Part shown: positions 1 to 64,000 of the stretch, piece by piece | Numbering within the stretch: the first letter of the stretch is position 1 | Layout of the letters: the number at the start of each line of letters is the position of its first letter | Position numbers and translations under genes: made by a program | Assembly: GCA_903823115.1 (NCBI GenBank) | Contig: CAIJRN010000064.1 | Coordinates: forward strand, 1 to 64,000 | Source: an uncultured cyanobacterium | GTDB taxonomy: Bacteria > Cyanobacteriota > Cyanobacteriia > PCC-6307 > Cyanobiaceae | Reading direction: 5' to 3' | Length of the DNA stretch: 64,000 bases | Notes under the pieces: generated by a model | The model's database searches: none | Seen by the model: only the letters and a program-made list of their open reading frames with translations | Told to the model about the DNA's origin: nothing

Positions 1-161
1 CTGCCATGTAAGGCCCCACAGTGCACTGGGAGGCAGAACTCCCCATGAGGTCTATAATGAGACCGAACCCTGTCCTACCCGTCCGGGGTTAACGATGTCA
101 GGGGCCCAGGCTGTCCAATAAAAGGCACCCACCTCACCCTGCAGCCGGCTACCGAGCCATA

Positions 162-716
162 GTGCTCTCAATCGGCGACGGCGACACCCTGCGGGTCAAC
201 CGCCAGGGCCTGCCGATCACCATCCGCCTGGCCTGCATCGACGCGCCGGAGCTGGCGCAGAACCCTTACGGGCAGCAGTCGCGCAGCTATCTGCAAACCC
301 GTCTGGCCAAGGGGCGGGAGGTCACGATCCTTTCTCACACGACAGACCGCTACGGCCGCACTGTGGCCGAGGTGATCTCAGGCATCAAAATCAACCTGGC
401 GCTGGTGGAGGACGGCCAGGCCTTTGCCTACCGGCAGTACCTCGGCGGCTGTGATGCCAAGGAGTACCTCGATGCCGAATACCGGGCCAGCCGGCATCGC
501 TATGGGGTGTGGCAGGTGGAGGGCGGCATCACCCGTCCCTGGGATTTCCGCCGGGGGCGCCGCAACGCTGTGATCCCCGATGGCACCACCCCCGGTGGCC
601 GCCGCTATCGCTGCCAGGAGATTGGTTCCTACGCCAGGGCTCAGGAGTTGCTGCGCCAGGGACACACCTATCTCGACAGCAACGGCGATGGGGAGGCCTG
701 CGAGAGCCTGCCCTGA
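162..716 (+). CDS. Thermonuclease-family (SNase) protein with C-terminal Excalibur domain
   Basis: This is a staphylococcal-nuclease-fold protein that probably cleaves nucleic acid phosphodiester bonds. The SNase core covers about residues 1-130, with the IGDGDTLRV entry motif, IRLACIDAPE, and DRYGRTVAEV late in the fold. Residues about 150-182 form an Excalibur calcium-binding module ending in the DSNGDGEACE loop. Family members are usually exported, but no signal peptide is present: the GTG start at 162 opens directly into the first strand, and the upstream frame runs to a stop at 90 without an ATG. Either the start lies at a rarer codon upstream or the leader is lost. A TATAAT-like box lies at 53-58. 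Family call is firm; location in the cell is unknown. Confidence 0.85.
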   Translation: MLSIGDGDTLRVNRQGLPITIRLACIDAPELAQNPYGQQSRSYLQTRLAKGREVTILSHTTDRYGRTVAEVISGIKINLALVEDGQAFAYRQYLGGCDAKEYLDAEYRASRHRYGVWQVEGGITRPWDFRRGRRNAVIPDGTTPGGRRYRCQEIGSYARAQELLRQGHTYLDSNGDGEACESLP

Positions 717-802
717 CAGCCCTCAGCCACGTCCCCCCCTCTGCCAGGCCAAGCAGAAGGGCGCTACCTTCCGGCCGTCGTCTCGCTCTGCTGTTGCCAC
801 TG

Positions 803-1180
803 ATGACGGCCATCAACCGCTGCGCCGTTGGCATCGGGCCTCGCCAGCCCTTGATCGCCTGGGTCCGCCAAGTGAGTGGTGATCACGATGTGCGCTGGGG
901 AGCCAACGAAGACGGGCTCTACCTGCTGCCGGCCTACGAGGACGACCTTGAAGCCATCGTGGTCCTGAAAGACAGTTACGAACAAATCTTCGAGGCAGAA
1001 CTGCAGTCCTGGTGCCAAGATCCAGCGCTATGGCCGAGCCCGAGAACCTTTGCATTGTTTCAAGAATGGTTCGAGATCCGTTTCTACGACCTGGTGGACG
1101 ACCTCAGCCGGGAAGATCTGAAGCACCATGAGGTTGACGAAGCGTTTGTGAAGCAGATACGGCAATCCCTGCAGGATTGA
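803..1180 (+). CDS. Hypothetical protein, 125 aa
   Basis: I do not recognise this small soluble acidic protein. The ATG at 803 is chosen because the reading frame upstream of it overlaps the end of the SNase gene and looks like out-of-frame translation, whereas from 803 the composition is protein-like, with alternating aromatic and acidic residues and a Glu/Gln-rich helical C-terminus. It lies 86 bases after the SNase gene on the same strand and could be co-transcribed with it. No membrane segment or recognisable motif is seen. Confidence 0.55.
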   Translation: MTAINRCAVGIGPRQPLIAWVRQVSGDHDVRWGANEDGLYLLPAYEDDLEAIVVLKDSYEQIFEAELQSWCQDPALWPSPRTFALFQEWFEIRFYDLVDDLSREDLKHHEVDEAFVKQIRQSLQD

Positions 1181-1248
1181 CCGAGACATTGACCAGGCGA
1201 CCAGCAGTCATGGCAATAGGCTGGTAGAACAACTTTCCCCTGTTCACC

Positions 1249-1614
1249 ATGCTGACTGGAACCGAACTACTGGCCAAGGTCAAGGAACTCAGCGACGGCT
1301 CCAAATCGGATCTCGTTCGGGCTGCTGGCTATGTCAGCACCAAGAAGGACGGCACCGAGCGACTGAACTTCACCGCCTTCTATGAGGCGGTGCTGGAGGC
1401 CAAAGGCATGAACTTTGGCGCCGGCAGCAGTGGTGGCAAGGGCCGTCCCGGTCGCAGCCTCAGCTACGTCACCAAGGTGCAGTTCAACGGCAATCTGATG
1501 GTCGGCAAGGCCTACACCGCCCAACTGGGCCTGGAGCCCGGCGATGAGTTCGAGATCAAGCTGGGCAGGAAGCAGATCAAGCTGATCCCTTTGGGGGCTG
1601 CCGAGGAGGAGTGA
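1249..1614 (+). CDS. cyAbrB-type transcriptional regulator
   Basis: This is a cyanobacterial AbrB-like DNA-binding regulator. Known family members (cyAbrB1/cyAbrB2) control carbon/nitrogen balance and other global responses. The N-terminal conserved block runs from LTGTELLAKVKEL through YVSTKKDG to FTAFYEAVLEAKG. The C-terminal swapped-hairpin AbrB fold follows at about residues 75-115 (LGLEPGDEFEIKLGRKQIKL). The length of 121 aa is typical. It is transcribed alone; the next gene downstream (AAA/WYL) converges on it with only 13 bases between the stop codons. Which paralogue it is cannot be decided here. This gene is one of the main reasons for assigning the window to a cyanobacterium. Confidence 0.93.
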   Translation: MLTGTELLAKVKELSDGSKSDLVRAAGYVSTKKDGTERLNFTAFYEAVLEAKGMNFGAGSSGGKGRPGRSLSYVTKVQFNGNLMVGKAYTAQLGLEPGDEFEIKLGRKQIKLIPLGAAEEE

Positions 1615-1627
1615 GCGGCTCCTGAGC

Positions 1628-3811
1628 TCAGCGGAGGGGGCGCTGCTGCCCCAGGGCCAGCATCTCCAGCGCCTGGCCCTGTTGCTCCTGCCGCAGCGCC
1701 TCCGGGGCCTCGAGGCGGATGGCGCTGCCGTGGCTGAACAGCCAGCGGCGTAGCTCCACCCCTTGGGTCAGGATCCAGGGGGGCAGGTCGATCTCCACCG
1801 GATGGGGATGGCTGTCACCTGTGGGATTGGGAGCCAGCACCTGCGCCAGGGCCGGATGGGTCCAGCCGGGGCCAGCCGGCCCAATTTCGTTGGTGTTCTG
1901 CTCATTCGCAGGGGCTACGCCAGGAAGAGCCACCCGGATCTCCTCCAGCGGTAGCGGCAGGTGGCCTTCGCGGATCTGGGCATAGGCGCTGGCCTTGAAG
2001 GAGCAGCGGAGGGTCTGCAAGTGCCGGCGTCGCTGTTCAGCGCCTGGGTGGCACAGGCCGTCCTGGGCAGCACTGTCTTCGCCCAGCTCGGTGCCACCGC
2101 AGTGATGGAGCAGCCGCTTCAGACGGGCGATCGCAGCCTTGTGGTCGCTTTCGTTGCGGCGCCCCCGCGGTTCGGCCTGCACGAACTGCAGCCGCTCCAG
2201 CCGCTTGCACTGCAGCAGACCATGGGGCCGGCCGATCGCGTCCTCCTCCCAGGCGAGATGCCAGAAGCCACAGGCCAGCACCAGCTGCAACGGCCAGATC
2301 CGGATCTCTTCACCTCGGCCTGGCCCGTGCCTGGATGGCAAACGCAGCAGCCGAACGCGGCGGTGCTCAAGGATCGCCGTCTCGATCTGCTCCGCTTGTC
2401 TGGGCTCGGCGAGGGTGCCCTGCTGCAGGTCCTCCGCTCCGGGCCTGGCGCCATCGAGATAAGCCCGCAATGCAGGGGCAGCCTCCACGCTGATGCCTCC
2501 CCAGGCGAGGCGCTGCTCCAGCTCACTCAGCAGATCCAGCGCAGTTGGGTCCCCCAGCCGCTGGGCCGCGTGCTGCACCACTCCGTGGATCTCCACCAGC
2601 CTTGGCGTCGAAAGCAAAGCAGTGCCAAGGCAGTAGCCGTGACGCGGGTTGTCGTGACGCAACCGGAAGCCGTAGGGGGTGAGGGTCTTCTCGATGTCCT
2701 TGCGCAGCGTCGCCAGTTCACCCGAGCCATGGCCGCCGGGGAGCGCAGAGAGCCGCTCCAGCAGGTGCCGCTGCATCGCCATCGCCTTTGGGCCATCCGC
2801 CGGCCGATCAAAGGGCGTCTGCAGCAGGTGGCGCAGCAGCGTCATCACCCGCGTGAACACCGCGGCATCGGCCATCGGCGGGTGGCCGCCGTTGACGCCA
2901 CCGATCCTGGGTGTCTGCCCAGCAGTCAGTGGGATCAGCGGCAAAGGGGTAATCGCTGTGGTGACCGGGGTGGCGGCGAAAAAGCCCTGGGCCTCCAGCC
3001 AGGCCAGATCGCGTCGCACCGCCTCCACCTCGCCATAGCAAACACCCTGAAGCGTGCGCAGCAATGCGGCGCCCCGCTCCGCCAGATCACCGCTGGGCAG
3101 GGGAGAGACAAGGGTTTCCAGCGCTTCGCGGCTGCCATGGTCCGTCGTCGCCAAGTCGGGATGGTCCGCCAGGAGTTTGAGCAGATGGAGCAGCCGCTCC
3201 AGATCCAGCAGACGGGAATGGCCGTGCAGCAGCAGTTGGCGTTGGCGGTTGCAGGCGGCGCTGATGCGGCGCTTGAGGCGGGAGAGCTCGCTGCGCAGGA
3301 AGGCGGTGAGATCGCGCTGGTGTGTGGGCTGCACCGCCACCACCGACGCAAAACCCTCCTGCCGGCCCGGCCCGAAGTGCTCATCGTCCAGCCTTGCGGC
3401 CATGCGGCGAATGACCGCAGTGGGAACGGGCCGCTCACGTTTCGCGTTCCAGCGCAGGCAGGTGCTGAGCGGTGTGAAATGCCACCAGCCGATCCATTCC
3501 ACCGGCCGGGGCAGGGGCAGCTGCTGAGTGATCGCCAGCCGCCAGGGCCGCAGGGCGTGGGTGGCATCGACGATCACCGGCATGCCGGCCGCTACCGCAC
3601 CGATCAGGCGTTCGTGCAGGCGTTGCTGGATCGACCCCCAAGGCCCCTGAACCGCGGCATCACCGAACACCTCAGCGCGGATCGCATCGGTGGAGAGCAC
3701 AACGGCCGGCTGCCCGTCAGCCCCGGCAATCAGAGGCGCGAGAGCACCGGCGGTGGTGGTCTTGCCACTGGCCGGCGGACCGATCAGCAGATGACAGCGC
3801 AGGGGCTCCAT
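1628..3811 (-). CDS. AAA/polynucleotide-kinase-like ATPase with WYL-like domain (copy 1)
   Basis: This 727-residue protein begins with a P-loop kinase/AAA_33 domain: Walker A GPPASGKT at residues 11-18, LSTDAIRAE, and a VDATHA motif of the T4 polynucleotide-kinase-like group. The central part is helical and unassigned. The last third has a WYL-like module, recognisable from the basic ILEHRRVRLL segment followed by IWPLQLV and a Trp-rich strand, a fold that often binds ligands or nucleic acid and regulates. A full-length paralogue lies at 31257-33524 and a decayed piece of the same gene at 30266-30328. WYL proteins frequently accompany defence genes, but a role here is inference. The substrate is unknown. 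Confidence 0.75.
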   Translation of the reverse strand: MEPLRCHLLIGPPASGKTTTAGALAPLIAGADGQPAVVLSTDAIRAEVFGDAAVQGPWGSIQQRLHERLIGAVAAGMPVIVDATHALRPWRLAITQQLPLPRPVEWIGWWHFTPLSTCLRWNAKRERPVPTAVIRRMAARLDDEHFGPGRQEGFASVVAVQPTHQRDLTAFLRSELSRLKRRISAACNRQRQLLLHGHSRLLDLERLLHLLKLLADHPDLATTDHGSREALETLVSPLPSGDLAERGAALLRTLQGVCYGEVEAVRRDLAWLEAQGFFAATPVTTAITPLPLIPLTAGQTPRIGGVNGGHPPMADAAVFTRVMTLLRHLLQTPFDRPADGPKAMAMQRHLLERLSALPGGHGSGELATLRKDIEKTLTPYGFRLRHDNPRHGYCLGTALLSTPRLVEIHGVVQHAAQRLGDPTALDLLSELEQRLAWGGISVEAAPALRAYLDGARPGAEDLQQGTLAEPRQAEQIETAILEHRRVRLLRLPSRHGPGRGEEIRIWPLQLVLACGFWHLAWEEDAIGRPHGLLQCKRLERLQFVQAEPRGRRNESDHKAAIARLKRLLHHCGGTELGEDSAAQDGLCHPGAEQRRRHLQTLRCSFKASAYAQIREGHLPLPLEEIRVALPGVAPANEQNTNEIGPAGPGWTHPALAQVLAPNPTGDSHPHPVEIDLPPWILTQGVELRRWLFSHGSAIRLEAPEALRQEQQGQALEMLALGQQRPLR

Positions 3812-4053
3812 CGCCGCAGCCTGCAGTGCATCGCTGCAGATGACAACCTATCCCGAGCCAAATGCGGACATCAGCCTTGTCGTGACAGGGCGTTGGCAGC
3901 GCCTGGGTCATTCGCTGCGAGAGGCGCGCCCTCAGCCAGGAAGCGAGCAAGGCTGAACGCTCTCTATGACGCCATGCCGCCGTGTCGTTATCTCGTTCCG
4001 CCGCATGTGTGCCGTCCAGGCGGCGGCGGCGCAAGGTCTACAGGCCACCCGGG

Positions 4054-4956
4054 ATGTTGCTGAACCTGCAGGTTCTCGACCTGATGGAGATCAGCGGCAG
4101 CCAGATGCGCGCCGCCCGGTCCCTGGCGATGCACCAGACCACGGTGAGCCGCAGCTACCGGGAACTGGCGGAGCAGTTCCACCTGGAGCCAGCCCAAAAG
4201 CCCCACAACGTATGCCGCTGGGGAGTGAGCAGCAGCCTGCGATTTCTGCGCCTGGCCTGCCGTGCACATCGGGTGGAGGACGGACGGCTGCGGCTGGCCA
4301 CTGATGCTCTGCACCAGTCCCTGTTGGAGGCGTTGCCCGGTGTGCTCCAGGTGCCGCCCTGCTTCCATGCAGCCGGCGATTGGGCCGCCCTGGTGAAGCA
4401 GGGGGTGATCGATGGAGCGATCGTCTCTTCGCTCTGCCATCACCAGGACCTGCGGGCGGGCGAGCTGCCGCGGTGGGAGGGCGTGCGGGTGGTGCCGATG
4501 GCGACGTTGGAGCTGCAGCTGGTCAGCCACGTCAACTGGGATGGCCTCTGGGATCAGACCGTGCTGCTGCCCAGCTGTCAGGAGATGCCGTTGCTACATC
4601 AGCAACTCGAACCGGGCGTCAGCGGCCTGGAGCGCGCCTCCCGCGCCTGGCAGGATCCGCCGGTCTGGCTGGAGCAGCTGCAGCTGCGGCCGATCGCCCT
4701 GCCGGTCTGCCCAGCCCTCGCACCAAAGCATTGGTGGCACGAGCGAGGCCTGATGGCGGTGGCGGAGCAGCCGACGGTGCGAGAGCAGCTGTGGCTGCTG
4801 CTGCCGGATGACCTGGAGCTGCCCCATGCCGCGCAGGCCACGCTGCGCTTGATCCGCAGGCGGGTGAACCGAGCGGCGGCCCGTGGGAGCGAGGCACTGC
4901 TGGAGGTGATCGGGGAGTCTGGGGAGGACCAGGGGAGGCAGGAAGATGCGGCGTGA
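4054..4956 (+). CDS. LysR-like HTH transcriptional regulator
   Basis: A helix-turn-helix lies in the first 45 residues, with the SQMRAARSLAMHQTTVSRS pattern of a LysR-like winged helix. About 200 residues resembling a LysR substrate-binding domain follow (LRLATDALHQSLLEALPGVL, then VIDGAIVSSL). The ATG at 4054 (300 aa) is preferred because the HTH begins immediately after it; an ATG at 3982 would add 24 basic residues that look like upstream sequence. The tail is unusually rich in Arg, Ala and Glu. It starts 242 bases from the divergent AAA/WYL gene, so it could regulate that gene. The ligand is unknown. Confidence 0.7.
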   Translation: MLLNLQVLDLMEISGSQMRAARSLAMHQTTVSRSYRELAEQFHLEPAQKPHNVCRWGVSSSLRFLRLACRAHRVEDGRLRLATDALHQSLLEALPGVLQVPPCFHAAGDWAALVKQGVIDGAIVSSLCHHQDLRAGELPRWEGVRVVPMATLELQLVSHVNWDGLWDQTVLLPSCQEMPLLHQQLEPGVSGLERASRAWQDPPVWLEQLQLRPIALPVCPALAPKHWWHERGLMAVAEQPTVREQLWLLLPDDLELPHAAQATLRLIRRRVNRAAARGSEALLEVIGESGEDQGRQEDAA

Positions 4957-5149
4957 AACAACAAGCGGAACCGCTTACTTTTCCAATCGATGAGATCCGG
5001 TACTCCGACGTTTCTGCACGTCGCGAAGAAAGCAGCATGTCCTTCCTTGGCCATCCTGGAAACGAGAAATGAGCCATTGGCTGGGACAGGGAATTTCCAA
5101 CCAACGACAGCCGGGTGCGCTGCCACCAGAGACCGGTGGAAAGTGATAT

Positions 5150-6133
5150 TCAGGTTTTGCCCCAGCGCCTGGCTGCAAGCACGGCTCCTGAGGGGGCCTC
5201 CTGAAACACCTTGCTGGCCACCACCGGCAGGCCGGCTGCCCGGAGACGGCGCATCACGGGACTGTCGATGGACAGGCTGGAGACCACCATCAATTTTGCC
5301 GGAGTGTCCGGGTCGAGGGGGATGGCGGACAGGCCGAGGCTCTTGGCGTGCTCAAGGGCCTTCTGCGCCTTGTAATCCCAGCCATGGGCGTCCTCGCCGA
5401 GGAGGGCGATGGTGCCGCCGGCGGCAGGAACGGTGACCGTGGTGTCGATCCAGTTGAGGCTCTGCGGGATCCCCTGGCGTTTGGCTGTTGTCCGGGGTTG
5501 CAGGGATCGGGCTTGCTGGGCAAAGGCCTGCAGCCCGGGGGCAGAAACCCCCGCCACCCGCACTGCGGCCCTGGAGGGTTTCAGGTGGGGCAGGCCGTGA
5601 CACAACAGAGCCGCCAGGGCACGGGTATCGCCCAGGGCGGCGTGGGCGTCCTCGCCGCTGAGGGTGATGCCGCGGGCAGCGCAGAGCTTGCCCAGGCTGA
5701 TGAACGGGTTGGGCATGGTGTCGATGCCATCGCCTGAATCGAACACCAGGCCCGGTAGGGCCTCGCTGGCTTCCCAGAAGTGTTGCCGCAGGATCGGGCC
5801 ATCAAATCGGTCGAGGTTGTGAGCCACGAGCACTTGTCCGTCCAGCAAGGCCGCCAAGGCCGGCGCCACATCGCAGAAGCAGGGAGCTGTCGCGGCCAGG
5901 CCGTCATCGATGCCATGCACGCCGGCATTGGGGATCGGCACGCCGGGATTGATCAGGGTGGTCCACTCATGCCGGATCTCACCTTGGGGGGAGAGCAGCA
6001 GCAAGGCGATCTCGACGATGCGGCAGAGCTGGCCGGTTCCGGTGGTCTCCAGATCCAGCACGGCAAAGCCGCGGGCGCCAGCAGGGAGGAGAGCCGGTAG
6101 GGGCAAAGGCTGCAGGGGAACGGCCAGGCTCAT
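5150..6133 (-). CDS. DnaQ-like DEDDh 3'-5' exonuclease with BRCT-like C-terminus
   Basis: The exonuclease domain spans about residues 20-180. The ExoI motif is FAVLDLETTG (D27, E29), ExoII is around VLVAHNLDRFD, and ExoIII is HAALGDTRA, giving a complete DEDDh set. A linker follows, and the last 85 residues look like a BRCT domain (LLGEDAHGWDYKAQ, MVVSSLSID, a C-terminal Gly/Ala hinge). This exonuclease-BRCT layout resembles the epsilon-like protein DinG/PolC-type proofreaders used in repair, but without polymerase. The ATG at 6133 overlaps the stop of the upstream small ORF by 4 bases (ATGA), so translation of the two is probably coupled. All catalytic residues are present. Confidence 0.85.
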   Translation of the reverse strand: MSLAVPLQPLPLPALLPAGARGFAVLDLETTGTGQLCRIVEIALLLLSPQGEIRHEWTTLINPGVPIPNAGVHGIDDGLAATAPCFCDVAPALAALLDGQVLVAHNLDRFDGPILRQHFWEASEALPGLVFDSGDGIDTMPNPFISLGKLCAARGITLSGEDAHAALGDTRALAALLCHGLPHLKPSRAAVRVAGVSAPGLQAFAQQARSLQPRTTAKRQGIPQSLNWIDTTVTVPAAGGTIALLGEDAHGWDYKAQKALEHAKSLGLSAIPLDPDTPAKLMVVSSLSIDSPVMRRLRAAGLPVVASKVFQEAPSGAVLAARRWGKT

Positions 6134-6339
6134 ACCAGCCACCTGAGTGTCTCGCCTGAACGACAGCCGTCCTGTTCGCCCTCCAGCCAACGCTGAGCGC
6201 CGCGATTGAGAACGTCCTGGCTGGGTGATCGCTCCAGAGAGGCCTGCAACGCCTGGGGGGTCTCGATCAGTACCAGCTGATCAACCCAGCGGCCGCCGAG
6301 AACTGGGTCCGACAGCACAAAGTTCACTTGGTCCTCCAT
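6130..6339 (-). CDS. Small protein translationally coupled to the exonuclease
   Basis: This is an unrecognised small protein whose stop codon overlaps the start of the DEDDh exonuclease gene in an ATGA arrangement. That overlap is the main argument that it is real. The ATG at 6339 gives 69 residues with predicted mixed helix and strand and a Trp- and Gln-rich sequence. The frame stays open upstream to about 6453, where a TTG could start a 107-residue form. Nothing suggests a function other than co-expression with the exonuclease. Confidence 0.45.
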   Translation of the reverse strand: MEDQVNFVLSDPVLGGRWVDQLVLIETPQALQASLERSPSQDVLNRGAQRWLEGEQDGCRSGETLRWLV

Positions 6340-6453
6340 CCAAAGCCGCCGGGGGAGGGAACCGATGTCCGGGGAAGGTGCCACGTCAACACAACGAGGA
6401 TTCAAGGGGCCGTCGATCAGCACCGCACAGTGTGGTCCGTCCAGCGGTCGCAA

Positions 6454-6964
6454 GCAATCAATGCAGGACTTGCATCACCAGCTCTTGCAGGACTGGGACG
6501 ATACCAGGCAAAATCCGACCCTGACAGCTGCGCAGATTGCGTCAGTTCAGGCCAATTTTCGTGATGCCTGGCCGGATAGAGACAGAACTCGTGCAGCTCA
6601 GCGATCGTTGCTGAGCAATGGAATCCAGTCTGGCTCACCGATCGGAGCCGAGGCCGAGCAACGACCCAGCATTGCCATCGTTGACACTGCAACTGTCATC
6701 CGCTAAGCTGCAGTTCTCGCGGCATCGGGAGGTAGACAACTTCGCTGTCCGTCAAACCATGGAGCGGAATGCATTGATGATCAGTGGTCATGATTTCAAT
6801 ATGGCTGAACAGAATAGTTCCAACGGTCTCTACCGAGCCACTCCCCAGATGAAGGAACCGGTGTAGTTGCCGGTGGAAGACCGCACGCTGCACGCCTCAT
6901 CCAATAACCGCTTTCCCTGATTCACCCAAGCCGCTGAGTTCCCCGTAATCCCTGCTGATTCATC
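6454..6964. other. Gene-free stretch
   Basis: About 510 bases lie between the exonuclease operon and the duplicated-domain gene. Short open frames exist on both strands but have no protein-like composition, ribosome binding site or recognisable family. The promoters of the two divergent units must lie here. The sequence is noticeably more AT-rich near 6700-6960. I see no hairpin or repeat worth naming. Confidence 0.5.
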
Positions 6965-8341
6965 ATGATGCTTTCCCCTGATGTCCTGAACTGGCTATCG
7001 CAACAGGCCGAGACCGACTCAACCATCGACGACCTGGTGGACGATGGCTGGATGGGCTGCTCCCTGGAGGATCTGATTCCCTGGTTATCTGACCGGGAGG
7101 TCTTCGCCAGGCTTGCCGCCATCAACTGGCAGAAGACCGCGCGGGAGGCCAACGGCGAAGTGGCTCTGATGACGGCGGATACGGCCGTGCTTGATGAGCT
7201 ACTGGAGTGGATGCTCGACAATCGGGGCCAATGCCCCAAGGTCTACGCGGCTGAGGAGGAGCCGGAAGTGCCGGCGGCGATCCCGCTGCTGCGGCCGCTG
7301 GCCATCAATCTGCCTGAGGGATTGAGCAGCATGGATGTGCTTGATGAGGACATGATGCAAGGTCTCTCGGAGATCTTTGCCAACGTCAAGGAGTCGTTCG
7401 GGAACCAGGCACATCTAGTGAAGTTCGACTATGGCGCCTTTGCTGATTCTGTCAGTGAGCATAACGCTGTTTTCCTGAGCGGTGAGTTCATCGATCTCAC
7501 CGATGGTGAACTTTTTGATTTCACGCTGGATGCTCGCAAAGGGAAGCTGCAGTACAAGTCGACAGGTCGAACCGATGCGGCGTTCCGTAAGCAGGTGATC
7601 GAGCAGCAGGAGGTCAACATGATGGGGACGGGCCAGGAGTTGAGCCTGGAGTCCCGCTCTGACGTGCAGCTATGGTTGGATGAGAGACCAGGAACCGAAA
7701 GAAGCCTTGAGCAGTTGCTGGCCGATGGCTTCCAGGGCTTCTGGCTGGGCGAGTTGCAGCCCTGGCTTTCGGATCAGAGCGCCTTTGAGCTGCTGAGGGT
7801 GGTGGACTGGGTAAGGACCAGGCCTGATGAAAGCGGCATGGCAGCGCTGCTGACGGAGGAGATCGATCGGCTCGAGATGGCGATCGATGCATTGGACAAA
7901 GGCGGTGAGACAAGCCCCACGCTGCTTGCCGTCGATGAAAGCAGTCTGTCGATCGATGCCCTGCCACTGCAGCGACCCACCGCCTACAACCTGCCGGAAG
8001 GTCTGAGCTCTCGCGATGTAGTGACCCGCGAATTTCACGAACTACTGGAGCAGATCTTTGCCGACCTCAAGCAGGCCTATGGCGAACGCGCCCATCTCTA
8101 CCGCTTTGACTACGGCACCTTCATGGAGTTTGTGGAAAACCAGGATGTGATTGTCCTCAGCGGTGAATTTGTGGATCTGGAGGATCGCGAGATCTACACC
8201 TTCACGATGGATGGCGTGCAGCAGCGCCTGCGCTTTGCCTCCACCAACCGTTATCACTGCAGCAGGGTGGAGCCCATACCCGCAGCGAGAGCAGAAACGA
8301 AGGGGAAGCGTGGCCGCCGTCGCGCGACACCCGCAGGATGA
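6965..8341 (+). CDS. Internally duplicated protein carrying two copies of an unnamed two-part module
   Basis: The 458-residue protein is two tandem copies of a roughly 200-residue unit, at about residues 1-200 and 230-427. Each unit has an N-terminal helical part (LIPWLSD / LQPWLSD shared) and a C-terminal alpha-beta part beginning INLPEGLSS or YNLPEGLSS, continuing through KFDYGAF / RFDYGTF and LSGEFIDL / LSGEFVDL. The same alpha-beta part forms the N-terminus of the EVE-like protein encoded on the opposite strand at 9512-11965. The extreme C-terminus is basic (KGKRGRRR) and may bind nucleic acid. I cannot name the family. The shared domain suggests the two proteins recognise a common partner. 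Confidence 0.7.
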   Translation: MMLSPDVLNWLSQQAETDSTIDDLVDDGWMGCSLEDLIPWLSDREVFARLAAINWQKTAREANGEVALMTADTAVLDELLEWMLDNRGQCPKVYAAEEEPEVPAAIPLLRPLAINLPEGLSSMDVLDEDMMQGLSEIFANVKESFGNQAHLVKFDYGAFADSVSEHNAVFLSGEFIDLTDGELFDFTLDARKGKLQYKSTGRTDAAFRKQVIEQQEVNMMGTGQELSLESRSDVQLWLDERPGTERSLEQLLADGFQGFWLGELQPWLSDQSAFELLRVVDWVRTRPDESGMAALLTEEIDRLEMAIDALDKGGETSPTLLAVDESSLSIDALPLQRPTAYNLPEGLSSRDVVTREFHELLEQIFADLKQAYGERAHLYRFDYGTFMEFVENQDVIVLSGEFVDLEDREIYTFTMDGVQQRLRFASTNRYHCSRVEPIPAARAETKGKRGRRRATPAG

Positions 8342-8891
8342 AAAGTCTCAGATCGTCAAGTGTTAATCAGCCCGCTCCAATGAAGATGTTTCATCTAGCC
8401 AAAATCTTCACCCGGAGTGAGCCGAGTCTCCATACACAAAAATAGATTTCAAAAGTTTGGAGTGCACCCGATTTGTCGGCCGGATTCCGTCACCTTGAGC
8501 CAATGACTTAACGGTTGCGCTCTTCAGCACTTTTGGTTACTGGCAGACGGCCCTGCCGCTGCACCGTGAGCTTTGCGGATGCAAAGGAACCCTAGAGCAG
8601 GGCTGCTTCAAGTCACTGCGATGCGGTGGTCGATTGCCATTGAGAAACCATCGACCGACTGCCAAGATATGAAACGATGATCGGCCATGGCGTTCGGGTA
8701 ATCGCTTACGGACCGGAGATCTGCAAGGGAGCTTATTCGGCGTCGCTGATGGCCCTGTTGCTACACAAACCGGATGGCAAGGCACTGCCGGATCCGATGC
8801 AGACACAACCCAACGTGAAGTATCCCTTGGGCACTGATATGTTCGAGGACGAGTCAATAATGCTCGAGAGGCGAGAGATTTTCGCTATAGA
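8342..8891. other. Gene-free stretch between convergent genes
   Basis: The 550 bases between the ends of the duplicated-domain gene and the UDG-like gene hold no convincing coding frame. The longest plus-strand frame (8677-9156) runs antisense into the UDG-like gene and looks spurious. AT content rises from about 8370 on, marking the left edge of an AT-richer block that continues through 10.7 kb. I see no clear terminator. Confidence 0.45.
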
Positions 8892-9455
8892 CTATAGTCC
8901 CAGCGCTTCACGCCAAACCTTTTCGTGGATCGCAACTCCGCCAATTCGAGCTGCTGGGTGCGGCAAAGCCACACATTTAACGCCAATCTCAGTGAGCGCC
9001 TTAAATGGAACCTTTCCCAGTGCAAGGATGCAAGACGGGCAGGCCATCTCCAATTCGAGTTTTGTGTACTCTGAGCCAGCGCGAATGACGTCTGGCCATG
9101 GTATGCGCGACGATATACCTCCTGGCTTAATAAAAGGGAAGATATTTGTAGCATAAATGTCGGCAAAAGAGGTTTTGAGGACACTGCTCAGCAATATATC
9201 CAGACGTTTATTTGTCCTTAGCCCAAGAGTCCTGCCATATAGTTGCACTTCGGGATTCACTCCTTCCAGCAATTTCTCTTCACTTGACCAGTCCTGAAGC
9301 ACAATGGCCACGCCGCCTAGTGTATGTGCACCTTTTGTATACGGACTAACCCAGTCACGAAAATCATAGCCAAAATCTTCGGGTTGCTTGTACCCAGGCC
9401 AGCGGCTTGTGGATCTATTCCTAGCAAGGGCTATATATGATTCAGAAATCATCAT
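8892..9455 (-). CDS. Uracil-DNA-glycosylase-superfamily-like protein
   Basis: The pattern fits the UDG fold. A strand ending in VAIVLQDWSSEEKLL stands in the position of motif 1. IYATNIFPFIKPGG follows as the conserved middle segment, then a Cys-containing strand CILALGKVPFKAL, and LPHPAARIGG supplies the HP loop (motif 2). Family members excise damaged or unusual bases from DNA; the sequence here diverges from classical UDGs, so the substrate is open. The ATG at 9455 is preferred, with a second ATG next to it at 9452 and a longer start at 9500 possible. It lies 56 bases downstream of the EVE-like gene on the same strand, consistent with co-transcription. AT-richer than the flanking chromosome. 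Confidence 0.6.
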   Translation of the reverse strand: MMISESYIALARNRSTSRWPGYKQPEDFGYDFRDWVSPYTKGAHTLGGVAIVLQDWSSEEKLLEGVNPEVQLYGRTLGLRTNKRLDILLSSVLKTSFADIYATNIFPFIKPGGISSRIPWPDVIRAGSEYTKLELEMACPSCILALGKVPFKALTEIGVKCVALPHPAARIGGVAIHEKVWREALGL

Positions 9456-9511
9456 GACTAGAAGATTGAGATTGAATCGAGAAGGCAAGGAATGAGGCAA
9501 TAAGAATTGAG

Positions 9512-11965
9512 TTAAGGACTAAGCCTGGTCAATATTTCACCATGCTCTTCTGTAGACCAATGCTCGCCAAAGTAATCTTGCCATTCATCATCAGATCCAT
9601 CTGCACTCGCACCTGCACCCGCAAGAACGCGCTCAATATTGCCTTTAACATGATAGTCACAGAATTCACTAGAAAGAATAACGTTAATTAAAGACGGCTT
9701 CCAAAGCTGCTGATGAGATTGCCAGTCTTCTAGCATTTGGCAGAGAATTTTGCTTGAGGGCATCGCTGCCATTTCAACATCTGCGTAAGGGCCGTCGAAG
9801 TAGCCAGTTCCGCTATAGTCAGCGAATTCACCGAGGAATCTTTCTTGCAAATCTGTAAGAGGATTAATTCGACCAAAGCCTCCGTGAAGGATTTGACTAT
9901 GTAAGGCCCTTTCGTACGCATAAGCAAGCGGCAAAAGACCAATCAAGGGGATTTCATCTACAAAGATATCCGTGAAACCCTCCTCATCACAAAGATCGAT
10001 TTTTTCATTTAGCAATGAACTGTTTGTAAGTACGGCTTTCTCCCAAAGAGCCGAGTATGGCGACGAAAGCAGCAAGTCATCTGAAATATCTCGCGAAAAG
10101 AGTGTTGCACTCGATTCTCCTGAGTTCTCGCAGGCTGTTCCAGCAATGTGGATACTGAAAGCCTTGAAGAAATGCAAGAACTCTTCCTCTGATTCCCAAT
10201 TCCCAGTGACCAACATCTCAAGGTGCTCGTCAATTGGTTCGTACTCCTCGAGAGACTCTGTAATCTTGCCTTCCAGCCAATCCATAGCTTCAACAGCATT
10301 CAGGGAACAAGGAAGACGCTCGAGCGCAGCTTGATTCATAACAGTTTGCTCATTGTCGTCACTTGCGGGAGATACGCCGTTCATAGAATTAGAGAGGAGA
10401 GAATGATTGGCAAACGTAATGGTGTGTCGCTGATTTCTCAAGGATGCGCACACTAGCGCAGTTGTGAATAGTCCTGTGTTGGCTTCCCATGCCGCATTCT
10501 CTCGAGCGACTGCTACCTGCCAATCAACCCCTATGAGATACTCTCCATTCTCTTTGTTGAAGCGTTTAATAGAGCGAATCGTATCGTTAATGAGCGACAG
10601 CTCTTTGATCGGGGTGCCATTGACTATGAACTTCGTGGCAGGGGTCGCTGTACTGGTTACCTTGCCGATACCGACATATCCGTAGCCCTTGAGATAGGCG
10701 ATGACGGTGTCACCTATCTTGATTTTCTCGAGCTGCTTGCTCCATTTGCGTCCACCCCCTGCTGCAAGAAAACCGAACTGGCGGCAGTCGTCCCAGTTGC
10801 GAGAAGGGCCTTCGCCGACATTGACATAAAAGATGCGTTCGCCATCCTGAGTTTGTTGATCTTCTGAATCACTCTCTACAAGTGGTTCGGCCTGCTGTAC
10901 TTCCAGTTGACCATCCTCAGAGGCAATGGTCTCGGCTGATGGCAAACCGAGTTCACGCATGCTCAGATCTTCCTTGCAGCCCGAGCGATTGACAACCTCT
11001 TGCCATTCCGCTGACAACTCCCTGGCGTTTTCGACAGCGCTATATCCTTCGCTATTGTCGACGGGACAATACTCATCGATGGCAGAAGCCAAGGCTGCCT
11101 GCACATCACCATCTTGATAATCATCGGCTTCAACGATTGTCTTGATCAGATCGGTTGTGGTCGCCATCGCCATCCCCAGCGCTTCCTCAACCAGATCCTT
11201 CAATTGCTGTATGCCTTCCTGATCCTCTGCCTGCATGCTCTCCTGGAAGCGAACACAACGTCGCGCAGAAAACTCCTTCACCACCGCAGCAGCAAAGTCA
11301 AAGCCATGCTCCTGCACCCACGCTACAGCAGCGTCTCCAGCTTCCACCCCTTCAAGAGAGCCGATTGACTGGGAGAAGATTCTCAGCCCATTGAACGCAT
11401 ATTTGATCGCGTAGCTATGCAGACCGGTGTAAAGAGGCTGAGCCTCAATCGTGATACCAGCGTGGTACATCGCAGCAGAGAGAGCAGCGAGATAGTCAAG
11501 ATCCCTGCGAAGCTTAGATGCAAATGGGGATTGATAGGCCTCTGTAGCCTCCTCGTTGATAGCTTCAAGGAGCAGATCAAACGGCCGAAGCCCTGAGGTG
11601 CTCGACTCTATGGTGTCAACTTCTTCTGCATCGCTATCTACTTCAATGCCAAGGAAAAGGAGAAGTGACTTCTTGTCAAGAAACTCACCAGTCGATTTAT
11701 AGCCAACCTTGTTCGTGGCCTGATTGATCTCAAAATTGAAGACCTCACCATCTGACTTGTCTACGAACTGACCGGCAAACACAAGCTCTCCTATTTGGAC
11801 CGACTCGTAAATCTGGCCTACGTCCACCCTGTACAAAATGGCATTATCGCCAAAGGCATTAGTGACCCCTGAAAAGACTTCCCCCAGAAGCTGCAGTAGT
11901 TCAGTGGACAAGGCTTCCTGTTCGCTCTTTCCTTCGGGGATGTTATAGCAAAATGGGCGGGTCAT
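9512..11965 (-). CDS. Large EVE-like (PUA/YTH-fold) protein with N-terminal unnamed domain
   Basis: The protein has 817 residues. Residues 1-95 are the unnamed alpha-beta domain shared with both repeats of the 6965-8341 protein (YNIPEGKS start, YRVDVGQIYES, GQFVDKSDGE). Residues about 120-370 are helical and acidic. Residues about 377-520 resemble an EVE domain: WDDCRQFGFLAAGGG, then GDTVIAYLKGYGYVGIG and a later VDWQVAV strand. EVE domains are known readers of modified DNA bases and recur in restriction and toxin systems. The C-terminal 290 residues are unassigned, with many Glu and aromatic residues. The UDG-like gene follows directly, suggesting a sensor-plus-enzyme pair, which is inference. 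Confidence 0.65.
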   Translation of the reverse strand: MTRPFCYNIPEGKSEQEALSTELLQLLGEVFSGVTNAFGDNAILYRVDVGQIYESVQIGELVFAGQFVDKSDGEVFNFEINQATNKVGYKSTGEFLDKKSLLLFLGIEVDSDAEEVDTIESSTSGLRPFDLLLEAINEEATEAYQSPFASKLRRDLDYLAALSAAMYHAGITIEAQPLYTGLHSYAIKYAFNGLRIFSQSIGSLEGVEAGDAAVAWVQEHGFDFAAAVVKEFSARRCVRFQESMQAEDQEGIQQLKDLVEEALGMAMATTTDLIKTIVEADDYQDGDVQAALASAIDEYCPVDNSEGYSAVENARELSAEWQEVVNRSGCKEDLSMRELGLPSAETIASEDGQLEVQQAEPLVESDSEDQQTQDGERIFYVNVGEGPSRNWDDCRQFGFLAAGGGRKWSKQLEKIKIGDTVIAYLKGYGYVGIGKVTSTATPATKFIVNGTPIKELSLINDTIRSIKRFNKENGEYLIGVDWQVAVARENAAWEANTGLFTTALVCASLRNQRHTITFANHSLLSNSMNGVSPASDDNEQTVMNQAALERLPCSLNAVEAMDWLEGKITESLEEYEPIDEHLEMLVTGNWESEEEFLHFFKAFSIHIAGTACENSGESSATLFSRDISDDLLLSSPYSALWEKAVLTNSSLLNEKIDLCDEEGFTDIFVDEIPLIGLLPLAYAYERALHSQILHGGFGRINPLTDLQERFLGEFADYSGTGYFDGPYADVEMAAMPSSKILCQMLEDWQSHQQLWKPSLINVILSSEFCDYHVKGNIERVLAGAGASADGSDDEWQDYFGEHWSTEEHGEILTRLSP

Positions 11966-12079
11966 GCGTACTTGGGTGGATCGAGGTTGATTGTGAGTAA
12001 ACGGTATCGAATGAGTTAGGGAATACCAGCCATCAGGCTATGTGCCCTGATGCCCGGCGTCAACCAGGATGAGCCATTT

Positions 12080-12457
12080 TCAGCGTTCTTCCTGGCATAG
12101 GACTGTCTCCCATGTGCCAGCATTGCGTTGCCCCTCACCGTTAAGTCGAGGCACAACCAGCATGACTGTGCCTGGGCGGTTGGGGGATCTTCCGCAATCC
12201 GTCCGCTTTTGCCAGAGATTTTGCTTGACCTTGAGGATCTCGCAAACGTCCTCGCAGCTCCAGACCCTAATTTTGTGAGCCGCATCGATGGGATGGATGC
12301 AGAGAATCTCGTTGATGGTCAGCGCTTGCAAAACGGGAGACAATGCTTCATCGAACAACAGAAAATGGAAAGGGCTCCTAATAGCCAGTTCCCGCGCTTG
12401 CTTAAAGAAGTCAATATAAGCGAGTCGGTCGTTACGAGTGATGGATGAGTGCTCCAT
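12080..12457 (-). CDS. Hypothetical protein, paralogue of the 16357-16758 product
   Basis: This 125-residue protein of unknown function starts 3 bases after the stop of the phosphatase gene and is probably translated from the same mRNA. It aligns by eye with the product at 16357-16758. Both have a Pro-Phe/Tyr then LLFD or LVWD strand, then SPVLQAL / TPVIEAV, then a conserved VCEILKVKQNLWQK / FVEILKEKRDLYRK helix and a PGTVMLVV / CGTVVLVI strand. Having two copies 4 kb apart argues that the family is real. No catalytic motif is visible. Confidence 0.55.
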   Translation of the reverse strand: MEHSSITRNDRLAYIDFFKQARELAIRSPFHFLLFDEALSPVLQALTINEILCIHPIDAAHKIRVWSCEDVCEILKVKQNLWQKRTDCGRSPNRPGTVMLVVPRLNGEGQRNAGTWETVLCQEER

Positions 12458-12460
12458 GAT

Positions 12461-13429
12461 TCATGCTGTTTGGCATTGATGGGGAATAGACGGGCCCGAA
12501 CCGGTATCCAATGAAAGACTGGACAGCACCCCGGAACTGAACGCCCCGGTGTCGAGATTGATCCGGTGCGGCCGGCGATCGATCTTGTGGTCTTTGGTGA
12601 TCGAGTGGCCGTGCACCACGGTGTAGGGCAGGCCGTGGGGGCGGTTCAGGAACGGCTGCCGAATCCAGATCAGGTCGTCATCCTTCTGTTGCTCCAGTGG
12701 CACGCCCGGGCGAACGCCGGCGTGCACGAACAGGTAGCTGCCGCGGATGACGGTGCGGGGCAGGGCTTCGAACCAGGATCGATGCTCTCGGTAGAAGGGC
12801 AGCAGGGCCGGGTCGCCACCATTCCATTCCCAGATGTCGGTGGCGGCGTCGGCTTCGTCCTCCTCCAGCGCATCGATCAGCATCTGTTCGTGGTTACCGC
12901 GCAGTACCGTCACCCCCGCCAGCCCCCAGAGCTCGGGATTGCGCTGCAGCGCCCAGATCCTTTCCAGTACGCGACGATCACCGTCAGGTTCCGGCGAGCG
13001 GTCGATCAGATCGCCCAGCAGGATCAGCTCGACGCCGGTGTCGTAGTGCCGTTCCAGTTCGCTCTCCAGCAGGGAGGCGCAACCGTGAACGTCGCCAATG
13101 GCGACCACTTGGCCGGTGGCGACCACTTGGGCCGTGCCGCTGCCGCTGGCACCCCCTTGGGCCGCGCAGCCGCTAGGCACAGGGGATGGAGCGGCGTTGG
13201 TCTGCGGCTGAACAGGCTTGGCAAGCTGGCTGCTGGCAACCGCGGAGCGACGGCGACCGTTGCCGGTGTTGACCGGGGGCCTGGGCGGTGCCGGGCGGCT
13301 TGCCGTGTCGACGGCCTTGGCGGCGCTGTCGGCTTTGGCAGTGCTGCCGGCCTTGGCCGAGGCGACGGGGGCGGGGGCGGGGGCGGCAGTGGGCCGGGAG
13401 CGACGGGGGCGGGTGTTGCGGGTGGTCAT
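12461..13429 (-). CDS. PPP-family (calcineurin-like) metallophosphoesterase
   Basis: All PPP-type metal and phosphate motifs are present in order: VAIGDVHGC (GDxHG), LLGDLIDRSP (GDxxDR), VLRGNHEQM (GNHE), VHAG, and VHGHS near the end. The enzyme is probably a protein Ser/Thr phosphatase or a small phosphatase acting on phosphorylated substrates in the cytosol. The first roughly 110 residues are a low-complexity Ala/Pro/Lys tail without signal-peptide features. The ATG at 13429 is used since the frame further upstream adds only a few residues. It is the first gene of a two-gene unit with 12080-12457. Confidence 0.88.
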   Translation of the reverse strand: MTTRNTRPRRSRPTAAPAPAPVASAKAGSTAKADSAAKAVDTASRPAPPRPPVNTGNGRRRSAVASSQLAKPVQPQTNAAPSPVPSGCAAQGGASGSGTAQVVATGQVVAIGDVHGCASLLESELERHYDTGVELILLGDLIDRSPEPDGDRRVLERIWALQRNPELWGLAGVTVLRGNHEQMLIDALEEDEADAATDIWEWNGGDPALLPFYREHRSWFEALPRTVIRGSYLFVHAGVRPGVPLEQQKDDDLIWIRQPFLNRPHGLPYTVVHGHSITKDHKIDRRPHRINLDTGAFSSGVLSSLSLDTGSGPSIPHQCQTA

Positions 13430-13603
13430 ATCGATTGCGGTGCTTGGGTTATGGAAGGGAGGCCGTGGCAATCGGGGCTCAAGTGCAGGTGCCAGTTGGA
13501 CGGCTTTGCCTGGTGGTCATGCGGTGCAGCTCTGGAAGACACCGATGGCCATGGGCCCGATCAGACAGGCCTGGAACCGATGCAGCCCTGGCGCCGCCAT
13601 GGC

Positions 13604-14893
13604 TCAGGTCTGCCCGTTGTCGTTCTGCTCCCAGACGCTGGTGTTGGAGCGCCGCGACTCGCGGCTGAGGCGCTTGCGGCTCAGGTTGCGGTCCTGGCGC
13701 AACAGGGCCTTCTTCTCGGCCAGCAGCTTCAGCTCCATGCTGGTGAGCTCGGAGCTGGCCAGGCACGAGAGCAGGGCACTGGCGCTGTCCAGGCTGGATT
13801 CGGCCGCCTCGATGTCGCCGAAGTCGAGTTGCTCGATGGCGATCCGTCGGGCCCGGTTGGCCTCCAGGACCGCCAGCTGTTCGGCCACGGCCGTGTCGGT
13901 GTCGAGTTCCGCCAGATCAGCGGCGGCCATCAGCGGCAGGGTCAGGTGCTCGATCAGGCTCTGGCGCTCGGCGCTGCCAGGCGCATCCCAGGCCAGGCGA
14001 ACGCTGCAGATCTCCTGGTTGGCCGTCCAGGCGGGCAGCTGCAGCCGCACGCCCACGTTCAGCTCCTGGCCGGCGCGCAGGTTGGGCAGGCGGAAGTTGC
14101 CCAGGTCGGTGGTCTCGAGGTCGTTGAGCACATCCACCAGCTCGACGCCGTGCTTGGCGCGGATGCCGAGGCTCACCCGTCGGCCAAGGGTGGTCGCCAG
14201 CCCCTGCAGCTCGGAGGCGTAGAGATCGGCCAACTGGCCGGGGCTCTCGATGAAGGCCAAGGTGCCGTCACCGGAGGAGGCCATCGCCCCCATCAGATCC
14301 TCGTCAAAGCCATCTCCCAGGCCAAAGGCGCTGGTGCTGATCCCTTTGGCCGTCAGGCCCGCCACCTTGGCGGCGATCTCGGCGCTGTTGGTCAGCCCTT
14401 CGTTGGCCTGGCCGTCGGAGAGGAGCAGCACCCGGTTGAGAGCTGCCGGCTGCAGATGCTCGGCCACCTGCATCGCTCCCGCCAGCCAGCCATCGAACAG
14501 GGCGGTGCATCCGCCGCTGTCGATCGTGTTGATGGCGGCAAGGAACGGCTGGGGGTCGCTGACCGGGGTGGAGGGCATCACCACCGACACTTCGCCGTCA
14601 AAGGTGACGATGGCGAGTCGGTCGCGGGCGGTGAGTTCACCAGCCAGGAAGCGGGCCGCCTTGCGGGCGTAGCTGAGCTTGCGGCCGGACATCGAGCCGG
14701 AGCGGTCAATCACCAGGGCGAGGTTGAGCGGCGGCCGAGGCCGGGCCTGCAGTTCAGGCGGCAGCTCGGGGCTGGCGACGGTGACGAGCAGCTCCAGGGC
14801 GGAGGGCTGATCGCCGGCCACGGCGGGCCGCAGGGGCCGGAAGCGGATCACGGGCTGGCCGGTGGGTTGGGGCAGGTCGAAGGGGAGGGTCAT
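13604..14893 (-). CDS. VWA-domain protein (cytosolic, metal-binding MIDAS)
   Basis: This 429-residue protein has a von Willebrand factor A domain at about residues 55-225. The MIDAS is intact, with DRSGSMS (D63, S65, S67), a threonine in GGCTALFDG and the aspartate in LLSDGQANEG. A beta-rich region with a paired FRLPNLRAGQELNVG segment follows, then a Lys/Arg/Glu-rich helical tail. There is no signal peptide or membrane segment, so it probably acts in the cytosol in a protein complex. The ATG at 14893 is chosen; the frame upstream is not protein-like. It lies downstream of the MerR regulator gene with 223 bases between them. Confidence 0.85.
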   Translation of the reverse strand: MTLPFDLPQPTGQPVIRFRPLRPAVAGDQPSALELLVTVASPELPPELQARPRPPLNLALVIDRSGSMSGRKLSYARKAARFLAGELTARDRLAIVTFDGEVSVVMPSTPVSDPQPFLAAINTIDSGGCTALFDGWLAGAMQVAEHLQPAALNRVLLLSDGQANEGLTNSAEIAAKVAGLTAKGISTSAFGLGDGFDEDLMGAMASSGDGTLAFIESPGQLADLYASELQGLATTLGRRVSLGIRAKHGVELVDVLNDLETTDLGNFRLPNLRAGQELNVGVRLQLPAWTANQEICSVRLAWDAPGSAERQSLIEHLTLPLMAAADLAELDTDTAVAEQLAVLEANRARRIAIEQLDFGDIEAAESSLDSASALLSCLASSELTSMELKLLAEKKALLRQDRNLSRKRLSRESRRSNTSVWEQNDNGQT

Positions 14894-15116
14894 GGCAAAG
14901 ACGGGCGGTGGAGTGGGGTGGGTGTTGTGCGCGGCAGATCCAGGGGGCGCCGCTGGGGTGAACAGACACGCGCGCTCCCTGCGGCTGACGACAAGGCGCC
15001 AGAAGGGGTTCGCGGCCGCTGGGACGGGGTGGAAGTAGAAGTCCGCCGGACGCGCGCCTTCCATCACCCCGACCGGATCAGGGTCTTGGGATCAGCTGGC
15101 GTCGGCCCTCAGAGGA

Positions 15117-15941
15117 TCAGGGGGGACTGTCCTCGAGCTGCTCGATCAAGCGGGCGACCAGCCGGTTCAGCCAGGCCATGCGGCGCGAACCGGGCGGCGG
15201 CACCGAGACGGCCTCACTGATCTGCAGCTCCACCCCGGGCGCCAGGGTGAAGCGATGCCAGCGGCTGGCGGCCTCGCGGCTGCCACCCGAGCGAGAAGGA
15301 GAACGGGACGAGGGGGAGCGTGCTCCTGGGGAGCGGGAGGGAGTGCGGCTGGACAGGGGGGAGCCGAGCATGGACATCAAGGAGGCAGTCCGCTCAGCTG
15401 AGTCGTCGTCACTGGCGCCGGCATCAGGGGATGACAGCCCAGTTGCTCCAGCAGCAGGGCTCGCAGCCACCGTTGGCTGGAGACTGCGCAGGTAGTCGAG
15501 CGCCTGATCTCGCTCGCTGACACCGGACTCCGGAGAACCAGGGTCCGACGGGGCGTTGCCGGCCCAGGCACCAGAGGCCACAGCGGGGATTGGGCCCTCA
15601 CCTTCCAGCTGGCTGAGCCGCTGCTCCAGGGCCTGGTCGTCCAGGCCGAGGAGCGGGGCGATGGCCGCCAGGCTCAGACCGCGCCGGGCCAGGGAGCGGA
15701 TCAGCAGGAGCTGCAGCAGATGGCGACGGCCATAGACAGCGCTGCGGCCTTCACGGCCGGGCCGATCGAGCAGGCCCTGGGTGGCATAGAGCCGCACAGT
15801 GCGCGGCGAGATCTCCTCCCCCAGATGCTCCCCGGCCGCCGCCAGCAGCTCCTCGAGGCCATAGACCTCAGGGACAGAGCCCTCACCGGAGTCGGCCAGG
15901 GCAGCGGGCAGGGAGGGAGACGAAGGGGCGGAACGATCCAT
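15117..15941 (-). CDS. MerR-family transcriptional regulator
   Basis: The N-terminal winged helix-turn-helix spans residues about 25-95. It contains ISPRTVRLYATQGLLD, the typical MerR recognition helix and turn, followed by GRSAVYGRRHLLQLLLIRSLARRGLSLAAI. A short coiled segment and a Ser/Ala/Pro-rich linker follow, and the C-terminal about 70 residues are beta-rich with a conserved WHRFTLAPGVELQI segment. It lacks an obvious metal-binding Cys set, so it is not a metal sensor of the classical sort. It lies next to a VWA protein gene and has its own MerR-type promoter just upstream (15948-15977). Confidence 0.85.
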   Translation of the reverse strand: MDRSAPSSPSLPAALADSGEGSVPEVYGLEELLAAAGEHLGEEISPRTVRLYATQGLLDRPGREGRSAVYGRRHLLQLLLIRSLARRGLSLAAIAPLLGLDDQALEQRLSQLEGEGPIPAVASGAWAGNAPSDPGSPESGVSERDQALDYLRSLQPTVAASPAAGATGLSSPDAGASDDDSAERTASLMSMLGSPLSSRTPSRSPGARSPSSRSPSRSGGSREAASRWHRFTLAPGVELQISEAVSVPPPGSRRMAWLNRLVARLIEQLEDSPP

Positions 15942-15947
15942 GGCTTC

Positions 15948-15977
15948 AGTATTGCACGGTTGCAGTGCAAGCGTCAA
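15948..15977 (-). promoter_or_regulatory. MerR-type promoter with dyad operator before the MerR gene
   Basis: On the minus strand a -35 box TTGACG is followed after an 18-base spacer by a -10 box AATACT. The spacer holds the inverted repeat TTGCAC-N7-GTGCAA (15952-15970), which overlaps the -10 box. A dyad in an overlong spacer is the signature of MerR-regulated promoters, so the adjacent MerR gene probably controls itself. The -10 box ends only 6 bases before the ATG at 15941, so the transcript would be leaderless or nearly so. Confidence 0.6.
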
Positions 15978-16356
15978 GGGAATGGGTGCGAAGCTGTTCT
16001 GGTCTGGCTGGCTGATTTGCGCTCGAGCGGCTTCTCCGCTGCCCCTCCATTCATGATGCGGGCTCCGCGCTCCTGGCGGTGCCACTCTCATGCGAATGAC
16101 GACTGCTGCCTGGCAGATTTCGCCACTTCGGCGCCTACCGATGCGCCCATCACCTTTCGCCTTCCCGTCCCATAAGCAAGCCCTTCACGCCACCCACAGC
16201 CGAGCAGGTCGACAGGCTTCTGCCTTCCTACCGGTGTTTCAGCAACGGGATGTCGTCCCCGCCTGTGACCGGCAAGTGCCACATCCCCCGGGTGCTGCAG
16301 CGCCTTGAGGCGACGCACCAATCTGATGACATCAGCACCGAGTCCCTGAGAGCCGG
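15978..16356. other. Gene-free stretch
   Basis: About 380 bases between the MerR promoter and the next gene on the same strand. A short minus-strand frame (16088-16321) exists but has the composition of a chance frame. No hairpin, repeat or RNA gene was recognised. Confidence 0.4.
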
Positions 16357-16758
16357 TTACTGCCCCGGTTCAATCAAAGCCCTGAGGCTGAGCCAGCGGT
16401 GCGGCTGGCGAGGCTGATCGTTGATGACCAGCACCACCGTGCCGCAGACGGGCGTGATCTCCGGGTCATCATCGGAGATGTCATGGGAGGCTTTGCTCTT
16501 GCGGTAAAGGTCCCGTTTTTCCTTGAGTATCTCCACGAAATCGCTTGGTACCCACTGGCTGCGGCGTCCACCACAGGGGTAACGCCCCAGCAGCTCCAGA
16601 ATTTCCACCGCTTCGATCACGGGAGTTCGAGAGCGATCCCAGACGAGAATGGAATAGGGGTCAATATGGTTGTCGTCTCGCACCCTCTTGAAGGGGCCAT
16701 CGACGAGAGCCAGCAGCAGCTCATTCTCATGACTGTACGGATCAGTATTCACGGTCAT
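16357..16758 (-). CDS. Hypothetical protein, paralogue of the 12080-12457 product
   Basis: This 133-residue protein shares with its paralogue the strand-helix-strand core described there (ILVWD, then TPVIEAVEILELLG, then FVEILKEKRDLYRK, then CGTVVLVI). The ATG at 16758 is preferred over the frame's beginning at 16836 because the intervening residues are basic and do not match the paralogue. It belongs to a run of minus-strand unknowns that starts with the HIRAN protein at 19328, possibly one long unit. The function is unknown. Confidence 0.55.
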   Translation of the reverse strand: MTVNTDPYSHENELLLALVDGPFKRVRDDNHIDPYSILVWDRSRTPVIEAVEILELLGRYPCGGRRSQWVPSDFVEILKEKRDLYRKSKASHDISDDDPEITPVCGTVVLVINDQPRQPHRWLSLRALIEPGQ

Positions 16759-16866
16759 TCTCCTGGCAGGGCTGTGACAAGGTTCGAGATTGGATCTGAT
16801 TGAAAAAGCAGGTCGTCGAATGGAGGCGATCAACACAAACAGCCATTGCCAAACCTCATCCGTTGG

Positions 16867-17214
16867 TCAATCAAACAGACCGCTGCTGCGGTAGGGCCTC
16901 TGCTCCAGCCCCACCAGCCAGCTCTGGACGGGGATATCGGATTCGCCATCCTGATGGTCGCCGCCGCCAGCACCACCGCCGTAGGAAAAACGGCCGCCCT
17001 CATCGTCCTCAGCATGCAAGCCAGGTTCAGGATCAGGCACCAATGCCAGCTTGCTGGTGAGGTTCTCAAAGCCCACTTCGGAGAGGATTCGCTGGAGGCT
17101 CTCGATGTAGCCCTGGTCAAGCCGCACCCGCGTGGGCCAGCGCCGATAACGGGCCCGGAAACCCTCGACAACAAGGAGCAGGCGAACCAGATTGCGATCG
17201 TGTCCGTTGGCCAT
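16867..17214 (-). CDS. Hypothetical protein, 115 aa
   Basis: The N-terminal 60 residues form a compact alpha-beta unit with an RYRRWPTRVRL segment, and a Gly-rich acidic patch (FSYGGGAGGGD) follows before a short aromatic C-terminus. I do not recognise the family. It starts 66 bases after the stop of the 17281-17604 gene on the same strand, suggesting shared transcription. No catalytic residues can be proposed. Confidence 0.5.
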   Translation of the reverse strand: MANGHDRNLVRLLLVVEGFRARYRRWPTRVRLDQGYIESLQRILSEVGFENLTSKLALVPDPEPGLHAEDDEGGRFSYGGGAGGGDHQDGESDIPVQSWLVGLEQRPYRSSGLFD

Positions 17215-17280
17215 GGCAAAAAAGCGAACAGGGAATAACTGTAAAAGTGAAGATCAGTAAAAGCGAAGAACAGGGCCGAA

Positions 17281-17604
17281 TCAGCGATCCTGCTGGCGCT
17301 GGTAGCTCAACATCGCCGACCAGGCCGCCAGCGCAGCGTCATGGTAGGCGTGATCACGGATGGAGTTTTTGAAGTTGGGATAATCGATCCCTTCCACCTG
17401 TTGGTGCAGGACCTCGGCCACACGCTGACGCGGCAGCCAGGCCCGGAAGGCATAATCGGCACCGGCGACCCGGAAGGCCTCAGCCTCGGGGAACACCCGC
17501 TCAAGGTCACCAGAGCGGCGGGCGCGCACCAAGAGCCTCGGGCCGCTGGGGTCATCGCAGTCGGCGACGACGGAGAGAAAGGCATCGCTGAGGAAGATCC
17601 ACAT
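17281..17604 (-). CDS. Hypothetical protein, 107 aa
   Basis: It opens with MWIFLSDAFLSVVA and is followed by a strand-rich core (LLVRARRSGDLERVFPEA) and a helical C-terminus with many Ala and Tyr residues (HAYHDAALAAWSAML). The first 14 residues are hydrophobic but lack a positive charge, so a signal peptide is unlikely. It reads as a small globular protein of a family conserved in bacteria, with no function I can name. It lies between the HIRAN gene and the 16867-17214 gene on the same strand. Confidence 0.55.
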   Translation of the reverse strand: MWIFLSDAFLSVVADCDDPSGPRLLVRARRSGDLERVFPEAEAFRVAGADYAFRAWLPRQRVAEVLHQQVEGIDYPNFKNSIRDHAYHDAALAAWSAMLSYQRQQDR

Positions 17605-17708
17605 GGCGCTGGCTCCGAAAAGACGAATGGGTTGCTGAATCCAGTGTCTCGCGGATCACCCTCTGCGGAGCAACTGTCGTGCGAACAACGACTGCTCGGA
17701 CCGTCTTG

Positions 17709-19328
17709 TCAGTGGCCTTCCACATAGAGATGACGGCCGCAGTGACCGATCACCACCACGCCGTCGTCACCATCCCACTCGAAATGCAAGCGCAGGGTGC
17801 GGTTGGCAGAATCCTTCACGCCGATCTTGAGGTGCTGCAGCATCAGCAGCGGCTCGCCCTTGTAGTCGAAAGTGCGCTCGGCCTTGCCGGCAGCGTTATT
17901 GGCTGTGGTTGTGGATTCCTTGGCGGCCCAGGCCGTGGTGCCGAACACCTGGGCCGCCAGCTTGTCGGGACCACCCTCCATCCGCAGCTGCCTGTAGTCG
18001 GTGGCGAGCTTCCACACCTGATCGAACAGCTTTTCGCAGTGCTCGAAGCCCGAGGCCTCGTCTGCTGACTTCAATGCCGAAGGCAACAGCACCAGGCTGC
18101 CGGGAACGAGTCGGTCCACCAGCTCCAGGATCTGGCGAGGGGTCTGCCGGGCGGCCCCATCGCGCAGGTCCTGCACCAATCGCTGCAGCAGGGCATCAGC
18201 CTGGTTGTCTGGGAGCAGCGCGGCACGCTCGGAGGACGCCGATCCCCAGGCCTGGCGCTGACTGACAAGAGAGCGCAGGTAAAGCACCTCGTTTTCCAGA
18301 GGGGCGTAGGTGGCTTCCAGCTCTTCCTTCTCCAGCAGGGCGGTCGCCTGGGCTTTATCGGCCAGATCGAGCAACTGGCTGGCCAGAGAGAGCTCTTCTT
18401 GCAGCTCCTGGCGTTCACGCTCCGCCGCATCCACCTGCTGCTCGATCTCCTCCCGGCGCCGGATGGAATTGGAACGGCGCCGGTCGAGCTCCTGGCGGGT
18501 CTTGCTGACCTCGCGCTGCAGCTTCTGCTCGGTCAGTCGGCTTTCCTGCAGACGCTCGCTGATCTCGGCCAGACGTGTGCTCTGCTGCTCGAAGTTGCGC
18601 TCACGCTCCGCCTGCAGGGTCGATTCACTCGCCACCGCGAAGGCCTGGCGAATCTGAGCCTCGATCAGCGACTCCTGTGGCAGCGGCCCGTCATCGAGGC
18701 CGGTGAGGCTCACGTACCAGGGGAAGCTGCGCCCGTCCTCCAAGGGGTAATAGCTGTAGCCGCTCTTGCTGATTGTGGCGACCGGCTTGAGCACCTCGCA
18801 CAGATCGCGCAGGCTCTTCTCACTGCAGCGCAGTACCAGCCGCAGCTTGTCGTCGCCGCGGTCGCGGTCGAAATCCCAGCTGAAATCGGCGTTGATCGCC
18901 AGCTTGCGCACCGCCTCGCTGGCCTGCTCGATCGGGATCGAAAGCTGCAGGCGGAAGGCATCCCGCTCGGTGGTGGTGGCCAGCTCGGTGATCACCGCCT
19001 CCACGCCGGTGGCCAGTTCGGGCACCTCCGCCACCAGCAGGGCCGCCAGATAGCGGGGGATGAAGCCGATCCACTGGTCGCGCCAGCGCACCTCAATGGC
19101 GTTGGCGTCGTACTGGTTGGTGGTGACATGCACCAGCTGCACGGCGTCGCCGATGGCCATGCCCTCCGCCATCCGCTCTTTGGCGGCATTGAGCGGGAAG
19201 GCCATGTAGGTGGTGAGGATCTCACCGCTGCGCTTCTGGCGCAGGCGCTGGCGGGCCAGCTGGCGTTCGCGGGAGGCGGCCTGCTCCAGGTCGGCCAGGT
19301 GTTGGAACAGGGCGCCGCGGGGAGCCAT
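17709..19328 (-). CDS. HIRAN-domain coiled-coil protein
   Basis: The 539-residue protein starts with a HIRAN-like domain at about residues 35-100, with YDANAIEVRW and IGFIPRYLAALLV. HIRAN domains bind DNA ends or stalled-fork structures in repair helicases. A long heptad-rich segment at about residues 225-345, dominated by Glu, Gln and Arg, should form a coiled coil and hence an oligomer. The remaining 190 residues end in a compact beta-rich module (LRLHFEWDGDDGVVVIG). No nuclease or helicase motif is present, so it may be a DNA-recognition subunit that recruits an enzyme. The C-terminal module has no assignment. Confidence 0.65.
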   Translation of the reverse strand: MAPRGALFQHLADLEQAASRERQLARQRLRQKRSGEILTTYMAFPLNAAKERMAEGMAIGDAVQLVHVTTNQYDANAIEVRWRDQWIGFIPRYLAALLVAEVPELATGVEAVITELATTTERDAFRLQLSIPIEQASEAVRKLAINADFSWDFDRDRGDDKLRLVLRCSEKSLRDLCEVLKPVATISKSGYSYYPLEDGRSFPWYVSLTGLDDGPLPQESLIEAQIRQAFAVASESTLQAERERNFEQQSTRLAEISERLQESRLTEQKLQREVSKTRQELDRRRSNSIRRREEIEQQVDAAERERQELQEELSLASQLLDLADKAQATALLEKEELEATYAPLENEVLYLRSLVSQRQAWGSASSERAALLPDNQADALLQRLVQDLRDGAARQTPRQILELVDRLVPGSLVLLPSALKSADEASGFEHCEKLFDQVWKLATDYRQLRMEGGPDKLAAQVFGTTAWAAKESTTTANNAAGKAERTFDYKGEPLLMLQHLKIGVKDSANRTLRLHFEWDGDDGVVVIGHCGRHLYVEGH

Positions 19329-19531
19329 GGGCTGCTGCTAGCTCACTGAAGCCATCTTGCTGGCAAGGGCGTCGGTGCTGAGCGGTGCGCACGGGTTGCG
19401 TCGGGCGCAGCGGCAAACCGCGTCTGTCAAGACAGCTCAGCGGCCTGGCCCAACTAAACTAGGCCACAGACCAGCTTCCGCCGTTCCAGCCACTCAGCTT
19501 CTCAAGACCACCTCTCGTTTCTCCCGCTGCC

Positions 19532-19774
19532 ATGGACTCCTGCATCGGTGCCTTTGAGGCCAAGGCCCAGCTCTCCCGGCTGCTGAGGGCCGTGGAGAAC
19601 GGCGAGCAGTTCACGATCACCGTGCGCGGTCGCCCGGTGGCCGATCTGGTGCCCCACCGCGGGCATTCCGCGCAGAGTCTTGAGGCTGCCGTTCACGCCC
19701 TGCAGGCGTTTCCGCGGATCCAGGACGTTCCTGATCGCGACGTGGCCAGCTTCGTGAGCGAGGGGCGGCGCTAA
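19532..19774 (+). CDS. vapB: Phd/YefM-type antitoxin of a VapBC pair
   Basis: This is an 80-residue antitoxin of the Phd/YefM fold. The AKAQLSRLLRAVENGEQFTI segment followed by RGRPVADLVPH is diagnostic. The C-terminus is the toxin-binding part. It overlaps no other gene and lies 4 bases before the PIN toxin gene, the usual order for a type II system. An interrupted inverted repeat CTGTC-AA-GACAG lies about 100 bases upstream (19424-19435) and could be the autoregulatory operator, though that is not shown. Confidence 0.85.
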   Translation: MDSCIGAFEAKAQLSRLLRAVENGEQFTITVRGRPVADLVPHRGHSAQSLEAAVHALQAFPRIQDVPDRDVASFVSEGRR

Positions 19775-19778
19775 GCGG

Positions 19779-20195
19779 ATGCTGGTGATCGATGCCTCCA
19801 TGGCCCTGGCCTGGGTGTTCGAGCGGCAAAAGTCCGCAGACGCGCAGCGGGCCGCTGATCTGCTCAGCAGCTGCGGCCGTCAACCCTGGTGGGTGCCGTC
19901 CCTGTGGCATCTGGAGGTGGCCAATGCCCTGCTGGTGGCGGAGCGACGCAGTGTGATCGCCAGCAGCGCCAGCGATCTGTTCCGAGCGCGACTCCAGGCC
20001 CTGTCGATCGAGACCGAGGCGACACCCCTGCAGGACAGCGAGCCGAGGATCCTGGCGCTCGCCAGGGCGCAGGGGCTGTCCAGCTACGACGCCACCTACC
20101 TCGAGCTGGCCCAACGGCTTGGCGCCAGCCTGGCCAGTTTCGATCGCAGGCTCAACGAGGCGGCACAACGGCTGGAGGTGGCTCTGGCGCCTTGA
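19779..20195 (+). CDS. vapC: PIN-domain toxin (VapC family)
   Basis: This 138-residue PIN-domain ribonuclease toxin cleaves RNA and is held inactive by the adjacent antitoxin. The acidic triad is visible: D5 in LVIDASMALAWVFE, E in LWHLEVANALL, and D in SSYDATYLELA, with a further D in SFDRRL. Full length for the family. The ATG at 19779 follows the antitoxin stop by 4 bases. Confidence 0.9.
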   Translation: MLVIDASMALAWVFERQKSADAQRAADLLSSCGRQPWWVPSLWHLEVANALLVAERRSVIASSASDLFRARLQALSIETEATPLQDSEPRILALARAQGLSSYDATYLELAQRLGASLASFDRRLNEAAQRLEVALAP

Positions 20196-20312
20196 GCCGA
20201 GGCAGGACTGGGCCTCGTCTTTCGCGCAAGACTCGAAACCCCAATGGGTCATCGGCGAGAGGATGGCTCCGCGTCCGGCCCCCCAGTCGCCATCCATCAG
20301 CCCACGCCACCG

Positions 20313-21011
20313 ATGTCCAGCTCCCAGCCCAGTGCCGCTCCCACGCCCCCTGCACACAGCGATCGCTACGACGAGGCCCTGCTCTGGGCGGCGCAGCTGC
20401 ACCGCGAGCAGTTCCGCAAGGGCAAGCCGGTGCCCTACATCTCCCACCTGATCAGCGTCAGCGGCCTGGTGTGGGAGGACGGCGGCAGCGAGGACCAGGC
20501 GATCGCTGCCCTGCTGCATGACGCGATCGAGGACTCCGGCCAGGACCACGGCTCGATCGCGCAGCGCTTTGGCTCAAAGGTGGCCGACATCGTCGTGGCC
20601 TGCACCGACACCTCAGGGCCCGTGGCGCCCAGCGCAGAGAAGGAGCCCTGGTTGCTGCGCAAGACCCGCACGATCAAGTCCCTGGCCCACAAGCCCGAAG
20701 CGGCCTGGCTGGTGATCGCGGCCGACAAGGCCCACAACGCCCGCGATCTGATGATCGATGCCAAGCGGGATCCCAAAAGCTGGGATCGCTTCACCCCTGG
20801 GCTGGATGGCTCCTGTTGGTACCTGTGGAGCCTGCATCAACAGCTGCGGGAGCTGCTGCCCAACAGCCGCTCGGTGGGGATGCTGGGCTCCTGCGTGCAG
20901 GCGATCCTGGCCACGCCGGAGGTGCAGGCACGGCTGGACAATGGCCAGAGCGCGCAGGAGTGGGTGGCGGGGTACCTGGAGAGGCCCGAGACGCATCCGG
21001 CAGAGAGGTGA
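20313..21011 (+). CDS. HD-domain hydrolase, SpoT/MESH1-like
   Basis: The sequence has the single-domain (p)ppGpp hydrolase arrangement. H45 lies in YISHLISV, H69-D70 in ALLHDAIED, and a later helix carries the AADKAHNARDL motif with its essential aspartate. No synthetase domain follows, which fits a small alarmone hydrolase that degrades (p)ppGpp or NADPH. The ATG at 20313 is preferred over 20244 because the intervening residues are low complexity and poorly conserved-looking. It lies downstream of the VapBC pair without evidence of coupling. Confidence 0.8.
   Translation: MSSSQPSAAPTPPAHSDRYDEALLWAAQLHREQFRKGKPVPYISHLISVSGLVWEDGGSEDQAIAALLHDAIEDSGQDHGSIAQRFGSKVADIVVACTDTSGPVAPSAEKEPWLLRKTRTIKSLAHKPEAAWLVIAADKAHNARDLMIDAKRDPKSWDRFTPGLDGSCWYLWSLHQQLRELLPNSRSVGMLGSCVQAILATPEVQARLDNGQSAQEWVAGYLERPETHPAER
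20499..20506. repeat. HIP1 palindrome GCGATCGC
   Basis: This octameric palindrome is strongly over-represented in many cyanobacterial genomes. Other copies in the window are at 2127, 22559, 38152, 41929 and 55562. The scattered copies support a cyanobacterial host; the one at 55562 lies inside the phage cluster. Confidence 0.7.
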
Positions 21012-21577
21012 GAAGCACTCGCTTACCCGTGGCCGGGTCCTACGGCCTCCAGGCGCTGTATCGATCGAGGGGATCGGGGCGGAATACAAGGAGGCCATGC
21101 GCTGCAGGGTGTAAGAAGGCCCAACCCCTGAAACGATGCAGCCAGTGCATCGTTCTGAGCCTGTGGACTGACCCTCGCAAAAGCCCGTCGGTGCAAGGTT
21201 TCGCCACGAATTGGTCACCTAGGCCAATCAGGCATCATCCTTGGGGTGAATTAGCTGCACCCAGCCCTACCCTTGGATTTCTGCCAGCTGTACAAGCACC
21301 CCCGCATGGTGGCTGCCCTGGGCGAAAACCAGCGCCTGGGCTGGGGGATCAGTGGCGTGCTGACGGGCACTGGGGAGCTCCTGTCCAAGCAGGGCTCTTC
21401 GCGCTCCAAGCGCGTCCAGCAAACCCGGTCCGGGGGGCTGAACACCTGCCACCTACTTCCAGTTCACTCCCAGCCGGAGAGCACCTTCGAAAACGTGGAC
21501 GGCCGCTGCATCTCTACCTGAAGCATCCCGACTCGTGACCCGGGTCACATGACAACTCTGTAGCCGTACACGTCCAC
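21012..21577. other. Gene-free stretch before the restriction operon
   Basis: These 566 bases hold the promoter region of the SNF2-Mod-Res operon. A short plus-strand frame (21273-21521) has no protein-like character. The only distinctive element is a perfect palindrome near the end (21535-21548), listed separately. No repeat or RNA gene was seen. Confidence 0.5.
21535..21548. promoter_or_regulatory. 14-base perfect palindrome upstream of the restriction operon
   Basis: GTGACCCGGGTCAC reads the same on both strands and lies 29 bases before the ATG of the helicase gene. A palindrome in this place could bind a dimeric repressor, such as the controller of a restriction operon, but no controller gene is present next to it. 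Confidence 0.35.
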
Positions 21578-24514
21578 ATGACCACCCGCCAGTCACCTGT
21601 GTCATCAGCCACACCCTTCCAAAGCATGTACTGGGCGACGCAGCTGGCGCTGCGCTCGGCGGGTGGCTCGATCCACCAGTTGTCGGGGGCAATCTCTAAT
21701 GCTCGCGTCGACCTGAATCCTCACCAGGTGGATGCCGCACTCTTTGCCGTTCGCTCCCCCTTTTCCAAGGGTGTGATCCTCGCCGATGAGGTCGGGCTAG
21801 GTAAGACGATCGAGGCCGGGCTTGTGCTCTCCCAATACTGGGCTGAGCGAAGGCGACGCATTTTGGTGATGGTTCCAGCGAGCCTGAGGAAACAATGGGC
21901 GCAAGAACTGGAGGAAAAGTTTCATCTTCCCGCCGTGGTGCTGGACGCTACAAGCTCCAAGAAGATCGTCAAGGCAGGGCAGGCCAACCCTTTTCAGCAA
22001 GACGATCGCATCGTGGTCTGCTCATACCATTTTGCGGCCAACCGATCCGCAGTGGTGTCGAGTACTGCCTGGGATCTGGTGATCATCGATGAAGCGCACC
22101 GGCTCCGCAATGTCTACAAGAAGAGCAATAAAATGGCTCAGACCCTGATGCAGACTTTGCGGCCGTTTAGCAAGGTCATGCTAACGGCAACACCACTCCA
22201 GAACTCGCTTATGGAGCTGTATGGGCTCGTGACCTTCATTGATCCACATATTTTTGGTGATCAGCTTTCGTTCCGCGAACAGTTTGTCTTAACGGACAAC
22301 GAGGACTCGCGCAATGCTGAACTGAGAGCGAGGCTGCTACCGGTGTGCCAGCGCACATTGCGCAGGCAAGTATTGGAATACATCAAATTCACACAGCGCA
22401 TTCCTCTCACCTGGGAGTTTCATCCGAGCGAGGCGGAGCAGAAGCTTTATGAAGGCGTCTCAACCTACCTGCAGCGCGAAACTCTTTATGCATTGCCGAA
22501 TGCGCAACGCACTCTGATGACCATGGTGCTACGCAAACTGTTGGCCTCTTCCAGTTTTGCGATCGCCAAGACACTGCGGGGCCTCCTTGTCCGCCTCGAG
22601 AAAAAACGTGCTGCTATCAATGTCTCCGAGGATAGTGGTGAGTCATTGATCTCGGATTATGAAAGCTTTGGCGAGACCAGTGATGAGTGGGAGACACCTG
22701 ATGAGGCAAACTCCGTGCCAGAAAATGACGCCGTTGCCGACAGCGAACTTCTGGACGACGAGATCAGAGAGTTGCAAGGTTTTGTCGGTCTCGCTGAAAG
22801 CATCAATTACAATGCCAAGGGTGATGCTTTGGTCGATGCATTGTCGGCTGCCTTTCCCCGGGCTGCAGAACTCGGAGGTGCACAAAAAGCTGTCGTATTC
22901 ACAGAGTCGCAACGCACTCAGTGCTATTTGTTTGAATTGCTTGAGAAGTCCGGCTACGAAGGAAAGGTTGTTATTCTTAATGGCAATAATAAAGACGAAC
23001 GGTCCAAGCAGATCTACAAGCAATGGCTTGAGCGGCACCAGGGGCAGGACTACATCAGTGGCAGCCAAGCCGTGGATATCAAAGCGGCAATCGTGGAAGA
23101 GTTTCGCGACCGTGCCACGATTCTGGTGGCAACAGAAGCAGCAGCTGAGGGCGTGAATCTGCAGTTCTGTTCGCTTGTCGTCAACTACGACCTTCCCTGG
23201 AATCCACAGCGGATTGAACAACGTATTGGTCGTTGCCACCGCTATGGCCAAAAGCATGATGTTGTGGTTGTCAATTTCTTGAATCAAAAAAACGCAGCTG
23301 ATCAGCGTGTCTACGAGCTGCTGGCCGAAAAATTCCATCTCTTCGACGGTGTCTTCGGAGCCAGCGACCAAGTCCTTGGTGCCTTGGAATCCGGCGTTGA
23401 TATTGAACGCCGGATTGCCGAGATCTATCAGGATTGCCGCAGTCAGGAAGCAATTTCTGAGGCGTTCAGCCAACTGCAGATGGACTTGGAGCAGCAAATC
23501 CAGGATCGTCTCAAAGAAACCCGTCAGTTTGTTCTCGATCACTTCGACGAGGAGGTGCAGGAACGCCTGAAGGTCCACCGCGATAAAGCCCGAGCGGCTC
23601 TCAACGAACGGGGCAGGCGCTTGCTGGCATTAGCCAGACAGGAGCTCGGCAGCGAGGCTGAGTTTGCTGACACGGAGGCCGGCTTCACGTATCAGCCAAC
23701 AGGAAGCCCACTGGGTCCCACAGGCTTGTATCTTTTCGATTGGAAGGAGGCCGAGGAGCGTGGTGCCCACTTCTTCCGAACTGACCACCCGCTGGCGCAG
23801 CGACTGATCGAAATAGCCACGGCGAGGCCACTCGAGATCAGCGCCTTGGAGTTCGACTACGAGGCTTACGGCGCACCGGTTGCAATCCTGGCCGAACGCC
23901 AAGGGCAAAGCGGCTGGTTGCGTGCGACGAAGATCACCGTGAAGGCCGTCGACACGGAAGAACACCTGCTCGTGGCCGCTGTCGCCGATGCCGGTCTGAC
24001 AGGCGACAGTGCGGCCGAAGCGATTGATGCAGAATGGTGCGACAGGCTGCTGAACTTGCCAGCCAGTGTTCGTAGCACCACCGCCATCAGTGCCGAGAGA
24101 TCTGATCAGTTGGACACATTGCTTGCCCAACAACATGCCGCCAGACTGGCGGAGATTGAAGCACGCAACAGTCAGTATTTTGAAGAGGAAGTCGACAAAC
24201 TCGATCGTTGGGCGGATGACCTGAAACTGGCGCTGGAGTACGACATCAAGCAGCTTAACAATGAGATCAAGGTGGCCCGCAAAGAGGCAAAAACCAAAGT
24301 GGTGCTGGCGGAGAAGCTGGAGGCTCAGAAACGCATTAAGTCACTGGAACAACAAATCCATAGCAAGCGACGACAACTGTTCGATGCACAGGACGAAATC
24401 GATAACCAGAGAACCAAATTGATCGATGAGATTGAGCTTCAACTCCAGACCAGTGCCGAACGTGAGACACTATTCACGATCCGCTGGCAGCTCCCCCAGG
24501 TCAGCAGCTACTGA
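21578..24514 (+). CDS. SNF2-family helicase/ATPase
   Basis: The 978-residue superfamily 2 ATPase translocates on double-stranded DNA. Motif I is ADEVGLGKTIEAG (residues 69-81), motif II is DEAH at 171-174, motif III is LTATPLQN, and motif VI is QRIGRCHRYGQ near residue 550. A long acidic insert lies between the two ATPase lobes, and the C-terminal 100 residues form a charged coiled coil. The gene is followed 8 bases later by the methyltransferase gene, so this helicase is part of a restriction-type operon. Comparable SNF2 helicases occur in DISARM (DrmD) and BREX type loci, though other genes of those systems are absent here. Confidence 0.88.
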   Translation: MTTRQSPVSSATPFQSMYWATQLALRSAGGSIHQLSGAISNARVDLNPHQVDAALFAVRSPFSKGVILADEVGLGKTIEAGLVLSQYWAERRRRILVMVPASLRKQWAQELEEKFHLPAVVLDATSSKKIVKAGQANPFQQDDRIVVCSYHFAANRSAVVSSTAWDLVIIDEAHRLRNVYKKSNKMAQTLMQTLRPFSKVMLTATPLQNSLMELYGLVTFIDPHIFGDQLSFREQFVLTDNEDSRNAELRARLLPVCQRTLRRQVLEYIKFTQRIPLTWEFHPSEAEQKLYEGVSTYLQRETLYALPNAQRTLMTMVLRKLLASSSFAIAKTLRGLLVRLEKKRAAINVSEDSGESLISDYESFGETSDEWETPDEANSVPENDAVADSELLDDEIRELQGFVGLAESINYNAKGDALVDALSAAFPRAAELGGAQKAVVFTESQRTQCYLFELLEKSGYEGKVVILNGNNKDERSKQIYKQWLERHQGQDYISGSQAVDIKAAIVEEFRDRATILVATEAAAEGVNLQFCSLVVNYDLPWNPQRIEQRIGRCHRYGQKHDVVVVNFLNQKNAADQRVYELLAEKFHLFDGVFGASDQVLGALESGVDIERRIAEIYQDCRSQEAISEAFSQLQMDLEQQIQDRLKETRQFVLDHFDEEVQERLKVHRDKARAALNERGRRLLALARQELGSEAEFADTEAGFTYQPTGSPLGPTGLYLFDWKEAEERGAHFFRTDHPLAQRLIEIATARPLEISALEFDYEAYGAPVAILAERQGQSGWLRATKITVKAVDTEEHLLVAAVADAGLTGDSAAEAIDAEWCDRLLNLPASVRSTTAISAERSDQLDTLLAQQHAARLAEIEARNSQYFEEEVDKLDRWADDLKLALEYDIKQLNNEIKVARKEAKTKVVLAEKLEAQKRIKSLEQQIHSKRRQLFDAQDEIDNQRTKLIDEIELQLQTSAERETLFTIRWQLPQVSSY

Positions 24515-24521
24515 ACCACCC

Positions 24522-26414
24522 ATGGCAGCGAAGCGCACACGACTGGAACTCACCTGGATCGGCAAGGATGATCGTCCTCGCCTGGAGCCAAGGATTTTGC
24601 TGGAGGATCCGAAGCTCTCATATCATGCGCGTAAGCGCGTGAGCGACGTTGATCTCTTTGAGAATCTTCTTATACATGGCGATAATCTGCTTGCACTCAA
24701 AGCGCTAGAACAAGATTTCGCGGGAATGGTAAAGTGTATTTACATTGATCCTCCCTTTAATACAGGCCAGGCGTTTGAGCACTATGACGATGGTGTTGAG
24801 CATTCGCTCTGGCTTGACTTGATGTCTCGTCGAGTCGAAATACTCTCTCGCCTTTTGCGTGAGGATGGAGCCATCTTTATTCATTTAGATCAAGAAGAAG
24901 TTCACTACCTCAAGGTCATTCTTGATGAGATCATGGGCAGGAAGCAATTTCTTGGCCAGATAGCATACGAGAGATCCGGTGTATCAGGGATTGGCCAAGG
25001 CGGGGCTTTTGTCGTCAATACTCACGAATACATTCTCGCTTACTGCAAAGATAGAGCAAAGTTTGCTGCCGTTGATCTCCTCGGTGAAGGCGAACTTGAC
25101 AGCAAGGCAATGAAAAGATACAATAGGGTTCTGTTGTCTCCAGGCGAGCGCATTGAACATGCACGCTTTACAGCCCCATCAACCGGAGAGCCAGTCATCA
25201 TATATAAGCATACCCATCCAGCACTTCGGACAATCTCATTACGCAGGTTTGACGAGCGCCTCCAGGAGATCGAACAAGAATATGCCGCATGTTTTGACAA
25301 TATCTTCAGACTCACAAGCATTCAAGCCGAAAATACATTTCAAAATCGTATCCTTTCCTACTGCAGTCAGGGGGTCTTCTCTGCAGACTATCTTTCTTCG
25401 CGAGGCAGGAAGGGTGGAGAGATAGTCACTAATTACTATATAGATGGTCAGGCGGCGGTTTGGCTGAAAGATACAGCCATGCTCCAAGAAGGGAAGGTTG
25501 TTCGCAGTAGCAAGCTATCAGACTTCTGGCCACATAGCGCGATTCCAAAGGCCAACTTGGCTAATGAAGGGAATGTAGATTTCCGCCGTGGCAAAAAGCC
25601 TGAATTTCTTCTGCGGCGAATTCTTCAGATGGTTACGCGTGAAGGTGACATCGTGCTGGATTCATTTGCAGGTTCGGGTACTACTGGCGCCGTAGCTCAC
25701 AAGATGAGAAGGAGATGGATAATGATTGAACTAGGGGATCACTGCAAGTCACATGTGGTGCCAAGGCTTCGTTCGGTCATCGATGGCGTGGACACCGCAG
25801 GCATCTCATCCGTATCTGATTGGAAAGGGGGAGGTGGTTTTCGTTACTTAAGGCTGGCAGATTCATTGCTCGACCGTGATAAGTGGGGAAACTGGATAGT
25901 CAGCAAGGAGTACAAACCTGAAATGCTTGCCGAGGCTATGTGCAAGCTTGAGGGATTCCGCTATGCGCCAGATCCCGATGTCTTCTGGATTCATGGGCAC
26001 TCAACCGAGACCGATCTGATCTACGTCACCACCCAGAATCTCAGCCACGAGCAGTTACTGTTCATTAGCGAACAGGTTGGCGATGAGCACACCCTTCTGA
26101 TCTGCTGCTCGGCTTTTCGGGCAAACCCAGACGCCTTTGCCAATCTCACCCTCAAAAAGATCCCGCAAGCGGTGCTGCATCGCTGTGAATGGGGCCGCGA
26201 TGACTACAGCCTCAACGTCAACTCGCTACCTGGATCTGAACCCGAAGCTGATCAGACGGATGAAGGATCCCCTGAAGACACCCCAGCTGCTGACACGACA
26301 ACCGATGATGTGACTTCTCGACCTGCGAGGCGGCGAGGACGACCTAGGCGGCAAAGTTCAACAATGCAGGAGCTGCCTCTGTTTGCCAATTACGATCAAG
26401 GAGGCGACGCGTGA
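24522..26414 (+). CDS. Beta-class DNA methyltransferase (type III Mod-like)
   Basis: The 630-residue protein has the catalytic DPPF motif (IDPPFNTG, residues 75-82) before the AdoMet-binding FAGSGTTG motif at about 381-388, the order of beta-class amino-methyltransferases such as type III Mod. It probably methylates adenine in host DNA. The span between the motifs (about 24960-25600) is markedly AT-richer than the rest and is where the target recognition part usually lies. The C-terminal 120 residues are acidic with a basic end (RRRGRPRRQ). The ATG at 24522 is used; the open frame upstream overlaps the helicase end. Stop and next start overlap as TGATG. Confidence 0.9.
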   Translation: MAAKRTRLELTWIGKDDRPRLEPRILLEDPKLSYHARKRVSDVDLFENLLIHGDNLLALKALEQDFAGMVKCIYIDPPFNTGQAFEHYDDGVEHSLWLDLMSRRVEILSRLLREDGAIFIHLDQEEVHYLKVILDEIMGRKQFLGQIAYERSGVSGIGQGGAFVVNTHEYILAYCKDRAKFAAVDLLGEGELDSKAMKRYNRVLLSPGERIEHARFTAPSTGEPVIIYKHTHPALRTISLRRFDERLQEIEQEYAACFDNIFRLTSIQAENTFQNRILSYCSQGVFSADYLSSRGRKGGEIVTNYYIDGQAAVWLKDTAMLQEGKVVRSSKLSDFWPHSAIPKANLANEGNVDFRRGKKPEFLLRRILQMVTREGDIVLDSFAGSGTTGAVAHKMRRRWIMIELGDHCKSHVVPRLRSVIDGVDTAGISSVSDWKGGGGFRYLRLADSLLDRDKWGNWIVSKEYKPEMLAEAMCKLEGFRYAPDPDVFWIHGHSTETDLIYVTTQNLSHEQLLFISEQVGDEHTLLICCSAFRANPDAFANLTLKKIPQAVLHRCEWGRDDYSLNVNSLPGSEPEADQTDEGSPEDTPAADTTTDDVTSRPARRRGRPRRQSSTMQELPLFANYDQGGDA

Positions 26415-29146
26415 TGGCCAGCCCTGTGAGCAACATCAGCTCCCGTCTCAGCCTGCGCACACCGCAGCGGCAGTCCCTGGACATCCTGCACGAGGTGATG
26501 GAACTAGCCAAACCGCACAAGAATCCTGACCTCAGTGAGTCGTTATTGGCGATTCGCTCTGGCTTCAGCAGCATCGAGGATTTCGAGCGTTCCTTCCCGA
26601 GCCTCTGCTTTGCCCTGGCCACAGGCGTGGGCAAGACACGCCTAATGGGTGCCTTCATCACCTATTTGTTCGTTGCCCACGGCATTCGCCACTTCTTTGT
26701 GTTAGCCCCCAATCTTACGATATATAGAAAGCTAATCACCGATTTTACCCCCAATACTCCTAAGTATGTGTTTCAGGGTATCTCCGAGTTCGCCATTAAG
26801 TCGCCAACACTGGTCACTGGAGAAAATTTCGACAATACGTTGCAGGTCGAAATGGATAAGGCCAGATATGACGATGTGACCGTCAACATCTTTAATATTG
26901 CCAAGTTCAACACTCGCTCCCAGGATGCACGCAAGGCTTGGCGTCTTTCGGAATATCTAGGACAGTCCTACTTCGAGTACTTATCTGAGCTGGATGATCT
27001 GGTCATGATCATGGATGAAGCTCACCGCTACCGGGCTTCAGCCAGCATGCAGTCCATCGACTCACTGAAGCCTGTGATGGGCCTTGAGCTAACCGCCACT
27101 CCACAGGTTGAGAGTGGAAACTCCGTCATTCGCTTTAAGAATATTATCTTTGACTATCCTCTCTCGTCGGCGATGAAGGATGGCTATGTCAAGGAGCCTG
27201 CCGTAGCCACCCGCCAGGACTTCAATGCCTCTGCCATGGAGCCTGCAGCTTTGGAGCGACTGAAGCTGGAGGATGGTGTCCGCATCCACGAAGCCACCAA
27301 GGTTGAGCTTGAGGTGTATGCCCAGCAGAATGCTGTCCGCTCCGTCAAGCCATTTCTGCTGGTCATCGCCCGCGATACGCAGCATGCCGCAGACATCGTC
27401 AACCTCATTGAGGATGAGTCCTTCTTTAACGGTCATTACAAGGGTCGCGTGATTCAGGTGCACTCAGGTCAGAGGGGTGCCGAGAAGGATGAGAATGTAG
27501 AGCGGTTGCTTGCTGTTGAGCGTTCCGACGAGCCAACAGAAATCGTTGTGCATGTCAATATGCTCAAAGAGGGATGGGATGTCACCAACCTCTATACTAT
27601 TGTCCCGTTGCGTACTGCCGACTCTCGCACTCTGGTTGAGCAGTCGATTGGCCGTGGTTTACGTCTTCCGTTTGGCAAGCGCACAGGCGTAGCGGCTGTA
27701 GATCGTCTGACGATCGTCGCTCACGACCGCTTTCAAGAGATCGTGGATGAGGCCAACAGGTGCGGGTACTCCTTCAGCGTCGTAACGATCGGCACTGACG
27801 TCTCCGAGAAGCCGACTAAAACGGTGGTTGTGAACCCGATTTTCACAGGAATCCTGGGCATCGGTTCTGGTTCACCCGGCGTCTCTTCAGATGGAGACTC
27901 CAAATCCGATACCCCGACTCCCACTCCGGGCGGGAATGTTGAACCGGTGGCGGCGCCCAAACCACGCTTCACCAAGCCAGCTGAGCAGCGCACAGCCCAG
28001 TGTGCCCTGGACGCCATCCGCAAAGTTTGCCGTGACAGCAAGGTTGTTCCCGGGCCCGTGGCCTTGGCCAGCGCAGAGGTCCAACAAAAAATTGTGCAAG
28101 AGGTTCAAGCACAGTTGAATAGTGGGCAGCTTGAGCTGCTTCCAGGGCTGGATCCGGCCCAGGTCGAAGCAGTCGTCAAGGAGACGACCGAGGTCTACAT
28201 TCAACACACGATTGCGATTCCTCGCGTCCTTGTCCTGCCACAAGGCTCTGTCACGGCAGGCTTCAATCAATTCCAGCTGGACATTAGCAATGTGCGATTA
28301 CAACCTGTTTCTCAGGACATCCTGATCCAGCATCTGGCCAGCGATACACGCGACACGATTTCTGCACTGGAAGGAGGCCATCAGGAAGAGCGGCTGGAAG
28401 ACTACATCGTTCGCGGTCTGATCGACTTTGACGATGTCAATTACGATGAGCAAGCCGATCTGCTGTACGACTTGTCTACGCAGTTCATTGCTCATTTGCA
28501 CTCTTACTTGCAGGATGCCAATGAGATCAAGAGCGTCCTGACGTTTCACCAGAGAAAGATCTGTGATCTAATCCACATCCAGATGAAAGCGCACACCTGG
28601 GAGCAGGCATCCGGATATGAAGCTGTTGTCAGCCAAGGTTTCTGCGAAGTCCGCCCCCAGGCATTCGCTGCGCCTGCTGATGCTGAAGTCCTTGATTACA
28701 AAACCCCCTTGGATGACAAGAAGAACATCCGCAACATGCTCTTCGGATTCTTTAACAAATGCCTGTATCCTACGCAGAAGTTCGACAGCGATCCCGAGCG
28801 CCGCTTCGCCAGTCTCCTTGAAAAGGACGGAAAAGTCGTGAAGTGGTTCAAGCCTGGCAAGGGCGTGTTCCAGATTCGGTATAGCAGAGACAGCAATTAC
28901 GAGCCTGACTTCGTGGTTGAGACAGGCAGCGAAAAGCTGCTTTGCGAACCCAAGCGAGCTGATCAGCTACAGGATCCCACCGTGGTTGCCAAGGCACGTG
29001 CAGCAGCTCGCTGGTGCATTCATGCGTCAACGCATGAGCTTGCACATGGCGGCAAACCATGGAGTTATCTACTGATCCCCCACGATGTGATTGCAGACAA
29101 CATGACAATCGATGGTCTGATCAAAGCACACACTGTCAAAGATTAG
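26414..29146 (+). CDS. Type III Res-like restriction subunit: DEAD helicase plus PD-(D/E)XK nuclease
   Basis: The 910-residue protein has a superfamily 2 helicase core, with Walker A TGVGKT at residues 70-75, DEAH at 201-204, LTATPQ soon after, and motif VI SIGRGLRLPFG. The C-terminus carries the nuclease: EPDF (D832) followed by CEPK (E845, K847), a PD-(D/E)XK arrangement as in type III Res. A Gly/Pro/Thr-rich hinge lies near residues 490-520. It should cleave DNA lacking the methylation set by the preceding gene. The ATG at 26414 overlaps the methyltransferase stop; a GTG one codon upstream is the alternative. Confidence 0.88.
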   Translation: MASPVSNISSRLSLRTPQRQSLDILHEVMELAKPHKNPDLSESLLAIRSGFSSIEDFERSFPSLCFALATGVGKTRLMGAFITYLFVAHGIRHFFVLAPNLTIYRKLITDFTPNTPKYVFQGISEFAIKSPTLVTGENFDNTLQVEMDKARYDDVTVNIFNIAKFNTRSQDARKAWRLSEYLGQSYFEYLSELDDLVMIMDEAHRYRASASMQSIDSLKPVMGLELTATPQVESGNSVIRFKNIIFDYPLSSAMKDGYVKEPAVATRQDFNASAMEPAALERLKLEDGVRIHEATKVELEVYAQQNAVRSVKPFLLVIARDTQHAADIVNLIEDESFFNGHYKGRVIQVHSGQRGAEKDENVERLLAVERSDEPTEIVVHVNMLKEGWDVTNLYTIVPLRTADSRTLVEQSIGRGLRLPFGKRTGVAAVDRLTIVAHDRFQEIVDEANRCGYSFSVVTIGTDVSEKPTKTVVVNPIFTGILGIGSGSPGVSSDGDSKSDTPTPTPGGNVEPVAAPKPRFTKPAEQRTAQCALDAIRKVCRDSKVVPGPVALASAEVQQKIVQEVQAQLNSGQLELLPGLDPAQVEAVVKETTEVYIQHTIAIPRVLVLPQGSVTAGFNQFQLDISNVRLQPVSQDILIQHLASDTRDTISALEGGHQEERLEDYIVRGLIDFDDVNYDEQADLLYDLSTQFIAHLHSYLQDANEIKSVLTFHQRKICDLIHIQMKAHTWEQASGYEAVVSQGFCEVRPQAFAAPADAEVLDYKTPLDDKKNIRNMLFGFFNKCLYPTQKFDSDPERRFASLLEKDGKVVKWFKPGKGVFQIRYSRDSNYEPDFVVETGSEKLLCEPKRADQLQDPTVVAKARAAARWCIHASTHELAHGGKPWSYLLIPHDVIADNMTIDGLIKAHTVKD

Positions 29147-29239
29147 CCCGACTGAGATATCACTGGGAAGCAACTCGGGGGTTCTTTTTCCCGGCTTCCA
29201 GAGATGGCAAGAGCCATTAGCTTTGCTGCCATCTGCACC

Positions 29240-29488
29240 ATGAACCCCCTGCTGCGGCTGCTCGGAGCAGCTGCCTCCCACGGCCTGCTCACCGGTCAGA
29301 TCGTCTTCTCCACGGCCTTTGTCGGAGCCTGTGAGCTGCCCAACTGGATTAACGGGCCAAGGGAGACGAACGCCTGCCTAGAGCGCTGGATGACGGTCAG
29401 CGCCCTGTTCTTCCCCTCCGGCATGCAGACCACCATCGGGAAGATCCAACCCGCCCTAGCGCTCGGCCGGAGGGGGGTGTTCCGATGA
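29240..29488 (+). CDS. Small membrane protein, possible holin
   Basis: The protein has about 82 residues with a single apolar segment (LLTGQIVFSTAFVGA) and a Cys/Trp-containing middle. Its stop overlaps the start of the following peptidase gene by 4 bases, the arrangement of phage lysis pairs where a holin precedes an endolysin. The ATG at 29240 is tentative; an ATG at 29204 would add 12 residues and has a slightly better purine-rich site upstream. Holin function is inferred only from size, membrane segment and position. Confidence 0.45.
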   Translation: MNPLLRLLGAAASHGLLTGQIVFSTAFVGACELPNWINGPRETNACLERWMTVSALFFPSGMQTTIGKIQPALALGRRGVFR

Positions 29489-30249
29489 GCCGCTCCGTCC
29501 CTGTAGGCGACTACGTCGAGCACTTCGATCCCGAGCTGGCTCACCACCGGGCCTGGCTGCTGGCTGTGCTGGAGCATCTGGTCGCCTATGAACCCCAGGC
29601 GCTTGAGGAGGGCGGAACGCTGCGGCGCCTCTGGACGGCCCATCAGGACGGAGTCGCTCCTGCTCCGGCACCCGCACTATCGATCCCAGCACCACCGCCA
29701 AAGCCCCCTGGCCAAGCCAACCCGCTGCCGGTGCCCTGGTTTCCTCAGTTGGATTCCGCCACCGATCAGGGCCGGCGGATGTGCTTCTCCTCCAGCTGCG
29801 CCATGCTCCTGGCCTTCCTCAAGCCCGGCGTCCTCTACGGGCCCAATGGCGACGACCAGTACCTGAGCCGGGTACGCCAATACGGCGACACCACCGATCC
29901 GGCGGCCCAGATCAAGGCCCTGGCCAGTTACGGCATCAATGCCCGCTTCACCAACAGGGCCAGCTTCTCCACCCTGGAAGAACAGATCGCCGCCGGCATC
30001 CCCGTCCCTTGCGGGTACCTGCACCGCGGCCCGATCAGCAGCCCCGCGGGCGGTGGGCACTGGCTGATCGTCGTGGGCCACACCCCTACCCACCTGATCG
30101 TGCACGACCCCTTTGGAGAAGCCGATCTGGTGAACGGCACGACCCTCGGAGGTGCGGCTCGCTTCTGCCGCTACAGCCGTGTGAACTTCGGGCGGCGCTG
30201 GATGGTGGAGGGGGAAGGCAGTGGCTGGGCGGTGCTGGCAGAAGGCTGA
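29485..30249 (+). CDS. C39-like cysteine peptidase, probable phage endolysin
   Basis: This 254-residue protein has an N-terminal helical part, a Pro-rich linker (residues 57-80) and a papain-like peptidase domain. The catalytic Cys is probably C100 in RRMCFSSSCAM, the His lies in GGGHWLIVVGH and the Asp in VHDPFGEADLV. Proteins of this kind occur in phages as cell-wall-cleaving lysins. There is no signal peptide, so export would need the small membrane protein just upstream. It lies outside the phage structural cluster (43.9 kb on) and on the opposite strand, directly after a restriction operon, so it may be a leftover of another phage. Confidence 0.7.
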   Translation: MSRSVPVGDYVEHFDPELAHHRAWLLAVLEHLVAYEPQALEEGGTLRRLWTAHQDGVAPAPAPALSIPAPPPKPPGQANPLPVPWFPQLDSATDQGRRMCFSSSCAMLLAFLKPGVLYGPNGDDQYLSRVRQYGDTTDPAAQIKALASYGINARFTNRASFSTLEEQIAAGIPVPCGYLHRGPISSPAGGGHWLIVVGHTPTHLIVHDPFGEADLVNGTTLGGAARFCRYSRVNFGRRWMVEGEGSGWAVLAEG

Positions 30250-30265
30250 TGACGTGGAGCGGGCG

Positions 30266-30328
30266 CCGTTGCTCAAGGGTGAATCCGGAGAGCCGGCGCT
30301 GGCGCTCTCCACCGATGCGATCTGCGCC
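30266..30328 (+). pseudogene. Decayed fragment of an AAA/WYL gene
   Basis: This 63-base stretch matches 31338-31400 inside the intact AAA/WYL gene without gaps, with about 10 differences. It translates to a similar peptide (PLLKGESGEPALALSTDAI against PLLQGESDEPALVLSTDAI). Nothing else of the gene remains around it. It indicates an earlier copy about 1 kb upstream of the surviving one, and so past duplication or rearrangement. Confidence 0.75.
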
Positions 30329-30396
30329 GTACGGCCTTCCCTGATGGATTGATGCAAACCTTCCAAAACCTGAGTTCGATCTCAGCGCTGCATGGC

Positions 30397-30819
30397 TCAG
30401 TCCAAGGCAAACGGATTGAGCAGGGTCACCCCGCAGCCGGCAAAGTCGGCGACGTTCCGTGTCACCACAGTGAGCCCATGCACAAGTGCGATGGCAGCGA
30501 TCTGCTTATCGAGCGCATGTTGAGGGTTCGGTACGCGTAGCCGCCCCCAGACCTGGGCGGCATCTCCATCCAGAGACAACACACGGTCGCCATAGTCGAT
30601 CAACACCTGCTGTAACCACTGCTCCAGCAGCGCCGCCTGTGGACGATCGCCGCGATGGCGGATCAGCTCGACCCCACGACGCAATTCGCCGATCGTGACC
30701 GCTGCCAGAACGATCGGGATGTCGTTGCTTGCGGCCTGCTGCCAGAAGGCGATCACACCGGGATCTGCCCGCTCTCCCTTGCGGGCCTCACTGATGACGT
30801 TGGTGTCAACTAAAAACAT
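30397..30819 (-). CDS. PIN-domain toxin (VapC/FitB-like)
   Basis: The 140-residue PIN ribonuclease has the full acidic set: D5 in FLVDTNVISEARKG, E in TIGELRRGVEL, D in ALDKQIAAIA and D in TRNVADF. It is closest in pattern to the FitB/VapC group. Its ATG at 30819 overlaps the end of the antitoxin gene by 14 bases, so the pair is co-translated. Confidence 0.9.
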   Translation of the reverse strand: MFLVDTNVISEARKGERADPGVIAFWQQAASNDIPIVLAAVTIGELRRGVELIRHRGDRPQAALLEQWLQQVLIDYGDRVLSLDGDAAQVWGRLRVPNPQHALDKQIAAIALVHGLTVVTRNVADFAGCGVTLLNPFALD

Positions 30820-31042
30820 CAGCTGGTGCGGCGCTGTCGTCCTGTCGTCCGAAGTCGGCATCCAACCCCACATCCGGCATGGCAGCCAGCAGTTCGGCCA
30901 GATTGCGGCGGTGTGGGGTCAGCAAGGCAGCCGCAAGGATGGCCCGATGCTCCGCTTCGGCACTGCGCCCATGGGCCCCTGCCCGCTTCTTGAGCTCCTG
31001 CACGATCCCATCCTCAACACCACGCACCAGCAGGTCCGCCAT
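30806..31042 (-). CDS. FitA-like antitoxin
   Basis: The 78-residue protein begins MADLLVRGVEDGIVQELKK, the ribbon-helix-helix of FitA-type antitoxins, followed by RSAEAEHRAILAAAL and an acidic C-terminal part that would fill the PIN active site. The ATG at 31042 is preferred over the frame start at 31153, whose extra residues do not fit the fold. It overlaps the toxin gene. Confidence 0.82.
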   Translation of the reverse strand: MADLLVRGVEDGIVQELKKRAGAHGRSAEAEHRAILAAALLTPHRRNLAELLAAMPDVGLDADFGRQDDSAAPADVFS

Positions 31043-31256
31043 CAGCCCCTCCACCTGATCTGCTAGCAATGCTATCTCGGGTTGGCCTCCGCCCTGGCGC
31101 CCCTGTCCTTTGCCCAGGCCAATCAGGGCGGCGCGCCCGCTGCCGAGGCGCACAGCTCAGCCCCTCGGATCGCTTGGATGTGAGGCCTGCAGGGGCAGAT
31201 GTCGTCCTTCGCAGGACCCCACACGCAACCCCACCTCCCCCCAGCAGGATGGCCCC

Positions 31257-33524
31257 ATGACCCAGCCCCCGCTGCGCTGCCACCTGCTGATTGGTCCGCC
31301 GGGCAGCGGCAAAACCACCCTGGCCCGCGACCTGGTGCCGTTGCTTCAGGGGGAGTCCGACGAGCCGGCGCTGGTGCTCTCCACCGATGCCATCCGCACC
31401 GAGCTGTTCGGCGATGCGGCGCTGCAGGGGCCGTGGGATGAGATCCGCTCGCTCCTGCTACGGCGTCTGGATGAGGCGGTGGCGAAGGGCCGCCCGGTGA
31501 TCATCGACGCCACCCATGCCCGCCGGCCCTGGCGGCTGCTCTACACCCAGGTGCTGGCGTTGCCGGCGCCGGTGGAGTGGATCGGTTGGTGGCTCACCAC
31601 GCCTCTGCCCACCTGCCTGGAGTGGGCCTCCCGCCGCGAGCGGCCGGTGCCGGAGGCGGTGATCCGTGAGTTCCACGCCGCCATCAACCACCGCCAGTTC
31701 GGCCCCTGCCGCGCTGAGGGCCTGGCGGCGCTGGTGACGCTCAACCCAGCTGCCGGCGAGGCCGAGCCCGCAGCCCTGCAGACACGCCTGCAGAAGCTGG
31801 ACGGCCAGATCCGCAACGCCGTCAACAAGCAGCGCAGCAAATGCGAGAACCTGCATCGCTATTCGCGGCTCGTCGATCTTGAGCGGCTGCTGTTCCTGCT
31901 GCGCCTGCTCACCAGCATCAACGGTCTCGATAACAGCGATCCGGCCACCGCCTCCGCCCTGGCGGAGATCTGCAACCCTGCGCCCGAGGGCGATCTGGCC
32001 GAGCGCGCCGCCGCCTACCTGGCCAGCTGGAGCGAAGTCCATGGCGGCAACAGCGACGTCTACGCCGATGTGGAGGCACTCCGGGCAGATCTGGCCTGGC
32101 TGGAGGCCAACGGCTTCACCCGCCTCGACTGGCAGAGCGACGGCCCGATTGATCCGGGCCCGTTCATCGCCTCGGCCGCTGGCGGGCTGCATGGCGGCTA
32201 CCCCGCCCTGGCCGATCCCGCCGTGTTCCGCCGCGTGTTCACCTTGCTGCGCCACATCCTCAAGCACCCCTTCGATGCCCCTTCGGGGAGTGGTTCCGCC
32301 TCAGGCATTCCCCTCTATCAGCACCTGATTGATCGCCTCAGCGACATCAAGGGCAGCTACAGCGCCGACCAGGAAGCGGTGCTGCGCAATGACCTGCGTC
32401 ATCTGCTGCGGCCCTATGGCTTCAGCCCCGAGATCAAGGGCCGGCCCGACAGCCTGCGCCAGGGGTATGCCATCGGCACCGCGCTGTTGTCAGCCGATCA
32501 GCTGCTGGAAGTGCACAGCCTGCTCAAGGCCTCGATGGAGCGCCTCAGCGACGCCTCCCAGAAGCCCCTGCTGCTGACCTTGGAAGACCGCCTGCGCCGC
32601 GCCGGTCTGCTCGATGGCAACGCCGCACGCCGCCACCATGGCCGCCGCGCCCTGGCCCACCGTTCCTTCACCGAGGAGCGCAGCGGCACCCTGGCGGCCC
32701 GCGATCAGAGCGAACGGATCGAGCGCGCCATCAAGGAGCGCCGCCGCGTCTGGCTGCGTCATCTGCCCGATGTCGTCAGCGAGGAGCAGAAGAAGCAGGG
32801 CATGGACGGCCGTTTCAGTGCCTGGCCGCTGCAGCTGCTGTTTCACAACATCAGCTGGTATCTGGCCTTCGAGACCGATGCCATCGGCAGCCCAGAGGGA
32901 CTGATCCGCACCCTGCGGGTGGACCGGCTGGTGCTGCATGGCCACGACGGCAACGTCATCCGCAACCAGGAGAGCCAGCACGAACGGGCGATGGCGCGAT
33001 TGGAGCGGCTGCTACACGTCTGTGGCGGCCTCTGGTTCGGCAGCGACATCGCAGCCCAGCTGGCGGTGATGCCGGCGGAGGAGGCTGCGGCAGATGCCAG
33101 CGGCAAAGCGCTGGTCAAGCCCCCCGCCGCCAGCCGGCCCATCCCTGGCCGCGAGGTTCCTGGGAGGGACTGGTACGACACGCTGCGCTTCTCCTGCACC
33201 CCCCAGGTGTTCCAGCTGATCCGTGAGGAGCCCAACCGCTTCCCGCCGGAACACACCAGCTACTCAAAGCCGATTCCCGGCCACTCCAGCTGGAGCCAGG
33301 GCCCGCTCGACAGCCTGGCGCCCAACCCAGCCACCGACAGCCACCCCTACCCGGTGGAACTGCTGCTGCCCCGCTGGACCCTGGAGTCCGACTGGGATCT
33401 GCGCAGCTGGCTGTTCCGCTGGGGCGCCGGCGTACGGATCGAGCAGCCACGGGCGCTGCGGGAACTGCAGTTGCAGCAGGCCTGCGGGGTGGTGGAGCTG
33501 TATGGGACCGGCTTCCCCGACTAG
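31257..33524 (+). CDS. AAA/polynucleotide-kinase-like ATPase with WYL-like domain (copy 2)
   Basis: The 755-residue protein is a full-length paralogue of the product at 1628-3811. Walker A is GPPGSGKT (residues 13-20), followed by LSTDAIRTELFGDAAL and IIDATHARRPWRLL. The helical middle and WYL-like C-terminal module (IKERRRVWLRHL, FSAWPLQLLF) follow the same layout. The ATG at 31257 aligns with the start of copy 1; longer upstream frames contain no matching residues. It lies between two toxin-antitoxin pairs, whereas copy 1 is beside cyAbrB. The two copies differ enough that they are not recent duplicates. Confidence 0.75.
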   Translation: MTQPPLRCHLLIGPPGSGKTTLARDLVPLLQGESDEPALVLSTDAIRTELFGDAALQGPWDEIRSLLLRRLDEAVAKGRPVIIDATHARRPWRLLYTQVLALPAPVEWIGWWLTTPLPTCLEWASRRERPVPEAVIREFHAAINHRQFGPCRAEGLAALVTLNPAAGEAEPAALQTRLQKLDGQIRNAVNKQRSKCENLHRYSRLVDLERLLFLLRLLTSINGLDNSDPATASALAEICNPAPEGDLAERAAAYLASWSEVHGGNSDVYADVEALRADLAWLEANGFTRLDWQSDGPIDPGPFIASAAGGLHGGYPALADPAVFRRVFTLLRHILKHPFDAPSGSGSASGIPLYQHLIDRLSDIKGSYSADQEAVLRNDLRHLLRPYGFSPEIKGRPDSLRQGYAIGTALLSADQLLEVHSLLKASMERLSDASQKPLLLTLEDRLRRAGLLDGNAARRHHGRRALAHRSFTEERSGTLAARDQSERIERAIKERRRVWLRHLPDVVSEEQKKQGMDGRFSAWPLQLLFHNISWYLAFETDAIGSPEGLIRTLRVDRLVLHGHDGNVIRNQESQHERAMARLERLLHVCGGLWFGSDIAAQLAVMPAEEAAADASGKALVKPPAASRPIPGREVPGRDWYDTLRFSCTPQVFQLIREEPNRFPPEHTSYSKPIPGHSSWSQGPLDSLAPNPATDSHPYPVELLLPRWTLESDWDLRSWLFRWGAGVRIEQPRALRELQLQQACGVVELYGTGFPD

Positions 33525-33528
33525 GGTA

Positions 33529-33816
33529 GTGAGATCCACTACTTCATCGACCTTGTCTGAGGCGGCATCTGCTTCCATTCCAGCGGTCGTGAGCGCTTCG
33601 GAGGCCAACCGCTCCTTCTCCAGCCTGCTGCGGCAGGTGGCCCAGGGGCAGCGCTTCACCGTGCTCTCCCATGGCCGCCCTGTCGCCACCATTGCCCCTG
33701 CCGAGGAGGGCCCAGGCTCGCGAGGGGCCTCGCGCCGGGCTCTGCTGGCCAGGTTGGCAAAACAACCCACGACCGGCATTCCCCGCGACTGGCAGCGCGT
33801 TGACCTCTACGACTGA
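33529..33816 (+). CDS. Phd/YefM-type antitoxin
   Basis: The SASEANRSFSSLLRQVAQGQ segment followed by HGRPVATIAP identifies the Phd fold. No ATG is available. GTG codons at 33529 (95 aa) and 33589 (75 aa) are possible, and the second matches the usual length better because the conserved part begins right after it. It starts 5 bases after the AAA/WYL stop, so it could be read from the same message, and it lies 25 bases before the PIN toxin gene. Confidence 0.75.
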   Translation: MRSTTSSTLSEAASASIPAVVSASEANRSFSSLLRQVAQGQRFTVLSHGRPVATIAPAEEGPGSRGASRRALLARLAKQPTTGIPRDWQRVDLYD

Positions 33817-33841
33817 TCGCATCATCTGAGAGCTTTGGCTG

Positions 33842-34288
33842 ATGCGCGCTGCGCTCGACACCAACCTGCTGGTTTACGCCGAAGGCTTTGGCGATGACGC
33901 CAGGGTGTCCACCACACGGCAGCTGCTCGATCAGCTCAGCGAGGCCGATCTAGTGATCCCGCTGCAGTGTCTCGGCGAATTGTTCCGGGTGCTCACCGGC
34001 AAGGCTGGTCGATCGACGTCACAAGCTCAGGAGGCTGTGTTGGGCTGGATGGATGCCTTCCCCGTGCTGGAGTCAACTGCGGCTTCTTGGCGGGGTGCCA
34101 TGGATCTGTGCGTGGCCCATCAGCTGGCCAGCTGGGATGCCCTGGTGCTCAACGTGGCAGCAGAAGGGGGTGCCCGCCTGCTGCTCACGGAAGATCTCCA
34201 CCCGGGTTTCAGCTGGCGAGGGGTGCGCGTGGTGAATCCTCTGGTCGAGCCGTTGGATCCGCTGTTGCTGCAACTCCTGAGCGAGTAA
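33842..34288 (+). CDS. PIN-domain toxin
   Basis: The 148-residue PIN protein carries D6 in ALDTNLLVYAE, E in LGELFRVLTG, D in SWDALVLN and ED in LLTEDLHPG. This is a type II toxin that should be neutralised by the Phd antitoxin encoded upstream. The family is of the VapC kind. A short hairpin follows its stop (34302-34324). Confidence 0.87.
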   Translation: MRAALDTNLLVYAEGFGDDARVSTTRQLLDQLSEADLVIPLQCLGELFRVLTGKAGRSTSQAQEAVLGWMDAFPVLESTAASWRGAMDLCVAHQLASWDALVLNVAAEGGARLLLTEDLHPGFSWRGVRVVNPLVEPLDPLLLQLLSE

Positions 34289-34301
34289 GCAAACGCAGCT
34301 G

Positions 34302-34324
34302 GTGCCTCACAGCGATGGAGGCAC
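34302..34324 (+). terminator. Hairpin after the PIN toxin gene
   Basis: GTGCCTC and GAGGCAC form a 7-base stem with a 9-base loop, 13 bases after the toxin stop codon. No run of T follows, so it could only be a weak terminator or an mRNA-stabilising hairpin. Confidence 0.3.
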
Positions 34325-34504
34325 GGTCCCGGTAGTCAGTCCTACGGCCCTACACCACTACTGCATGGATAGGCCCCGAATGAGCTGAGCGAACACCCGC
34401 GACTTCCGTTGTTCGCGCGACGAGCCATACAGAGGTTCCCCGCATCCGGGAAGCTAAGGGGAGCACCAGGCCCTGTTCGACCAACCCATAGCTCTACCCC
34501 CCCC

Positions 34505-37500
34505 ATGTCAGACCGACTGATCACCCCCTCCCAGCTGGCCCTGTTCAGCCGCAGCCCCGTGATCGGCGCCTGGTGGGAGGAGCTCAACGCCCAGAAGCTG
34601 TTCCAGGAGAAGCGCCCCGCGGTCACCAGCCTGGACACCTTGCTCTTCGACTCGGGCCTGGAGCACGAGCGTGTCCTGATCGAGCGGCTGGAAGCTCAGG
34701 GCCACGGCGTGGCGAAACTGCCGGGCCGTCAGCTGCAGGAGGACTACGACGCCACCCTCGCCGCCATGCGCTCCGGCGTCGATTACATCTGGCAGGCGTC
34801 CCTGCGCAACCAGGACATGCGCGGCTCGGCCGATCTGCTCCAGCGCATCGACAGACCTTCGGCGCTGGGGGATTGGAGCTACATCCCGATCGAATGCAAG
34901 CTCTCCAGCCATCCCAAGCCGGTCTATGTGGTGCAGGCCTGCGCCTACTGCGAGTTGCTGGAGCCGATCCTGGGGCAGCGTCCTGAGCACTTCCGCCTGT
35001 ACCTGGGCGGTGGGCGTTTTGCCGAGGGAGAGCACGGCTATCCGGTCGCCCATTTCTGGAGTTGGTATGAGCAGCTGCGTCAGCGCTACCGCAGCTTCCG
35101 CACCGGCTTTAATCCCAGCCAGGAGCCGGAAGACGCCCCCGGTGATCACGGGCTGTGGGAGCCCTTCATCCAGCAGCGCCTTGAGGCGAAACGGGACCTG
35201 ATCCTGGTGGCCGGCATGCGCCAGAGCCAGCGCGACAAGCTCCGGGCCGCCGGCATCACCACGATCGACCAGCTGGCTGCCCTGCCGGAGCAGCCCACCG
35301 GGCTGGAGACGAACAGCCTCCCCGGGATGAACACCGAGGTGCTGCAGCGCCTGCGTGAGCAGGCCGTCATTCAGCTCGAAACTCCTGAAGGGGCTGAGCG
35401 CCCTGCTTTCCGGGTGCGGCCCGCCAACCAGCAGGCCGGCGGCCTGGACCTGCTGCCCGCCCCCGATGCCGGCGACATCTGGTTCGACATGGAGGGTTTC
35501 CCCGATCCGATCAGCGGCGAGAAGCTCGAATACCTATTCGGCGCCTGCTACCGCGACGAGGCGGGCGATGTGCAGTTCCTGCCCTGGTGGGGCCATGACG
35601 CCAAGGAGGAGAAACGGGCCTTCGATGGCTTCATCCAGTGGGTGCAGCAACGCCGAGCGCAACACCCCAACCTGCACGTCTATCACTACGCCAGCTACGA
35701 GAAGACGGCCCTCGGCAACCTGGCCGCCCGCCATCAGATTCACCAGGTCCTCTGGGATCAGTGGCTGCGGGAAGAGCTGTTCGTCGATCTCTATCCGATC
35801 GTGCGACGCGGGCTGCTGATCGGCGCCCCCAGCTATTCGATCAAGAAGGTGGAGCGTCTTTACAGCGAGGCACGCCAGGAGCAGGTGGGGAGCGCCGCAG
35901 ACTCGGTGGTGCAGTACGCCGAATGGCGCAAGTCGGGCCAGGCCGCCACACCCGGACGTGGCGACGGCCAGAGCCTGTTGCTGCAGGAGCTGCAGGACTA
36001 CAACGAGCGCGACTGCGAGGTGACCGAGGGGCTGCATCGCTTTCTGATCAACCTGCCGGAGATGGCAGGGGCCAGGTTCCGAGCCAACCGTTGGGGTGAC
36101 ACCCATGAGCAGGGCAGCGAGGCCGAGGCCAGTGCCGACAGCGATCGGGAGTTGGAAATCGCCGCCCGCATCCTGCTGGAGGAGATCCCGGAGACGATCG
36201 AGGATGCCGAAGCCCTTGGACCCCGCGGCCTCAGCTGGCGCGGCCAGCGGCTGCTGTCGCTGCTGATCGATTTCCGCGGCCGCGAGGACCGGGTCAGCTG
36301 GTGGGATTTTTACAGCCGCCTGGCGATGCCCACCGAAGAGCGCGAGGAGGACAGCGAAGTGATTGCGGCAGCGTCATTCCAGGGCTGCGAGACGATCAAA
36401 ACGTCGCAGCACCACCGCTATCGCTTCGATCCCAGCCAGCCTCTCAAGCTGGCCGGAGACGGCCGGGCATTCAGCGTGGCTCTGGTGCCCCTGCAGCCCC
36501 ATGCCGGTGGCTTCAGCGGCGGCAATCCCCTGGGTGATCCCGAGCAGGGGGGCCGCGCCATCGGCTTCAGTGCCGAGCTGGATCCCGACAATCCCGGCAC
36601 GGTCGTGCTGCCGATCGGCCCCACCAAGCGCGCCAAGCTCGAGGCGATGGGCCACCGCGGCGATGTGCTGCCGCGCCATGCCGATCTGATCCCCTTCCCC
36701 TTCCAGGTGCGCGGCTACCTGGACAACCTGGTGCGCATCGCTCAGGCCTGGGTGGATGAAGACCAGCCCTTGCCTCCGGCCCTGGTGCAGCTGCTGGAGC
36801 GCCGATCCGTCCCTGAGCTGGTGGCTCTGAACGCCCGCATCCGTCAGGCCCCTGCCCAGACGGCCGCCGCCATGGCCGAAGTGCTGCAGCGCTCCGATGG
36901 CCTGGCCCTCTCCCTGCAGGGCCCGCCCGGCACCGGCAAGACCACCGTTACCGGCGAGCTGATCGCCCGACTGGTGGGTGCCGGCCAGCGGGTGGCGGTG
37001 AGCTCCAACACCAACGAGGCCATCTGCAACCTGCTGCGCCGCACCCAGAGCTGCCTGGACGAACGGGGCGATCAGGCCCTGGTGGTCAAGGCCGCCACCA
37101 CCAGCAGCCTCAAGGCTGATCAACACGCCCTCTCCGGCACTGCCGCCCAGGCGCTGGTGGAGAAGCAACTGCTGGCGCTGCCCGATCCGCCGGCCGTGCT
37201 CGGCGGCACCGTCTACACCCTGGTGAAGGACAGCTACGACGCCACACCCGACGCGGCCCCCTTCGACTGGCTGGTGATCGACGAAGCCGGCCAGGTGTCG
37301 CTCAGCAACCTGCTCTACATGAGCCGGGTGGCGCGCAACATCCTGCTGGTGGGCGATCAGCAGCAGCTCAGCCAGCCGAACCGCGCCGCCCACCCGGAGG
37401 ACAGCGGCCTCAGCTGCCTCGACTACGTGATGGCCGACCATCCCGTGGTGCCGCCCGATCGGGGGGTGTTCCTGGCCACCAGCTGGCGCATGCCGCCGGC

Positions 37501-38089
37501 GCTCACATCCGTGGTTTCGGAGCTGTTCTACGAGGGCCAGCTGCAAGCCGCACCCGCCAACGACGCCAACCGGGTCCTGTGGAGCCGCCAGGGTCAGGGA
37601 CTCGTCTTCGAGCTGGTGGAGCACAGCGGCAACGGCACCGGCAGCGACGAGGAGGTAGAGCACATCGCCGCCTTGGTGGAGCGGCTGCTTGGCCAGCCCT
37701 ACCAGCGCGCCCAGATGCGAGGCGGCGAGCTGGTGGTGGTGGACGGGGTCCTTGGCCCCCGCGACATCCTGATCACCGCCCCATACAACATCCAAGTGAA
37801 GCGCCTGCAGCGACGCCTGGGCGAACGGGCCCGCATCGGCACCGTTGACAAGTTCCAAGGCCAGGAAGCCCCGGTAGCCATCCATTCCCTCACCGCCAGC
37901 GATGGTGACGCTGCCCCCCGAGGACTGGCCTTCCTGCTCGATCCCAACCGCCTGAATGTGGCGATCAGCCGCGCCCAGTGCCTCTCGATCGTGGTGGGCT
38001 CACCCCAGCTGGCCACAGGCATCAGCCGCAGCGTGGCGGAGGTGCATCAGCTCAGCCGGTTGTGCCGCTTGATGGAAATCGGGGGGTGA
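34505..38089 (+). CDS. TM0106-type RecB-like nuclease fused to a superfamily 1 helicase
   Basis: The 1194-residue protein has an N-terminal RecB-like PD-(D/E)XK domain (about residues 1-200, with GSADLLQRI and YIPIECKLS giving the D...ExK set). An RNase-H-like second nuclease region (WFDMEGFPDP) follows at about 320-550, as in TM0106 proteins. A C-terminal helicase has Walker A GPPGTGKT at 806-813, DEAG at 926-929, a GDQQQLSQP motif and a FQGQEA motif. Members are thought to act in DNA repair or defence; the precise role is unknown. The ATG at 34505 starts the conserved LITPSQLALF entry. It stands alone, downstream of the toxin gene. Confidence 0.87.
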   Translation: MSDRLITPSQLALFSRSPVIGAWWEELNAQKLFQEKRPAVTSLDTLLFDSGLEHERVLIERLEAQGHGVAKLPGRQLQEDYDATLAAMRSGVDYIWQASLRNQDMRGSADLLQRIDRPSALGDWSYIPIECKLSSHPKPVYVVQACAYCELLEPILGQRPEHFRLYLGGGRFAEGEHGYPVAHFWSWYEQLRQRYRSFRTGFNPSQEPEDAPGDHGLWEPFIQQRLEAKRDLILVAGMRQSQRDKLRAAGITTIDQLAALPEQPTGLETNSLPGMNTEVLQRLREQAVIQLETPEGAERPAFRVRPANQQAGGLDLLPAPDAGDIWFDMEGFPDPISGEKLEYLFGACYRDEAGDVQFLPWWGHDAKEEKRAFDGFIQWVQQRRAQHPNLHVYHYASYEKTALGNLAARHQIHQVLWDQWLREELFVDLYPIVRRGLLIGAPSYSIKKVERLYSEARQEQVGSAADSVVQYAEWRKSGQAATPGRGDGQSLLLQELQDYNERDCEVTEGLHRFLINLPEMAGARFRANRWGDTHEQGSEAEASADSDRELEIAARILLEEIPETIEDAEALGPRGLSWRGQRLLSLLIDFRGREDRVSWWDFYSRLAMPTEEREEDSEVIAAASFQGCETIKTSQHHRYRFDPSQPLKLAGDGRAFSVALVPLQPHAGGFSGGNPLGDPEQGGRAIGFSAELDPDNPGTVVLPIGPTKRAKLEAMGHRGDVLPRHADLIPFPFQVRGYLDNLVRIAQAWVDEDQPLPPALVQLLERRSVPELVALNARIRQAPAQTAAAMAEVLQRSDGLALSLQGPPGTGKTTVTGELIARLVGAGQRVAVSSNTNEAICNLLRRTQSCLDERGDQALVVKAATTSSLKADQHALSGTAAQALVEKQLLALPDPPAVLGGTVYTLVKDSYDATPDAAPFDWLVIDEAGQVSLSNLLYMSRVARNILLVGDQQQLSQPNRAAHPEDSGLSCLDYVMADHPVVPPDRGVFLATSWRMPPALTSVVSELFYEGQLQAAPANDANRVLWSRQGQGLVFELVEHSGNGTGSDEEVEHIAALVERLLGQPYQRAQMRGGELVVVDGVLGPRDILITAPYNIQVKRLQRRLGERARIGTVDKFQGQEAPVAIHSLTASDGDAAPRGLAFLLDPNRLNVAISRAQCLSIVVGSPQLATGISRSVAEVHQLSRLCRLMEIGG

Positions 38090-38130
38090 GCGGCTACGCC
38101 CATGTCCAGGCGCAGGACCATCAAGGGCGA

Positions 38131-38358
38131 TTAGGCCTGGGCATAGGTGATGCGATCGCGGAGTGTTTCACTCTCTTCCGGTGTCATGTGGGGCTCCAGC
38201 ACTTTGCGCAGATCCATACAAGCCTTGTGCACCAACTGTTCAACCTCCAAGGCATGGGGATTATGCCGGAACAGCTTCTGCATCGACATCAGGCTCGCAC
38301 AGTGGTCCATATAGACCCCCCTGAGTTTGTCGTCGCTGAGATCACGCATGGAAGACAT
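38131..38358 (-). CDS. Small helical hypothetical protein
   Basis: The 75-residue protein has a helical, amphipathic sequence with regularly spaced Leu and Met (LMSMQKLFRHNPHALEVEQLVH). The ATG at 38358 is used; a second ATG three codons later is equally good. Its end converges on the nuclease-helicase gene with 41 bases between stops. I do not recognise the family. Confidence 0.5.
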   Translation of the reverse strand: MSSMRDLSDDKLRGVYMDHCASLMSMQKLFRHNPHALEVEQLVHKACMDLRKVLEPHMTPEESETLRDRITYAQA

Positions 38359-38602
38359 CCGATGGCTTGAACGAAGGTGTAAGCAAAGCTGAGGCAGGTC
38401 AGCCTCACCGCCACGGCTGTGGCTTGGCACGATTGTAGTCATCGTCTGCAGACATGGCCAAGGTTGTTCGGGTGAATGGCTCGCTGCCCGAAGGGGCTGA
38501 CATCCAGAACGGATCATCGGCGCAGGGCTTGCTCGAGTCTTCCCCCCAGCCAGGGGCCTGCCTTCACATCAGTAGGAATCTCGAGATTGGGCCCAAGCTC
38601 GT

Positions 38603-39445
38603 CTACCGGAGCTCGCGGATGGCCACCTCGAGCCCATCGATCACCGCCATCAGAAAGGGCAGATCCAATGTTTCGATGGTGTCACTGTCCTTGTGGTAAT
38701 GCGGATTTCGCATGAAAGAGGTATCCGTCACCATCATCGCGTTGTAGCCCGCATCCCAGAAAGGGCTGTGATCGCTGAGCCGCACATCCGGCATTAGCCG
38801 CCCCTTGAACGGCACCGGCAACACCTTGGTGGTCACATGGGCGCCCATGCCACGGCTGAGGGCCGGCAGCATGGGCGAGGCGCCCGTATTGGCCACCAGA
38901 GCAATGAAGTCACCGCGGTTGCCATACACGGCTTGCATCGCCTCAAAGGGGTAGTTCTGCTTCTCGGCCGTGTAGCCCAGCATCTCCAGGCTCACCATCA
39001 GATGCAGGGGCTGATTCTGGCTGCGTAGGTCCTGGGCAAGGGCGCGGCTGCCCAGCATCCCCCACTCCTCCTTGTCGAATGCAACCAGCCACAGCGGCCG
39101 TGGCGTTGGTGTCGCCGCCCAGCGCCGGGCCAGTTCCAGCAGGGCAACGACACCGGTGGCGTTGTCATCCGCCCCGGGAGAGCCCAGCGGACCGTCGTAA
39201 TGGGCGGCCACCAGCACCGGGGCGAGATCCTGGCGTTGGCCAGGCAGCTTGAGGATCAAGTTCACCCCCGCATCGGCACCGTCCTCGAAGGTGTGAAGCT
39301 CCACAGAGCCCCATTGCTCCAGCTGCTCGCGCAGAAAACTTCGGACCGCGAGCAGTCCGAGTGCATCCCAGCGCGCATGGCGCGGGCTGACCACTTGCTC
39401 CAGATCAGCCAGAAGACGCTGCTCAAATTGCTGATCCCTGCTCAT
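38603..39445 (-). CDS. M28-family zinc aminopeptidase-like protein
   Basis: This M28 metallopeptidase has 280 residues. Zinc and catalytic residues can be placed: AAHYDGPLGSPGADDNATG (H82, D84, D93), AFDKEEWGMLGS (E126, E127), and a C-terminal SDHSPFWDAG histidine motif. There is no signal peptide, so it is probably cytosolic and cleaves N-terminal residues from peptides. The ATG at 39445 precedes the first helix; the frame continues upstream without homologous features. Confidence 0.87.
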   Translation of the reverse strand: MSRDQQFEQRLLADLEQVVSPRHARWDALGLLAVRSFLREQLEQWGSVELHTFEDGADAGVNLILKLPGQRQDLAPVLVAAHYDGPLGSPGADDNATGVVALLELARRWAATPTPRPLWLVAFDKEEWGMLGSRALAQDLRSQNQPLHLMVSLEMLGYTAEKQNYPFEAMQAVYGNRGDFIALVANTGASPMLPALSRGMGAHVTTKVLPVPFKGRLMPDVRLSDHSPFWDAGYNAMMVTDTSFMRNPHYHKDSDTIETLDLPFLMAVIDGLEVAIRELR

Positions 39446-40088
39446 ATCGAAAAGGTTGGCGGATGATGGAATGATCCCAGTACAGGCAGACGGAACGGGC
39501 CACGCTCGCGCGAAAGACGGACAGCCTTCCAAGTTGGAAGGCTGGTCAGGCAGGAACTCCGGAGGTTTTTATAAAGCGAGATTTGCTTCCGTGTTGATCA
39601 CTACAGCTTCATTGATGTAGTCAGCACCTCGCAAGCTGATCAACCGCTGAGTCAAGCATCCGGCTTCGTACGCTTGGCTCAGCAGCTGAGGTCAGGCTGT
39701 TCTATCGATCCGCAAAGACGTTGAATCATGTCCCTACGCCTGAAGGTTTCTTTCGGTGTTAGGTGAATGAAGCGCTGTTCGGAGAGCATGGATCAGCAGA
39801 TCCAGTCGTTCTAAATGATGTCGACAGGGTAGGGCAACTGCCGAACAAAATAGTGTTTTCTGGACTGGGCTCCATCGGGACCACTGATGAGAGTCTCGGC
39901 CCAGAGGCCTATGGCTCTCCGGGTCCTGAGCACTTCGATTTGGCCTGTGGCTCATGGCCCTCTGGGCCCTGGCCCTGGGGGCCTCGCCCCCATGGGCCTT
40001 GCGCCGGGCCTCTCCAGTCTGAGGCCCTCCTGACGTCGGGCCTCGGCTGGGATCGGTCCCGTCGCGGCGCCCCCCGGCGTCCTGCTCC
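39446..40088. other. Gene-free stretch
   Basis: About 640 bases without a convincing gene, between divergent units. The left part contains the palindrome at 39522-39544. The right part (39945-40080) is extremely rich in GGCC and GGGCC words and is probably non-coding. The frames in this GC-rich part are artefacts of composition. Confidence 0.45.
39522..39544. promoter_or_regulatory. 23-base palindrome upstream of the M28 peptidase gene
   Basis: CAGCCTTCCAA and TTGGAAGGCTG are perfect inverted arms around one central G. The element lies 77 bases upstream of the peptidase start. As RNA it could not form a tight hairpin because the loop is a single base, so a protein-binding site is more likely than a terminator. 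Confidence 0.4.
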
Positions 40089-40427
40089 ATGGTCCACACC
40101 ACCACCTCTGCCTTCTGCTCGCCGGAGCAGGATCCGTTCCTGCTGCTGGAATCCAGCCTGCGTTGCATCGAGGGCATCCTGCGCTGTCACGTCAATCAGC
40201 CGCTGCGGCGCAGCTGGATTGAACATCCCTACGGCGAGGAGGAAATCGCCCTGCTGGAAGAGGAGGTGCTCCCCGCGATCCAGCAGTGCCTGCAGCGGGT
40301 CGATGAGATCGATGCCGAGCTGGAAGAAGAACAGGATGCGCAGATCGCGATTGAGCAGCTGCGGCAACAGGCGGCCTTGAGCCAGGGCGATGCTGCCCCG
40401 CAGCTGCTGGGGGCGTTGAGCCTCTGA
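40089..40427 (+). CDS. Small acidic helical hypothetical protein
   Basis: The 112-residue protein has an acidic helical middle (EEEIALLEEEVLPAIQQC) and a Glu/Gln-rich second helix suggestive of a short coiled coil. The ATG at 40089 is used; other starts are possible. GGCC-rich sequence flanks it on both sides (39945-40080 and 40428-40475). I cannot name the family. Codon use is otherwise like its neighbours. Confidence 0.5.
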   Translation: MVHTTTSAFCSPEQDPFLLLESSLRCIEGILRCHVNQPLRRSWIEHPYGEEEIALLEEEVLPAIQQCLQRVDEIDAELEEEQDAQIAIEQLRQQAALSQGDAAPQLLGALSL

Positions 40428-41033
40428 GGCCCAGGGCCCTGGTGGCCCGGGCCGGCCGGGAGCCCTGATCCCGGTCTTCATCACCATGCCCATCACACCA
40501 GACACCGCTGCTGTGAGCGCGTGAATTGTCCAGAGGGATACACCTCACTCAGGCCGCATAGCCCGTTTCACAGTTCTTGTCTGCGTACGCGACCACGGGA
40601 CCTGACTCCATGAAGGCGCGGGTCTGAAGGCCGCTGACAACCATCTGGCGAGGAAGGACCAGAGCAATCACATAGCTCATCCTTGATCGATCACCTGCCA
40701 CTGCACCGCGCACTGAATATCTGCTGGCTCATGGCTCTGCATTGCCATACCTGATCCTGCATTGCGATGGTGATTTGGAGCATCAGGGGCACTGGCAATG
40801 GTCTTCATGCTGATCAAAAGTCGCCATCGCCGCTACAGTGCATGTGCGATGGATGCAGCACGCCGTGGTGGCAACACGACGCCCGGAGGCGTCCCGGCGC
40901 AAACCCCCAGCGAATCCCCAGTGCGAAAATCGGCTACAGCGGGTGTAATGAAAGTGTCATCCACAGCCGACAACCTATGGGTCCAATTGAGTTTGCTCTG
41001 TTCACCCAGGCCTGGCGTCTCAGGGGAAGCGTG
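40428..41033. other. Gene-free stretch
   Basis: About 600 bases. The first 50 are again GGCC-rich. A frame from 40767 continues into the next gene but its upstream part does not look coding. No hairpin or RNA gene was recognised. Confidence 0.45.
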
Positions 41034-41273
41034 ATGCTCGAATGCCCGCCGATCAAGCCGGCGCTCGATTGCCTGGCGGAGGCCATCGCGATCACCTGCC
41101 ACGACCATGGCATGAGCGATGCCGAAACGGCGCAGTTCCTGTTGGCTGCCGCCTCCCGCGTCCATGACCTAGATCCGGAGATCCGTCATCGCCGCGATCT
41201 GCGCCGCATCGAACGACGGATGCTGCAACTGCTCGGTCAACGCCCGGAGCCGAACTCGGAGGCGGAGATGTGA
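41034..41273 (+). CDS. Small hypothetical protein coupled to the GGCT gene
   Basis: The 79-residue protein starts at ATG 41034 with an AGGGGAAG ribosome site 6-8 bases upstream, which decides the start; an ATG at 40977 lacks one. The sequence is helical and rich in Ala, Arg and Leu (ALDCLAEAIAITC, RRIERRMLQLLG). Its stop overlaps a GTG start of the next gene. No family is recognised. Confidence 0.55.
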   Translation: MLECPPIKPALDCLAEAIAITCHDHGMSDAETAQFLLAAASRVHDLDPEIRHRRDLRRIERRMLQLLGQRPEPNSEAEM

Positions 41274-42184
41274 GTCGTATCGCCGGCTATCTGCGCGCCG
41301 GCCATTCATGGCTTCTCAATCCACACACTCACCATTTGCCTGACATTCACGCGATGCACTATTCACTGGCGGCTTCACACCTTGTCTTCGTCTACGGCAC
41401 CCTCAAGCGCGGCCAGGCCAACCATGGCGTCCTTGACGGCGCCGATTGTCTTGGGCGTGTCCGCCTGCATGGCGCCGCTCTGTTTGATCAAGGGGCTTTC
41501 CCAATGGCCGTTCTCACCCCCGGCCGCCCGGATGTCATCCACGGTGAGCTCTATCGGGCGGATGATGCCGGCCTGGCTCGGCTCGATCATCTCGAGGGCT
41601 ATCCGCATCTCTACGACCGGCAGCGGGTGTGCCTCAGCAATGGTCAACAGGCCTGGGTCTATGTAGGCCGCCCCGAGCAGGTGGCCGGCTGCCGGCCGGT
41701 TCACTACGGCGACTGGCGCGCCACACCGGTGTTCTGCTACGGCTCCAACCTCGATCCGGATCAACTGAGCCAGCGTTGCCAGGACTGGGATGGCGCCGGC
41801 CTAGTGGTCAGGCTCGATGGGTGGACGTGGGGCATCAACAAGGTCGCAGACCGTCACGATGGCAGTGGCTATGCCGGCATCCTCCCCAGCCCAGGCTCCC
41901 ATTGCCTGGGGGTGGTGGTTCATCTGAGCGATCGCGATCGGGCCGTTCTCGATCGCCGGGAGGGGGTCGCGATCGACCACTACCGCCATCAGAGGCTCTG
42001 GGTGAACAGTGCTGAAGGCGATCGATTCCCGGCCCTCGTCTATGTGCCTTCCCCGGAGCACATCGCCCAAGGGCTGGCAGCTGATGCGGACTACGCCCGC
42101 CGGATCCTTAGCGGTTCCGCTCACTGGGGGCTCGGTAGCGAGTGGCTCCAGGCTCTGGAGCAGTCGCTCCTGATCACCGCGTAG
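41270..42184 (+). CDS. Tandem gamma-glutamylcyclotransferase-fold (AIG2-like) protein
   Basis: Two GGCT-fold domains lie in one chain. The first begins FVYGTLKRGQANHGVL and contains the GELYR-DD-LARLDHLEGYP block with the catalytic Glu. The second begins VFCYGSNLDPDQLSQRC and resembles the GGCT branch with a CYGSN loop. Each fold can cyclise gamma-glutamyl groups or act on related amides; whether both are active is open. A GTG at 41270 overlaps the upstream stop (GTGA); ATG 41354 is the alternative and opens just before the first strand. Tail-to-tail overlap with the next gene is 64 bases. Confidence 0.8.
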   Translation: MSRIAGYLRAGHSWLLNPHTHHLPDIHAMHYSLAASHLVFVYGTLKRGQANHGVLDGADCLGRVRLHGAALFDQGAFPMAVLTPGRPDVIHGELYRADDAGLARLDHLEGYPHLYDRQRVCLSNGQQAWVYVGRPEQVAGCRPVHYGDWRATPVFCYGSNLDPDQLSQRCQDWDGAGLVVRLDGWTWGINKVADRHDGSGYAGILPSPGSHCLGVVVHLSDRDRAVLDRREGVAIDHYRHQRLWVNSAEGDRFPALVYVPSPEHIAQGLAADADYARRILSGSAHWGLGSEWLQALEQSLLITA

Positions 42185-43212
42185 GGGCGCCAGAGCGTCC
42201 AGCGCTGGTTGGCGTTGTCGATGACCCGCTCGCGTGTGTCCAGGCGGATGCCTGTCGTGGCTCGCTCCAGGGGCAGCGGCACCAGGCTGGTGGGTCCCCG
42301 GTCGGATTCCGTACCAGGCGTGCCGATCAGCTCCGGGCCTGCGCCCTCAAAGAACAAGGGCTTCATGTCACGCAATGACAGGGATTGCGGGGCCTTCATG
42401 CCCAGGATCTGCAGGCAAGCGGTCATGGCGTCGCGGTTCAGGTCACTTCTGGGATGTCCCACCGGGGTGCCACGTCCGAGCTCTCCGAGCCGTGCGGTGG
42501 CATCCACCACGAGCCAGCCGCTGGCCTGCAGGTCCTCCAGCTGCCTGAGGGCCAGCCACTCCGGTAGCAACACCTCGCTGAAAGGTCCCTCCAGGGGCTG
42601 GAGCAGGACGGTCAGCCCTGACGTCGGCCGCCGCTGCTGCGAACCCTGCGGGAGCGGCTCGTAGAGCGCATCGAGGATTCCCTCCGGGGCGTTCTGCAGC
42701 AACAGAAACAGCTCCGCCATGTTGGTCACGGGGTCCTGCACCGCCAGATCCAGCGGTGCCCCGCCATCGACCGGCAGATCGCTCACAAGCGCGCGCACCA
42801 GCTCCTGGAGCGCGTTGGTATCCAGGGGCGCCTGCCGGAGCTGGGCAGTGCACAGGGCCAGATACAGGCGAGCCAGCCGCAGGGGGGCGGGACCGCTGAG
42901 CGCAGCCTCGAGGAGCCTTTCGGCGAGTAGCCAGTCGCGGCAGCGCATCGCCACATGGGCCAGGCGGTAACGGAATTGATCGAGTAACAGGGCCGCGGTG
43001 CCCGTCTGCACCAGCTCGGGATCCAGGACGATCTTCGCCAGCGCCTGCAGATCCTCTGCGCCGCTGAGGGCATGGCGGATCTTGCCATCCACCAGCTGTT
43101 GCAGCAGCTCCAGCAGCGTGCGTTCCTTCTTCAGCCTCTCTTCGGGCTTCAGTTCTGCCGATCGCAAGGTCTGGAGACAGTTGCGCAGCCGGGAGTGGAG
43201 CGGCAGGGTCAT
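42121..43212 (-). CDS. Hypothetical helical-repeat-like protein
   Basis: The 363-residue protein is mostly helical through residue 210 with Leu/Ala-rich repeats reminiscent of TPR or HEAT units (for example RDWLLAERLLEAALSG and LRLARLYLALCTAQL), then a beta-containing part with LTVLLQPLEGPFSEVLLPEW. No catalytic motif is visible. The ATG at 43212 is used. It converges with the tandem GGCT gene, overlapping it by 64 bases at the 3' ends. I do not recognise the family. Confidence 0.6.
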   Translation of the reverse strand: MTLPLHSRLRNCLQTLRSAELKPEERLKKERTLLELLQQLVDGKIRHALSGAEDLQALAKIVLDPELVQTGTAALLLDQFRYRLAHVAMRCRDWLLAERLLEAALSGPAPLRLARLYLALCTAQLRQAPLDTNALQELVRALVSDLPVDGGAPLDLAVQDPVTNMAELFLLLQNAPEGILDALYEPLPQGSQQRRPTSGLTVLLQPLEGPFSEVLLPEWLALRQLEDLQASGWLVVDATARLGELGRGTPVGHPRSDLNRDAMTACLQILGMKAPQSLSLRDMKPLFFEGAGPELIGTPGTESDRGPTSLVPLPLERATTGIRLDTRERVIDNANQRWTLWRPYAVIRSDCSRAWSHSLPSPQ

Positions 43213-43420
43213 CGGCGTCACAGCACTCGGGAAGACGGTGCCGATCCTGCCCACCGCTGTCGACCACCGCTGTCGTCAGCCGGCCCTGTTCCGTGAAATC
43301 GGGTGCCAGATCCGACGGAACCGAACGACTCCATCAGCTCCTGCTCCGGCGCCATCCAGCGGCTGCGGGTGCTCGGAAGCTCTGGCCGTAGCGGAGGCTA
43401 CGTCTCCTGCCATTCGCTGT

Positions 43421-43627
43421 TCAGAACTTGCGTAATTCCCTGCGCACCTTGAGCGGATCGCCGGAATGATGCTGGTTGAACAGCAGGATCGACCCTGTGA
43501 CCAGCAACAGGCCGAGCACGGCAATACCTGGCCAGGAGCGGGCCAATCGGCGTCCTGGTGCCGCCTGAACATGGCGGATCGGCGCAGCGCGGCGACGCTG
43601 GCGCGCTGGTCGGTCGAACCTTCCCAT
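43421..43627 (-). CDS. Small single-pass membrane protein
   Basis: The 68-residue protein has a strongly basic N-terminus (residues 1-29) and one apolar segment (IAVLGLLLVTGSILLF), followed by a short basic tail. It should be inserted with its N-terminus in the cytoplasm. It lies just outside the phage cluster; no function can be assigned. Confidence 0.5.
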   Translation of the reverse strand: MGRFDRPARQRRRAAPIRHVQAAPGRRLARSWPGIAVLGLLLVTGSILLFNQHHSGDPLKVRRELRKF

Positions 43628-43870
43628 GACTGATGGTGGCGGGCCCGGTTGCTTCCAGAGTCTGTCTGAGCCGCGCCGATCAGGAATCGGATTCCTGGCT
43701 GCGGCCAGTTGTCGACGCTGTCAGCGTCAGGCACTCCCCAGTTGGTGGTGTGCTTCAGGACGGCTGCAGAGAACTCCAGCCGTTCCTCAGGGTCATGTCG
43801 TGTTTGGCGTCATCGGTGTCCGCCATGTGGCTCATCAGCAACCTTCAGATCGAGTTGGTTCCCGTCTCGC

Positions 43871-45883
43871 TCAATAGAGCACCGTCCACCCCCTGGAGGT
43901 GGCGACAGCCAGGTCGTAGGTGCTGAGCTCGTTGGTGCCGCTGTTGGAGCCGATGTCGATGCTCTGGTTGCTGCCCACGTAGGCCAGGTTCTGGAAGATC
44001 GTCAGGATCGCCGGCTTCGAGAGGGCGCAGCCCCAGAAGGAGATCGTGGCCGCGATCCCCTGCAGCGGGGCCGAGGCCAGGCCGACACAATTGGAAAAAA
44101 CGCCGTAGAAGTTGCTGACGTTGCCCACCGGCAGGGCCGGCAGGTTGATCAGCCCGTAGCAGCCCGAGAAGGTGTAAGTCATGTTCTGCATCGCCTCGGT
44201 GTTCAGTAGCGGCAGGCTGATCAGGGCGTAGCAGCCGTTGAACATCCCCTCCATCGTCTCCAGGGCCCGCAGATTCAGCCTTGGCAGCCGTGAAAGTGCG
44301 GTGCAGCTGGCGAACATCCAGCGCATCGTCGTCACCTTGCGGGTATCGAACGGTGGAATCGTCTCCAGTGCCTGGCAGCCGGAGAACATACTCTCCATCG
44401 TCGTCACATTCCCCGTGTCGTAGTGCGGCACCTGGCGCAGGGAGGTGCAGCTGGCGAACATCTCGTGCATGTCCACCACCTCGGTGGTGGGGAGTTCGGG
44501 GGCAATCTCCAGGGCGCTGCAGGACTGGAACATGCCGCCCATCTGCTCGATACGCTCGGCGCCACCGATCACCACCTCGCGCAGGCTGCGGCAGTTGGAG
44601 AAGAGGTAGGCGGTGGATTGCAGCGCCTCGGCATCCTCAATCCACACCCGCTCCAGCTCCGGCGCCTCCTGGCAGGCCCACTCCAGACTGGTGAGGGAGG
44701 TGATGCCGGCCAGGCGCAGCTGCTTGAGCAGATTGCAGCCGTAGACCAGATAGGAGGCATCGCTGAGCGAGGCCATCCCTTCCAGGTTCAGCTGGCGCAG
44801 CGAGGTGCACTCATAGAACGCCTCGCTGGCGGTGGTCACATGGGGCAGCGGCGGCAGCTGCACCTGCTCCAATGCGTAGCAGTAGCAGCACATCCCATCC
44901 ATCTCCTCCAGCGCCTCCGCCCGGTGCAGCTGGAACACCCGCAACGCGCCGGCGTAATAGAGCAACCAGCCGAAGTTGCTGGCACCACCGGCATCGTGGA
45001 TGGTGATCCGCTCGACGCTGCCGAGATAGTCGTAGGTGCTGTAGCGCTCGCAGCCGCAGAACACAATGCTGGCGCCCCCTTCTGCGCGGGGAAGGCTCAG
45101 GGCCAGATCCAGCCAGGGCGTGGAGGCATCGTCCTGGCTGATGCTGCTGTGCCGGGGGCTCAGGTCCACCACCGTCAGATTCGCGCCGGGCTGAGGTGTG
45201 ATCGTGACGATCACCTGCCGGTAGCCGCGGCTGCAGCGACTGGCGGCCGACACCGTGTTGTAGCTGTAGCGGTGCTCAGCCTTGATCGGCTCGATCACCG
45301 TCTCGCCCCAGCTCCAGCTGCCGTAGAAGTACGAATAGGCGCCATTCGGCAGCGGTGTGGTGAGCACCAGCTCCACATTGCCGTTGTTCTCCTCGAGCCG
45401 GTACTCGGAGGCCGAGAGGCGATTGCCGTTGCAGTAGACGAGGAACGTGCCCTCGATCCGCTGCTGCCAGCTGGTATTGCTCGCCGCCGTGATCCAGAAC
45501 CGATCGCTGGGGCCATAGAGGCTGTTGCCGAACCACTCCTGATGGCGGCGAATCGTTTCGGCGGGGGAGGTCACGTGCTCCACCGTGCCGTCGCCCCAGT
45601 CGACCGTGTAGTTGCCTGCAGCCCGCACCGCCAGCACGTTGCCTTCCCCGGGATAGACCGCAAAAAGGCCCACCAGCTTCTGCTCCCCTGGCTGGATCGC
45701 CGGCAGCGGCAACCAGTCCACCGGCCGCTGCCAGGGCTCCGCTGCAGAGGGATCCGGCATCGGCGGCTGGCTGCCGTAGGAGATCTGCCAGGCCGGCAAC
45801 GGCAGCGGCGGAGCAGGCACAGCATGAGTAGGCAGAGCCTGAACAGCCGGGGAAGGAGCGATGGAGGAGCTGGTGTGGGCCAT
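43871..45883 (-). CDS. BspA-family leucine-rich-repeat protein (DUF285 repeats)
   Basis: The 670-residue protein has an N-terminal proline-rich and beta-rich half, then about ten DUF285-type repeats from residue 300 on, each with a hydrophobic LxxLP strand and a MxxMFxxC cap (METMFSGC-like, for example MFASCTSLRQVP). BspA proteins are surface adhesins or, in phages, possible receptor-binding parts. No signal peptide is visible, consistent with a virion protein. The ATG at 45883 is used; GTG 45895 adds 4 residues. Last gene of the phage cluster. A receptor-binding role is inference. Confidence 0.75.
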   Translation of the reverse strand: MAHTSSSIAPSPAVQALPTHAVPAPPLPLPAWQISYGSQPPMPDPSAAEPWQRPVDWLPLPAIQPGEQKLVGLFAVYPGEGNVLAVRAAGNYTVDWGDGTVEHVTSPAETIRRHQEWFGNSLYGPSDRFWITAASNTSWQQRIEGTFLVYCNGNRLSASEYRLEENNGNVELVLTTPLPNGAYSYFYGSWSWGETVIEPIKAEHRYSYNTVSAASRCSRGYRQVIVTITPQPGANLTVVDLSPRHSSISQDDASTPWLDLALSLPRAEGGASIVFCGCERYSTYDYLGSVERITIHDAGGASNFGWLLYYAGALRVFQLHRAEALEEMDGMCCYCYALEQVQLPPLPHVTTASEAFYECTSLRQLNLEGMASLSDASYLVYGCNLLKQLRLAGITSLTSLEWACQEAPELERVWIEDAEALQSTAYLFSNCRSLREVVIGGAERIEQMGGMFQSCSALEIAPELPTTEVVDMHEMFASCTSLRQVPHYDTGNVTTMESMFSGCQALETIPPFDTRKVTTMRWMFASCTALSRLPRLNLRALETMEGMFNGCYALISLPLLNTEAMQNMTYTFSGCYGLINLPALPVGNVSNFYGVFSNCVGLASAPLQGIAATISFWGCALSKPAILTIFQNLAYVGSNQSIDIGSNSGTNELSTYDLAVATSRGWTVLY

Positions 45884-45916
45884 GGGGGGAAGCACTCCCC
45901 ACCTATTGCCGCGCCA

Positions 45917-46378
45917 TCAGCGTCCTTCCGGTCGCTCCGGTCGCCCGCTCTCCTTGCGGCGAGGCAGCTGCGGCTGGCCTGGTTTCGGCTCCTGGGTCGG
46001 GGCCTCCGGTTTGGGCAACTCCAGGCCGTGATGGGCATGGGCCGCCTCGGCGGAGTCGAACCACTGCCAGCCGTCATGGGGCAGCGGGAGCCGCTGCCGG
46101 TCCTCCCGGCTCAAGCTGTAGTCCGGCGCATGCACCTCGTTGGGTGCGAACTGGAGGCACTTGTCCTGCAGGCGGTAGAAGCCGCTGGTGTCGGGGCCCG
46201 TCGGCGGGGTTTGCGGAGTTGCGGGATCAGGAGCGGGTGTCACCGGTGCGGTGGCGGACTCTGAGCTCGTGGAAGCCGCGGTGGCTGGAGACGGCGCAGT
46301 CTCGGGCGTCACGGTGGGGGAGCCGTCGGTAGCGGTGACATCAGGCGTGGAGGAAGTGGCGGCCATGGTGGGAAGCAT
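45917..46378 (-). CDS. Phage-cluster protein with disordered N-terminus
   Basis: The first 60 residues are Ala/Thr/Ser/Pro-rich and probably disordered. The second half is a compact unit with YRLQDKCLQFAP, then DGWQWFDSAEAAHAHHG and a Pro/Lys-rich end. It precedes the BspA repeat gene by 21-33 bases and probably is made with it. I know of no named family. The ATG at 46378 is preferred because an AGAGAAG site lies just upstream. Confidence 0.55.
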   Translation of the reverse strand: MLPTMAATSSTPDVTATDGSPTVTPETAPSPATAASTSSESATAPVTPAPDPATPQTPPTGPDTSGFYRLQDKCLQFAPNEVHAPDYSLSREDRQRLPLPHDGWQWFDSAEAAHAHHGLELPKPEAPTQEPKPGQPQLPRRKESGRPERPEGR

Positions 46379-46409
46379 TCGACTTCTCTTGCCTTGACCG
46401 GAACACCTG

Positions 46410-47144
46410 TCACTCCCCCTCCAGCAGCTGCCCCAGGCGCCTGGAGAGCAGCATCAGCTGCTCGCGCTGACGGCGCTGCAGCAACTCGCGGGCGGCCAGG
46501 GCGTTGTCTGCGGGGATGGGGTCAGTGATCAGGGCGCGGCTGGGGCGGTCGTAGAGGGCGACGAGCAGGCCGGTGGGCTGGGCCCTGGTGGTGCAGCCGA
46601 TCGGACAGATCATCAGGCTGGCGCCCCGCGGTAGTTCGCTCTCATCGAGGTTCAGGGCCAGAGGGCGCTCGCTTTCGCATAGGCCCAGGGCGGCATGGCC
46701 GAGGACCTTGGCCATCGCCACGTTCACCAGGGCCTCCTGGCCGGGTTGCAGCGGCAGCTGCGGGGTACGGCCTTCGGCTGCCAGCACCTGGAGCGTGGCG
46801 GCCCCGTCCCAGTTGGCGATCAGCAGGGTGTTGAGGCCAAAGGTTTCGGCACCGATCGCCGAGCGCAGCAGGGTTTGCACCTGCTCCTTGTGCTGTCCGT
46901 AGCGCTGCGCCAGGCTCTGGCCGGCGGGCAGCATCAACCGTTTGGCCAGATCGGGCTGAACGACGACCAGGATCCAGCCCAAATAGAGCACCAGACCCAG
47001 AAAGACGATGCGGCTGAGGCGATAGAGCAGCTGCCAGGGACTCCTGGCATCGAGCACCTCGCTGATCGCCTTGTTGAGCGCATCCGTCGTGGCGCGGGTG
47101 AACACCTCGACCCGCTCGAACAGCCTGCTTTTCGGGGTGCTCAT
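46410..47144 (-). CDS. Membrane-anchored phage-cluster protein
   Basis: The 244-residue protein has a charged N-terminal helix (residues 1-40), one membrane segment at about 44-65 (IVFLGLVLYLGWILVVV), and a soluble C-terminal domain of about 170 residues with GAF-like alternation of strands (LLIANWDGAATLQVLAAEG, MICPIGCTTR). The anchored sensor-like layout is unusual for a structural phage gene and may be cargo. The function is unknown. Confidence 0.6.
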   Translation of the reverse strand: MSTPKSRLFERVEVFTRATTDALNKAISEVLDARSPWQLLYRLSRIVFLGLVLYLGWILVVVQPDLAKRLMLPAGQSLAQRYGQHKEQVQTLLRSAIGAETFGLNTLLIANWDGAATLQVLAAEGRTPQLPLQPGQEALVNVAMAKVLGHAALGLCESERPLALNLDESELPRGASLMICPIGCTTRAQPTGLLVALYDRPSRALITDPIPADNALAARELLQRRQREQLMLLSRRLGQLLEGE

Positions 47145-47186
47145 GCAGGTCGCTCTGGTGCGGGAGAGGAGGGAAGGGCAGAGAGA

Positions 47187-48038
47187 TCAGAGGAGGGGAT
47201 CGATCCCGAACGGGTCGTCACCAGCGGTGGTGAGCAAAGCGGCGGCGGGCTGTTCCTGGGCAGCGCCCTCTGCAGCCGGCTCGGCCTGGTTCTCGGGCTG
47301 GACCTCCTGGCGCACCTTGCGGGGACGGCCCCGGCGGGCGGACGCCGCTGGGGCCGTGGATTCGACGGCCAATTCAGTGACCGGTTCGACCGGTTGAGTC
47401 GCATCGGAATGGGGACCGTCAGCCTCAGCCGCCAGCTCTGGATCTGCGGCAGCTCCGGCAGGAGCAGCAGGCAGCTCGCTGGAGAGTGAATCCACAGGCC
47501 CGACGGAATCCGCCGGCTGGCCAGCAGCTTCTGGCCCCGGATTCCATGCAGACACTGCATCGTTTTCCGCCGGAGTCGCCAGCTCCCCAGCCGCCTCCTG
47601 ATCGAGGCCCAGCAGGTTCGTGGGCAGATGGGCCGTCAGATCGGCCTCGGATTGTCGCGGGGAATCGGGGTCCGCGATGGTGGCGGCGATTGCCTGCCCT
47701 GCAGATGGAGTGGAAGCGTCTCGGCTGCCGGAAGTGGTTGTCGCCAGGGCCGTGTGCGGTGCCGCTGCCGCGGACACCGCCGGAGGCTGGGAACTCAGGA
47801 CATCGGGCGTCACGACAACCGGCGCCGCTGGCGTCGATTCAGCCCTGCTCTCCCCGCTGCCGATCTGCCAGCCGGATGCCAGCCAGCCCGGTAGATGCAC
47901 CGGCCACACGTAGCGGGTCTCGCTGCCGCGCTGGATGCGAACCATCCCCGCCTGGGCGGAGGCCGCCCCAGCGGAAACGGATGGGGCGTGACCCTGCCGG
48001 GACGGCATGGCGCCGAGGTTCGGAAACAGATCGCTCAT
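47187..48038 (-). CDS. Phage-cluster protein, Ala/Pro-rich
   Basis: The first 55 residues contain a folded-looking stretch (MVRIQRGSETRYVWPVHLPG) and the remaining about 230 are low-complexity Ala/Thr/Ser/Pro/Glu. The ATG at 48038 is chosen; a TTG at 48053 overlapping the stop of the previous gene (TTGA) may also serve. It lies in the middle of the structural operon and probably encodes a minor structural or assembly protein, which I cannot verify. Confidence 0.55.
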   Translation of the reverse strand: MSDLFPNLGAMPSRQGHAPSVSAGAASAQAGMVRIQRGSETRYVWPVHLPGWLASGWQIGSGESRAESTPAAPVVVTPDVLSSQPPAVSAAAAPHTALATTTSGSRDASTPSAGQAIAATIADPDSPRQSEADLTAHLPTNLLGLDQEAAGELATPAENDAVSAWNPGPEAAGQPADSVGPVDSLSSELPAAPAGAAADPELAAEADGPHSDATQPVEPVTELAVESTAPAASARRGRPRKVRQEVQPENQAEPAAEGAAQEQPAAALLTTAGDDPFGIDPLL

Positions 48039-48049
48039 CGGCTGTTCCC

Positions 48050-48487
48050 TCAAGCCGGCAACGTGGCGGTCAGGCCCACCGTCATCCCCTCAGGCGTTGA
48101 GGGGGAGACGATCGCCCGGGCAAAGCAGAGGGCCGGTGGATCGGCATTGGCGACATCAGCCGGATCGAGCTGGATGTCCTGGCCGTTGATGTGGGCCTCC
48201 ACCCGACCACCCTCGGCTGGGATGGCGACGCTGGCCACACTCACAAAGGAGCCGGCACGGCCATCGCGCAGTAGGGGGGCCACTTCGAGGAGGACTGTCA
48301 CAGCCTGGCTGTGGCCGGGGTGGGCGGCGATCAGTGAGAAGCGATTGGAGGCGTCGAGCTTGGTGGAGAGCTGCACCACCTCACCGCTGACGAACACCTT
48401 GTCGTGTCCGCGGCTGGCACTGCGATTGCTCCAGCCCACCAGCAGGGTGGCGGCATCGAGGAGTGGGATGCCCTTGGAGGGGGCCAT
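48050..48487 (-). CDS. Phage-cluster protein, putative head decoration or completion
   Basis: The 145-residue protein is beta-rich (KVFVSGEVVQLSTKL, RFSLIAAHPG, AVTVLLEVAPLLRDG, VEAHINGQDIQL), the pattern of capsid decoration or head-tail completion proteins. It follows the capsid gene by 74 bases. No family can be named with certainty. Confidence 0.5.
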   Translation of the reverse strand: MAPSKGIPLLDAATLLVGWSNRSASRGHDKVFVSGEVVQLSTKLDASNRFSLIAAHPGHSQAVTVLLEVAPLLRDGRAGSFVSVASVAIPAEGGRVEAHINGQDIQLDPADVANADPPALCFARAIVSPSTPEGMTVGLTATLPA

Positions 48488-48561
48488 GGTTCGGTCTCCG
48501 GGTTGGAAGGAAGGAATCGAGAGGAATCAAGGCGGCCAGCCGCAATGCAGCCAGCCCCCAA

Positions 48562-49479
48562 TCACGTCAGCGGTGCGATGTTGTGGAGGCGGCCGGCGGC
48601 ACGGGGGTGCATGACGCCGAAACCGACGTACCAGTCGATGCGGGTGCGGAAGACGGGAGCGTCAGGGACTTCACCCAGGTCCCGCACCGAGATGCCGTAG
48701 CGACCCTGGAAAGGGCCCTGCAATCCCGTCACCCCTTGATCACCAAAGGTGCAGCAGTAGATCGAGCTGGTACCGCCGGCTTCTCCGTAGCCGAGCACTT
48801 CCAGGCCCTGGGCGTCGCGGTCGACGGTGAGGATCTGGCACTCCTGGTAGTGATGGACCATCACGCCCAGATTGTTGGTGGAGACGTTGTAGACGCCTTG
48901 ACCAACGGTGGCTCTGGCGAGGGCGTTGAGCTGGCGGCGCATCGCCTTGCTCATCACCAGGTACTTCATGCCGCCATAGGCGTTGACCGAATCGATCAAC
49001 TCATCGAGCTTGTCGAAATCGAGGGCGGTGGCACCGTTGTTGATCGCCATCTCTGCCCCGGGCGGCAAGCGCCGGGCGAGGCCGTCAAAGCCACGGGCCT
49101 GGCTGGCGGTGGCATCGCCGTTGATCAGGGCTGCCTCCAGGGTGAGGCGCATCGAGCGCACTTTCATCTCCACCTGGGAAGCCCGCGCCTCAGGCCCCTG
49201 CAGATCGACGATCGAGCGGTCCACATCGACGTCGCCGCCGAACAGGTGAACGGCTTCTGATTGGGGATCAACGACGCCGTAGCTCTGCTTGTAGCCCTCG
49301 TTCACCGCCCGGAACCCCACCGAGGGAAGTTCTTTTTCGACGGAATAGAACAGGCCGCCGCCGGCGATGTTCATGAACGGCAGCCGCGAGAGCAGTTCCC
49401 CCTCGCTGAAGGTCTTGATCACCGCCAGGTGCTCCAGGCGGCTCTCGTACTTGGCTGCCTCGATCAAGGTGAGGCCCAT
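48562..49479 (-). CDS. Major capsid protein (HK97-fold type)
   Basis: The 305-residue protein has the character of a tailed-phage major capsid protein: an N-terminal helical segment (TLIEAAKYESRLEHLAVIK), the LPFMNIAGGGLFYSVEKELPSVGF strand set, a helix-rich middle, and a C-terminal part around GVYNVSTNNLGVMVHHYQ. The ATG at 49479 is preferred over a GTG at 49485. Its position after the scaffold gene and before a possible decoration protein fits. Family is inferred from pattern and order. Confidence 0.7.
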   Translation of the reverse strand: MGLTLIEAAKYESRLEHLAVIKTFSEGELLSRLPFMNIAGGGLFYSVEKELPSVGFRAVNEGYKQSYGVVDPQSEAVHLFGGDVDVDRSIVDLQGPEARASQVEMKVRSMRLTLEAALINGDATASQARGFDGLARRLPPGAEMAINNGATALDFDKLDELIDSVNAYGGMKYLVMSKAMRRQLNALARATVGQGVYNVSTNNLGVMVHHYQECQILTVDRDAQGLEVLGYGEAGGTSSIYCCTFGDQGVTGLQGPFQGRYGISVRDLGEVPDAPVFRTRIDWYVGFGVMHPRAAGRLHNIAPLT

Positions 49480-49712
49480 CAGCACTCCAGGGGTCTGGCC
49501 CTAGCAACGTCACCAGCTCTTGCCAACCCCTTTGCGGTAGCCAGGTCGGGCCCTGCTGTTGGGGATCAGGGCGGCCATGGAGCTGGGCGAAACCGCCACC
49601 CGCTCTGCCCCGGCTCGGGCGATGCGCCAGGGCTGAACGCGAGTCGCTGCGCGACCCTGGCGCACCCCAGCCAGCGCCGGGGCCTGGTCGGGGTGTCGTT
49701 CGCCAGCCAGCC

Positions 49713-49937
49713 ATGGCCGCCTCCGGTCGTCCCGCCCCTGCCCTGCGCTCCTGCTCCATCCGCCTGGTCTCGGTGCATCTGCTCGATGCTGCAGGCCAGC
49801 TCCTGCGCATCCTGTTTCTTGATCCTGAGGGCCACTACAGCGCCACGCCGCACTATGTGCCCCGTGAGCAGGCGCTGATCCTGGCGGCCAATCACCAGCG
49901 GGTGCTCGGCCGCCAGGCTGAAGTGCGGGTGCTCTGA
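49713..49937 (+). CDS. Small plus-strand ORF, paralogue of 50675-50908
   Basis: The 74-residue protein resembles the product of 50675-50908: both share an SCxIR strand, a VH dipeptide, an aromatic-led strand, and end in VRVL or VSVL. Both are encoded opposite to the structural operon. The ATG at 49713 is used. Similarity between the two is the main argument for coding. No known function. Confidence 0.45.
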   Translation: MAASGRPAPALRSCSIRLVSVHLLDAAGQLLRILFLDPEGHYSATPHYVPREQALILAANHQRVLGRQAEVRVL

Positions 49938-50203
49938 GGGCACTGCGCCCTGGGGGCTGCGGCCCCCTTTCCCTCCCTCCATGGCAGATGCCGAACGGAA
50001 CCGGATGCTGAAGGACCGAGAGGTCCAGCACAGCCTGTAAGTCCAGCCACCAGCTCTTGATGAGGCGCCGCTCCGGCCCTCTTCATGATCGGGGGACGCG
50101 TCAAGGGTTTCACCAGCCGGCCGTTGTTGACGTTGGCTGCGCTCCGCTTCGCATCGGACGACGTGGCCGGCCCTTGACCCGCCCCCGCTGGCGGAGGGGT
50201 CCT

Positions 50204-50404
50204 ATGCGGTGCCCATCCATGGCCCTCCTTTCCCGCAAGTCCGCTCTGAAGCAGTATTCCTGGCAAGTGCTGGATGATCTGGCGTTCTGCACTCAGCGCT
50301 ATCCCCGCCTGGCGGAGTTGGCAGCTCAGGTGCTGTTTGAGCAGCAGTGCGCTCGGCCGGTGGCGCCGGTTGATCCGGGGCTTGAGGCGCTGGTGCCCTT
50401 CTGA
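50204..50404 (+). CDS. Small plus-strand ORF
   Basis: The 66-residue protein is helical and basic at the N-terminus and rich in Leu/Ala (QVLDDLAFCTQRYPRLAEL). A GGAGGGG site 5 bases upstream of ATG 50204 decides the start. It lies between two related plus-strand ORFs (49713 and 50675). No function recognised. Confidence 0.45.
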   Translation: MRCPSMALLSRKSALKQYSWQVLDDLAFCTQRYPRLAELAAQVLFEQQCARPVAPVDPGLEALVPF

Positions 50405-50674
50405 GGGGCCAGCTTCCAGCCGGCGGGGCTCCCTTGGGGCCTCCTTTCTTGCCGGTCGTTTGCCCTGTGCAGCGATGACGACGGCGGGAATCGAGACCGC
50501 TCACCTGCACGCGGAGCCCGTGGACTTGCAGCGCAGCCGGTTCTCTCCAGACACCAGCCGGCGGCAGGCCTCAGCACTGGTGGGGGAAGTCGGCAACACG
50601 GATCGGCGAGGGCCAGGAACCGCTGCCCCGGCCGTCTCGTCCCTGCGGGCCGCTACAGCCGAGGCGTGACGCGG

Positions 50675-50908
50675 ATGTCCCTCGCCTCTCTCGTGTTGGC
50701 CTCCTCTTCCCCCAGCTGCGAAATCCGCCAGTTGCTGGTGCACGTCTATCCCTCTGGCAGCAAGGCCCCGGGCGCTGAGCGCCTCACGGTCTTCTATGGC
50801 CGTCGTGGCCGGCCGGTCAAAAAGCCGCGGTTCATGCCGGCGGCCCTGGCCCATCAGTGGGCTCGCAAGCTGCAGGCCCGGCGCCTCGGCACCGTTTCGG
50901 TGCTCTGA
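50675..50908 (+). CDS. Small plus-strand ORF, paralogue of 49713-49937
   Basis: The 77-residue basic protein shares the beginning and end pattern with the product of 49713-49937. It contains a RRGRPVKKPRF basic stretch that might contact nucleic acid. The ATG at 50675 is used. A GTG at 50666 would add 3 residues. Confidence 0.45.
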   Translation: MSLASLVLASSSPSCEIRQLLVHVYPSGSKAPGAERLTVFYGRRGRPVKKPRFMPAALAHQWARKLQARRLGTVSVL

Positions 50909-51022
50909 GCCAGCAGGCTCCGGCTGGGGCTTGCGAGGCCCTCAGCCCTGCATCACCGGCTGCGGGTTCGCCCGTGGCCGGTTTTTCACTGTGCTGATCA
51001 GATCAGCCCTGATGATGCCCAT

Positions 51023-51220
51023 CTAGGAGTCGATCAAAGGAGGATCAGGCAGGGAGCGGCTGATCAGCTCCTGGATGATTTCAGGGATGGAGCGTCCACT
51101 GCGGATGGAGATTTCCTCGATCTGCGCATAGATCTCAGGCTGAATCTCCAGATCCAATCGCTGCGGCATCCGGGAAGCATCAAATCCGGACAGCCCCTGC
51201 GGGGGGGGGGGGGCACTCAT
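51023..51220 (-). CDS. Ribbon-helix-helix regulator with a G/C homopolymer near its start
   Basis: The 65-residue protein has the ribbon-helix-helix pattern (RLDLEIQPEIYAQIEEISIRSG then RSIPEIIQEL) of CopG/Arc-like DNA-binding proteins. Its first residues are MSAPPPPQG, encoded by a run of 13 C on the coding strand (13 G on the plus strand, 51201-51213). Gain or loss of one base would shift the frame before the DNA-binding part, so expression could be phase-variable. It lies upstream, in the sense of transcription, of no other gene on its strand before the capsid gene, and may be a regulator of the phage cluster or a free antitoxin. Confidence 0.6.
   Translation of the reverse strand: MSAPPPPQGLSGFDASRMPQRLDLEIQPEIYAQIEEISIRSGRSIPEIIQELISRSLPDPPLIDS
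51201..51213. repeat. 13-base poly-G tract inside the ribbon-helix-helix gene
   Basis: Thirteen consecutive G on the plus strand fall in codons 3-7 of the 51023-51220 gene. Tracts of this length slip readily during replication and are a recognised substrate for phase variation. It is the longest homopolymer seen in the window. Confidence 0.8.
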
Positions 51221-51431
51221 TGATACGCTTGTACTTAAATGGTGGTGATGGGTTATAGGCAGTACCGGTTTGATCGTCCGAGCTTTCTTATGCAAGATAC
51301 GCATCGATTTCGTCAGATCGGCCCTGCCGCTGGATCGGCCCGATTGGTTGGCTTGATCTGGATGTGACCGGTCCGTGACAGGGATTTCCCCCGAATCAGC
51401 AACGTCGCTGGAAGGTTTTGTAGGCCTGTCA

Positions 51432-51818
51432 TCAACGCGTTCGCTCGGCGGTCCGGCGCTGGTCCTGTTGCCGCTCAGCGGCATCCATCCGTCGGGCAAT
51501 TGAGCGGGCCCAGCGCTGACCGGGATCACCACCCCAGCCATCCCAGGCCTGCCGGCCCTTGCCGTAGGTGCCCCAGCTGGAGCCCTGCTTGTCGATGGCG
51601 TGGCGCGCGAAGTAGCTGACCATCCGATCGATGGTGGTGGGCGAGAGCTCTTGACGATGAACCAGCTGCCGGGCCCGGGCCAAGCCCACCGGTGTCATAC
51701 CCCGCAGAGAAGGCGGCTGCTCAGCGCGACGCTCCAGGGCCCGGCGGGCAGCAGCGGCAGCACTGGCCGGAGGGCGGAAGGAGATATCGCGGTAGAAGTC
51801 CTTGCTCCGGCGCGGCAT
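51432..51818 (-). CDS. Phage-associated protein with SWGTYGKGRQAWDGWGGDPG-type domain
   Basis: The 128-residue protein has a pattern I know from many tailed-phage structural clusters: MTPVGLARARQL, LSPTTIDRMVSYFARH, KQGSSWGTYGKGRQAWDGW and GGDPGQRWA. The exact role is not known; such proteins lie among prohead and capsid genes. The N-terminus is basic and Ala-rich. It starts 5 bases after the stop of the 51824-52240 gene, in one operon. Confidence 0.65.
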   Translation of the reverse strand: MPRRSKDFYRDISFRPPASAAAAARRALERRAEQPPSLRGMTPVGLARARQLVHRQELSPTTIDRMVSYFARHAIDKQGSSWGTYGKGRQAWDGWGGDPGQRWARSIARRMDAAERQQDQRRTAERTR

Positions 51819-51823
51819 GGTGA

Positions 51824-52240
51824 TCAGGCCGCAGGGTGCTGGTCGGTGGAACCGGTGGCCTTGGGATCAGCAGTGCCCGGCTCGACGTCGGCGGGATCGG
51901 CGCCGTGGCTGTCGCCGGCGACAACCTCTTCAGCCGCGTGCTTCTCCGCAGTGATCTCTCCCGCGGTGTCGGTGAGGGCGGGGACGAGCTGATCCAAGAA
52001 GGTGCCGATGGCACCGAGCTGGGCGTTGGCGTCGTCAGTGCTGGCCTGCAGCTGGGCAATCAAGCCTTCTGCGGTCGACGCCCGTTCCATGGCGGCCAAA
52101 GCGTCCTCGCGGGCGGCTGCGATGGCGGCCTCATCGGCTGCGTCATCGGCGAGGGCATCCGCGAGTTGCCGGCGTAAGTCAGCCTCACGCGACTGGAAGC
52201 GGGCAAAGACGCCAACGAGGCGATCAAGCAGGGCAGTCAT
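51824..52240 (-). CDS. Phage-cluster coiled-coil protein
   Basis: The 138-residue protein is almost entirely helical through residue 95, rich in Ala, Asp, Glu and Leu with heptad spacing, then has a disordered acidic tail (PADVEPGTADPKATG). It probably forms an oligomer. The ATG at 52240 is chosen. It lies between the scaffold-like protein and the SWGTY-type protein in the structural run. Confidence 0.55.
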   Translation of the reverse strand: MTALLDRLVGVFARFQSREADLRRQLADALADDAADEAAIAAAREDALAAMERASTAEGLIAQLQASTDDANAQLGAIGTFLDQLVPALTDTAGEITAEKHAAEEVVAGDSHGADPADVEPGTADPKATGSTDQHPAA

Positions 52241-52431
52241 GGCTCTGAGGGGTGAGAGGAATAGATGAAGCAGTCGGAGGGTCACGGGACGCCTCGGGGT
52301 TGGACTGGGGTGCAGGCCGCGGAGGGCCAAGCGGGAGGCGAGGGCGAAATCGCCCAGCCCCCTCTCTTCCTTGCCGACTGGTCGCGCCGTCAGTACGAGA
52401 TCCCCATAAAAAGGGGGCTCTGCCCCCCCCC

Positions 52432-53316
52432 TCAGGGGCGGCGGGAGGGGGTGCGGCCGTTGACGGCAAAGGCGGCGCGGTAGATCTCGGAGGCGCTCAT
52501 CGCTTGGGGGTTGAGCGGTTCGCCGTTACTGCCGATGCCGGAGACGGTGACACCGCCGGCGGCCTGCATGCCGGTGGGGCCGCGCTGCTGGAACAGGAAG
52601 CCGTAGACGGGGTGCACCCGCATCTCATCGAGGAAATCGCCGGTGGTGAGGGGGCGGCCGTCATCACCGAGCAGGGGTTTGCCCTGGCCATCGAGCGGTT
52701 CGAGCACGTCCTTGCCGTCCTTGTCGGTGCCGAGGCGGAAGCAACTGCCCAACTGCCCCTTGAAGATGTCAAAGAAGGTCCCCCGCCGATCGCCGCCGGT
52801 GCGGCCCTCGGCCTGGGAGAAGGCGCGCTCCAGCAGGCGGTCCTTGCGCAGTTGCAGCACCTGACCGCGGGCATCGTCCCGTTCGGCGGCGACAGCGGCG
52901 ACCCTCTGGGCGGAGGCCTCCTCCATCTGACGTTCGCGCAGCTCCATGCGCTCCTCGAGCACCTGCTTCTGGCGCTCCGCTTCTTGCAGGCGGGAGTATT
53001 CCTCGGGGTTGATTTCCGAGAAGCGGTTCAGCTGCTGCCGCAGAGTGCGGATTTCTTTTTCCAGCTGGTTGTTCTTGCGGCGCTCGGCCTTGAGCGGATC
53101 GGCGGACCGACTGTCGTCGGTTCCGATGTCGCTGGGGGGCGTTGCTGAAGCCGGAGGCTGGGAGGCCGCAGGCGGATCACTGGGGAGGTTGTCACCGCCC
53201 TGGGGATCAGCACCGCCATCGGCGCTCTGGCTTGCGGCGTAGTTGTCGTCAGCGCCCTGGCCGTTGCTGGCTGCGGAGCTGGTGCTGGAAGGGGGAGCAG
53301 AGGTGGCAGTGGCCAT
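52432..53316 (-). CDS. Scaffolding-like phage protein
   Basis: The 294-residue protein has a disordered Ser/Ala/Pro/Asp-rich first 75 residues, a strong coiled coil at about 75-165 (Glu/Arg/Gln heptads), and a C-terminal folded part (FFDIFKGQLGSCFRLG, LDEMRVHPVYGFLF). Long coiled coil plus acidic N-terminus just upstream of the capsid gene is the usual arrangement of a head scaffold. No protease motif is seen. Function inferred from shape and position. Confidence 0.65.
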   Translation of the reverse strand: MATATSAPPSSTSSAASNGQGADDNYAASQSADGGADPQGGDNLPSDPPAASQPPASATPPSDIGTDDSRSADPLKAERRKNNQLEKEIRTLRQQLNRFSEINPEEYSRLQEAERQKQVLEERMELRERQMEEASAQRVAAVAAERDDARGQVLQLRKDRLLERAFSQAEGRTGGDRRGTFFDIFKGQLGSCFRLGTDKDGKDVLEPLDGQGKPLLGDDGRPLTTGDFLDEMRVHPVYGFLFQQRGPTGMQAAGGVTVSGIGSNGEPLNPQAMSASEIYRAAFAVNGRTPSRRP

Positions 53317-53439
53317 GACCCATCGCGGCTGTCGTGAAGGAACGCCCCATCCGGGCTGCGTTCACCGCCTATTGCCTGATTCGCCGCTCGCCCCGCGGGA
53401 CGATCAGAGTGAGCCGATGGATCGCCCCCCCTCAGTTCG

Positions 53440-53679
53440 ATGCGCCGCGAGAGCACAGCTGACATGGCGGCCAACATCGGCCGAGAGATCCGTGAGCTCA
53501 GGGGCGCCCTGGCCGACTGCCAAGGGGATCTCGTGGCCGAGCCCAAGGTCACGGCTGCTCTCATGGTCCACCTCCTGGTGAGCAGCCATGAACTGCTGCA
53601 GAACCTGCTGATCGACACGGCCCGGCGGCCGAGGCTGCTCGTGGCAGGTCCTGAACCGGACCCTGACCCGCCCGGCTGA
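53440..53679 (+). CDS. Small plus-strand hypothetical protein
   Basis: The 79-residue protein is helical (IGREIRELRGALADCQ) with a Pro-rich end. It lies 18 bases before the DUF433 antitoxin gene on the same strand and may be the first gene of that unit. No family recognised. Its reality rests on position and composition only. Confidence 0.4.
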   Translation: MRRESTADMAANIGREIRELRGALADCQGDLVAEPKVTAALMVHLLVSSHELLQNLLIDTARRPRLLVAGPEPDPDPPG

Positions 53680-53697
53680 GGCGCTTAGCCTTGAGCC

Positions 53698-53913
53698 ATG
53701 AGCAGCCGCATCACCCACAACCCCGATCAGTGCGGCGGCAGGCCGTGCATCCGCGGCATGAGGATCCGCGTGCAGGACATCCTGGAGCTCTATGCCGCCG
53801 GGCAAAGCAGCGAGCAGATCCTGGCCGACTTCCCTGATCTGGAAGCGGAGGACCTGAAAGCCGCCTTGGCCTATGCAGCACGGGAGATCGACCACCCCGT
53901 TCTGGTGGGATGA
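53698..53913 (+). CDS. DUF433 antitoxin
   Basis: The 71-residue protein has the full DUF433 pattern: ITHNPDQCGGRPCIRGMRI, VQDILELYAAGQSSEQIL, DFPDLEAEDLKAALAYAAREI. DUF433 proteins are DNA-binding antitoxins paired with DUF5615 PIN-like toxins. The next gene is that partner, overlapping by 4 bases (ATGA), which confirms the pair. Confidence 0.92.
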   Translation: MSSRITHNPDQCGGRPCIRGMRIRVQDILELYAAGQSSEQILADFPDLEAEDLKAALAYAAREIDHPVLVG

Positions 53914-54266
53914 CGCTCTGGCTGGATGCCCAGCTGCCGCCGCAGCTGGCCGAGTGGATCAACGCGCAGGGGTGGGGAATCCAAGCAGTCGCGGTGCGTG
54001 ATGTCGGATTGCGCGATGCGAGTGATCCGGTGATCTTTCAGGCAGCACGGTCGGCAAGCGCGGTGGTGATGACCAAAGACCGCGACTTCATCCGCCTGCT
54101 GGAGGAGCAGGGTCCGCCTCCGCAGGTGATCTGGCTGCGTCTGGGGAACTGCAGCAACGCTGCGCTGCAGGAGGTTCTGTCGACCACCTTGACCCGTGCG
54201 GTGGCGCATCTGAGCGACGGCGAGCCCTGGGTAGAGATTCGCCCGAGTCAGACAGGAGCGGACTGA
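53910..54266 (+). CDS. DUF5615 PIN-like toxin
   Basis: The 118-residue PIN-like protein has the active-site acid in LWLDAQLPPQLAEW and the TKDRDF motif in VVMTKDRDFIRLL, typical of DUF5615. It presumably degrades RNA unless bound by the overlapping DUF433 antitoxin. The pair is read against the phage structural genes and converges on the LysM-HTH gene with 19 bases between stops. Confidence 0.9.
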   Translation: MTLWLDAQLPPQLAEWINAQGWGIQAVAVRDVGLRDASDPVIFQAARSASAVVMTKDRDFIRLLEEQGPPPQVIWLRLGNCSNAALQEVLSTTLTRAVAHLSDGEPWVEIRPSQTGAD

Positions 54267-54285
54267 CCTTCTGCCAGCGCCATCA

Positions 54286-55218
54286 TCACGAATGCGACAG
54301 CTCGATCTGCCGCGCCAGCCAGTCCTCCACGTCGGCGGCGGCATAACGGATCAGCCCGCCCAGCTGGATCGGCGTGGGGCCATAGCCAGCAGCGGCCCAG
54401 TTCTCGAGGGTGGCGACCGTGATGCTCAGGTGAGAGGCCAGGGCCTCGGGGGTATAGAGCGGCGAGGCCATCAACGCCGTGCTGCTGGCGGCGACGGTTG
54501 AGGTGGTCCCTGTCGTCGTGGTGATGCGGCGCCGCGGAATGAACAGCCAGCTCCCCACCGGTAGCGGGTCAGCCGCTCCAAGCAGCAGCTCCGGGTTCAA
54601 GGTGCGCAGCACCGCCACGCTGGTGCCATGCCGTTCGGCCAGCACCAGCAAGGTGTCGCCAGGGACGATGACCACGACCCGGTTGGGTTTGAACGAGGCC
54701 TCGATCCGCTCCCCCAGCAGTGGCTGGGTCAAGGAGCCGATCCCGCCGGGGCCGTAGAGACCGCCGAACTCCAGCACGGAGAAGGCGGCGAACTGGGCGC
54801 GATTGGCCGGAGGGAGAGAGCCGGGGCTGGTGAGGGTGGAGAGGTCCCCGAGCCAGATGGCCCCACTGCAGGGCGTCAATAAGGTGCCGCCATCAGCCAG
54901 CAGGGGCCGCTGCCCCACAGTCGACCAGGCGATCTCCCGCTCCAGCCAGTCCCAGGGATCGCTGGACTGGAGTGGCAGCAAAGCGCCGCGTGTCAAAAAC
55001 CCCTCGTAGGTGAAGTCGCCGGTGTCGACGCCAGGGGAGTTTTCCTTGGAGGAGATCTGCCGCAGTCGCTTGAGGAACGCCTCGAAGAGAAACCGACCGA
55101 TGCGGGGGGATTCGAGCACCCCTGGAACCTGATTGGCGAACAGCAGGATGCGGGCGTTGGCGTAGCGATCCAGCGGTGTCCTGCCAGCTGCTGTTGCGGG
55201 GATGGAGAAAGGCGCCAT
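54286..55218 (-). CDS. Fusion of an N-terminal phage domain, a LysM domain and an excisionase-like HTH
   Basis: The 310-residue protein has three parts. Residues 1-175 are an unassigned phage-type domain (NARILLFANQVPGV, RIGRFLFEAFLKRL, FAAFSVLEFGGLYGPGG). Residues 179-228 are a LysM domain (VIVPGDTLLVLAERHGTSV then LNPELLLG and VGSWLFIP), which binds peptidoglycan or chitin-like glycans. Residues 255-303 are an excisionase-type helix-turn-helix (LYTPEALASHL, LENWAAAGYGPTPI, IRYAAADVEDWL). The combination of wall-binding and DNA-binding modules is odd in one chain. It is placed directly upstream of the DUF433/DUF5615 pair on the opposite strand. Confidence 0.7.
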   Translation of the reverse strand: MAPFSIPATAAGRTPLDRYANARILLFANQVPGVLESPRIGRFLFEAFLKRLRQISSKENSPGVDTGDFTYEGFLTRGALLPLQSSDPWDWLEREIAWSTVGQRPLLADGGTLLTPCSGAIWLGDLSTLTSPGSLPPANRAQFAAFSVLEFGGLYGPGGIGSLTQPLLGERIEASFKPNRVVVIVPGDTLLVLAERHGTSVAVLRTLNPELLLGAADPLPVGSWLFIPRRRITTTTGTTSTVAASSTALMASPLYTPEALASHLSITVATLENWAAAGYGPTPIQLGGLIRYAAADVEDWLARQIELSHS

Positions 55219-55221
55219 CGC

Positions 55222-55731
55222 TCAGCCCCGGGCCATCGCCACCTGGAACGGGCTGCCGCCGCTGCCTGTTCCCAGCAGTGGATCGCGGCTCCAGATCGCC
55301 AGTGAGGGCAGCATCAGCAGCAGAGCCTGGCCATGGCTGGCGCGCTGCCTGCGGAGGAGCAGATCCAGGGGCGCGGGCTGCTGAAAGCGCGTCACCACCT
55401 CTTCTCGCAGCAGGTCGGTGGCGTACTCGATCACGTCGGCCTTGCTAACCGGCAGTTCCCCATCAGCCCCGATGGCCCCGGCGACGGCGGCATTGCGGCG
55501 CACCTCGATCGGCGCCTGCAACTGCTCGGGGGTCAGGTCGGCGAGCTGCTGATCGATCAAGGCGATCGCCGACAGTTCGGCCTGGGCCGAGGGGATCGCA
55601 GCAGGATGGGTCTGCAGCAGGCCAGCCATGGCAGCGGCGATGGCCTCCAGCGCCTGAAGCTGCACCGGAATCGAGAGGGCCCGCCGGATCGCCTCGAGAT
55701 CGTCCGGCTGCCAGGCGGGGGTGGGGGTCAT
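55222..55731 (-). CDS. Phage-cluster helical protein coupled to the portal gene
   Basis: The 169-residue protein is helical with an alanine-rich N-terminal half (LEAIAAAMAGLLQTH) and a second half resembling a head-completion protein (SKADVIEYATDLLREEVVTRF). Its ATG overlaps the portal stop in an ATGA arrangement, showing translational coupling. Probable head assembly role, not proven. Confidence 0.6.
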   Translation of the reverse strand: MTPTPAWQPDDLEAIRRALSIPVQLQALEAIAAAMAGLLQTHPAAIPSAQAELSAIALIDQQLADLTPEQLQAPIEVRRNAAVAGAIGADGELPVSKADVIEYATDLLREEVVTRFQQPAPLDLLLRRQRASHGQALLLMLPSLAIWSRDPLLGTGSGGSPFQVAMARG

Positions 55732-57317
55732 GCCCCCTGTTGCCGCCGGCGTCTGGCCCGGGCTGGCGATCTGGCCTCCGTGGTCTGCGACGCACCATCA
55801 TCCGCCGGGGGTTCAGAGGCCGGAGGAGCTGGCTCCGAGTGCATCCCTGCCACCGGCACCTGCAGCGACGGAGAGGACAGCGACTGCGCCGTGGCCAGCG
55901 TCAGCTGGTGCCGCAGCTCCTCACGGGTGATGACGCCCCGGTCGTAGAGCTCGATCCACTCGCCCACCTTGGGCTGGGCCTGGATCGGCGGCGCCAGTGG
56001 GCTCACCGACACCTGCAGGCCGGCGCCGGGATCGAGGGTTTCGCCGGTGAGGGAGACCCAGTGCTCCAGCAGGGTGGAGAACAGCGAGGCCTTCTGGATC
56101 GCCAGGGATTGGAGCAGCGCGTAGCTCTGGCTGGCCGTCAGGCTGATCTCCAGCTCAGTGCGGGCTGCGCCGCCACTGCTGCTGGGGATCAGGGCATCGC
56201 GGCGCATGGTCTCATCGAGGCTCTGCAGCCAGGCCCGGTGCTCAGCCAGGGAACGCGCTCGGATCTCCACGAACTCGAAGGACGCATCCGCCGGCAGGTC
56301 CATGCAGGTGTTTGGGCCCAGCACCACAGGGCCGGCGGTGCTGTTGCCAAGGGTGTCGACCATCCCCATGCGCACGCCCACCGGCAGGGCTGTGCGGGAG
56401 AGGAGTTCCTCGTACTCGCTCTTGCAACGGAAGTGGTTGAGGTACTGATAGGCCAGGCCCAGGTGCGGCAGGTCCCCATCCCCGAAGGCCGAGCCATCGG
56501 AGGTGTACCAGCAGGCCGGCAGGCGGGTCAGGCCTGGATAGCGGGTGGAGGTGGGCGGATCACAACGCCAGCCGCTGGGCTCGCTCGGGTCGGCCGTCAC
56601 CGGATGCAGGCACACCTCCATGCCCGTGGCCTGACCCTCGGCCTCGGTGAGTTGCAGGCTCCGGTAGATCCAGTGGTCAGGCGCATCGGCATCACCGAGC
56701 AGCGAAGCGATCTGCTCCCGCACCGCCGCCTCAGTGCCAGGCGGCACTGGCTGGATGCCCTGGTGCTGGGGTTCCCGCCAATGGATCCGGCTCGGCAGCC
56801 CATGGCTGGAGGGGAGCGCCCAGTTCAGAGCATCGGCCCGGGGCACCAGCTGCAGCCGGGGCAACGACAGCCGATCGCCGCGGCGCAGGGCCTCCTGCCG
56901 GTCGCCCTCGCTGGGCCAGCTGTGCTCGGGGGGCAGCACCAGCACCAGGGCTGCGCCGTCCCGCAGGACGAGCAGGTCTGCCGAGGCCAGGAACACCCCC
57001 AGGTCCGTGCCCCGGCCATCCACATCGGTCAGCACCGACGCCAAGTTGCTCGGCAGGTTCAGCCAGCTGCCCCGGCTGAGCATTCCGGCGTAGGTGCGCA
57101 GGGCGTCTCGGAAGAAGCCCGAGGGTCGGGCGGCGGCCAGTCGGCGTTCGTAGGCGCCCTGGGGCTCCCGCTCACCCTGGGGCAGGTACACCTGCCTCCT
57201 GCTGCTGCCGTCAGGGGCGGAGAGCAGGTTCCAGCAGTCGGCGGCGATCTGCAGGGAGGGTTGGAGGGCGATCAGGCTGGGGTACTGGCTCCATGGGGCA
57301 GAGGGGGCTGGATGCAC
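55728..57317 (-). CDS. Portal-like protein (DUF4055 type)
   Basis: The 529-residue protein has the look of DUF4055 portal-like proteins: an N-terminal YLPQGEREPQGAYERRL segment, then FRDALRTYAGMLSRG, a long central alpha-beta part including YLNHFRCKSEYEELL, and a helical C-terminus with the typical ALLQSLAIQKASLFSTLLEHW. Length is normal for portals. Starts at GTG 57317. First structural gene after the inserted island; terminase and sigma-like genes precede the island. Confidence 0.7.
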   Translation of the reverse strand: MHPAPSAPWSQYPSLIALQPSLQIAADCWNLLSAPDGSSRRQVYLPQGEREPQGAYERRLAAARPSGFFRDALRTYAGMLSRGSWLNLPSNLASVLTDVDGRGTDLGVFLASADLLVLRDGAALVLVLPPEHSWPSEGDRQEALRRGDRLSLPRLQLVPRADALNWALPSSHGLPSRIHWREPQHQGIQPVPPGTEAAVREQIASLLGDADAPDHWIYRSLQLTEAEGQATGMEVCLHPVTADPSEPSGWRCDPPTSTRYPGLTRLPACWYTSDGSAFGDGDLPHLGLAYQYLNHFRCKSEYEELLSRTALPVGVRMGMVDTLGNSTAGPVVLGPNTCMDLPADASFEFVEIRARSLAEHRAWLQSLDETMRRDALIPSSSGGAARTELEISLTASQSYALLQSLAIQKASLFSTLLEHWVSLTGETLDPGAGLQVSVSPLAPPIQAQPKVGEWIELYDRGVITREELRHQLTLATAQSLSSPSLQVPVAGMHSEPAPPASEPPADDGASQTTEARSPARARRRRQQGA

Positions 57318-57572
57318 GCGCAGCGGACCGGACTATCTGCTTTTGCCACCAAGGTTGTTCAGGCTTGTGTAGCAGGGCGAACGAGTGGTTCTCAGACCCG
57401 TCAACTATGGCTATTGATGAAGGAGCCAGTCGACGGGTCCTTGTCTGCGCGGAAGTTTCAGCCCTCGGTCTCGTCACAGCCGAAGTCGTTCTCGGAAACG
57501 ATTGGAGCGGGTTCCGTGGTTCCCGGTACTCGCGAAGAATGAGTTAGCCCGCAGACAATGCCAGGATGAGTC

Positions 57573-58265
57573 ATGACAAAATCCCTCACCAATGCCGAGC
57601 TTGAGCACCTACTCAATTTCATCGGATACGGAGACCTAGATGCCTGTGCTTGGTTTCTGGGTATGGAAGAAGCTGGCGGCGGCGAAGCCAATATCCTTAC
57701 ACGACTAAAATTCAGGCGGGTAGAAGATTGTGTTGAAGCCCATGCTCTGCTTGGCATGACAAAACATCATTCCGGCAAGAAGGTCATTCAGCCAACCTGG
57801 CGCGGCATGTGCTATATAATGCTACGACTTGAAGGAGTGCAGCCAAGCACAGAAAATATTCGCGATTACCAGGCCAATCATCTTGGGCGGCTTCACAATT
57901 CATCGCTTTTATGTGAGTTGATGCCCATTCCCAAGCCAAGCGTAGCCAGCTGGGGCTACGAAGAACTCATTCCTCAGTTTACTTCACGCGACGAATACTA
58001 CCACGCCATTAAACCTCGCCGCATTGAGTTTCTTCGGCAAGTCTTACAAGAGCATCGCCCTAGAATTGTGATCGGCTACGGCAAGAACTATTGGCCTGAC
58101 TATAAGGAGTTGTTTTTAGGAGAGACATTTGCAATAGAGGGCCAGTTTGCCGTTTCGAGAGGCCAGGCTGGAGTCGTAGTGCTGACAGATCACTTTACAG
58201 CAAGATCAATGAATGGAAAACTTGACGAAATCGTTGAGATAGTCAGGGATTATTCCTTAAGATAG
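57573..58265 (+). CDS. Possible uracil-DNA-glycosylase-fold protein
   Basis: The 230-residue protein is tentatively assigned to the UDG fold. A CAWFLGMEEAGGG loop occupies the position of motif 1, ILRLEG-type helices and LLCELMPIPKPS follow, then RIVIGYGKNYWPDY as the central strand and VVVLTDHFTARSMNG near the end where motif 2 (HPS) is expected. The replaced motif 2 means that either the activity or the assignment could be wrong. AT-richer than the phage genes around it, it begins the inserted island at 57.5 kb. Confidence 0.45.
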   Translation: MTKSLTNAELEHLLNFIGYGDLDACAWFLGMEEAGGGEANILTRLKFRRVEDCVEAHALLGMTKHHSGKKVIQPTWRGMCYIMLRLEGVQPSTENIRDYQANHLGRLHNSSLLCELMPIPKPSVASWGYEELIPQFTSRDEYYHAIKPRRIEFLRQVLQEHRPRIVIGYGKNYWPDYKELFLGETFAIEGQFAVSRGQAGVVVLTDHFTARSMNGKLDEIVEIVRDYSLR

Positions 58266-58397
58266 CCTGCGGGCTAACTTGCGGATCCAGTTGCAACGCT
58301 GGGGGACCTATTGGTTGACTACATGAATTCAGTGCATTTTGCATTCAATCCTGTAAGATGCATTTGCCAATATGCTCTCGCTGACTGATTTACCTTC

Positions 58398-59168
58398 ATG
58401 GCCCGTCGCTGCCCTCAATGCAATAGCAAGTTGATAAGGCATGATCGAAGCCTTGGCGGCAGGGCAGTCTGCGGCGCCTGTGGAAGGGTATTAACCACTC
58501 AGGCTTCCAGGACAGCAGCACACCGACCAGCATCAAAAGGGAAATTAGGTAGAGATTGGAAAAATAGCAAAACCCTATTTGCATGGCTTCTGCCGACAAG
58601 TCTCATTGGCAGCTATCTTTTCATGTGGGCTAATCCAAGAGCCTTGACGACCTGGACCGCTCCCTATAGTGCATCAACGAGAAATAGTTGGCAAATCAGA
58701 ACTCCTGCAGATATCGAGCTTCTGATTGGCAAGGCGCAACAAGATTCCGAAAAGCCCAGCACTCCGCCCGATGAACGTGTAATCAGGGAAATTGCGAACA
58801 AGTTGACCACAAAAGGAGTTCATATCTTAATCTCGGATAGTGTAACCCCAAATGCAGGCGGGGAGTGGGATCCGAGCCGGGGTGAGTTAAGGATTCGTCC
58901 ATCCACTGTCTCAATGGGTACTTCCACTTTGGCGCAGGCATTAGCTCATGAGTCAGCCCACGTAGCTCAGTCCTGCCGAGCTGGGGGACTCGGCAGAAAT
59001 AGTGAGCCGATGGGAATCCAGGTGGATCCAGCAAGAACTTATCAACAGCAGCTGAGTTCATCACTGTACAAAGGTCCGCCATCAACCAAGGCAATTGAAC
59101 TGGAAGCCTACTCTGTCGGTGCCATACCAGAATGGGCCCCTAAGTTGCTTGATCACTACTGCAGGTGA
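58398..59168 (+). CDS. Zinc-ribbon membrane metalloprotease-like protein
   Basis: The 256-residue protein has a zinc ribbon at the N-terminus (C5, C8, C25, C28), one membrane segment at about 59-77, and a C-terminal domain with the HESAH zinc-protease motif (residues 184-188) inside an ALAHESAHVAQSC helix. A later ELEAYS segment may supply the third ligand. The arrangement suggests a membrane-anchored protease on one side and a zinc ribbon on the other. Substrate unknown. It is in the AT-richer island, 132 bases after the possible UDG gene. Confidence 0.7.
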   Translation: MARRCPQCNSKLIRHDRSLGGRAVCGACGRVLTTQASRTAAHRPASKGKLGRDWKNSKTLFAWLLPTSLIGSYLFMWANPRALTTWTAPYSASTRNSWQIRTPADIELLIGKAQQDSEKPSTPPDERVIREIANKLTTKGVHILISDSVTPNAGGEWDPSRGELRIRPSTVSMGTSTLAQALAHESAHVAQSCRAGGLGRNSEPMGIQVDPARTYQQQLSSSLYKGPPSTKAIELEAYSVGAIPEWAPKLLDHYCR

Positions 59169-59321
59169 TGACTGCTGCGATGCCCAAGTGGGCTCAAGTG
59201 TTGGGACGGTTCACTGATAGCCGTACTGATAGGCAAGAATGGCAAATGCGTATGGCCAAGACTTAAGGAAACAATGGAAAACCCAGCCCCACCTGCGCGA
59301 AATAGGCCTGTGATTGCAGGT

Positions 59322-59509
59322 ATGGACTGGGTTGATGGGGGCAAGCAGCTTGGCTATGGTGATTACGAGCAAACCACGGCCAAACAGCGCACAAATCGCG
59401 AGCGATTTCTGGCGGAGAAGGGGCCGTTGTGCCATGGAAGGCGCTGATCGATCTGATCGAGCCCCACTACCCCAAAACCAGCTCCAAAGGCGGGCAAGAG
59501 AGCAAATAG
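59322..59509 (+). pseudogene. IS5-family transposase N-terminal fragment, frameshifted
   Basis: The sequence encodes the start of an IS5-type transposase in two frames. One frame reads to RTNRERFLAEKG, and the next frame continues VVPWKALIDLIEPHYPK and ends at TAG 59507-59509. A single shift separates the two parts. The catalytic DDE part is missing, so it is an insertion-sequence relic. It marks the inserted island. Confidence 0.8.
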
Positions 59510-60155
59510 AGCCAAATCTGTTGGCATTGCGCTGGCATCTCATTACGTGAGCTGGCACTTAACATGAATTACCAACCATCCACGACGCGTATTTCGACAT
59601 ATCAATAGAGGCGAGCGGTGGAGACGAGGGCAGGGTTGTTCTCGCGAGTGAGTTGACGAGTGACAGGCAAGCCGTCTATACAGCAACAAGGGCGAAAATC
59701 CATGCCAGAAACAGCAAGTCAAGCGCGACAACTATGCGATCATCTTCAGATAGCATATCACCATCCGAATAGGAGACAAGGGCTTGAAAGTCGCGCACAC
59801 ATTGCCAAGTTCAGCATAATCATTACTGGCGCGGCATACCATGGCGGAGCGGCCTTAATGTCTTCCTTCCATATGGGAGCATTTAGCATCCTAATGCATC
59901 CAGCCAGTGTGCAGCTTCCAACTTAGATCACTCTTGATATTCTCTGACCGCCAATACTTGAGGGCACCTGCGCCTATCGAGAGATGGGGAGTTGTCATGC
60001 AAGCAACAGCGATAAGGCAGATGGATGCCTTCAGAATCTATCCCGGCGCTGAGTCGCACAGCCTCGAATGCACTCTCAGCGTGTCGTCTCGGGACTGGAG
60101 CCTCGACGATGTAGTATGTAGGCGTCCAAATATGTTCCATGTTGAATAGTCGGCG

Positions 60156-60518
60156 ATGACCTCCTACATTGAGCCCAATTTTGACCTTTCCCTGAAAATT
60201 TCGGAGAGAGATTTTCACCACATTTCAGGCATTGCATTTGACACCTTTGTCGCCTTTTCCAGCGAGCAAGCGAATGAACCTTGCATGCTAATTATTCCCC
60301 AAACCAATATATTCCCAGACAGCGCGAAAGAGGCATCGGCTTGGCTTTGGTTCTTATCTGAGGAATCCCAGGATATACCTGTAGGGACGAAGATCATCAT
60401 TACTCTCGAGAAGACATGTGACCCAATGCATACGCCTGAGGAATGCACCGCAATGGCCTTATACAACGGCTTGACAATTGAAGGGACGGTAACGAGGATC
60501 TGGGATGCTGATGAATGA
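60156..60518 (+). CDS. Hypothetical protein, 120 aa
   Basis: The protein has about equal helix and strand (FDLSLKISERDFHHISGIAF, PCMLIIPQTNIF, GTKIIITLEK) and several aromatic and acidic residues. It is AT-richer than the phage genes. The ATG at 60156 is used. A decayed piece of the sigma-like gene follows downstream on the other strand. I do not recognise the family. Confidence 0.5.
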   Translation: MTSYIEPNFDLSLKISERDFHHISGIAFDTFVAFSSEQANEPCMLIIPQTNIFPDSAKEASAWLWFLSEESQDIPVGTKIIITLEKTCDPMHTPEECTAMALYNGLTIEGTVTRIWDADE

Positions 60519-60548
60519 CTAGCACCAAGGACTCACTTCCTCGCCCAC

Positions 60549-60620
60549 CTAAAGCGCCAGCATCCGCTGACTACAAGCCAGCACAATCTTCCATCGACCG
60601 CTGAGTAGTCAACTCCAGCG
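60549..60620 (-). pseudogene. Decayed duplicate of the 3' end of the sigma-like gene
   Basis: On the minus strand this stretch resembles the end of the sigma-like gene at 62819-62874, including the codons for an IVxACSQR peptide and the following stop region. About three quarters of bases match, with one gap. It is in the same orientation as the intact gene and separated from it by the HNH and 62246 genes, so the sigma 3' end flanks this module on both sides. Confidence 0.65.
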
Positions 60621-61016
60621 TCTGATCAGCCGAGATTAGCAAATAGACGGCCTGTCAGACGTTCCGACATTTGTTCGTCAAGCACCTACTGGAGCAGGGG
60701 ATACATCAGCTCGATTCCTAGATTACTCGTCCACAATAATGTGAAAACCAAGTTCCAAACATTAGCAATCTACTTAAGCTTATCGGCATCATGACGCCCC
60801 GCTGACCAGCCTTGGGATTCGCAGAGTTATTCTACGGATCGTGTAACAATCCGTGATCCAGGTGGTGCCTCCCATGAATCTAGGCAATGAACCATATAGC
60901 AAGTCTGCGGACGATGGCACAATCGATGGCCCATGCAGTATGTGTGGCTAATCACCAGCTTCTGCAGACCGCCGAAAACCGGTTAGCTTTCACGGAGTCC
61001 TGGACGGGAAGTCAAC

Positions 61017-62120
61017 ATGCCCCACATCGATCCTTACCTGTTTCAGCAGCAGTTCGAAGCGTTTAAGATTTTCGTTGCAGAACAATCCAGTATTGCTTTT
61101 TTGTCTTTTGCGTCGAATCCGTATACCGAGGGACAAGAGGGCTACAAGTACGAAATTCACCATGCGGGCCGAGCAGCACTCGCGTTTCAAGATTGGAAGC
61201 AATCCGACGTTGGAAGCGGCGACATAACTGAAGCAGTAATTGGGGCCATTGAAATACCCAATAGCAATCTTGTGCCATGGCAGGCGCGGTTCGGCAAGGC
61301 AGCTCGTCCACACCAGCCACTCTATGAAACTAGGAACCAAAAAGACAAGTTGCAAAAAATCGAGGTATGTCTATTCGAGCTCTTTCACGAACAACAAGAC
61401 GAAAAGTCCTTTGCCAAGTTAGTCGCCATTTTCGGGAAGACCTACCCACTTCTGGCCTACTTGTTTTTCCTTAAGGACCGATCAAAGTATCTTCCAATTG
61501 CGCCTACCTTCTTTGATCGGGCTTTCAAGCATTTGGGCGCAAACTTCAAGACCAGTCATCGGTGCTCATGGGAAAACTACTCAACCTATATAAGCCTTAT
61601 CGCCGAACTCAAAGCTATGCTTACAGAGAGCCTTGCAGGTGAAGTGACCTTGCTTGACGCTCACTCATTCGCATGGATGCTGGCGGCGCAGATGGAGAAC
61701 AAGCTCGCCGATGTTCAGGCATATCTAAGCCTTTCATCCACAGAACGCGAAGCCATTGTCAAAGCTCGCGTTGGCCAAGGCAGATTCCGTGAAAGTTTAA
61801 TCGACTACTGGTCATCCTGCGCAGTGACAGGTTGCGCAGAAGCGGCTCTGCTTCGTGCCTCTCACATCAAACCATGGGCCAAGGCCGGGCTGGAGGAGCG
61901 GCTAAGTCTGTACAATGGACTTTTGTTGTCTCCAGCACTTGATGCGTGCTTCGACTCCGGATATATCAGTTTTGACGATGAAGGAAGGATAATAACATCC
62001 AAGCTACTCACGGCGGATGACGCAAGCGCCTTAGGCATTCATTCCGATATGTGCTTAAGGAGAGTAGAACTAGAGCACAAGAGGTATTTAGCATTCCACC
62101 GAGAGCACGTTTTCAAGTGA
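61017..62120 (+). CDS. HNH endonuclease (HNH_2 type)
   Basis: The 367-residue protein has an N-terminal 250-residue part of unknown fold, probably a specificity or effector part, and a C-terminal HNH_2 domain: GQGRFRESLIDYWSSCAVTGC, then LLRASHIKPWAKA and NGLLLSPALDACFDSGYISF. Cys pairs and the His-Asn-His chain are in place. It resembles modification-dependent or homing-type endonucleases. It lies between the intact sigma-like gene and a decayed duplicate of its 3' end, an arrangement seen with homing elements. No signal peptide. Confidence 0.8.
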   Translation: MPHIDPYLFQQQFEAFKIFVAEQSSIAFLSFASNPYTEGQEGYKYEIHHAGRAALAFQDWKQSDVGSGDITEAVIGAIEIPNSNLVPWQARFGKAARPHQPLYETRNQKDKLQKIEVCLFELFHEQQDEKSFAKLVAIFGKTYPLLAYLFFLKDRSKYLPIAPTFFDRAFKHLGANFKTSHRCSWENYSTYISLIAELKAMLTESLAGEVTLLDAHSFAWMLAAQMENKLADVQAYLSLSSTEREAIVKARVGQGRFRESLIDYWSSCAVTGCAEAALLRASHIKPWAKAGLEERLSLYNGLLLSPALDACFDSGYISFDDEGRIITSKLLTADDASALGIHSDMCLRRVELEHKRYLAFHREHVFK

Positions 62121-62245
62121 AAGCCAGCACATCACTATCGCTGTAGCCGTCGCTATGCGGCGTTAGGCTAAGCTCTGAAGTTCGACATCCCAAGCCCAAT
62201 AGTCTCCGGCCTAGACTTCTAAACCGACCTGACCAACCAACCAAA

Positions 62246-62692
62246 ATGCCCTGCTATAGCGCCTGGTACGAGTTTTTGAAGCCGGACTCGCCAGAATATA
62301 GAGAGACAAAGGCCCGCGTCGAAGCGAAGCTCAGCTCGGTTCAGCATATCGTCGATTATTACTACTCTACCCACAATTTCAAGTTACCTGAGCTGCCGAG
62401 AGGAACAGATATCGACCCATTCCGCCAGCCACGCTCCAAGGCAGAACTGAAGCTGAGAGAGATGATCTGCCATCACTTCGCTTGCGACGGAGTCAATTTT
62501 TGCACGCTCTATGACGTATGCACCCTCTTATCCGAGCAGGACGATGAGCAGCGTTCATACCTTGCAGTAATCATGCCTTGCGCAACACTGATGAGACAAG
62601 ACAAAGAAAAATACCCTTCAAATTGGTCAAAGAATGGAAATGCCTTGAAAGAGAGTGGCGATGCCTGGTTCCCAGCTCAAGTAAAAACCTAG
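62246..62692 (+). CDS. Hypothetical protein next to the HNH gene
   Basis: The 148-residue protein has several Cys and Tyr residues (HHFACDGVNFCTLYDVC) that could bind a metal. It begins 125 bases after the HNH stop on the same strand. Family not recognised. Composition is similar to the HNH gene, so it is probably part of the same insertion. Confidence 0.5.
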   Translation: MPCYSAWYEFLKPDSPEYRETKARVEAKLSSVQHIVDYYYSTHNFKLPELPRGTDIDPFRQPRSKAELKLREMICHHFACDGVNFCTLYDVCTLLSEQDDEQRSYLAVIMPCATLMRQDKEKYPSNWSKNGNALKESGDAWFPAQVKT

Positions 62693-62785
62693 CCGCTGCC
62701 AAATGGGTTCGATCTGGATGTATGCGGTATATTTTCTCCAACCCAGCCTAGGTGACCTGCCGTCGTCACCTGCTTGGGTCGGATG

Positions 62786-63409
62786 TCAAATATCCTCCCC
62801 TACGTCCATCGCCACCACCCGCTGACTACAGGCCTCCACAATCTCCCGCCACCGCTCCACACTCAACCCCAGCCGCACCGGCACATCCGCCGCCTCCACC
62901 CCCAACCGCATCAACTTCAGCCCACGAGCATGCAGCTCCCGCCAGCTGGCCGGCACCTTGATCAGGAAGCCCTTATCCCGCAAGAAGTGATAGACCTCGC
63001 CGTTCGCATAGGTGCGGGCATAAGGGCGGAACTGTCCACGTTCGGGGGAATAGCGGCGGGAGGCCTCGATGATGCCCATCATCGCGATCTGCCTCAGGTC
63101 TTCGATCGGATGGCCTGTGCGGCGTGAGAGGTTGGCGGCCACCTTGTCGGCGATGTCCAGGTGCTGCATCGCCAGCTCATTGGCGGCGCTGTGGCAATGC
63201 CTGGGCTTCTGCCGCCTGCGGCGCAGCACCCTGGGTGGTGGCGGGAAGGCCAGCACCAGCTGCACAGCGCTGTTGATCCCTGGCTTGGGTTTGTGACGCC
63301 TCGGTGGTGTGGGCCGGTGCCAGAGGGGTAGCAGCAGCTGAGCTTGCGACTCGCTTCCCACCAGCAGATCGCCGTGGAAGCGTGTTGGCCTTTGCAGGGT
63401 CGTCGTCAT
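62786..63409 (-). CDS. Sigma-70-like factor in the phage cluster
   Basis: The 207-residue protein has a basic N-terminus (residues 1-75) and then a sigma-70 region 2-like segment: VAANLSRRTGHPIEDLRQIAMMGIIEASRRYSPERGQFRPYARTYANGE, followed by FLRDKGFLIKVPASWRE. It could direct RNA polymerase to phage promoters. Region 4 is not evident, but a short helical C-terminus is present. The ATG at 63409 lies 3 bases after the terminase stop. An internal ATG before MQHLDIAD would make a shorter form. Confidence 0.7.
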   Translation of the reverse strand: MTTTLQRPTRFHGDLLVGSESQAQLLLPLWHRPTPPRRHKPKPGINSAVQLVLAFPPPPRVLRRRRQKPRHCHSAANELAMQHLDIADKVAANLSRRTGHPIEDLRQIAMMGIIEASRRYSPERGQFRPYARTYANGEVYHFLRDKGFLIKVPASWRELHARGLKLMRLGVEAADVPVRLGLSVERWREIVEACSQRVVAMDVGEDI

Positions 63410-63412
63410 GGC

Positions 63413-64000
63413 TCAGCGGGAGAACACCATCGGCACCGGCGCTTGGCTGCTGCCTCGGCCACGCCAGTACCTCTGCTCGATCCACAGCACTCCCTGGCAG
63501 AAGGCATCCACCTGGTCGTCGATGCCGCCGCGGGTCGAGAAGGCGAGCATCTCCTCGATCAGGGAGTCGGAACGGCGGTGGAAGCGCACTTGGCCGGCTT
63601 CCACCAACGGGGCGACGGCATGAGCACGGGAGGCCTTGCTGCCCTTGGGCGGAATGGCGATCAGGCCCGGCACCTGGCGCCTGAGTAGCTGGCAGACGGC
63701 CGGGCCATTAGCGGCGTCCTCAATCAGCACCGCATCGGGCCGCAGGCCCTGCCGCTCCAGCGAGGCCAAAGAGGCCAGCAGGAAGCGGATCACCCCCGGC
63801 AGGTCCAGCTTCTGGCGGTGGGCCCAGAGCACCTCGATCTGCAGCTCCGCCCACGGGTCGGGGGCATTCGGTCCATCACATGAGTGTTGCCCGGGTCGCT
63901 GAGCACCAGCGGCGTTAGTGGCCAGCACCAGGCCCTTCCGCCGTGCCTCCACCGCCAGGTGGCGCTGGGGCTCCAGCAAGCCCAACAGGGCAAAGCCGCA
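63413..64000 (-). CDS. Terminase large subunit, C-terminal nuclease part (cut by window edge)
   Basis: The frame stays open to the window end, so the gene is partial at its N-terminus. The visible part is the RNase-H-like nuclease domain of a tailed-phage terminase: VLIEDAANGPAVCQLL, AIPPKGSKASRAHAVAP, and GGIDDQVDAFCQGVL with its acidic active-site residues. The first about 60 visible residues are less typical. The gene ends 3 bases before the sigma-like gene. It packages phage DNA into heads. Confidence 0.75.
   Translation of the reverse strand, partial: CGFALLGLLEPQRHLAVEARRKGLVLATNAAGAQRPGQHSCDGPNAPDPWAELQIEVLWAHRQKLDLPGVIRFLLASLASLERQGLRPDAVLIEDAANGPAVCQLLRRQVPGLIAIPPKGSKASRAHAVAPLVEAGQVRFHRRSDSLIEEMLAFSTRGGIDDQVDAFCQGVLWIEQRYWRGRGSSQAPVPMVFSR

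Follow-up and report, generated by a model that had tools for sequence, protein, structure and literature searches.

Homopolymer phase variation has been studied mostly in host-associated bacteria. Phase-variable regulators are known, including the poly(C) tract of Bordetella bvgS and phase-variable DNA methyltransferases, and the lic-type loci of H. influenzae have a tetranucleotide repeat and start codons spread over more than one frame. Homopolymers at the 5' end of genes (poly(A)/poly(T)) have also been proposed as reversible inactivators, for example the 5' poly(A) of inlA in Listeria (PMC2831843). Among the titles in the literature searched, we found no homopolymer phase switch from a cyanobacterium. 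The mechanism class, the homopolymer contingency locus, is already known and the gene described here would add one member to it. We consider it probable that a cytosine tract in this gene, a small ribbon-helix-helix (RHH) regulator carried as prophage cargo, is a contingency locus acting as a translational phase-variation switch.

A cytosine tract at the start of a small RHH gene

The gene, its two possible start codons and the tract are located as follows in the window, by which we mean the whole 64-kb stretch of DNA that was analysed.

51023-51220, minus strand: gene of the RHH (CopG-like) regulator, 65 codons and a stop, with the RHH domain beginning near residue 18 (ORF, Pfam, model and structure matches)
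51218-51220, minus strand: start codon ATG, which shares the frame of the RHH domain at C10, C13 and C16 (frame arithmetic)
51214-51216, minus strand: GTG located 4 nt after the ATG, which would come into frame at C11, C14 and C17 (frame arithmetic)
51201-51213, minus strand: homopolymeric tract C13 (G13 on the plus strand), codons 3-7 of the RHH gene (direct read)

The gene runs from the ATG at 51220 to a stop at 51023, and its 65-aa product begins MSAPPPPQGLSGFDASRMPQRLDLEI. Positions 51201-51213 of the plus strand are exactly 13 G, hence C13 in the sense of the gene, which starts ATG AGT GCC CCC CCC CCC CCG CAG on the minus strand; the interval 51201-51220 reported earlier also includes the start codon. 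No other run in the window exceeds 9 bases, and the trinucleotide content predicts about 0.001 runs of 13 or more (G-runs 0.0007, C-runs 0.0003). The earlier note had placed a 13-base tract in codons 3-7, ahead of the DNA-binding domain, and both its length and its position are confirmed. The RHH gene therefore carries, as a contingency locus does, a slip-prone repeat in its coding start.

G/C runs of at least 10 bases number 15 in the source genome (3.42 Mb, 86 contigs), with five reaching 13 or more, so C13 is rare here and not unique. Other long runs in this genome include a G19 behind a gene (L066:1830-1848), a G14 two bases ahead of an ATG (L059:1827-1840) and a C14 near the end of an ORF that resembles KaiB by eye (L061:1732-1745).

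The 65-aa protein matched Pfam RHH_1 with E = 6e-4 and 20.1 bits, just under the cut-off of 20.5, and its match to a PHROG CopG-like repressor was weak (E = 0.0045). A structure model made from four sequences (the window protein and relatives) contained two confident helices, 28-41 and 45-56, and a low-confidence N-terminus which holds the tract. The best structural matches to this model in the PDB were the RHH proteins NikR, ParG, ParD and VapB, with Z of only 3-4, and a profile search of the whole PDB gave a best E of only 0.11. There was no match to the protein among 50,697 phage records. We take it as an RHH regulator, an assignment that is reasonable, if weak by sequence alone, and its N-terminal tail may be dispensable for the fold.

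The gene occupies a cargo slot in a prophage structural cluster

The RHH gene sits between a phage gene and a convergent 80-aa ORF, within a cluster of scaffold, capsid and portal genes.

50666-50908, plus strand: convergent 80-aa ORF (ORF80), unmatched in Pfam and PHROG; 27/42 genus genomes have relatives of it
51432-51818, minus strand: phage gene, PHROG 2859 (unknown function), other flank of the slot
48562-49485, minus strand: phage major capsid protein (Pfam, PHROG)
52432-53316, minus strand: phage head scaffolding protein (PHROG)
55728-57317, minus strand: phage portal protein (PHROG)

Among phage records, the capsid protein is closest to that of cyanophage PSS2 (46%). The identical slot is occupied by the RHH gene in L046, L049, L050, L051 and L053, with additional DNA separating it from the 51432-type gene in L050 and L051. 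On a further contig (L052, genome G034), which has several toxin-antitoxin-like genes, the RHH gene adjoins a distant ORF80 homologue. The named relatives are Cyanobium sp., and the source is therefore probably a picocyanobacterium of the Cyanobium group. In other genomes (L120-L148) the slot, which spans 51432 to 50908 in the window, holds a DoxX-like membrane protein or a CxxC protein in place of the RHH gene (one protein of each sort was searched against Pfam and the DoxX one alone matched), so we regard the RHH gene as optional cargo. Cyanobium sp. Cruz-8D1 has the slot region twice (L046:5418-11680), one copy with the RHH gene and one with the DoxX-like gene, other genes lying between them.

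A role as the antitoxin in a type II toxin-antitoxin pair was considered and rejected, as no co-directional toxin gene lies beside the RHH gene; its neighbours are the convergent ORF80 and the phage gene, neither with a toxin-family match. PADLOC gave no match for the six proteins tried. A toxin-antitoxin-like pair (DUF433 and DUF5615/PIN-like, 53698-54266, plus strand) is located between the scaffold gene and the 54286 gene, 2.5 kb from the RHH gene and with its own small partner. This pair marks a second cargo spot and has no match in L046, L049 and L053.

The tract is kept, at varying length, in all close relatives

Close members of the RHH family (E below 1e-20) were detected in 6 of 42 genus genomes, all six with the tract. 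Together with one IMG/VR contig (L049), the one contig that searches of viral contigs gave, these genomes, window included, yielded seven distinct sequences, one of which (L047) comes from a metagenome bin; five relatives aligned to the window protein were 40-92% identical to it. A pure C-run of 10-15 bases directly follows the start region in 7/7, with the lengths listed below.

Window (W): C13
L046: C11
L049: C13
L047/L033: C14
L050/L034: C15
L051/L035: C10, then interrupted
L053/L036: C10

Sorted, these lengths (10, 10, 11, 13, 13, 14, 15) cover all three residues modulo 3. The earlier note counted a tract length fixed in strains against a switch; across species the length is not fixed. The repeat is therefore kept while its length varies, with the differences lying from one species to another and in part involving decayed copies. 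The seven members are unequally independent, since W groups with L046, and L049 with L034 and L035.

Such a tract could be incidental, a product of mutation bias in a GC-rich genus which here falls in a gene that decaying prophages carry as a passenger, its length changes being decay. C-runs of 13 or more occur in 33 of the 42 genus genomes, and the 15 runs of 10 or more in the source genome are mostly away from gene starts, both of which fit this explanation. Several close members, however, differ in the domain by dS of about 0.6-1.6, a distance over which an idle run should by now be broken by point changes, yet every one retains the run despite an adjacent tract-to-domain linker that is more diverged than the domain. 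In an MPG-like glycosylase ORF of the source genome, a comparable C13 that directly follows codon 5 was kept in none of the 29 other orthologue loci, where the longest run was 7. For this control, 150 nt before the match were examined in 30 loci, its own included, with six of 36 matches giving no locus and being left out. The control run lies at L055:1973-1985 (contig C19), right behind ATGGCTTCAGCACTT, the ORF having been named by eye. Similarly, 30 loci near an ORF80-like gene were compared: a run of at least 10 was present in 4/4 with the RHH gene and 0/26 without, the longest run among the latter being 9, in two loci. We hence judge it unlikely that the tract is incidental.

Outside the close family, 22 of 24 loci with remote RHH genes had no run above 7. 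The exceptions were L077, whose upstream C10 has no in-frame link to the gene, and L093, with a C15; in a second genus (17 loci) this same L093 gene was the sole one with a tract. The L093 run (L093:1680-1694, genome G259, another genus) lies in codons 4-8 of a gene that also has two ATGs which overlap in different frames. At that place the sister copy, L107, shows C5, hence tracts can arise anew, which also suits an incidental origin. L093 is an independent origin of the same tract-in-RHH design.

An error of assembly or sequencing could also give a false tract length, the true length being fixed and in frame. Illumina indel errors are described as increasing in homopolymers above 14 bases, so that long runs are error-prone even on this platform (PMC8808543), and the alleles include one C15 and one C14. 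The tract was found, however, in seven separate sequences with lengths spread over 10-15, and neither the off allele at C10 nor the window's C13 reaches the length named as worst in that account (PMC8808543). We regard error as highly improbable.

Reading frames define candidate on and off alleles

By frame arithmetic on the window, C13 is on from the ATG, C14 is on from the GTG and C12 is off, giving an unrelated 51-aa product. The earlier claim that a one-base slip would abolish the regulator thus applies to loss of one C; with one C gained, the GTG 4 nt on comes into frame.

W and L046 are in frame from ATG and L049 from TTG. L035 is also in frame from ATG, yet its second helix is short of 8 codons through a deletion. 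In L047/L033 (C14), the conserved TTG is out of frame and past the last stop there is no in-frame ATG, GTG or TTG, only an ATT, which would bring L047 into frame if used as a start. In L053/L036 (C10), the ATG frame meets a TGA immediately after the tract, and an in-frame GTG is also present behind the tract. L034 has in-frame TTGs only further up, has lost the TTG used by L049 and has an altered C-terminus. Out-of-frame L033 and L036 therefore stand against in-frame W, L046 and L049, in a set that includes a metagenome bin (L047), a decaying neighbourhood (L053) and a possible ATT start.

Over the 40 codons of the domain, L033 differs from L049 by one nonsynonymous and 14 synonymous changes (dN/dS about 0.01, all dN/dS figures being from a simple count method on 40 codons). 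With so few amino-acid changes against the in-frame C13 allele, L033 is no long-dead gene. L034 and L035 gave dN/dS of 0.37-0.74 against L049 and each other and look decayed or relaxed, as an incidental tract in a passenger gene would predict. The off allele of L053 may likewise be decay, as the capsid gene of this copy (genome G035) is split by a frameshift (L053:11182-12095), a sign of prophage decay. Between W and L046, the distance from ATG to GGGG is equal and the tract differences are all substitutions, so no slippage is visible in this close pair.

The tract could instead be kept for a role other than switching: as an N-terminal tail rich in proline, as a structure in DNA or RNA where the C-run faces a G-run shortly after it, or as a leader before a downstream start. 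A run of 3 or more G occurs within about 13 nt after the tract in 6/7 (in L035 it lies further on, behind the interruption), an internal ATG immediately precedes the domain in W and L046, and one is found nearby in L034/L035. Against structure, the RNA folds of all seven gave z of -1.3 to +1.3 relative to shuffles, none being clearly more stable, and a hairpin of the C-run against the G-run was dropped for this reason. Against a tail, 13 of 15 tract-frame proline codons in four diverged members are CCC, as compared with 42% in ten cluster genes (P about 5e-4), and in two of these members no ordinary start leads into the proline frame. Internal starts are not common to all members, L036 having none of that kind. 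A retained role of this sort is, in our view, quite improbable.

Upstream control elements

Two candidate control elements precede the gene.

51290-51304, minus strand: palindrome ATGCG-N5-TGCAT, candidate autoregulatory operator (sequence)
51252-51257, minus strand: possible -10 element TATAAC (weak, 115/200 shuffles as good)

The palindrome was spotted by eye first and counted afterwards; ATGC[A/G]-N5-TGCAT is present 86-91 nt before the tract in 5/7 close members. Its position ahead of its own gene, together with the RHH assignment, suggests that the gene may be autoregulated through it. Only L046 has a convincing promoter (TGGACA-17-TATAAT, 0/200 shuffles as good). In the source genome, the motif ATGCR-N5-TGCAT was counted at 18 distinct places (control pattern 0), and four of the 18 fall within the window. 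Besides the one ahead of the RHH gene, the three window sites and the near-matches inspected showed no consistent position relative to promoters, the site at 47546 lying inside a phage gene, hence a palindrome-defined regulon was dropped and we claim none.

A putative reversible switch in prophage cargo

In the switch that we propose, slipped-strand mispairing during replication would alter the number of C in the tract. Lengths in frame with the ATG, such as the C13 of the window, would yield the RHH regulator, C12 the unrelated product, and C14 the regulator from the neighbouring GTG only. The regulator would probably repress its own promoter via the upstream palindrome, resulting in two cell states. 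The kept tract, its in-frame and out-of-frame alleles and the selected domain support a switch that would be translational, on/off and reversible. A pure tract in all members, lengths in all classes modulo 3, on and off alleles and a selected domain together make up the signature expected of a contingency locus, a pattern that would be hard to obtain from an idle run or a proline tail. The phase-variable switch suggested in the earlier note thus gains a C-run kept in 7/7, lengths of 10-15, two out-of-frame alleles and a domain under purifying selection, and remains a candidate, as slippage in living cells, the expression states and autoregulation are what we infer from these comparisons. The note's link to the phage cluster or a toxin is still conjecture, the palindrome ahead of the RHH gene being the sole hint of a target.

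As a more tentative and rather doubtful extension, temperate phages of picocyanobacteria may carry an autoregulated, poly(C)-switched RHH gene as cargo between their capsid genes, with which lysogens bet-hedge. If so, a heritable and reversible fraction of cells would lose the regulator, shifting prophage or host expression, and a homopolymer phase switch would belong to a cyanophage family. With a slippery prophage regulator in picocyanobacteria, genetic bet-hedging could be tested in a simple setting among free-living phototrophs and the phages that infect them.

Comparison with known systems

The likeness of the putative RHH gene to CopG/Arc-type repressors lies in its RHH_1 match, two-helix model and low-Z matches to NikR, ParG, ParD and VapB, as well as an upstream palindrome having TGCA cores, TGCA being the core of the CopG site. 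On the other side, its protein scores just below the Pfam cut-off and it has no neighbouring partner toxin.

With bvgS and the phase-variable methyltransferases it would have in common a slippery tract in a regulator, where one slip could change several genes, whereas the regulator considered here is an RHH protein of 65 aa, encoded in the cargo slot of a prophage. As in the lic-type loci of H. influenzae, start codons in different frames (ATG and GTG) precede the tract, which by frame arithmetic would allow graded states, but the repeat of the window is mononucleotide and its GTG start is predicted. The 5' poly(A) of inlA in Listeria (PMC2831843) is alike in its start-proximal homopolymer, its frameshift on/off logic and the reversible inactivation proposed for it. 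It differs in being a poly(A) in the gene of a surface protein, whereas the present tract is a poly(C) in a phage-borne DNA-binding regulator with putative switching.

Follow-up and report, generated by a model that had tools for sequence, protein, structure and literature searches.

The 310-aa protein encoded on the reverse strand at positions 54286-55218 of the window (the whole stretch of 64,000 nucleotides of cyanobacterial DNA analysed here) is probably a head-completion protein, of the type that forms the stopper of phage necks, and belongs to a capsid-encoding integrative element with heads of the S-CBS2/PSS2 lineage. Elements of this family are phage-like, occur in freshwater Cyanobium-type cyanobacteria and seem to lack tail genes. 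In this reading the core is a neck protein, formed by the N-terminal half, to which the LysM domain and the winged helix-turn-helix (HTH) were added as modules at the C-terminal end. The original prediction had described a LysM and an excisionase-like HTH in one protein of a phage cluster. Both domains are indeed present in a single intact ORF, as supported by Pfam and PHROGs matches and by an AlphaFold model; the 180-residue N-terminal domain, which is the defining part of the protein, had been overlooked. Stopper proteins themselves are already known, and what would be new is one that carries such unusual C-terminal modules. No paper on a LysM and HTH attached to a neck protein, or on this family of elements, was found in the literature accessible without subscription.

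The ORF begins with ATG, has no internal stop and starts 3 nt past the end of the preceding gene. It is part of an operon-like run, behind the genes for the portal and a 169-aa protein and ahead of the scaffold gene (Table 1). The HTH_17 match (residues 254-304) scores 29.6 bits, above the 27-bit cut-off, and PHROGs assigns residues 241-304 to phrog_66 (excisionase and transcriptional regulator) with an E-value of 4.5e-8. The modelled region from about residue 250 to 310 aligns to excisionases and to BldC with Z-scores of 6.5-8.2. The LysM match (residues 183-225) reaches 18.9 bits, slightly below its 20.9-bit cut-off. The LysM motif GDT-L-xx-[IL]A is present in the protein as PGDTLLVLAERHGTSV, residues 179-231 of the AlphaFold model align to solved LysM domains mostly at 1.1-2.2 A rmsd, and relatives with several LysM repeats match the Pfam family at E 3e-16 to 2e-20. 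Given the multi-repeat relatives and the structural alignment, the sub-cut-off LysM is judged genuine on sequence and model, and both folds named in the original prediction, LysM and winged helix, are evident in the predicted structure.

Table 1. Parts of the 310-aa protein and neighbouring genes of the element, with the basis of each assignment.
Feature	Position in the window	Strand	Basis
N-terminal domain, stopper-like neck domain (residues 1-180)	54679..55218	-	AF2 model; structural neighbours; stand-alone homologues preceding Neck1 genes
LysM domain (residues 181-228)	54535..54678	-	Pfam E 0.0015; Z 7-8 against solved LysM structures; class B/C relatives with three LysM
Ser/Thr/Ala-rich disordered linker (residues 229-252)	54463..54534	-	pLDDT <50 at residues 232-252 of the AlphaFold model; most variable part
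Winged-HTH domain, HTH_17/excisionase type (residues 253-308)	54295..54462	-	Pfam E 8.6e-7; Z 8.2 to GIsul2 excisionase; purifying selection; few basic residues
169-aa protein, candidate adaptor	55222..55731	-	Always between portal and stopper gene; synteny in 29 loci
Portal protein (DUF4055)	55728..57317	-	phrog_145 E 2.9e-27
Head scaffolding protein	52432..53316	-	phrog_206 E 6.9e-17
Major capsid protein	48562..49485	-	phrog_212 E 4e-68; Pfam GP7
Sigma-70 region-2 protein, directly downstream of TerL	62786..63409	-	Pfam Sigma70_r2 E 2.5e-11
Terminase large subunit (TerL), C-terminal part	63413..64000	-	phrog_38 E 8e-66; gene extends beyond the window and is truncated where the contig ends (64795)
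DUF433 + DUF5615 (PIN-like) toxin-antitoxin-like pair	53698..54266	+	Pfam E 3.4e-27 and 8.5e-26

A search for the same architecture found the three-part protein (N-terminal domain, LysM and HTH) in at least 15 other loci. It is open in 14 genome places, the window's own genome counted, and occurs in most of 11 matches from further genome contigs and in at least six viral contigs (IMG/VR). The window's own genome holds a second copy, 62% identical and of the same architecture, and among genomes of the genus up to five three-part copies are found in one (G020). The element's stopper gene reaches five or more copies, plus fragments, in both G020 and G455. Broken copies with stops, or with split or truncated genes, are also seen, as expected for integrated elements. 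Mean pN/pS, taken within groups of copies that have the HTH, amounts to 0.14-0.18 in the N-terminal domain, 0.14-0.21 in LysM, 0.23-0.38 in the linker and 0.07-0.19 in the HTH. The HTH is thus maintained by selection and, at 0.07 in the larger group, is the most conserved part of the protein there. The recurrence of the architecture together with the low pN/pS shows that it is due neither to chance nor to a sequencing error. An artefact joining two neighbouring genes, in favour of which there is nothing beyond the unusual architecture, is refuted by the same arrangement in isolates, MAGs and viral contigs and by selection across the joint region.

Relatives form a series of three architectures. 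The first consists of the N-terminal domain alone (166-225 aa); the second adds two to three LysM repeats and has no HTH (roughly 330-470 aa); the third, which includes the window's protein, combines the N-terminal domain with one LysM and the HTH. In the third type the motif SWLFIP[RK]RR is followed by the short disordered linker and then the HTH, and in some of the second a similar motif closes the LysM array. Since the N-terminal protein occurs in relatives without LysM or HTH, or with three LysM and no HTH, the HTH is an extra module, and the earlier suggestion that the protein might be a fusion is supported in this form. A tree separates the architecture classes far better than shuffled labels, and it is compatible with the HTH having been gained either once or twice. 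Among sequenced phages, the search for close relatives returned only HTH-only or LysM-only matches. A strict link between the gain of LysM and the loss of the tail was considered and dropped because the element in G438 has an N-domain-only stopper and no recognised tail genes.

The N-terminal domain modelled alone (AF2, 44 sequences) has a pLDDT of 85.6 and a pTM of 0.83. Most of the solved structures closest to this model are phage neck and stopper proteins, with Z-scores of 5.3-6.2: 9lbn_J (Z 6.2, 109 residues aligned, 3.6 A), 8hdr_A (6.2), 9rks_O (5.7), 6tba_3A from RcGTA (5.6), 8zdj_M (5.5) and 7z4w_1, the SPP1 gp6/gp15/gp16 connector (5.3). The neck proteins among these neighbours include those of phiXacJX1, Pam3, Agrobacterium phage 7-7-1, phage 812, RcGTA, Douge and SPP1. 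Z-scores in this range are modest, and those of PilZ-type barrels are hardly lower (Z 4-5.6). The domain gave no match at E <0.001 in Foldseek and nothing convincing in a sequence search of the PDB. The protein appears to resemble the neck proteins of SPP1 (gp16), RcGTA and Pam3 in the predicted beta-rich fold of this domain and is like them in its near-portal position, and differs from phage stoppers in its added C-terminal LysM and winged HTH and in having no sequence similarity detectable in the PDB. The fold alone would not decide the identity of the domain, and gene order is the stronger argument.

In its tailed relatives (viral contigs L155 and L156 and phage S-CBS2) the N-domain gene lies between the portal/adaptor and tail-completion genes, directly before a tail-completion/Neck1 gene, which is followed by a tail protein and the tape measure; known stopper and head-completion genes have the same neighbour. 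The order in L156 is TerL, sigma factor, portal, minor head protein, basic protein, helical 167-aa protein, N-domain protein and Neck1-like protein, with the tail tube and a terminator-like protein further on (the labels minor head, basic and helical come from inspection by eye). Phage S-CBS2 has gp013 (167 aa, 'unknown structural protein') ahead of gp014, a member of the Neck1 family (phrog_5, E 1.2e-8), beyond which lie the terminator-like gp018, tail protein gp019 and tape measure gp021. When the ORFs of nine phage loci were searched with a profile of the N-terminal domain, the two best matches, at weak E-values of about 0.004-0.009, were gp013 (about 0.009) and a 131-aa gene adjoining Neck1 in a tailed prophage that lies on contig C45 of the genome from which the window comes. 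To judge from its rank in this search and from gene order, gp013 appears to carry the same domain; unlike the 310-aa protein it is only 167 aa long, lacks LysM and HTH and belongs to a phage with tail protein and tape measure genes. In the window the portal and 169-aa genes precede the 310-aa protein, no tail-completion gene is recognised, and the order portal, 169-aa protein, 310-aa-type protein and scaffold is kept across the family. The 169-aa protein has no convincing family match in Pfam or PHROGs and, from its position, may be the adaptor. Mainly on gene order, we infer that the N-terminal domain occupies the stopper position of the neck. It would form a ring beneath portal and adaptor that retains the packaged DNA and presents a docking face for whatever comes next, and the C-terminal LysM, with the winged helix fused behind it, would project from this ring as accessory modules.

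The main alternative is a tube initiator or hub protein like Cis7 of contractile systems or Mu gp43, in which a tube-like barrel is followed by LysM; the particle would then have a short hub seated immediately on its neck. For the whole protein the best Foldseek match is a LysM-bearing baseplate protein of a contractile system, hence a hub and not a neck component (9gtp_M, E 1.2e-5), and 7b5h_AK and 7aeb_M are also found. LysM is documented as a structural module on hub proteins and tube initiators in Mu (gp43), Milano, A-1(L) and R2 pyocin (PMC11915804). The Foldseek match is, however, not significant with the N-terminal domain alone, for which neck proteins lead the structural alignment. Tube initiators of this kind share with the 310-aa protein the arrangement of a beta-barrel-like domain followed by LysM and sit at the baseplate hub, whereas here the gene is in the head module, adjoining portal and scaffold, no baseplate genes are recognised, and homologues precede Neck1 instead of following the tape measure. 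A hub is therefore unlikely. As LysM is a known structural module of phage hubs, wall binding need not be its role in the stopper-type protein either, where its likeliest function would be structural or in contacting glycans.

The winged helix could alternatively make the protein a regulator of transcription or packaging, the free protein binding a promoter or packaging site of the element and so coupling head completion to expression. The HTH_17 assignment by Pfam and PHROGs is clear, the purifying selection on the domain is strong, and its fold is shared with excisionases and with lambda gpNu1; the likeness to BldC extends to sequence (E 0.0036). However, the basic DNA-contact positions of the BldC/excisionase type are mostly replaced. 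The helix-wing region, with a net charge of -1 to -4, holds one Lys/Arg in the window's protein and two or three in other copies, against eight in the DNA-binding BldC. Since other HTH_17 proteins in these genomes have as few as two Lys/Arg in this region, this count does no more than lower the probability of DNA binding, which for the 310-aa protein is doubtful on sequence. The element also carries a separate, free-standing HTH_17 gene close to the integrase, and the search beside the gene for the 310-aa protein gave no DNA motif confined to copies with the HTH, all of which makes such a regulator rather improbable. In the neck, the winged helix would more likely contact protein, or DNA with low specificity, than act as a classical operator binder. 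If it does touch DNA, the neck would be the place where the end of the packaged genome is held.

Three further roles for the HTH were considered. A substitute small terminase, suggested by a weak phrog_57 match and the likeness to gpNu1, is weakened by a conserved gene of about 180 aa (c8, without a family match) that lies immediately before TerL whether or not a copy has the HTH. The excisionase of the element is a role weakened by the separate HTH_17 gene near the integrase. As to a DNA target beside the gene, the only conserved block is a hairpin-like stretch, GAGCACAGCCCGGAYGGGGTGCTC, before the scaffold start, which is present in copies with and without the HTH (L044, L047, L052, L057 and others); its consensus is degenerate in the window. 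The original prediction had proposed that the protein tethers DNA to cell-wall material, because LysM and HTH share one chain, and this is now very improbable given the virion-type N-terminal domain, the poorly charged HTH, the many relatives without it and the sequence read by eye, in which no signal peptide, membrane segment or other export signal was evident.

In genome G029 the host element is a class A copy of about 31 kb or more, in which a tyrosine integrase adjoins tRNA-Gly and is accompanied by an HTH_17 gene, Bro-N, helicase, primase and exonuclease. It continues with TerL, a sigma-like protein, portal, the 169-aa protein, stopper-LysM-HTH, scaffold and capsid, after which come small genes without assignment, a gene for a collagen-like fibre and three more conserved proteins. 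The copy in the window is truncated by the end of the contig, and its integrase side lies outside the contig. No convincing att repeats were found for the elements of G029, G355, G415 and G438, nor a second copy of the adjacent tRNA end in the stretches examined, and the element ends are thus not fixed. Queries with Neck1, tail tube, terminator and tape-measure proteins found no match in seven elements, the window included; the same queries match between the tailed relatives L155, L156 and S-CBS2 at E 1e-14 to 1e-51 and give clear matches in the same-genus tailed prophages L246 and L247. Tail genes thus appear to be absent as far as sequence search can tell, and several unassigned conserved proteins of the elements (128-435 aa) could include divergent tail proteins.

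The G029 element joins an integrase to its own capsid and packaging genes, a combination expected of capsid-forming satellites. Capsid-forming satellites such as cf-PICI and MulchRoom/MiniFlayer have been described (PMC10690885), and like them the element has integrase, terminase, portal, connector, scaffold and capsid and no recognisable tail genes. Unlike them, it is about 31 kb or more in size, its head is related to that of a cyano-siphovirus, and its dependence on a helper is hypothetical. A tentative extension of the stopper reading is that these are capsid-forming satellites without tails, of which some Cyanobium-type genomes hold several copies. They would derive from a cyano-siphovirus head module, and the LysM and winged-helix extensions of their stopper would take the place of the tail interface or modify it, for instance by capturing a helper's tail or as a minimal host-contact device; we hold this as possible rather than probable. 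A possible helper is the tailed prophage of contig C45 (L246, positions 1-20000), which belongs to the same genome as the window. It is siphovirus-like, with portal-like, Neck1-like, tail-protein-like and terminator-like genes and a 744-aa tape-measure candidate.

A wall-type domain and a winged helix on a neck protein would show how phage connector proteins gain new surfaces. If the elements are tail-less satellites, capsid-forming satellites would extend to picocyanobacteria, and stopper-LysM-HTH would be a natural place for a borrowed tail to be chosen. Sequenced Cyanobium strains that carry the element include Cruz CV13-4-11 (L032) and Cruz-8D1 (L039).

The capsid is 93-97% identical between class A/B copies whose stoppers are often about 60% identical; synonymous differences in the capsid are high (pS about 0.4), which points to strong purifying selection and not to recent exchange. 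In nearly all copies, as well as in L156 among the tailed relatives, the sigma-70 region-2 gene immediately follows TerL. The DUF433/DUF5615 pair is inserted on the opposite strand between the 310-aa and scaffold genes, and the same pair is found at this spot in L051, L061 and L062; elsewhere the spot holds a Phd/PIN-like insert (L161, L162) or a small Hli-like ORF (L043), as read by eye. A second insertion spot, between the sigma-factor and portal genes (57318-62785), contains genes that differ per copy and lie mostly on the opposite strand, possibly as cargo: an HNH_2 protein in the window (61017-62120) and, read by eye, large helicase-like or ATPase-like proteins elsewhere. At 43871-45895, approximately where other copies have the collagen-like fibre gene, the window encodes a 674-aa protein with DUF285/LRR_5 repeats.
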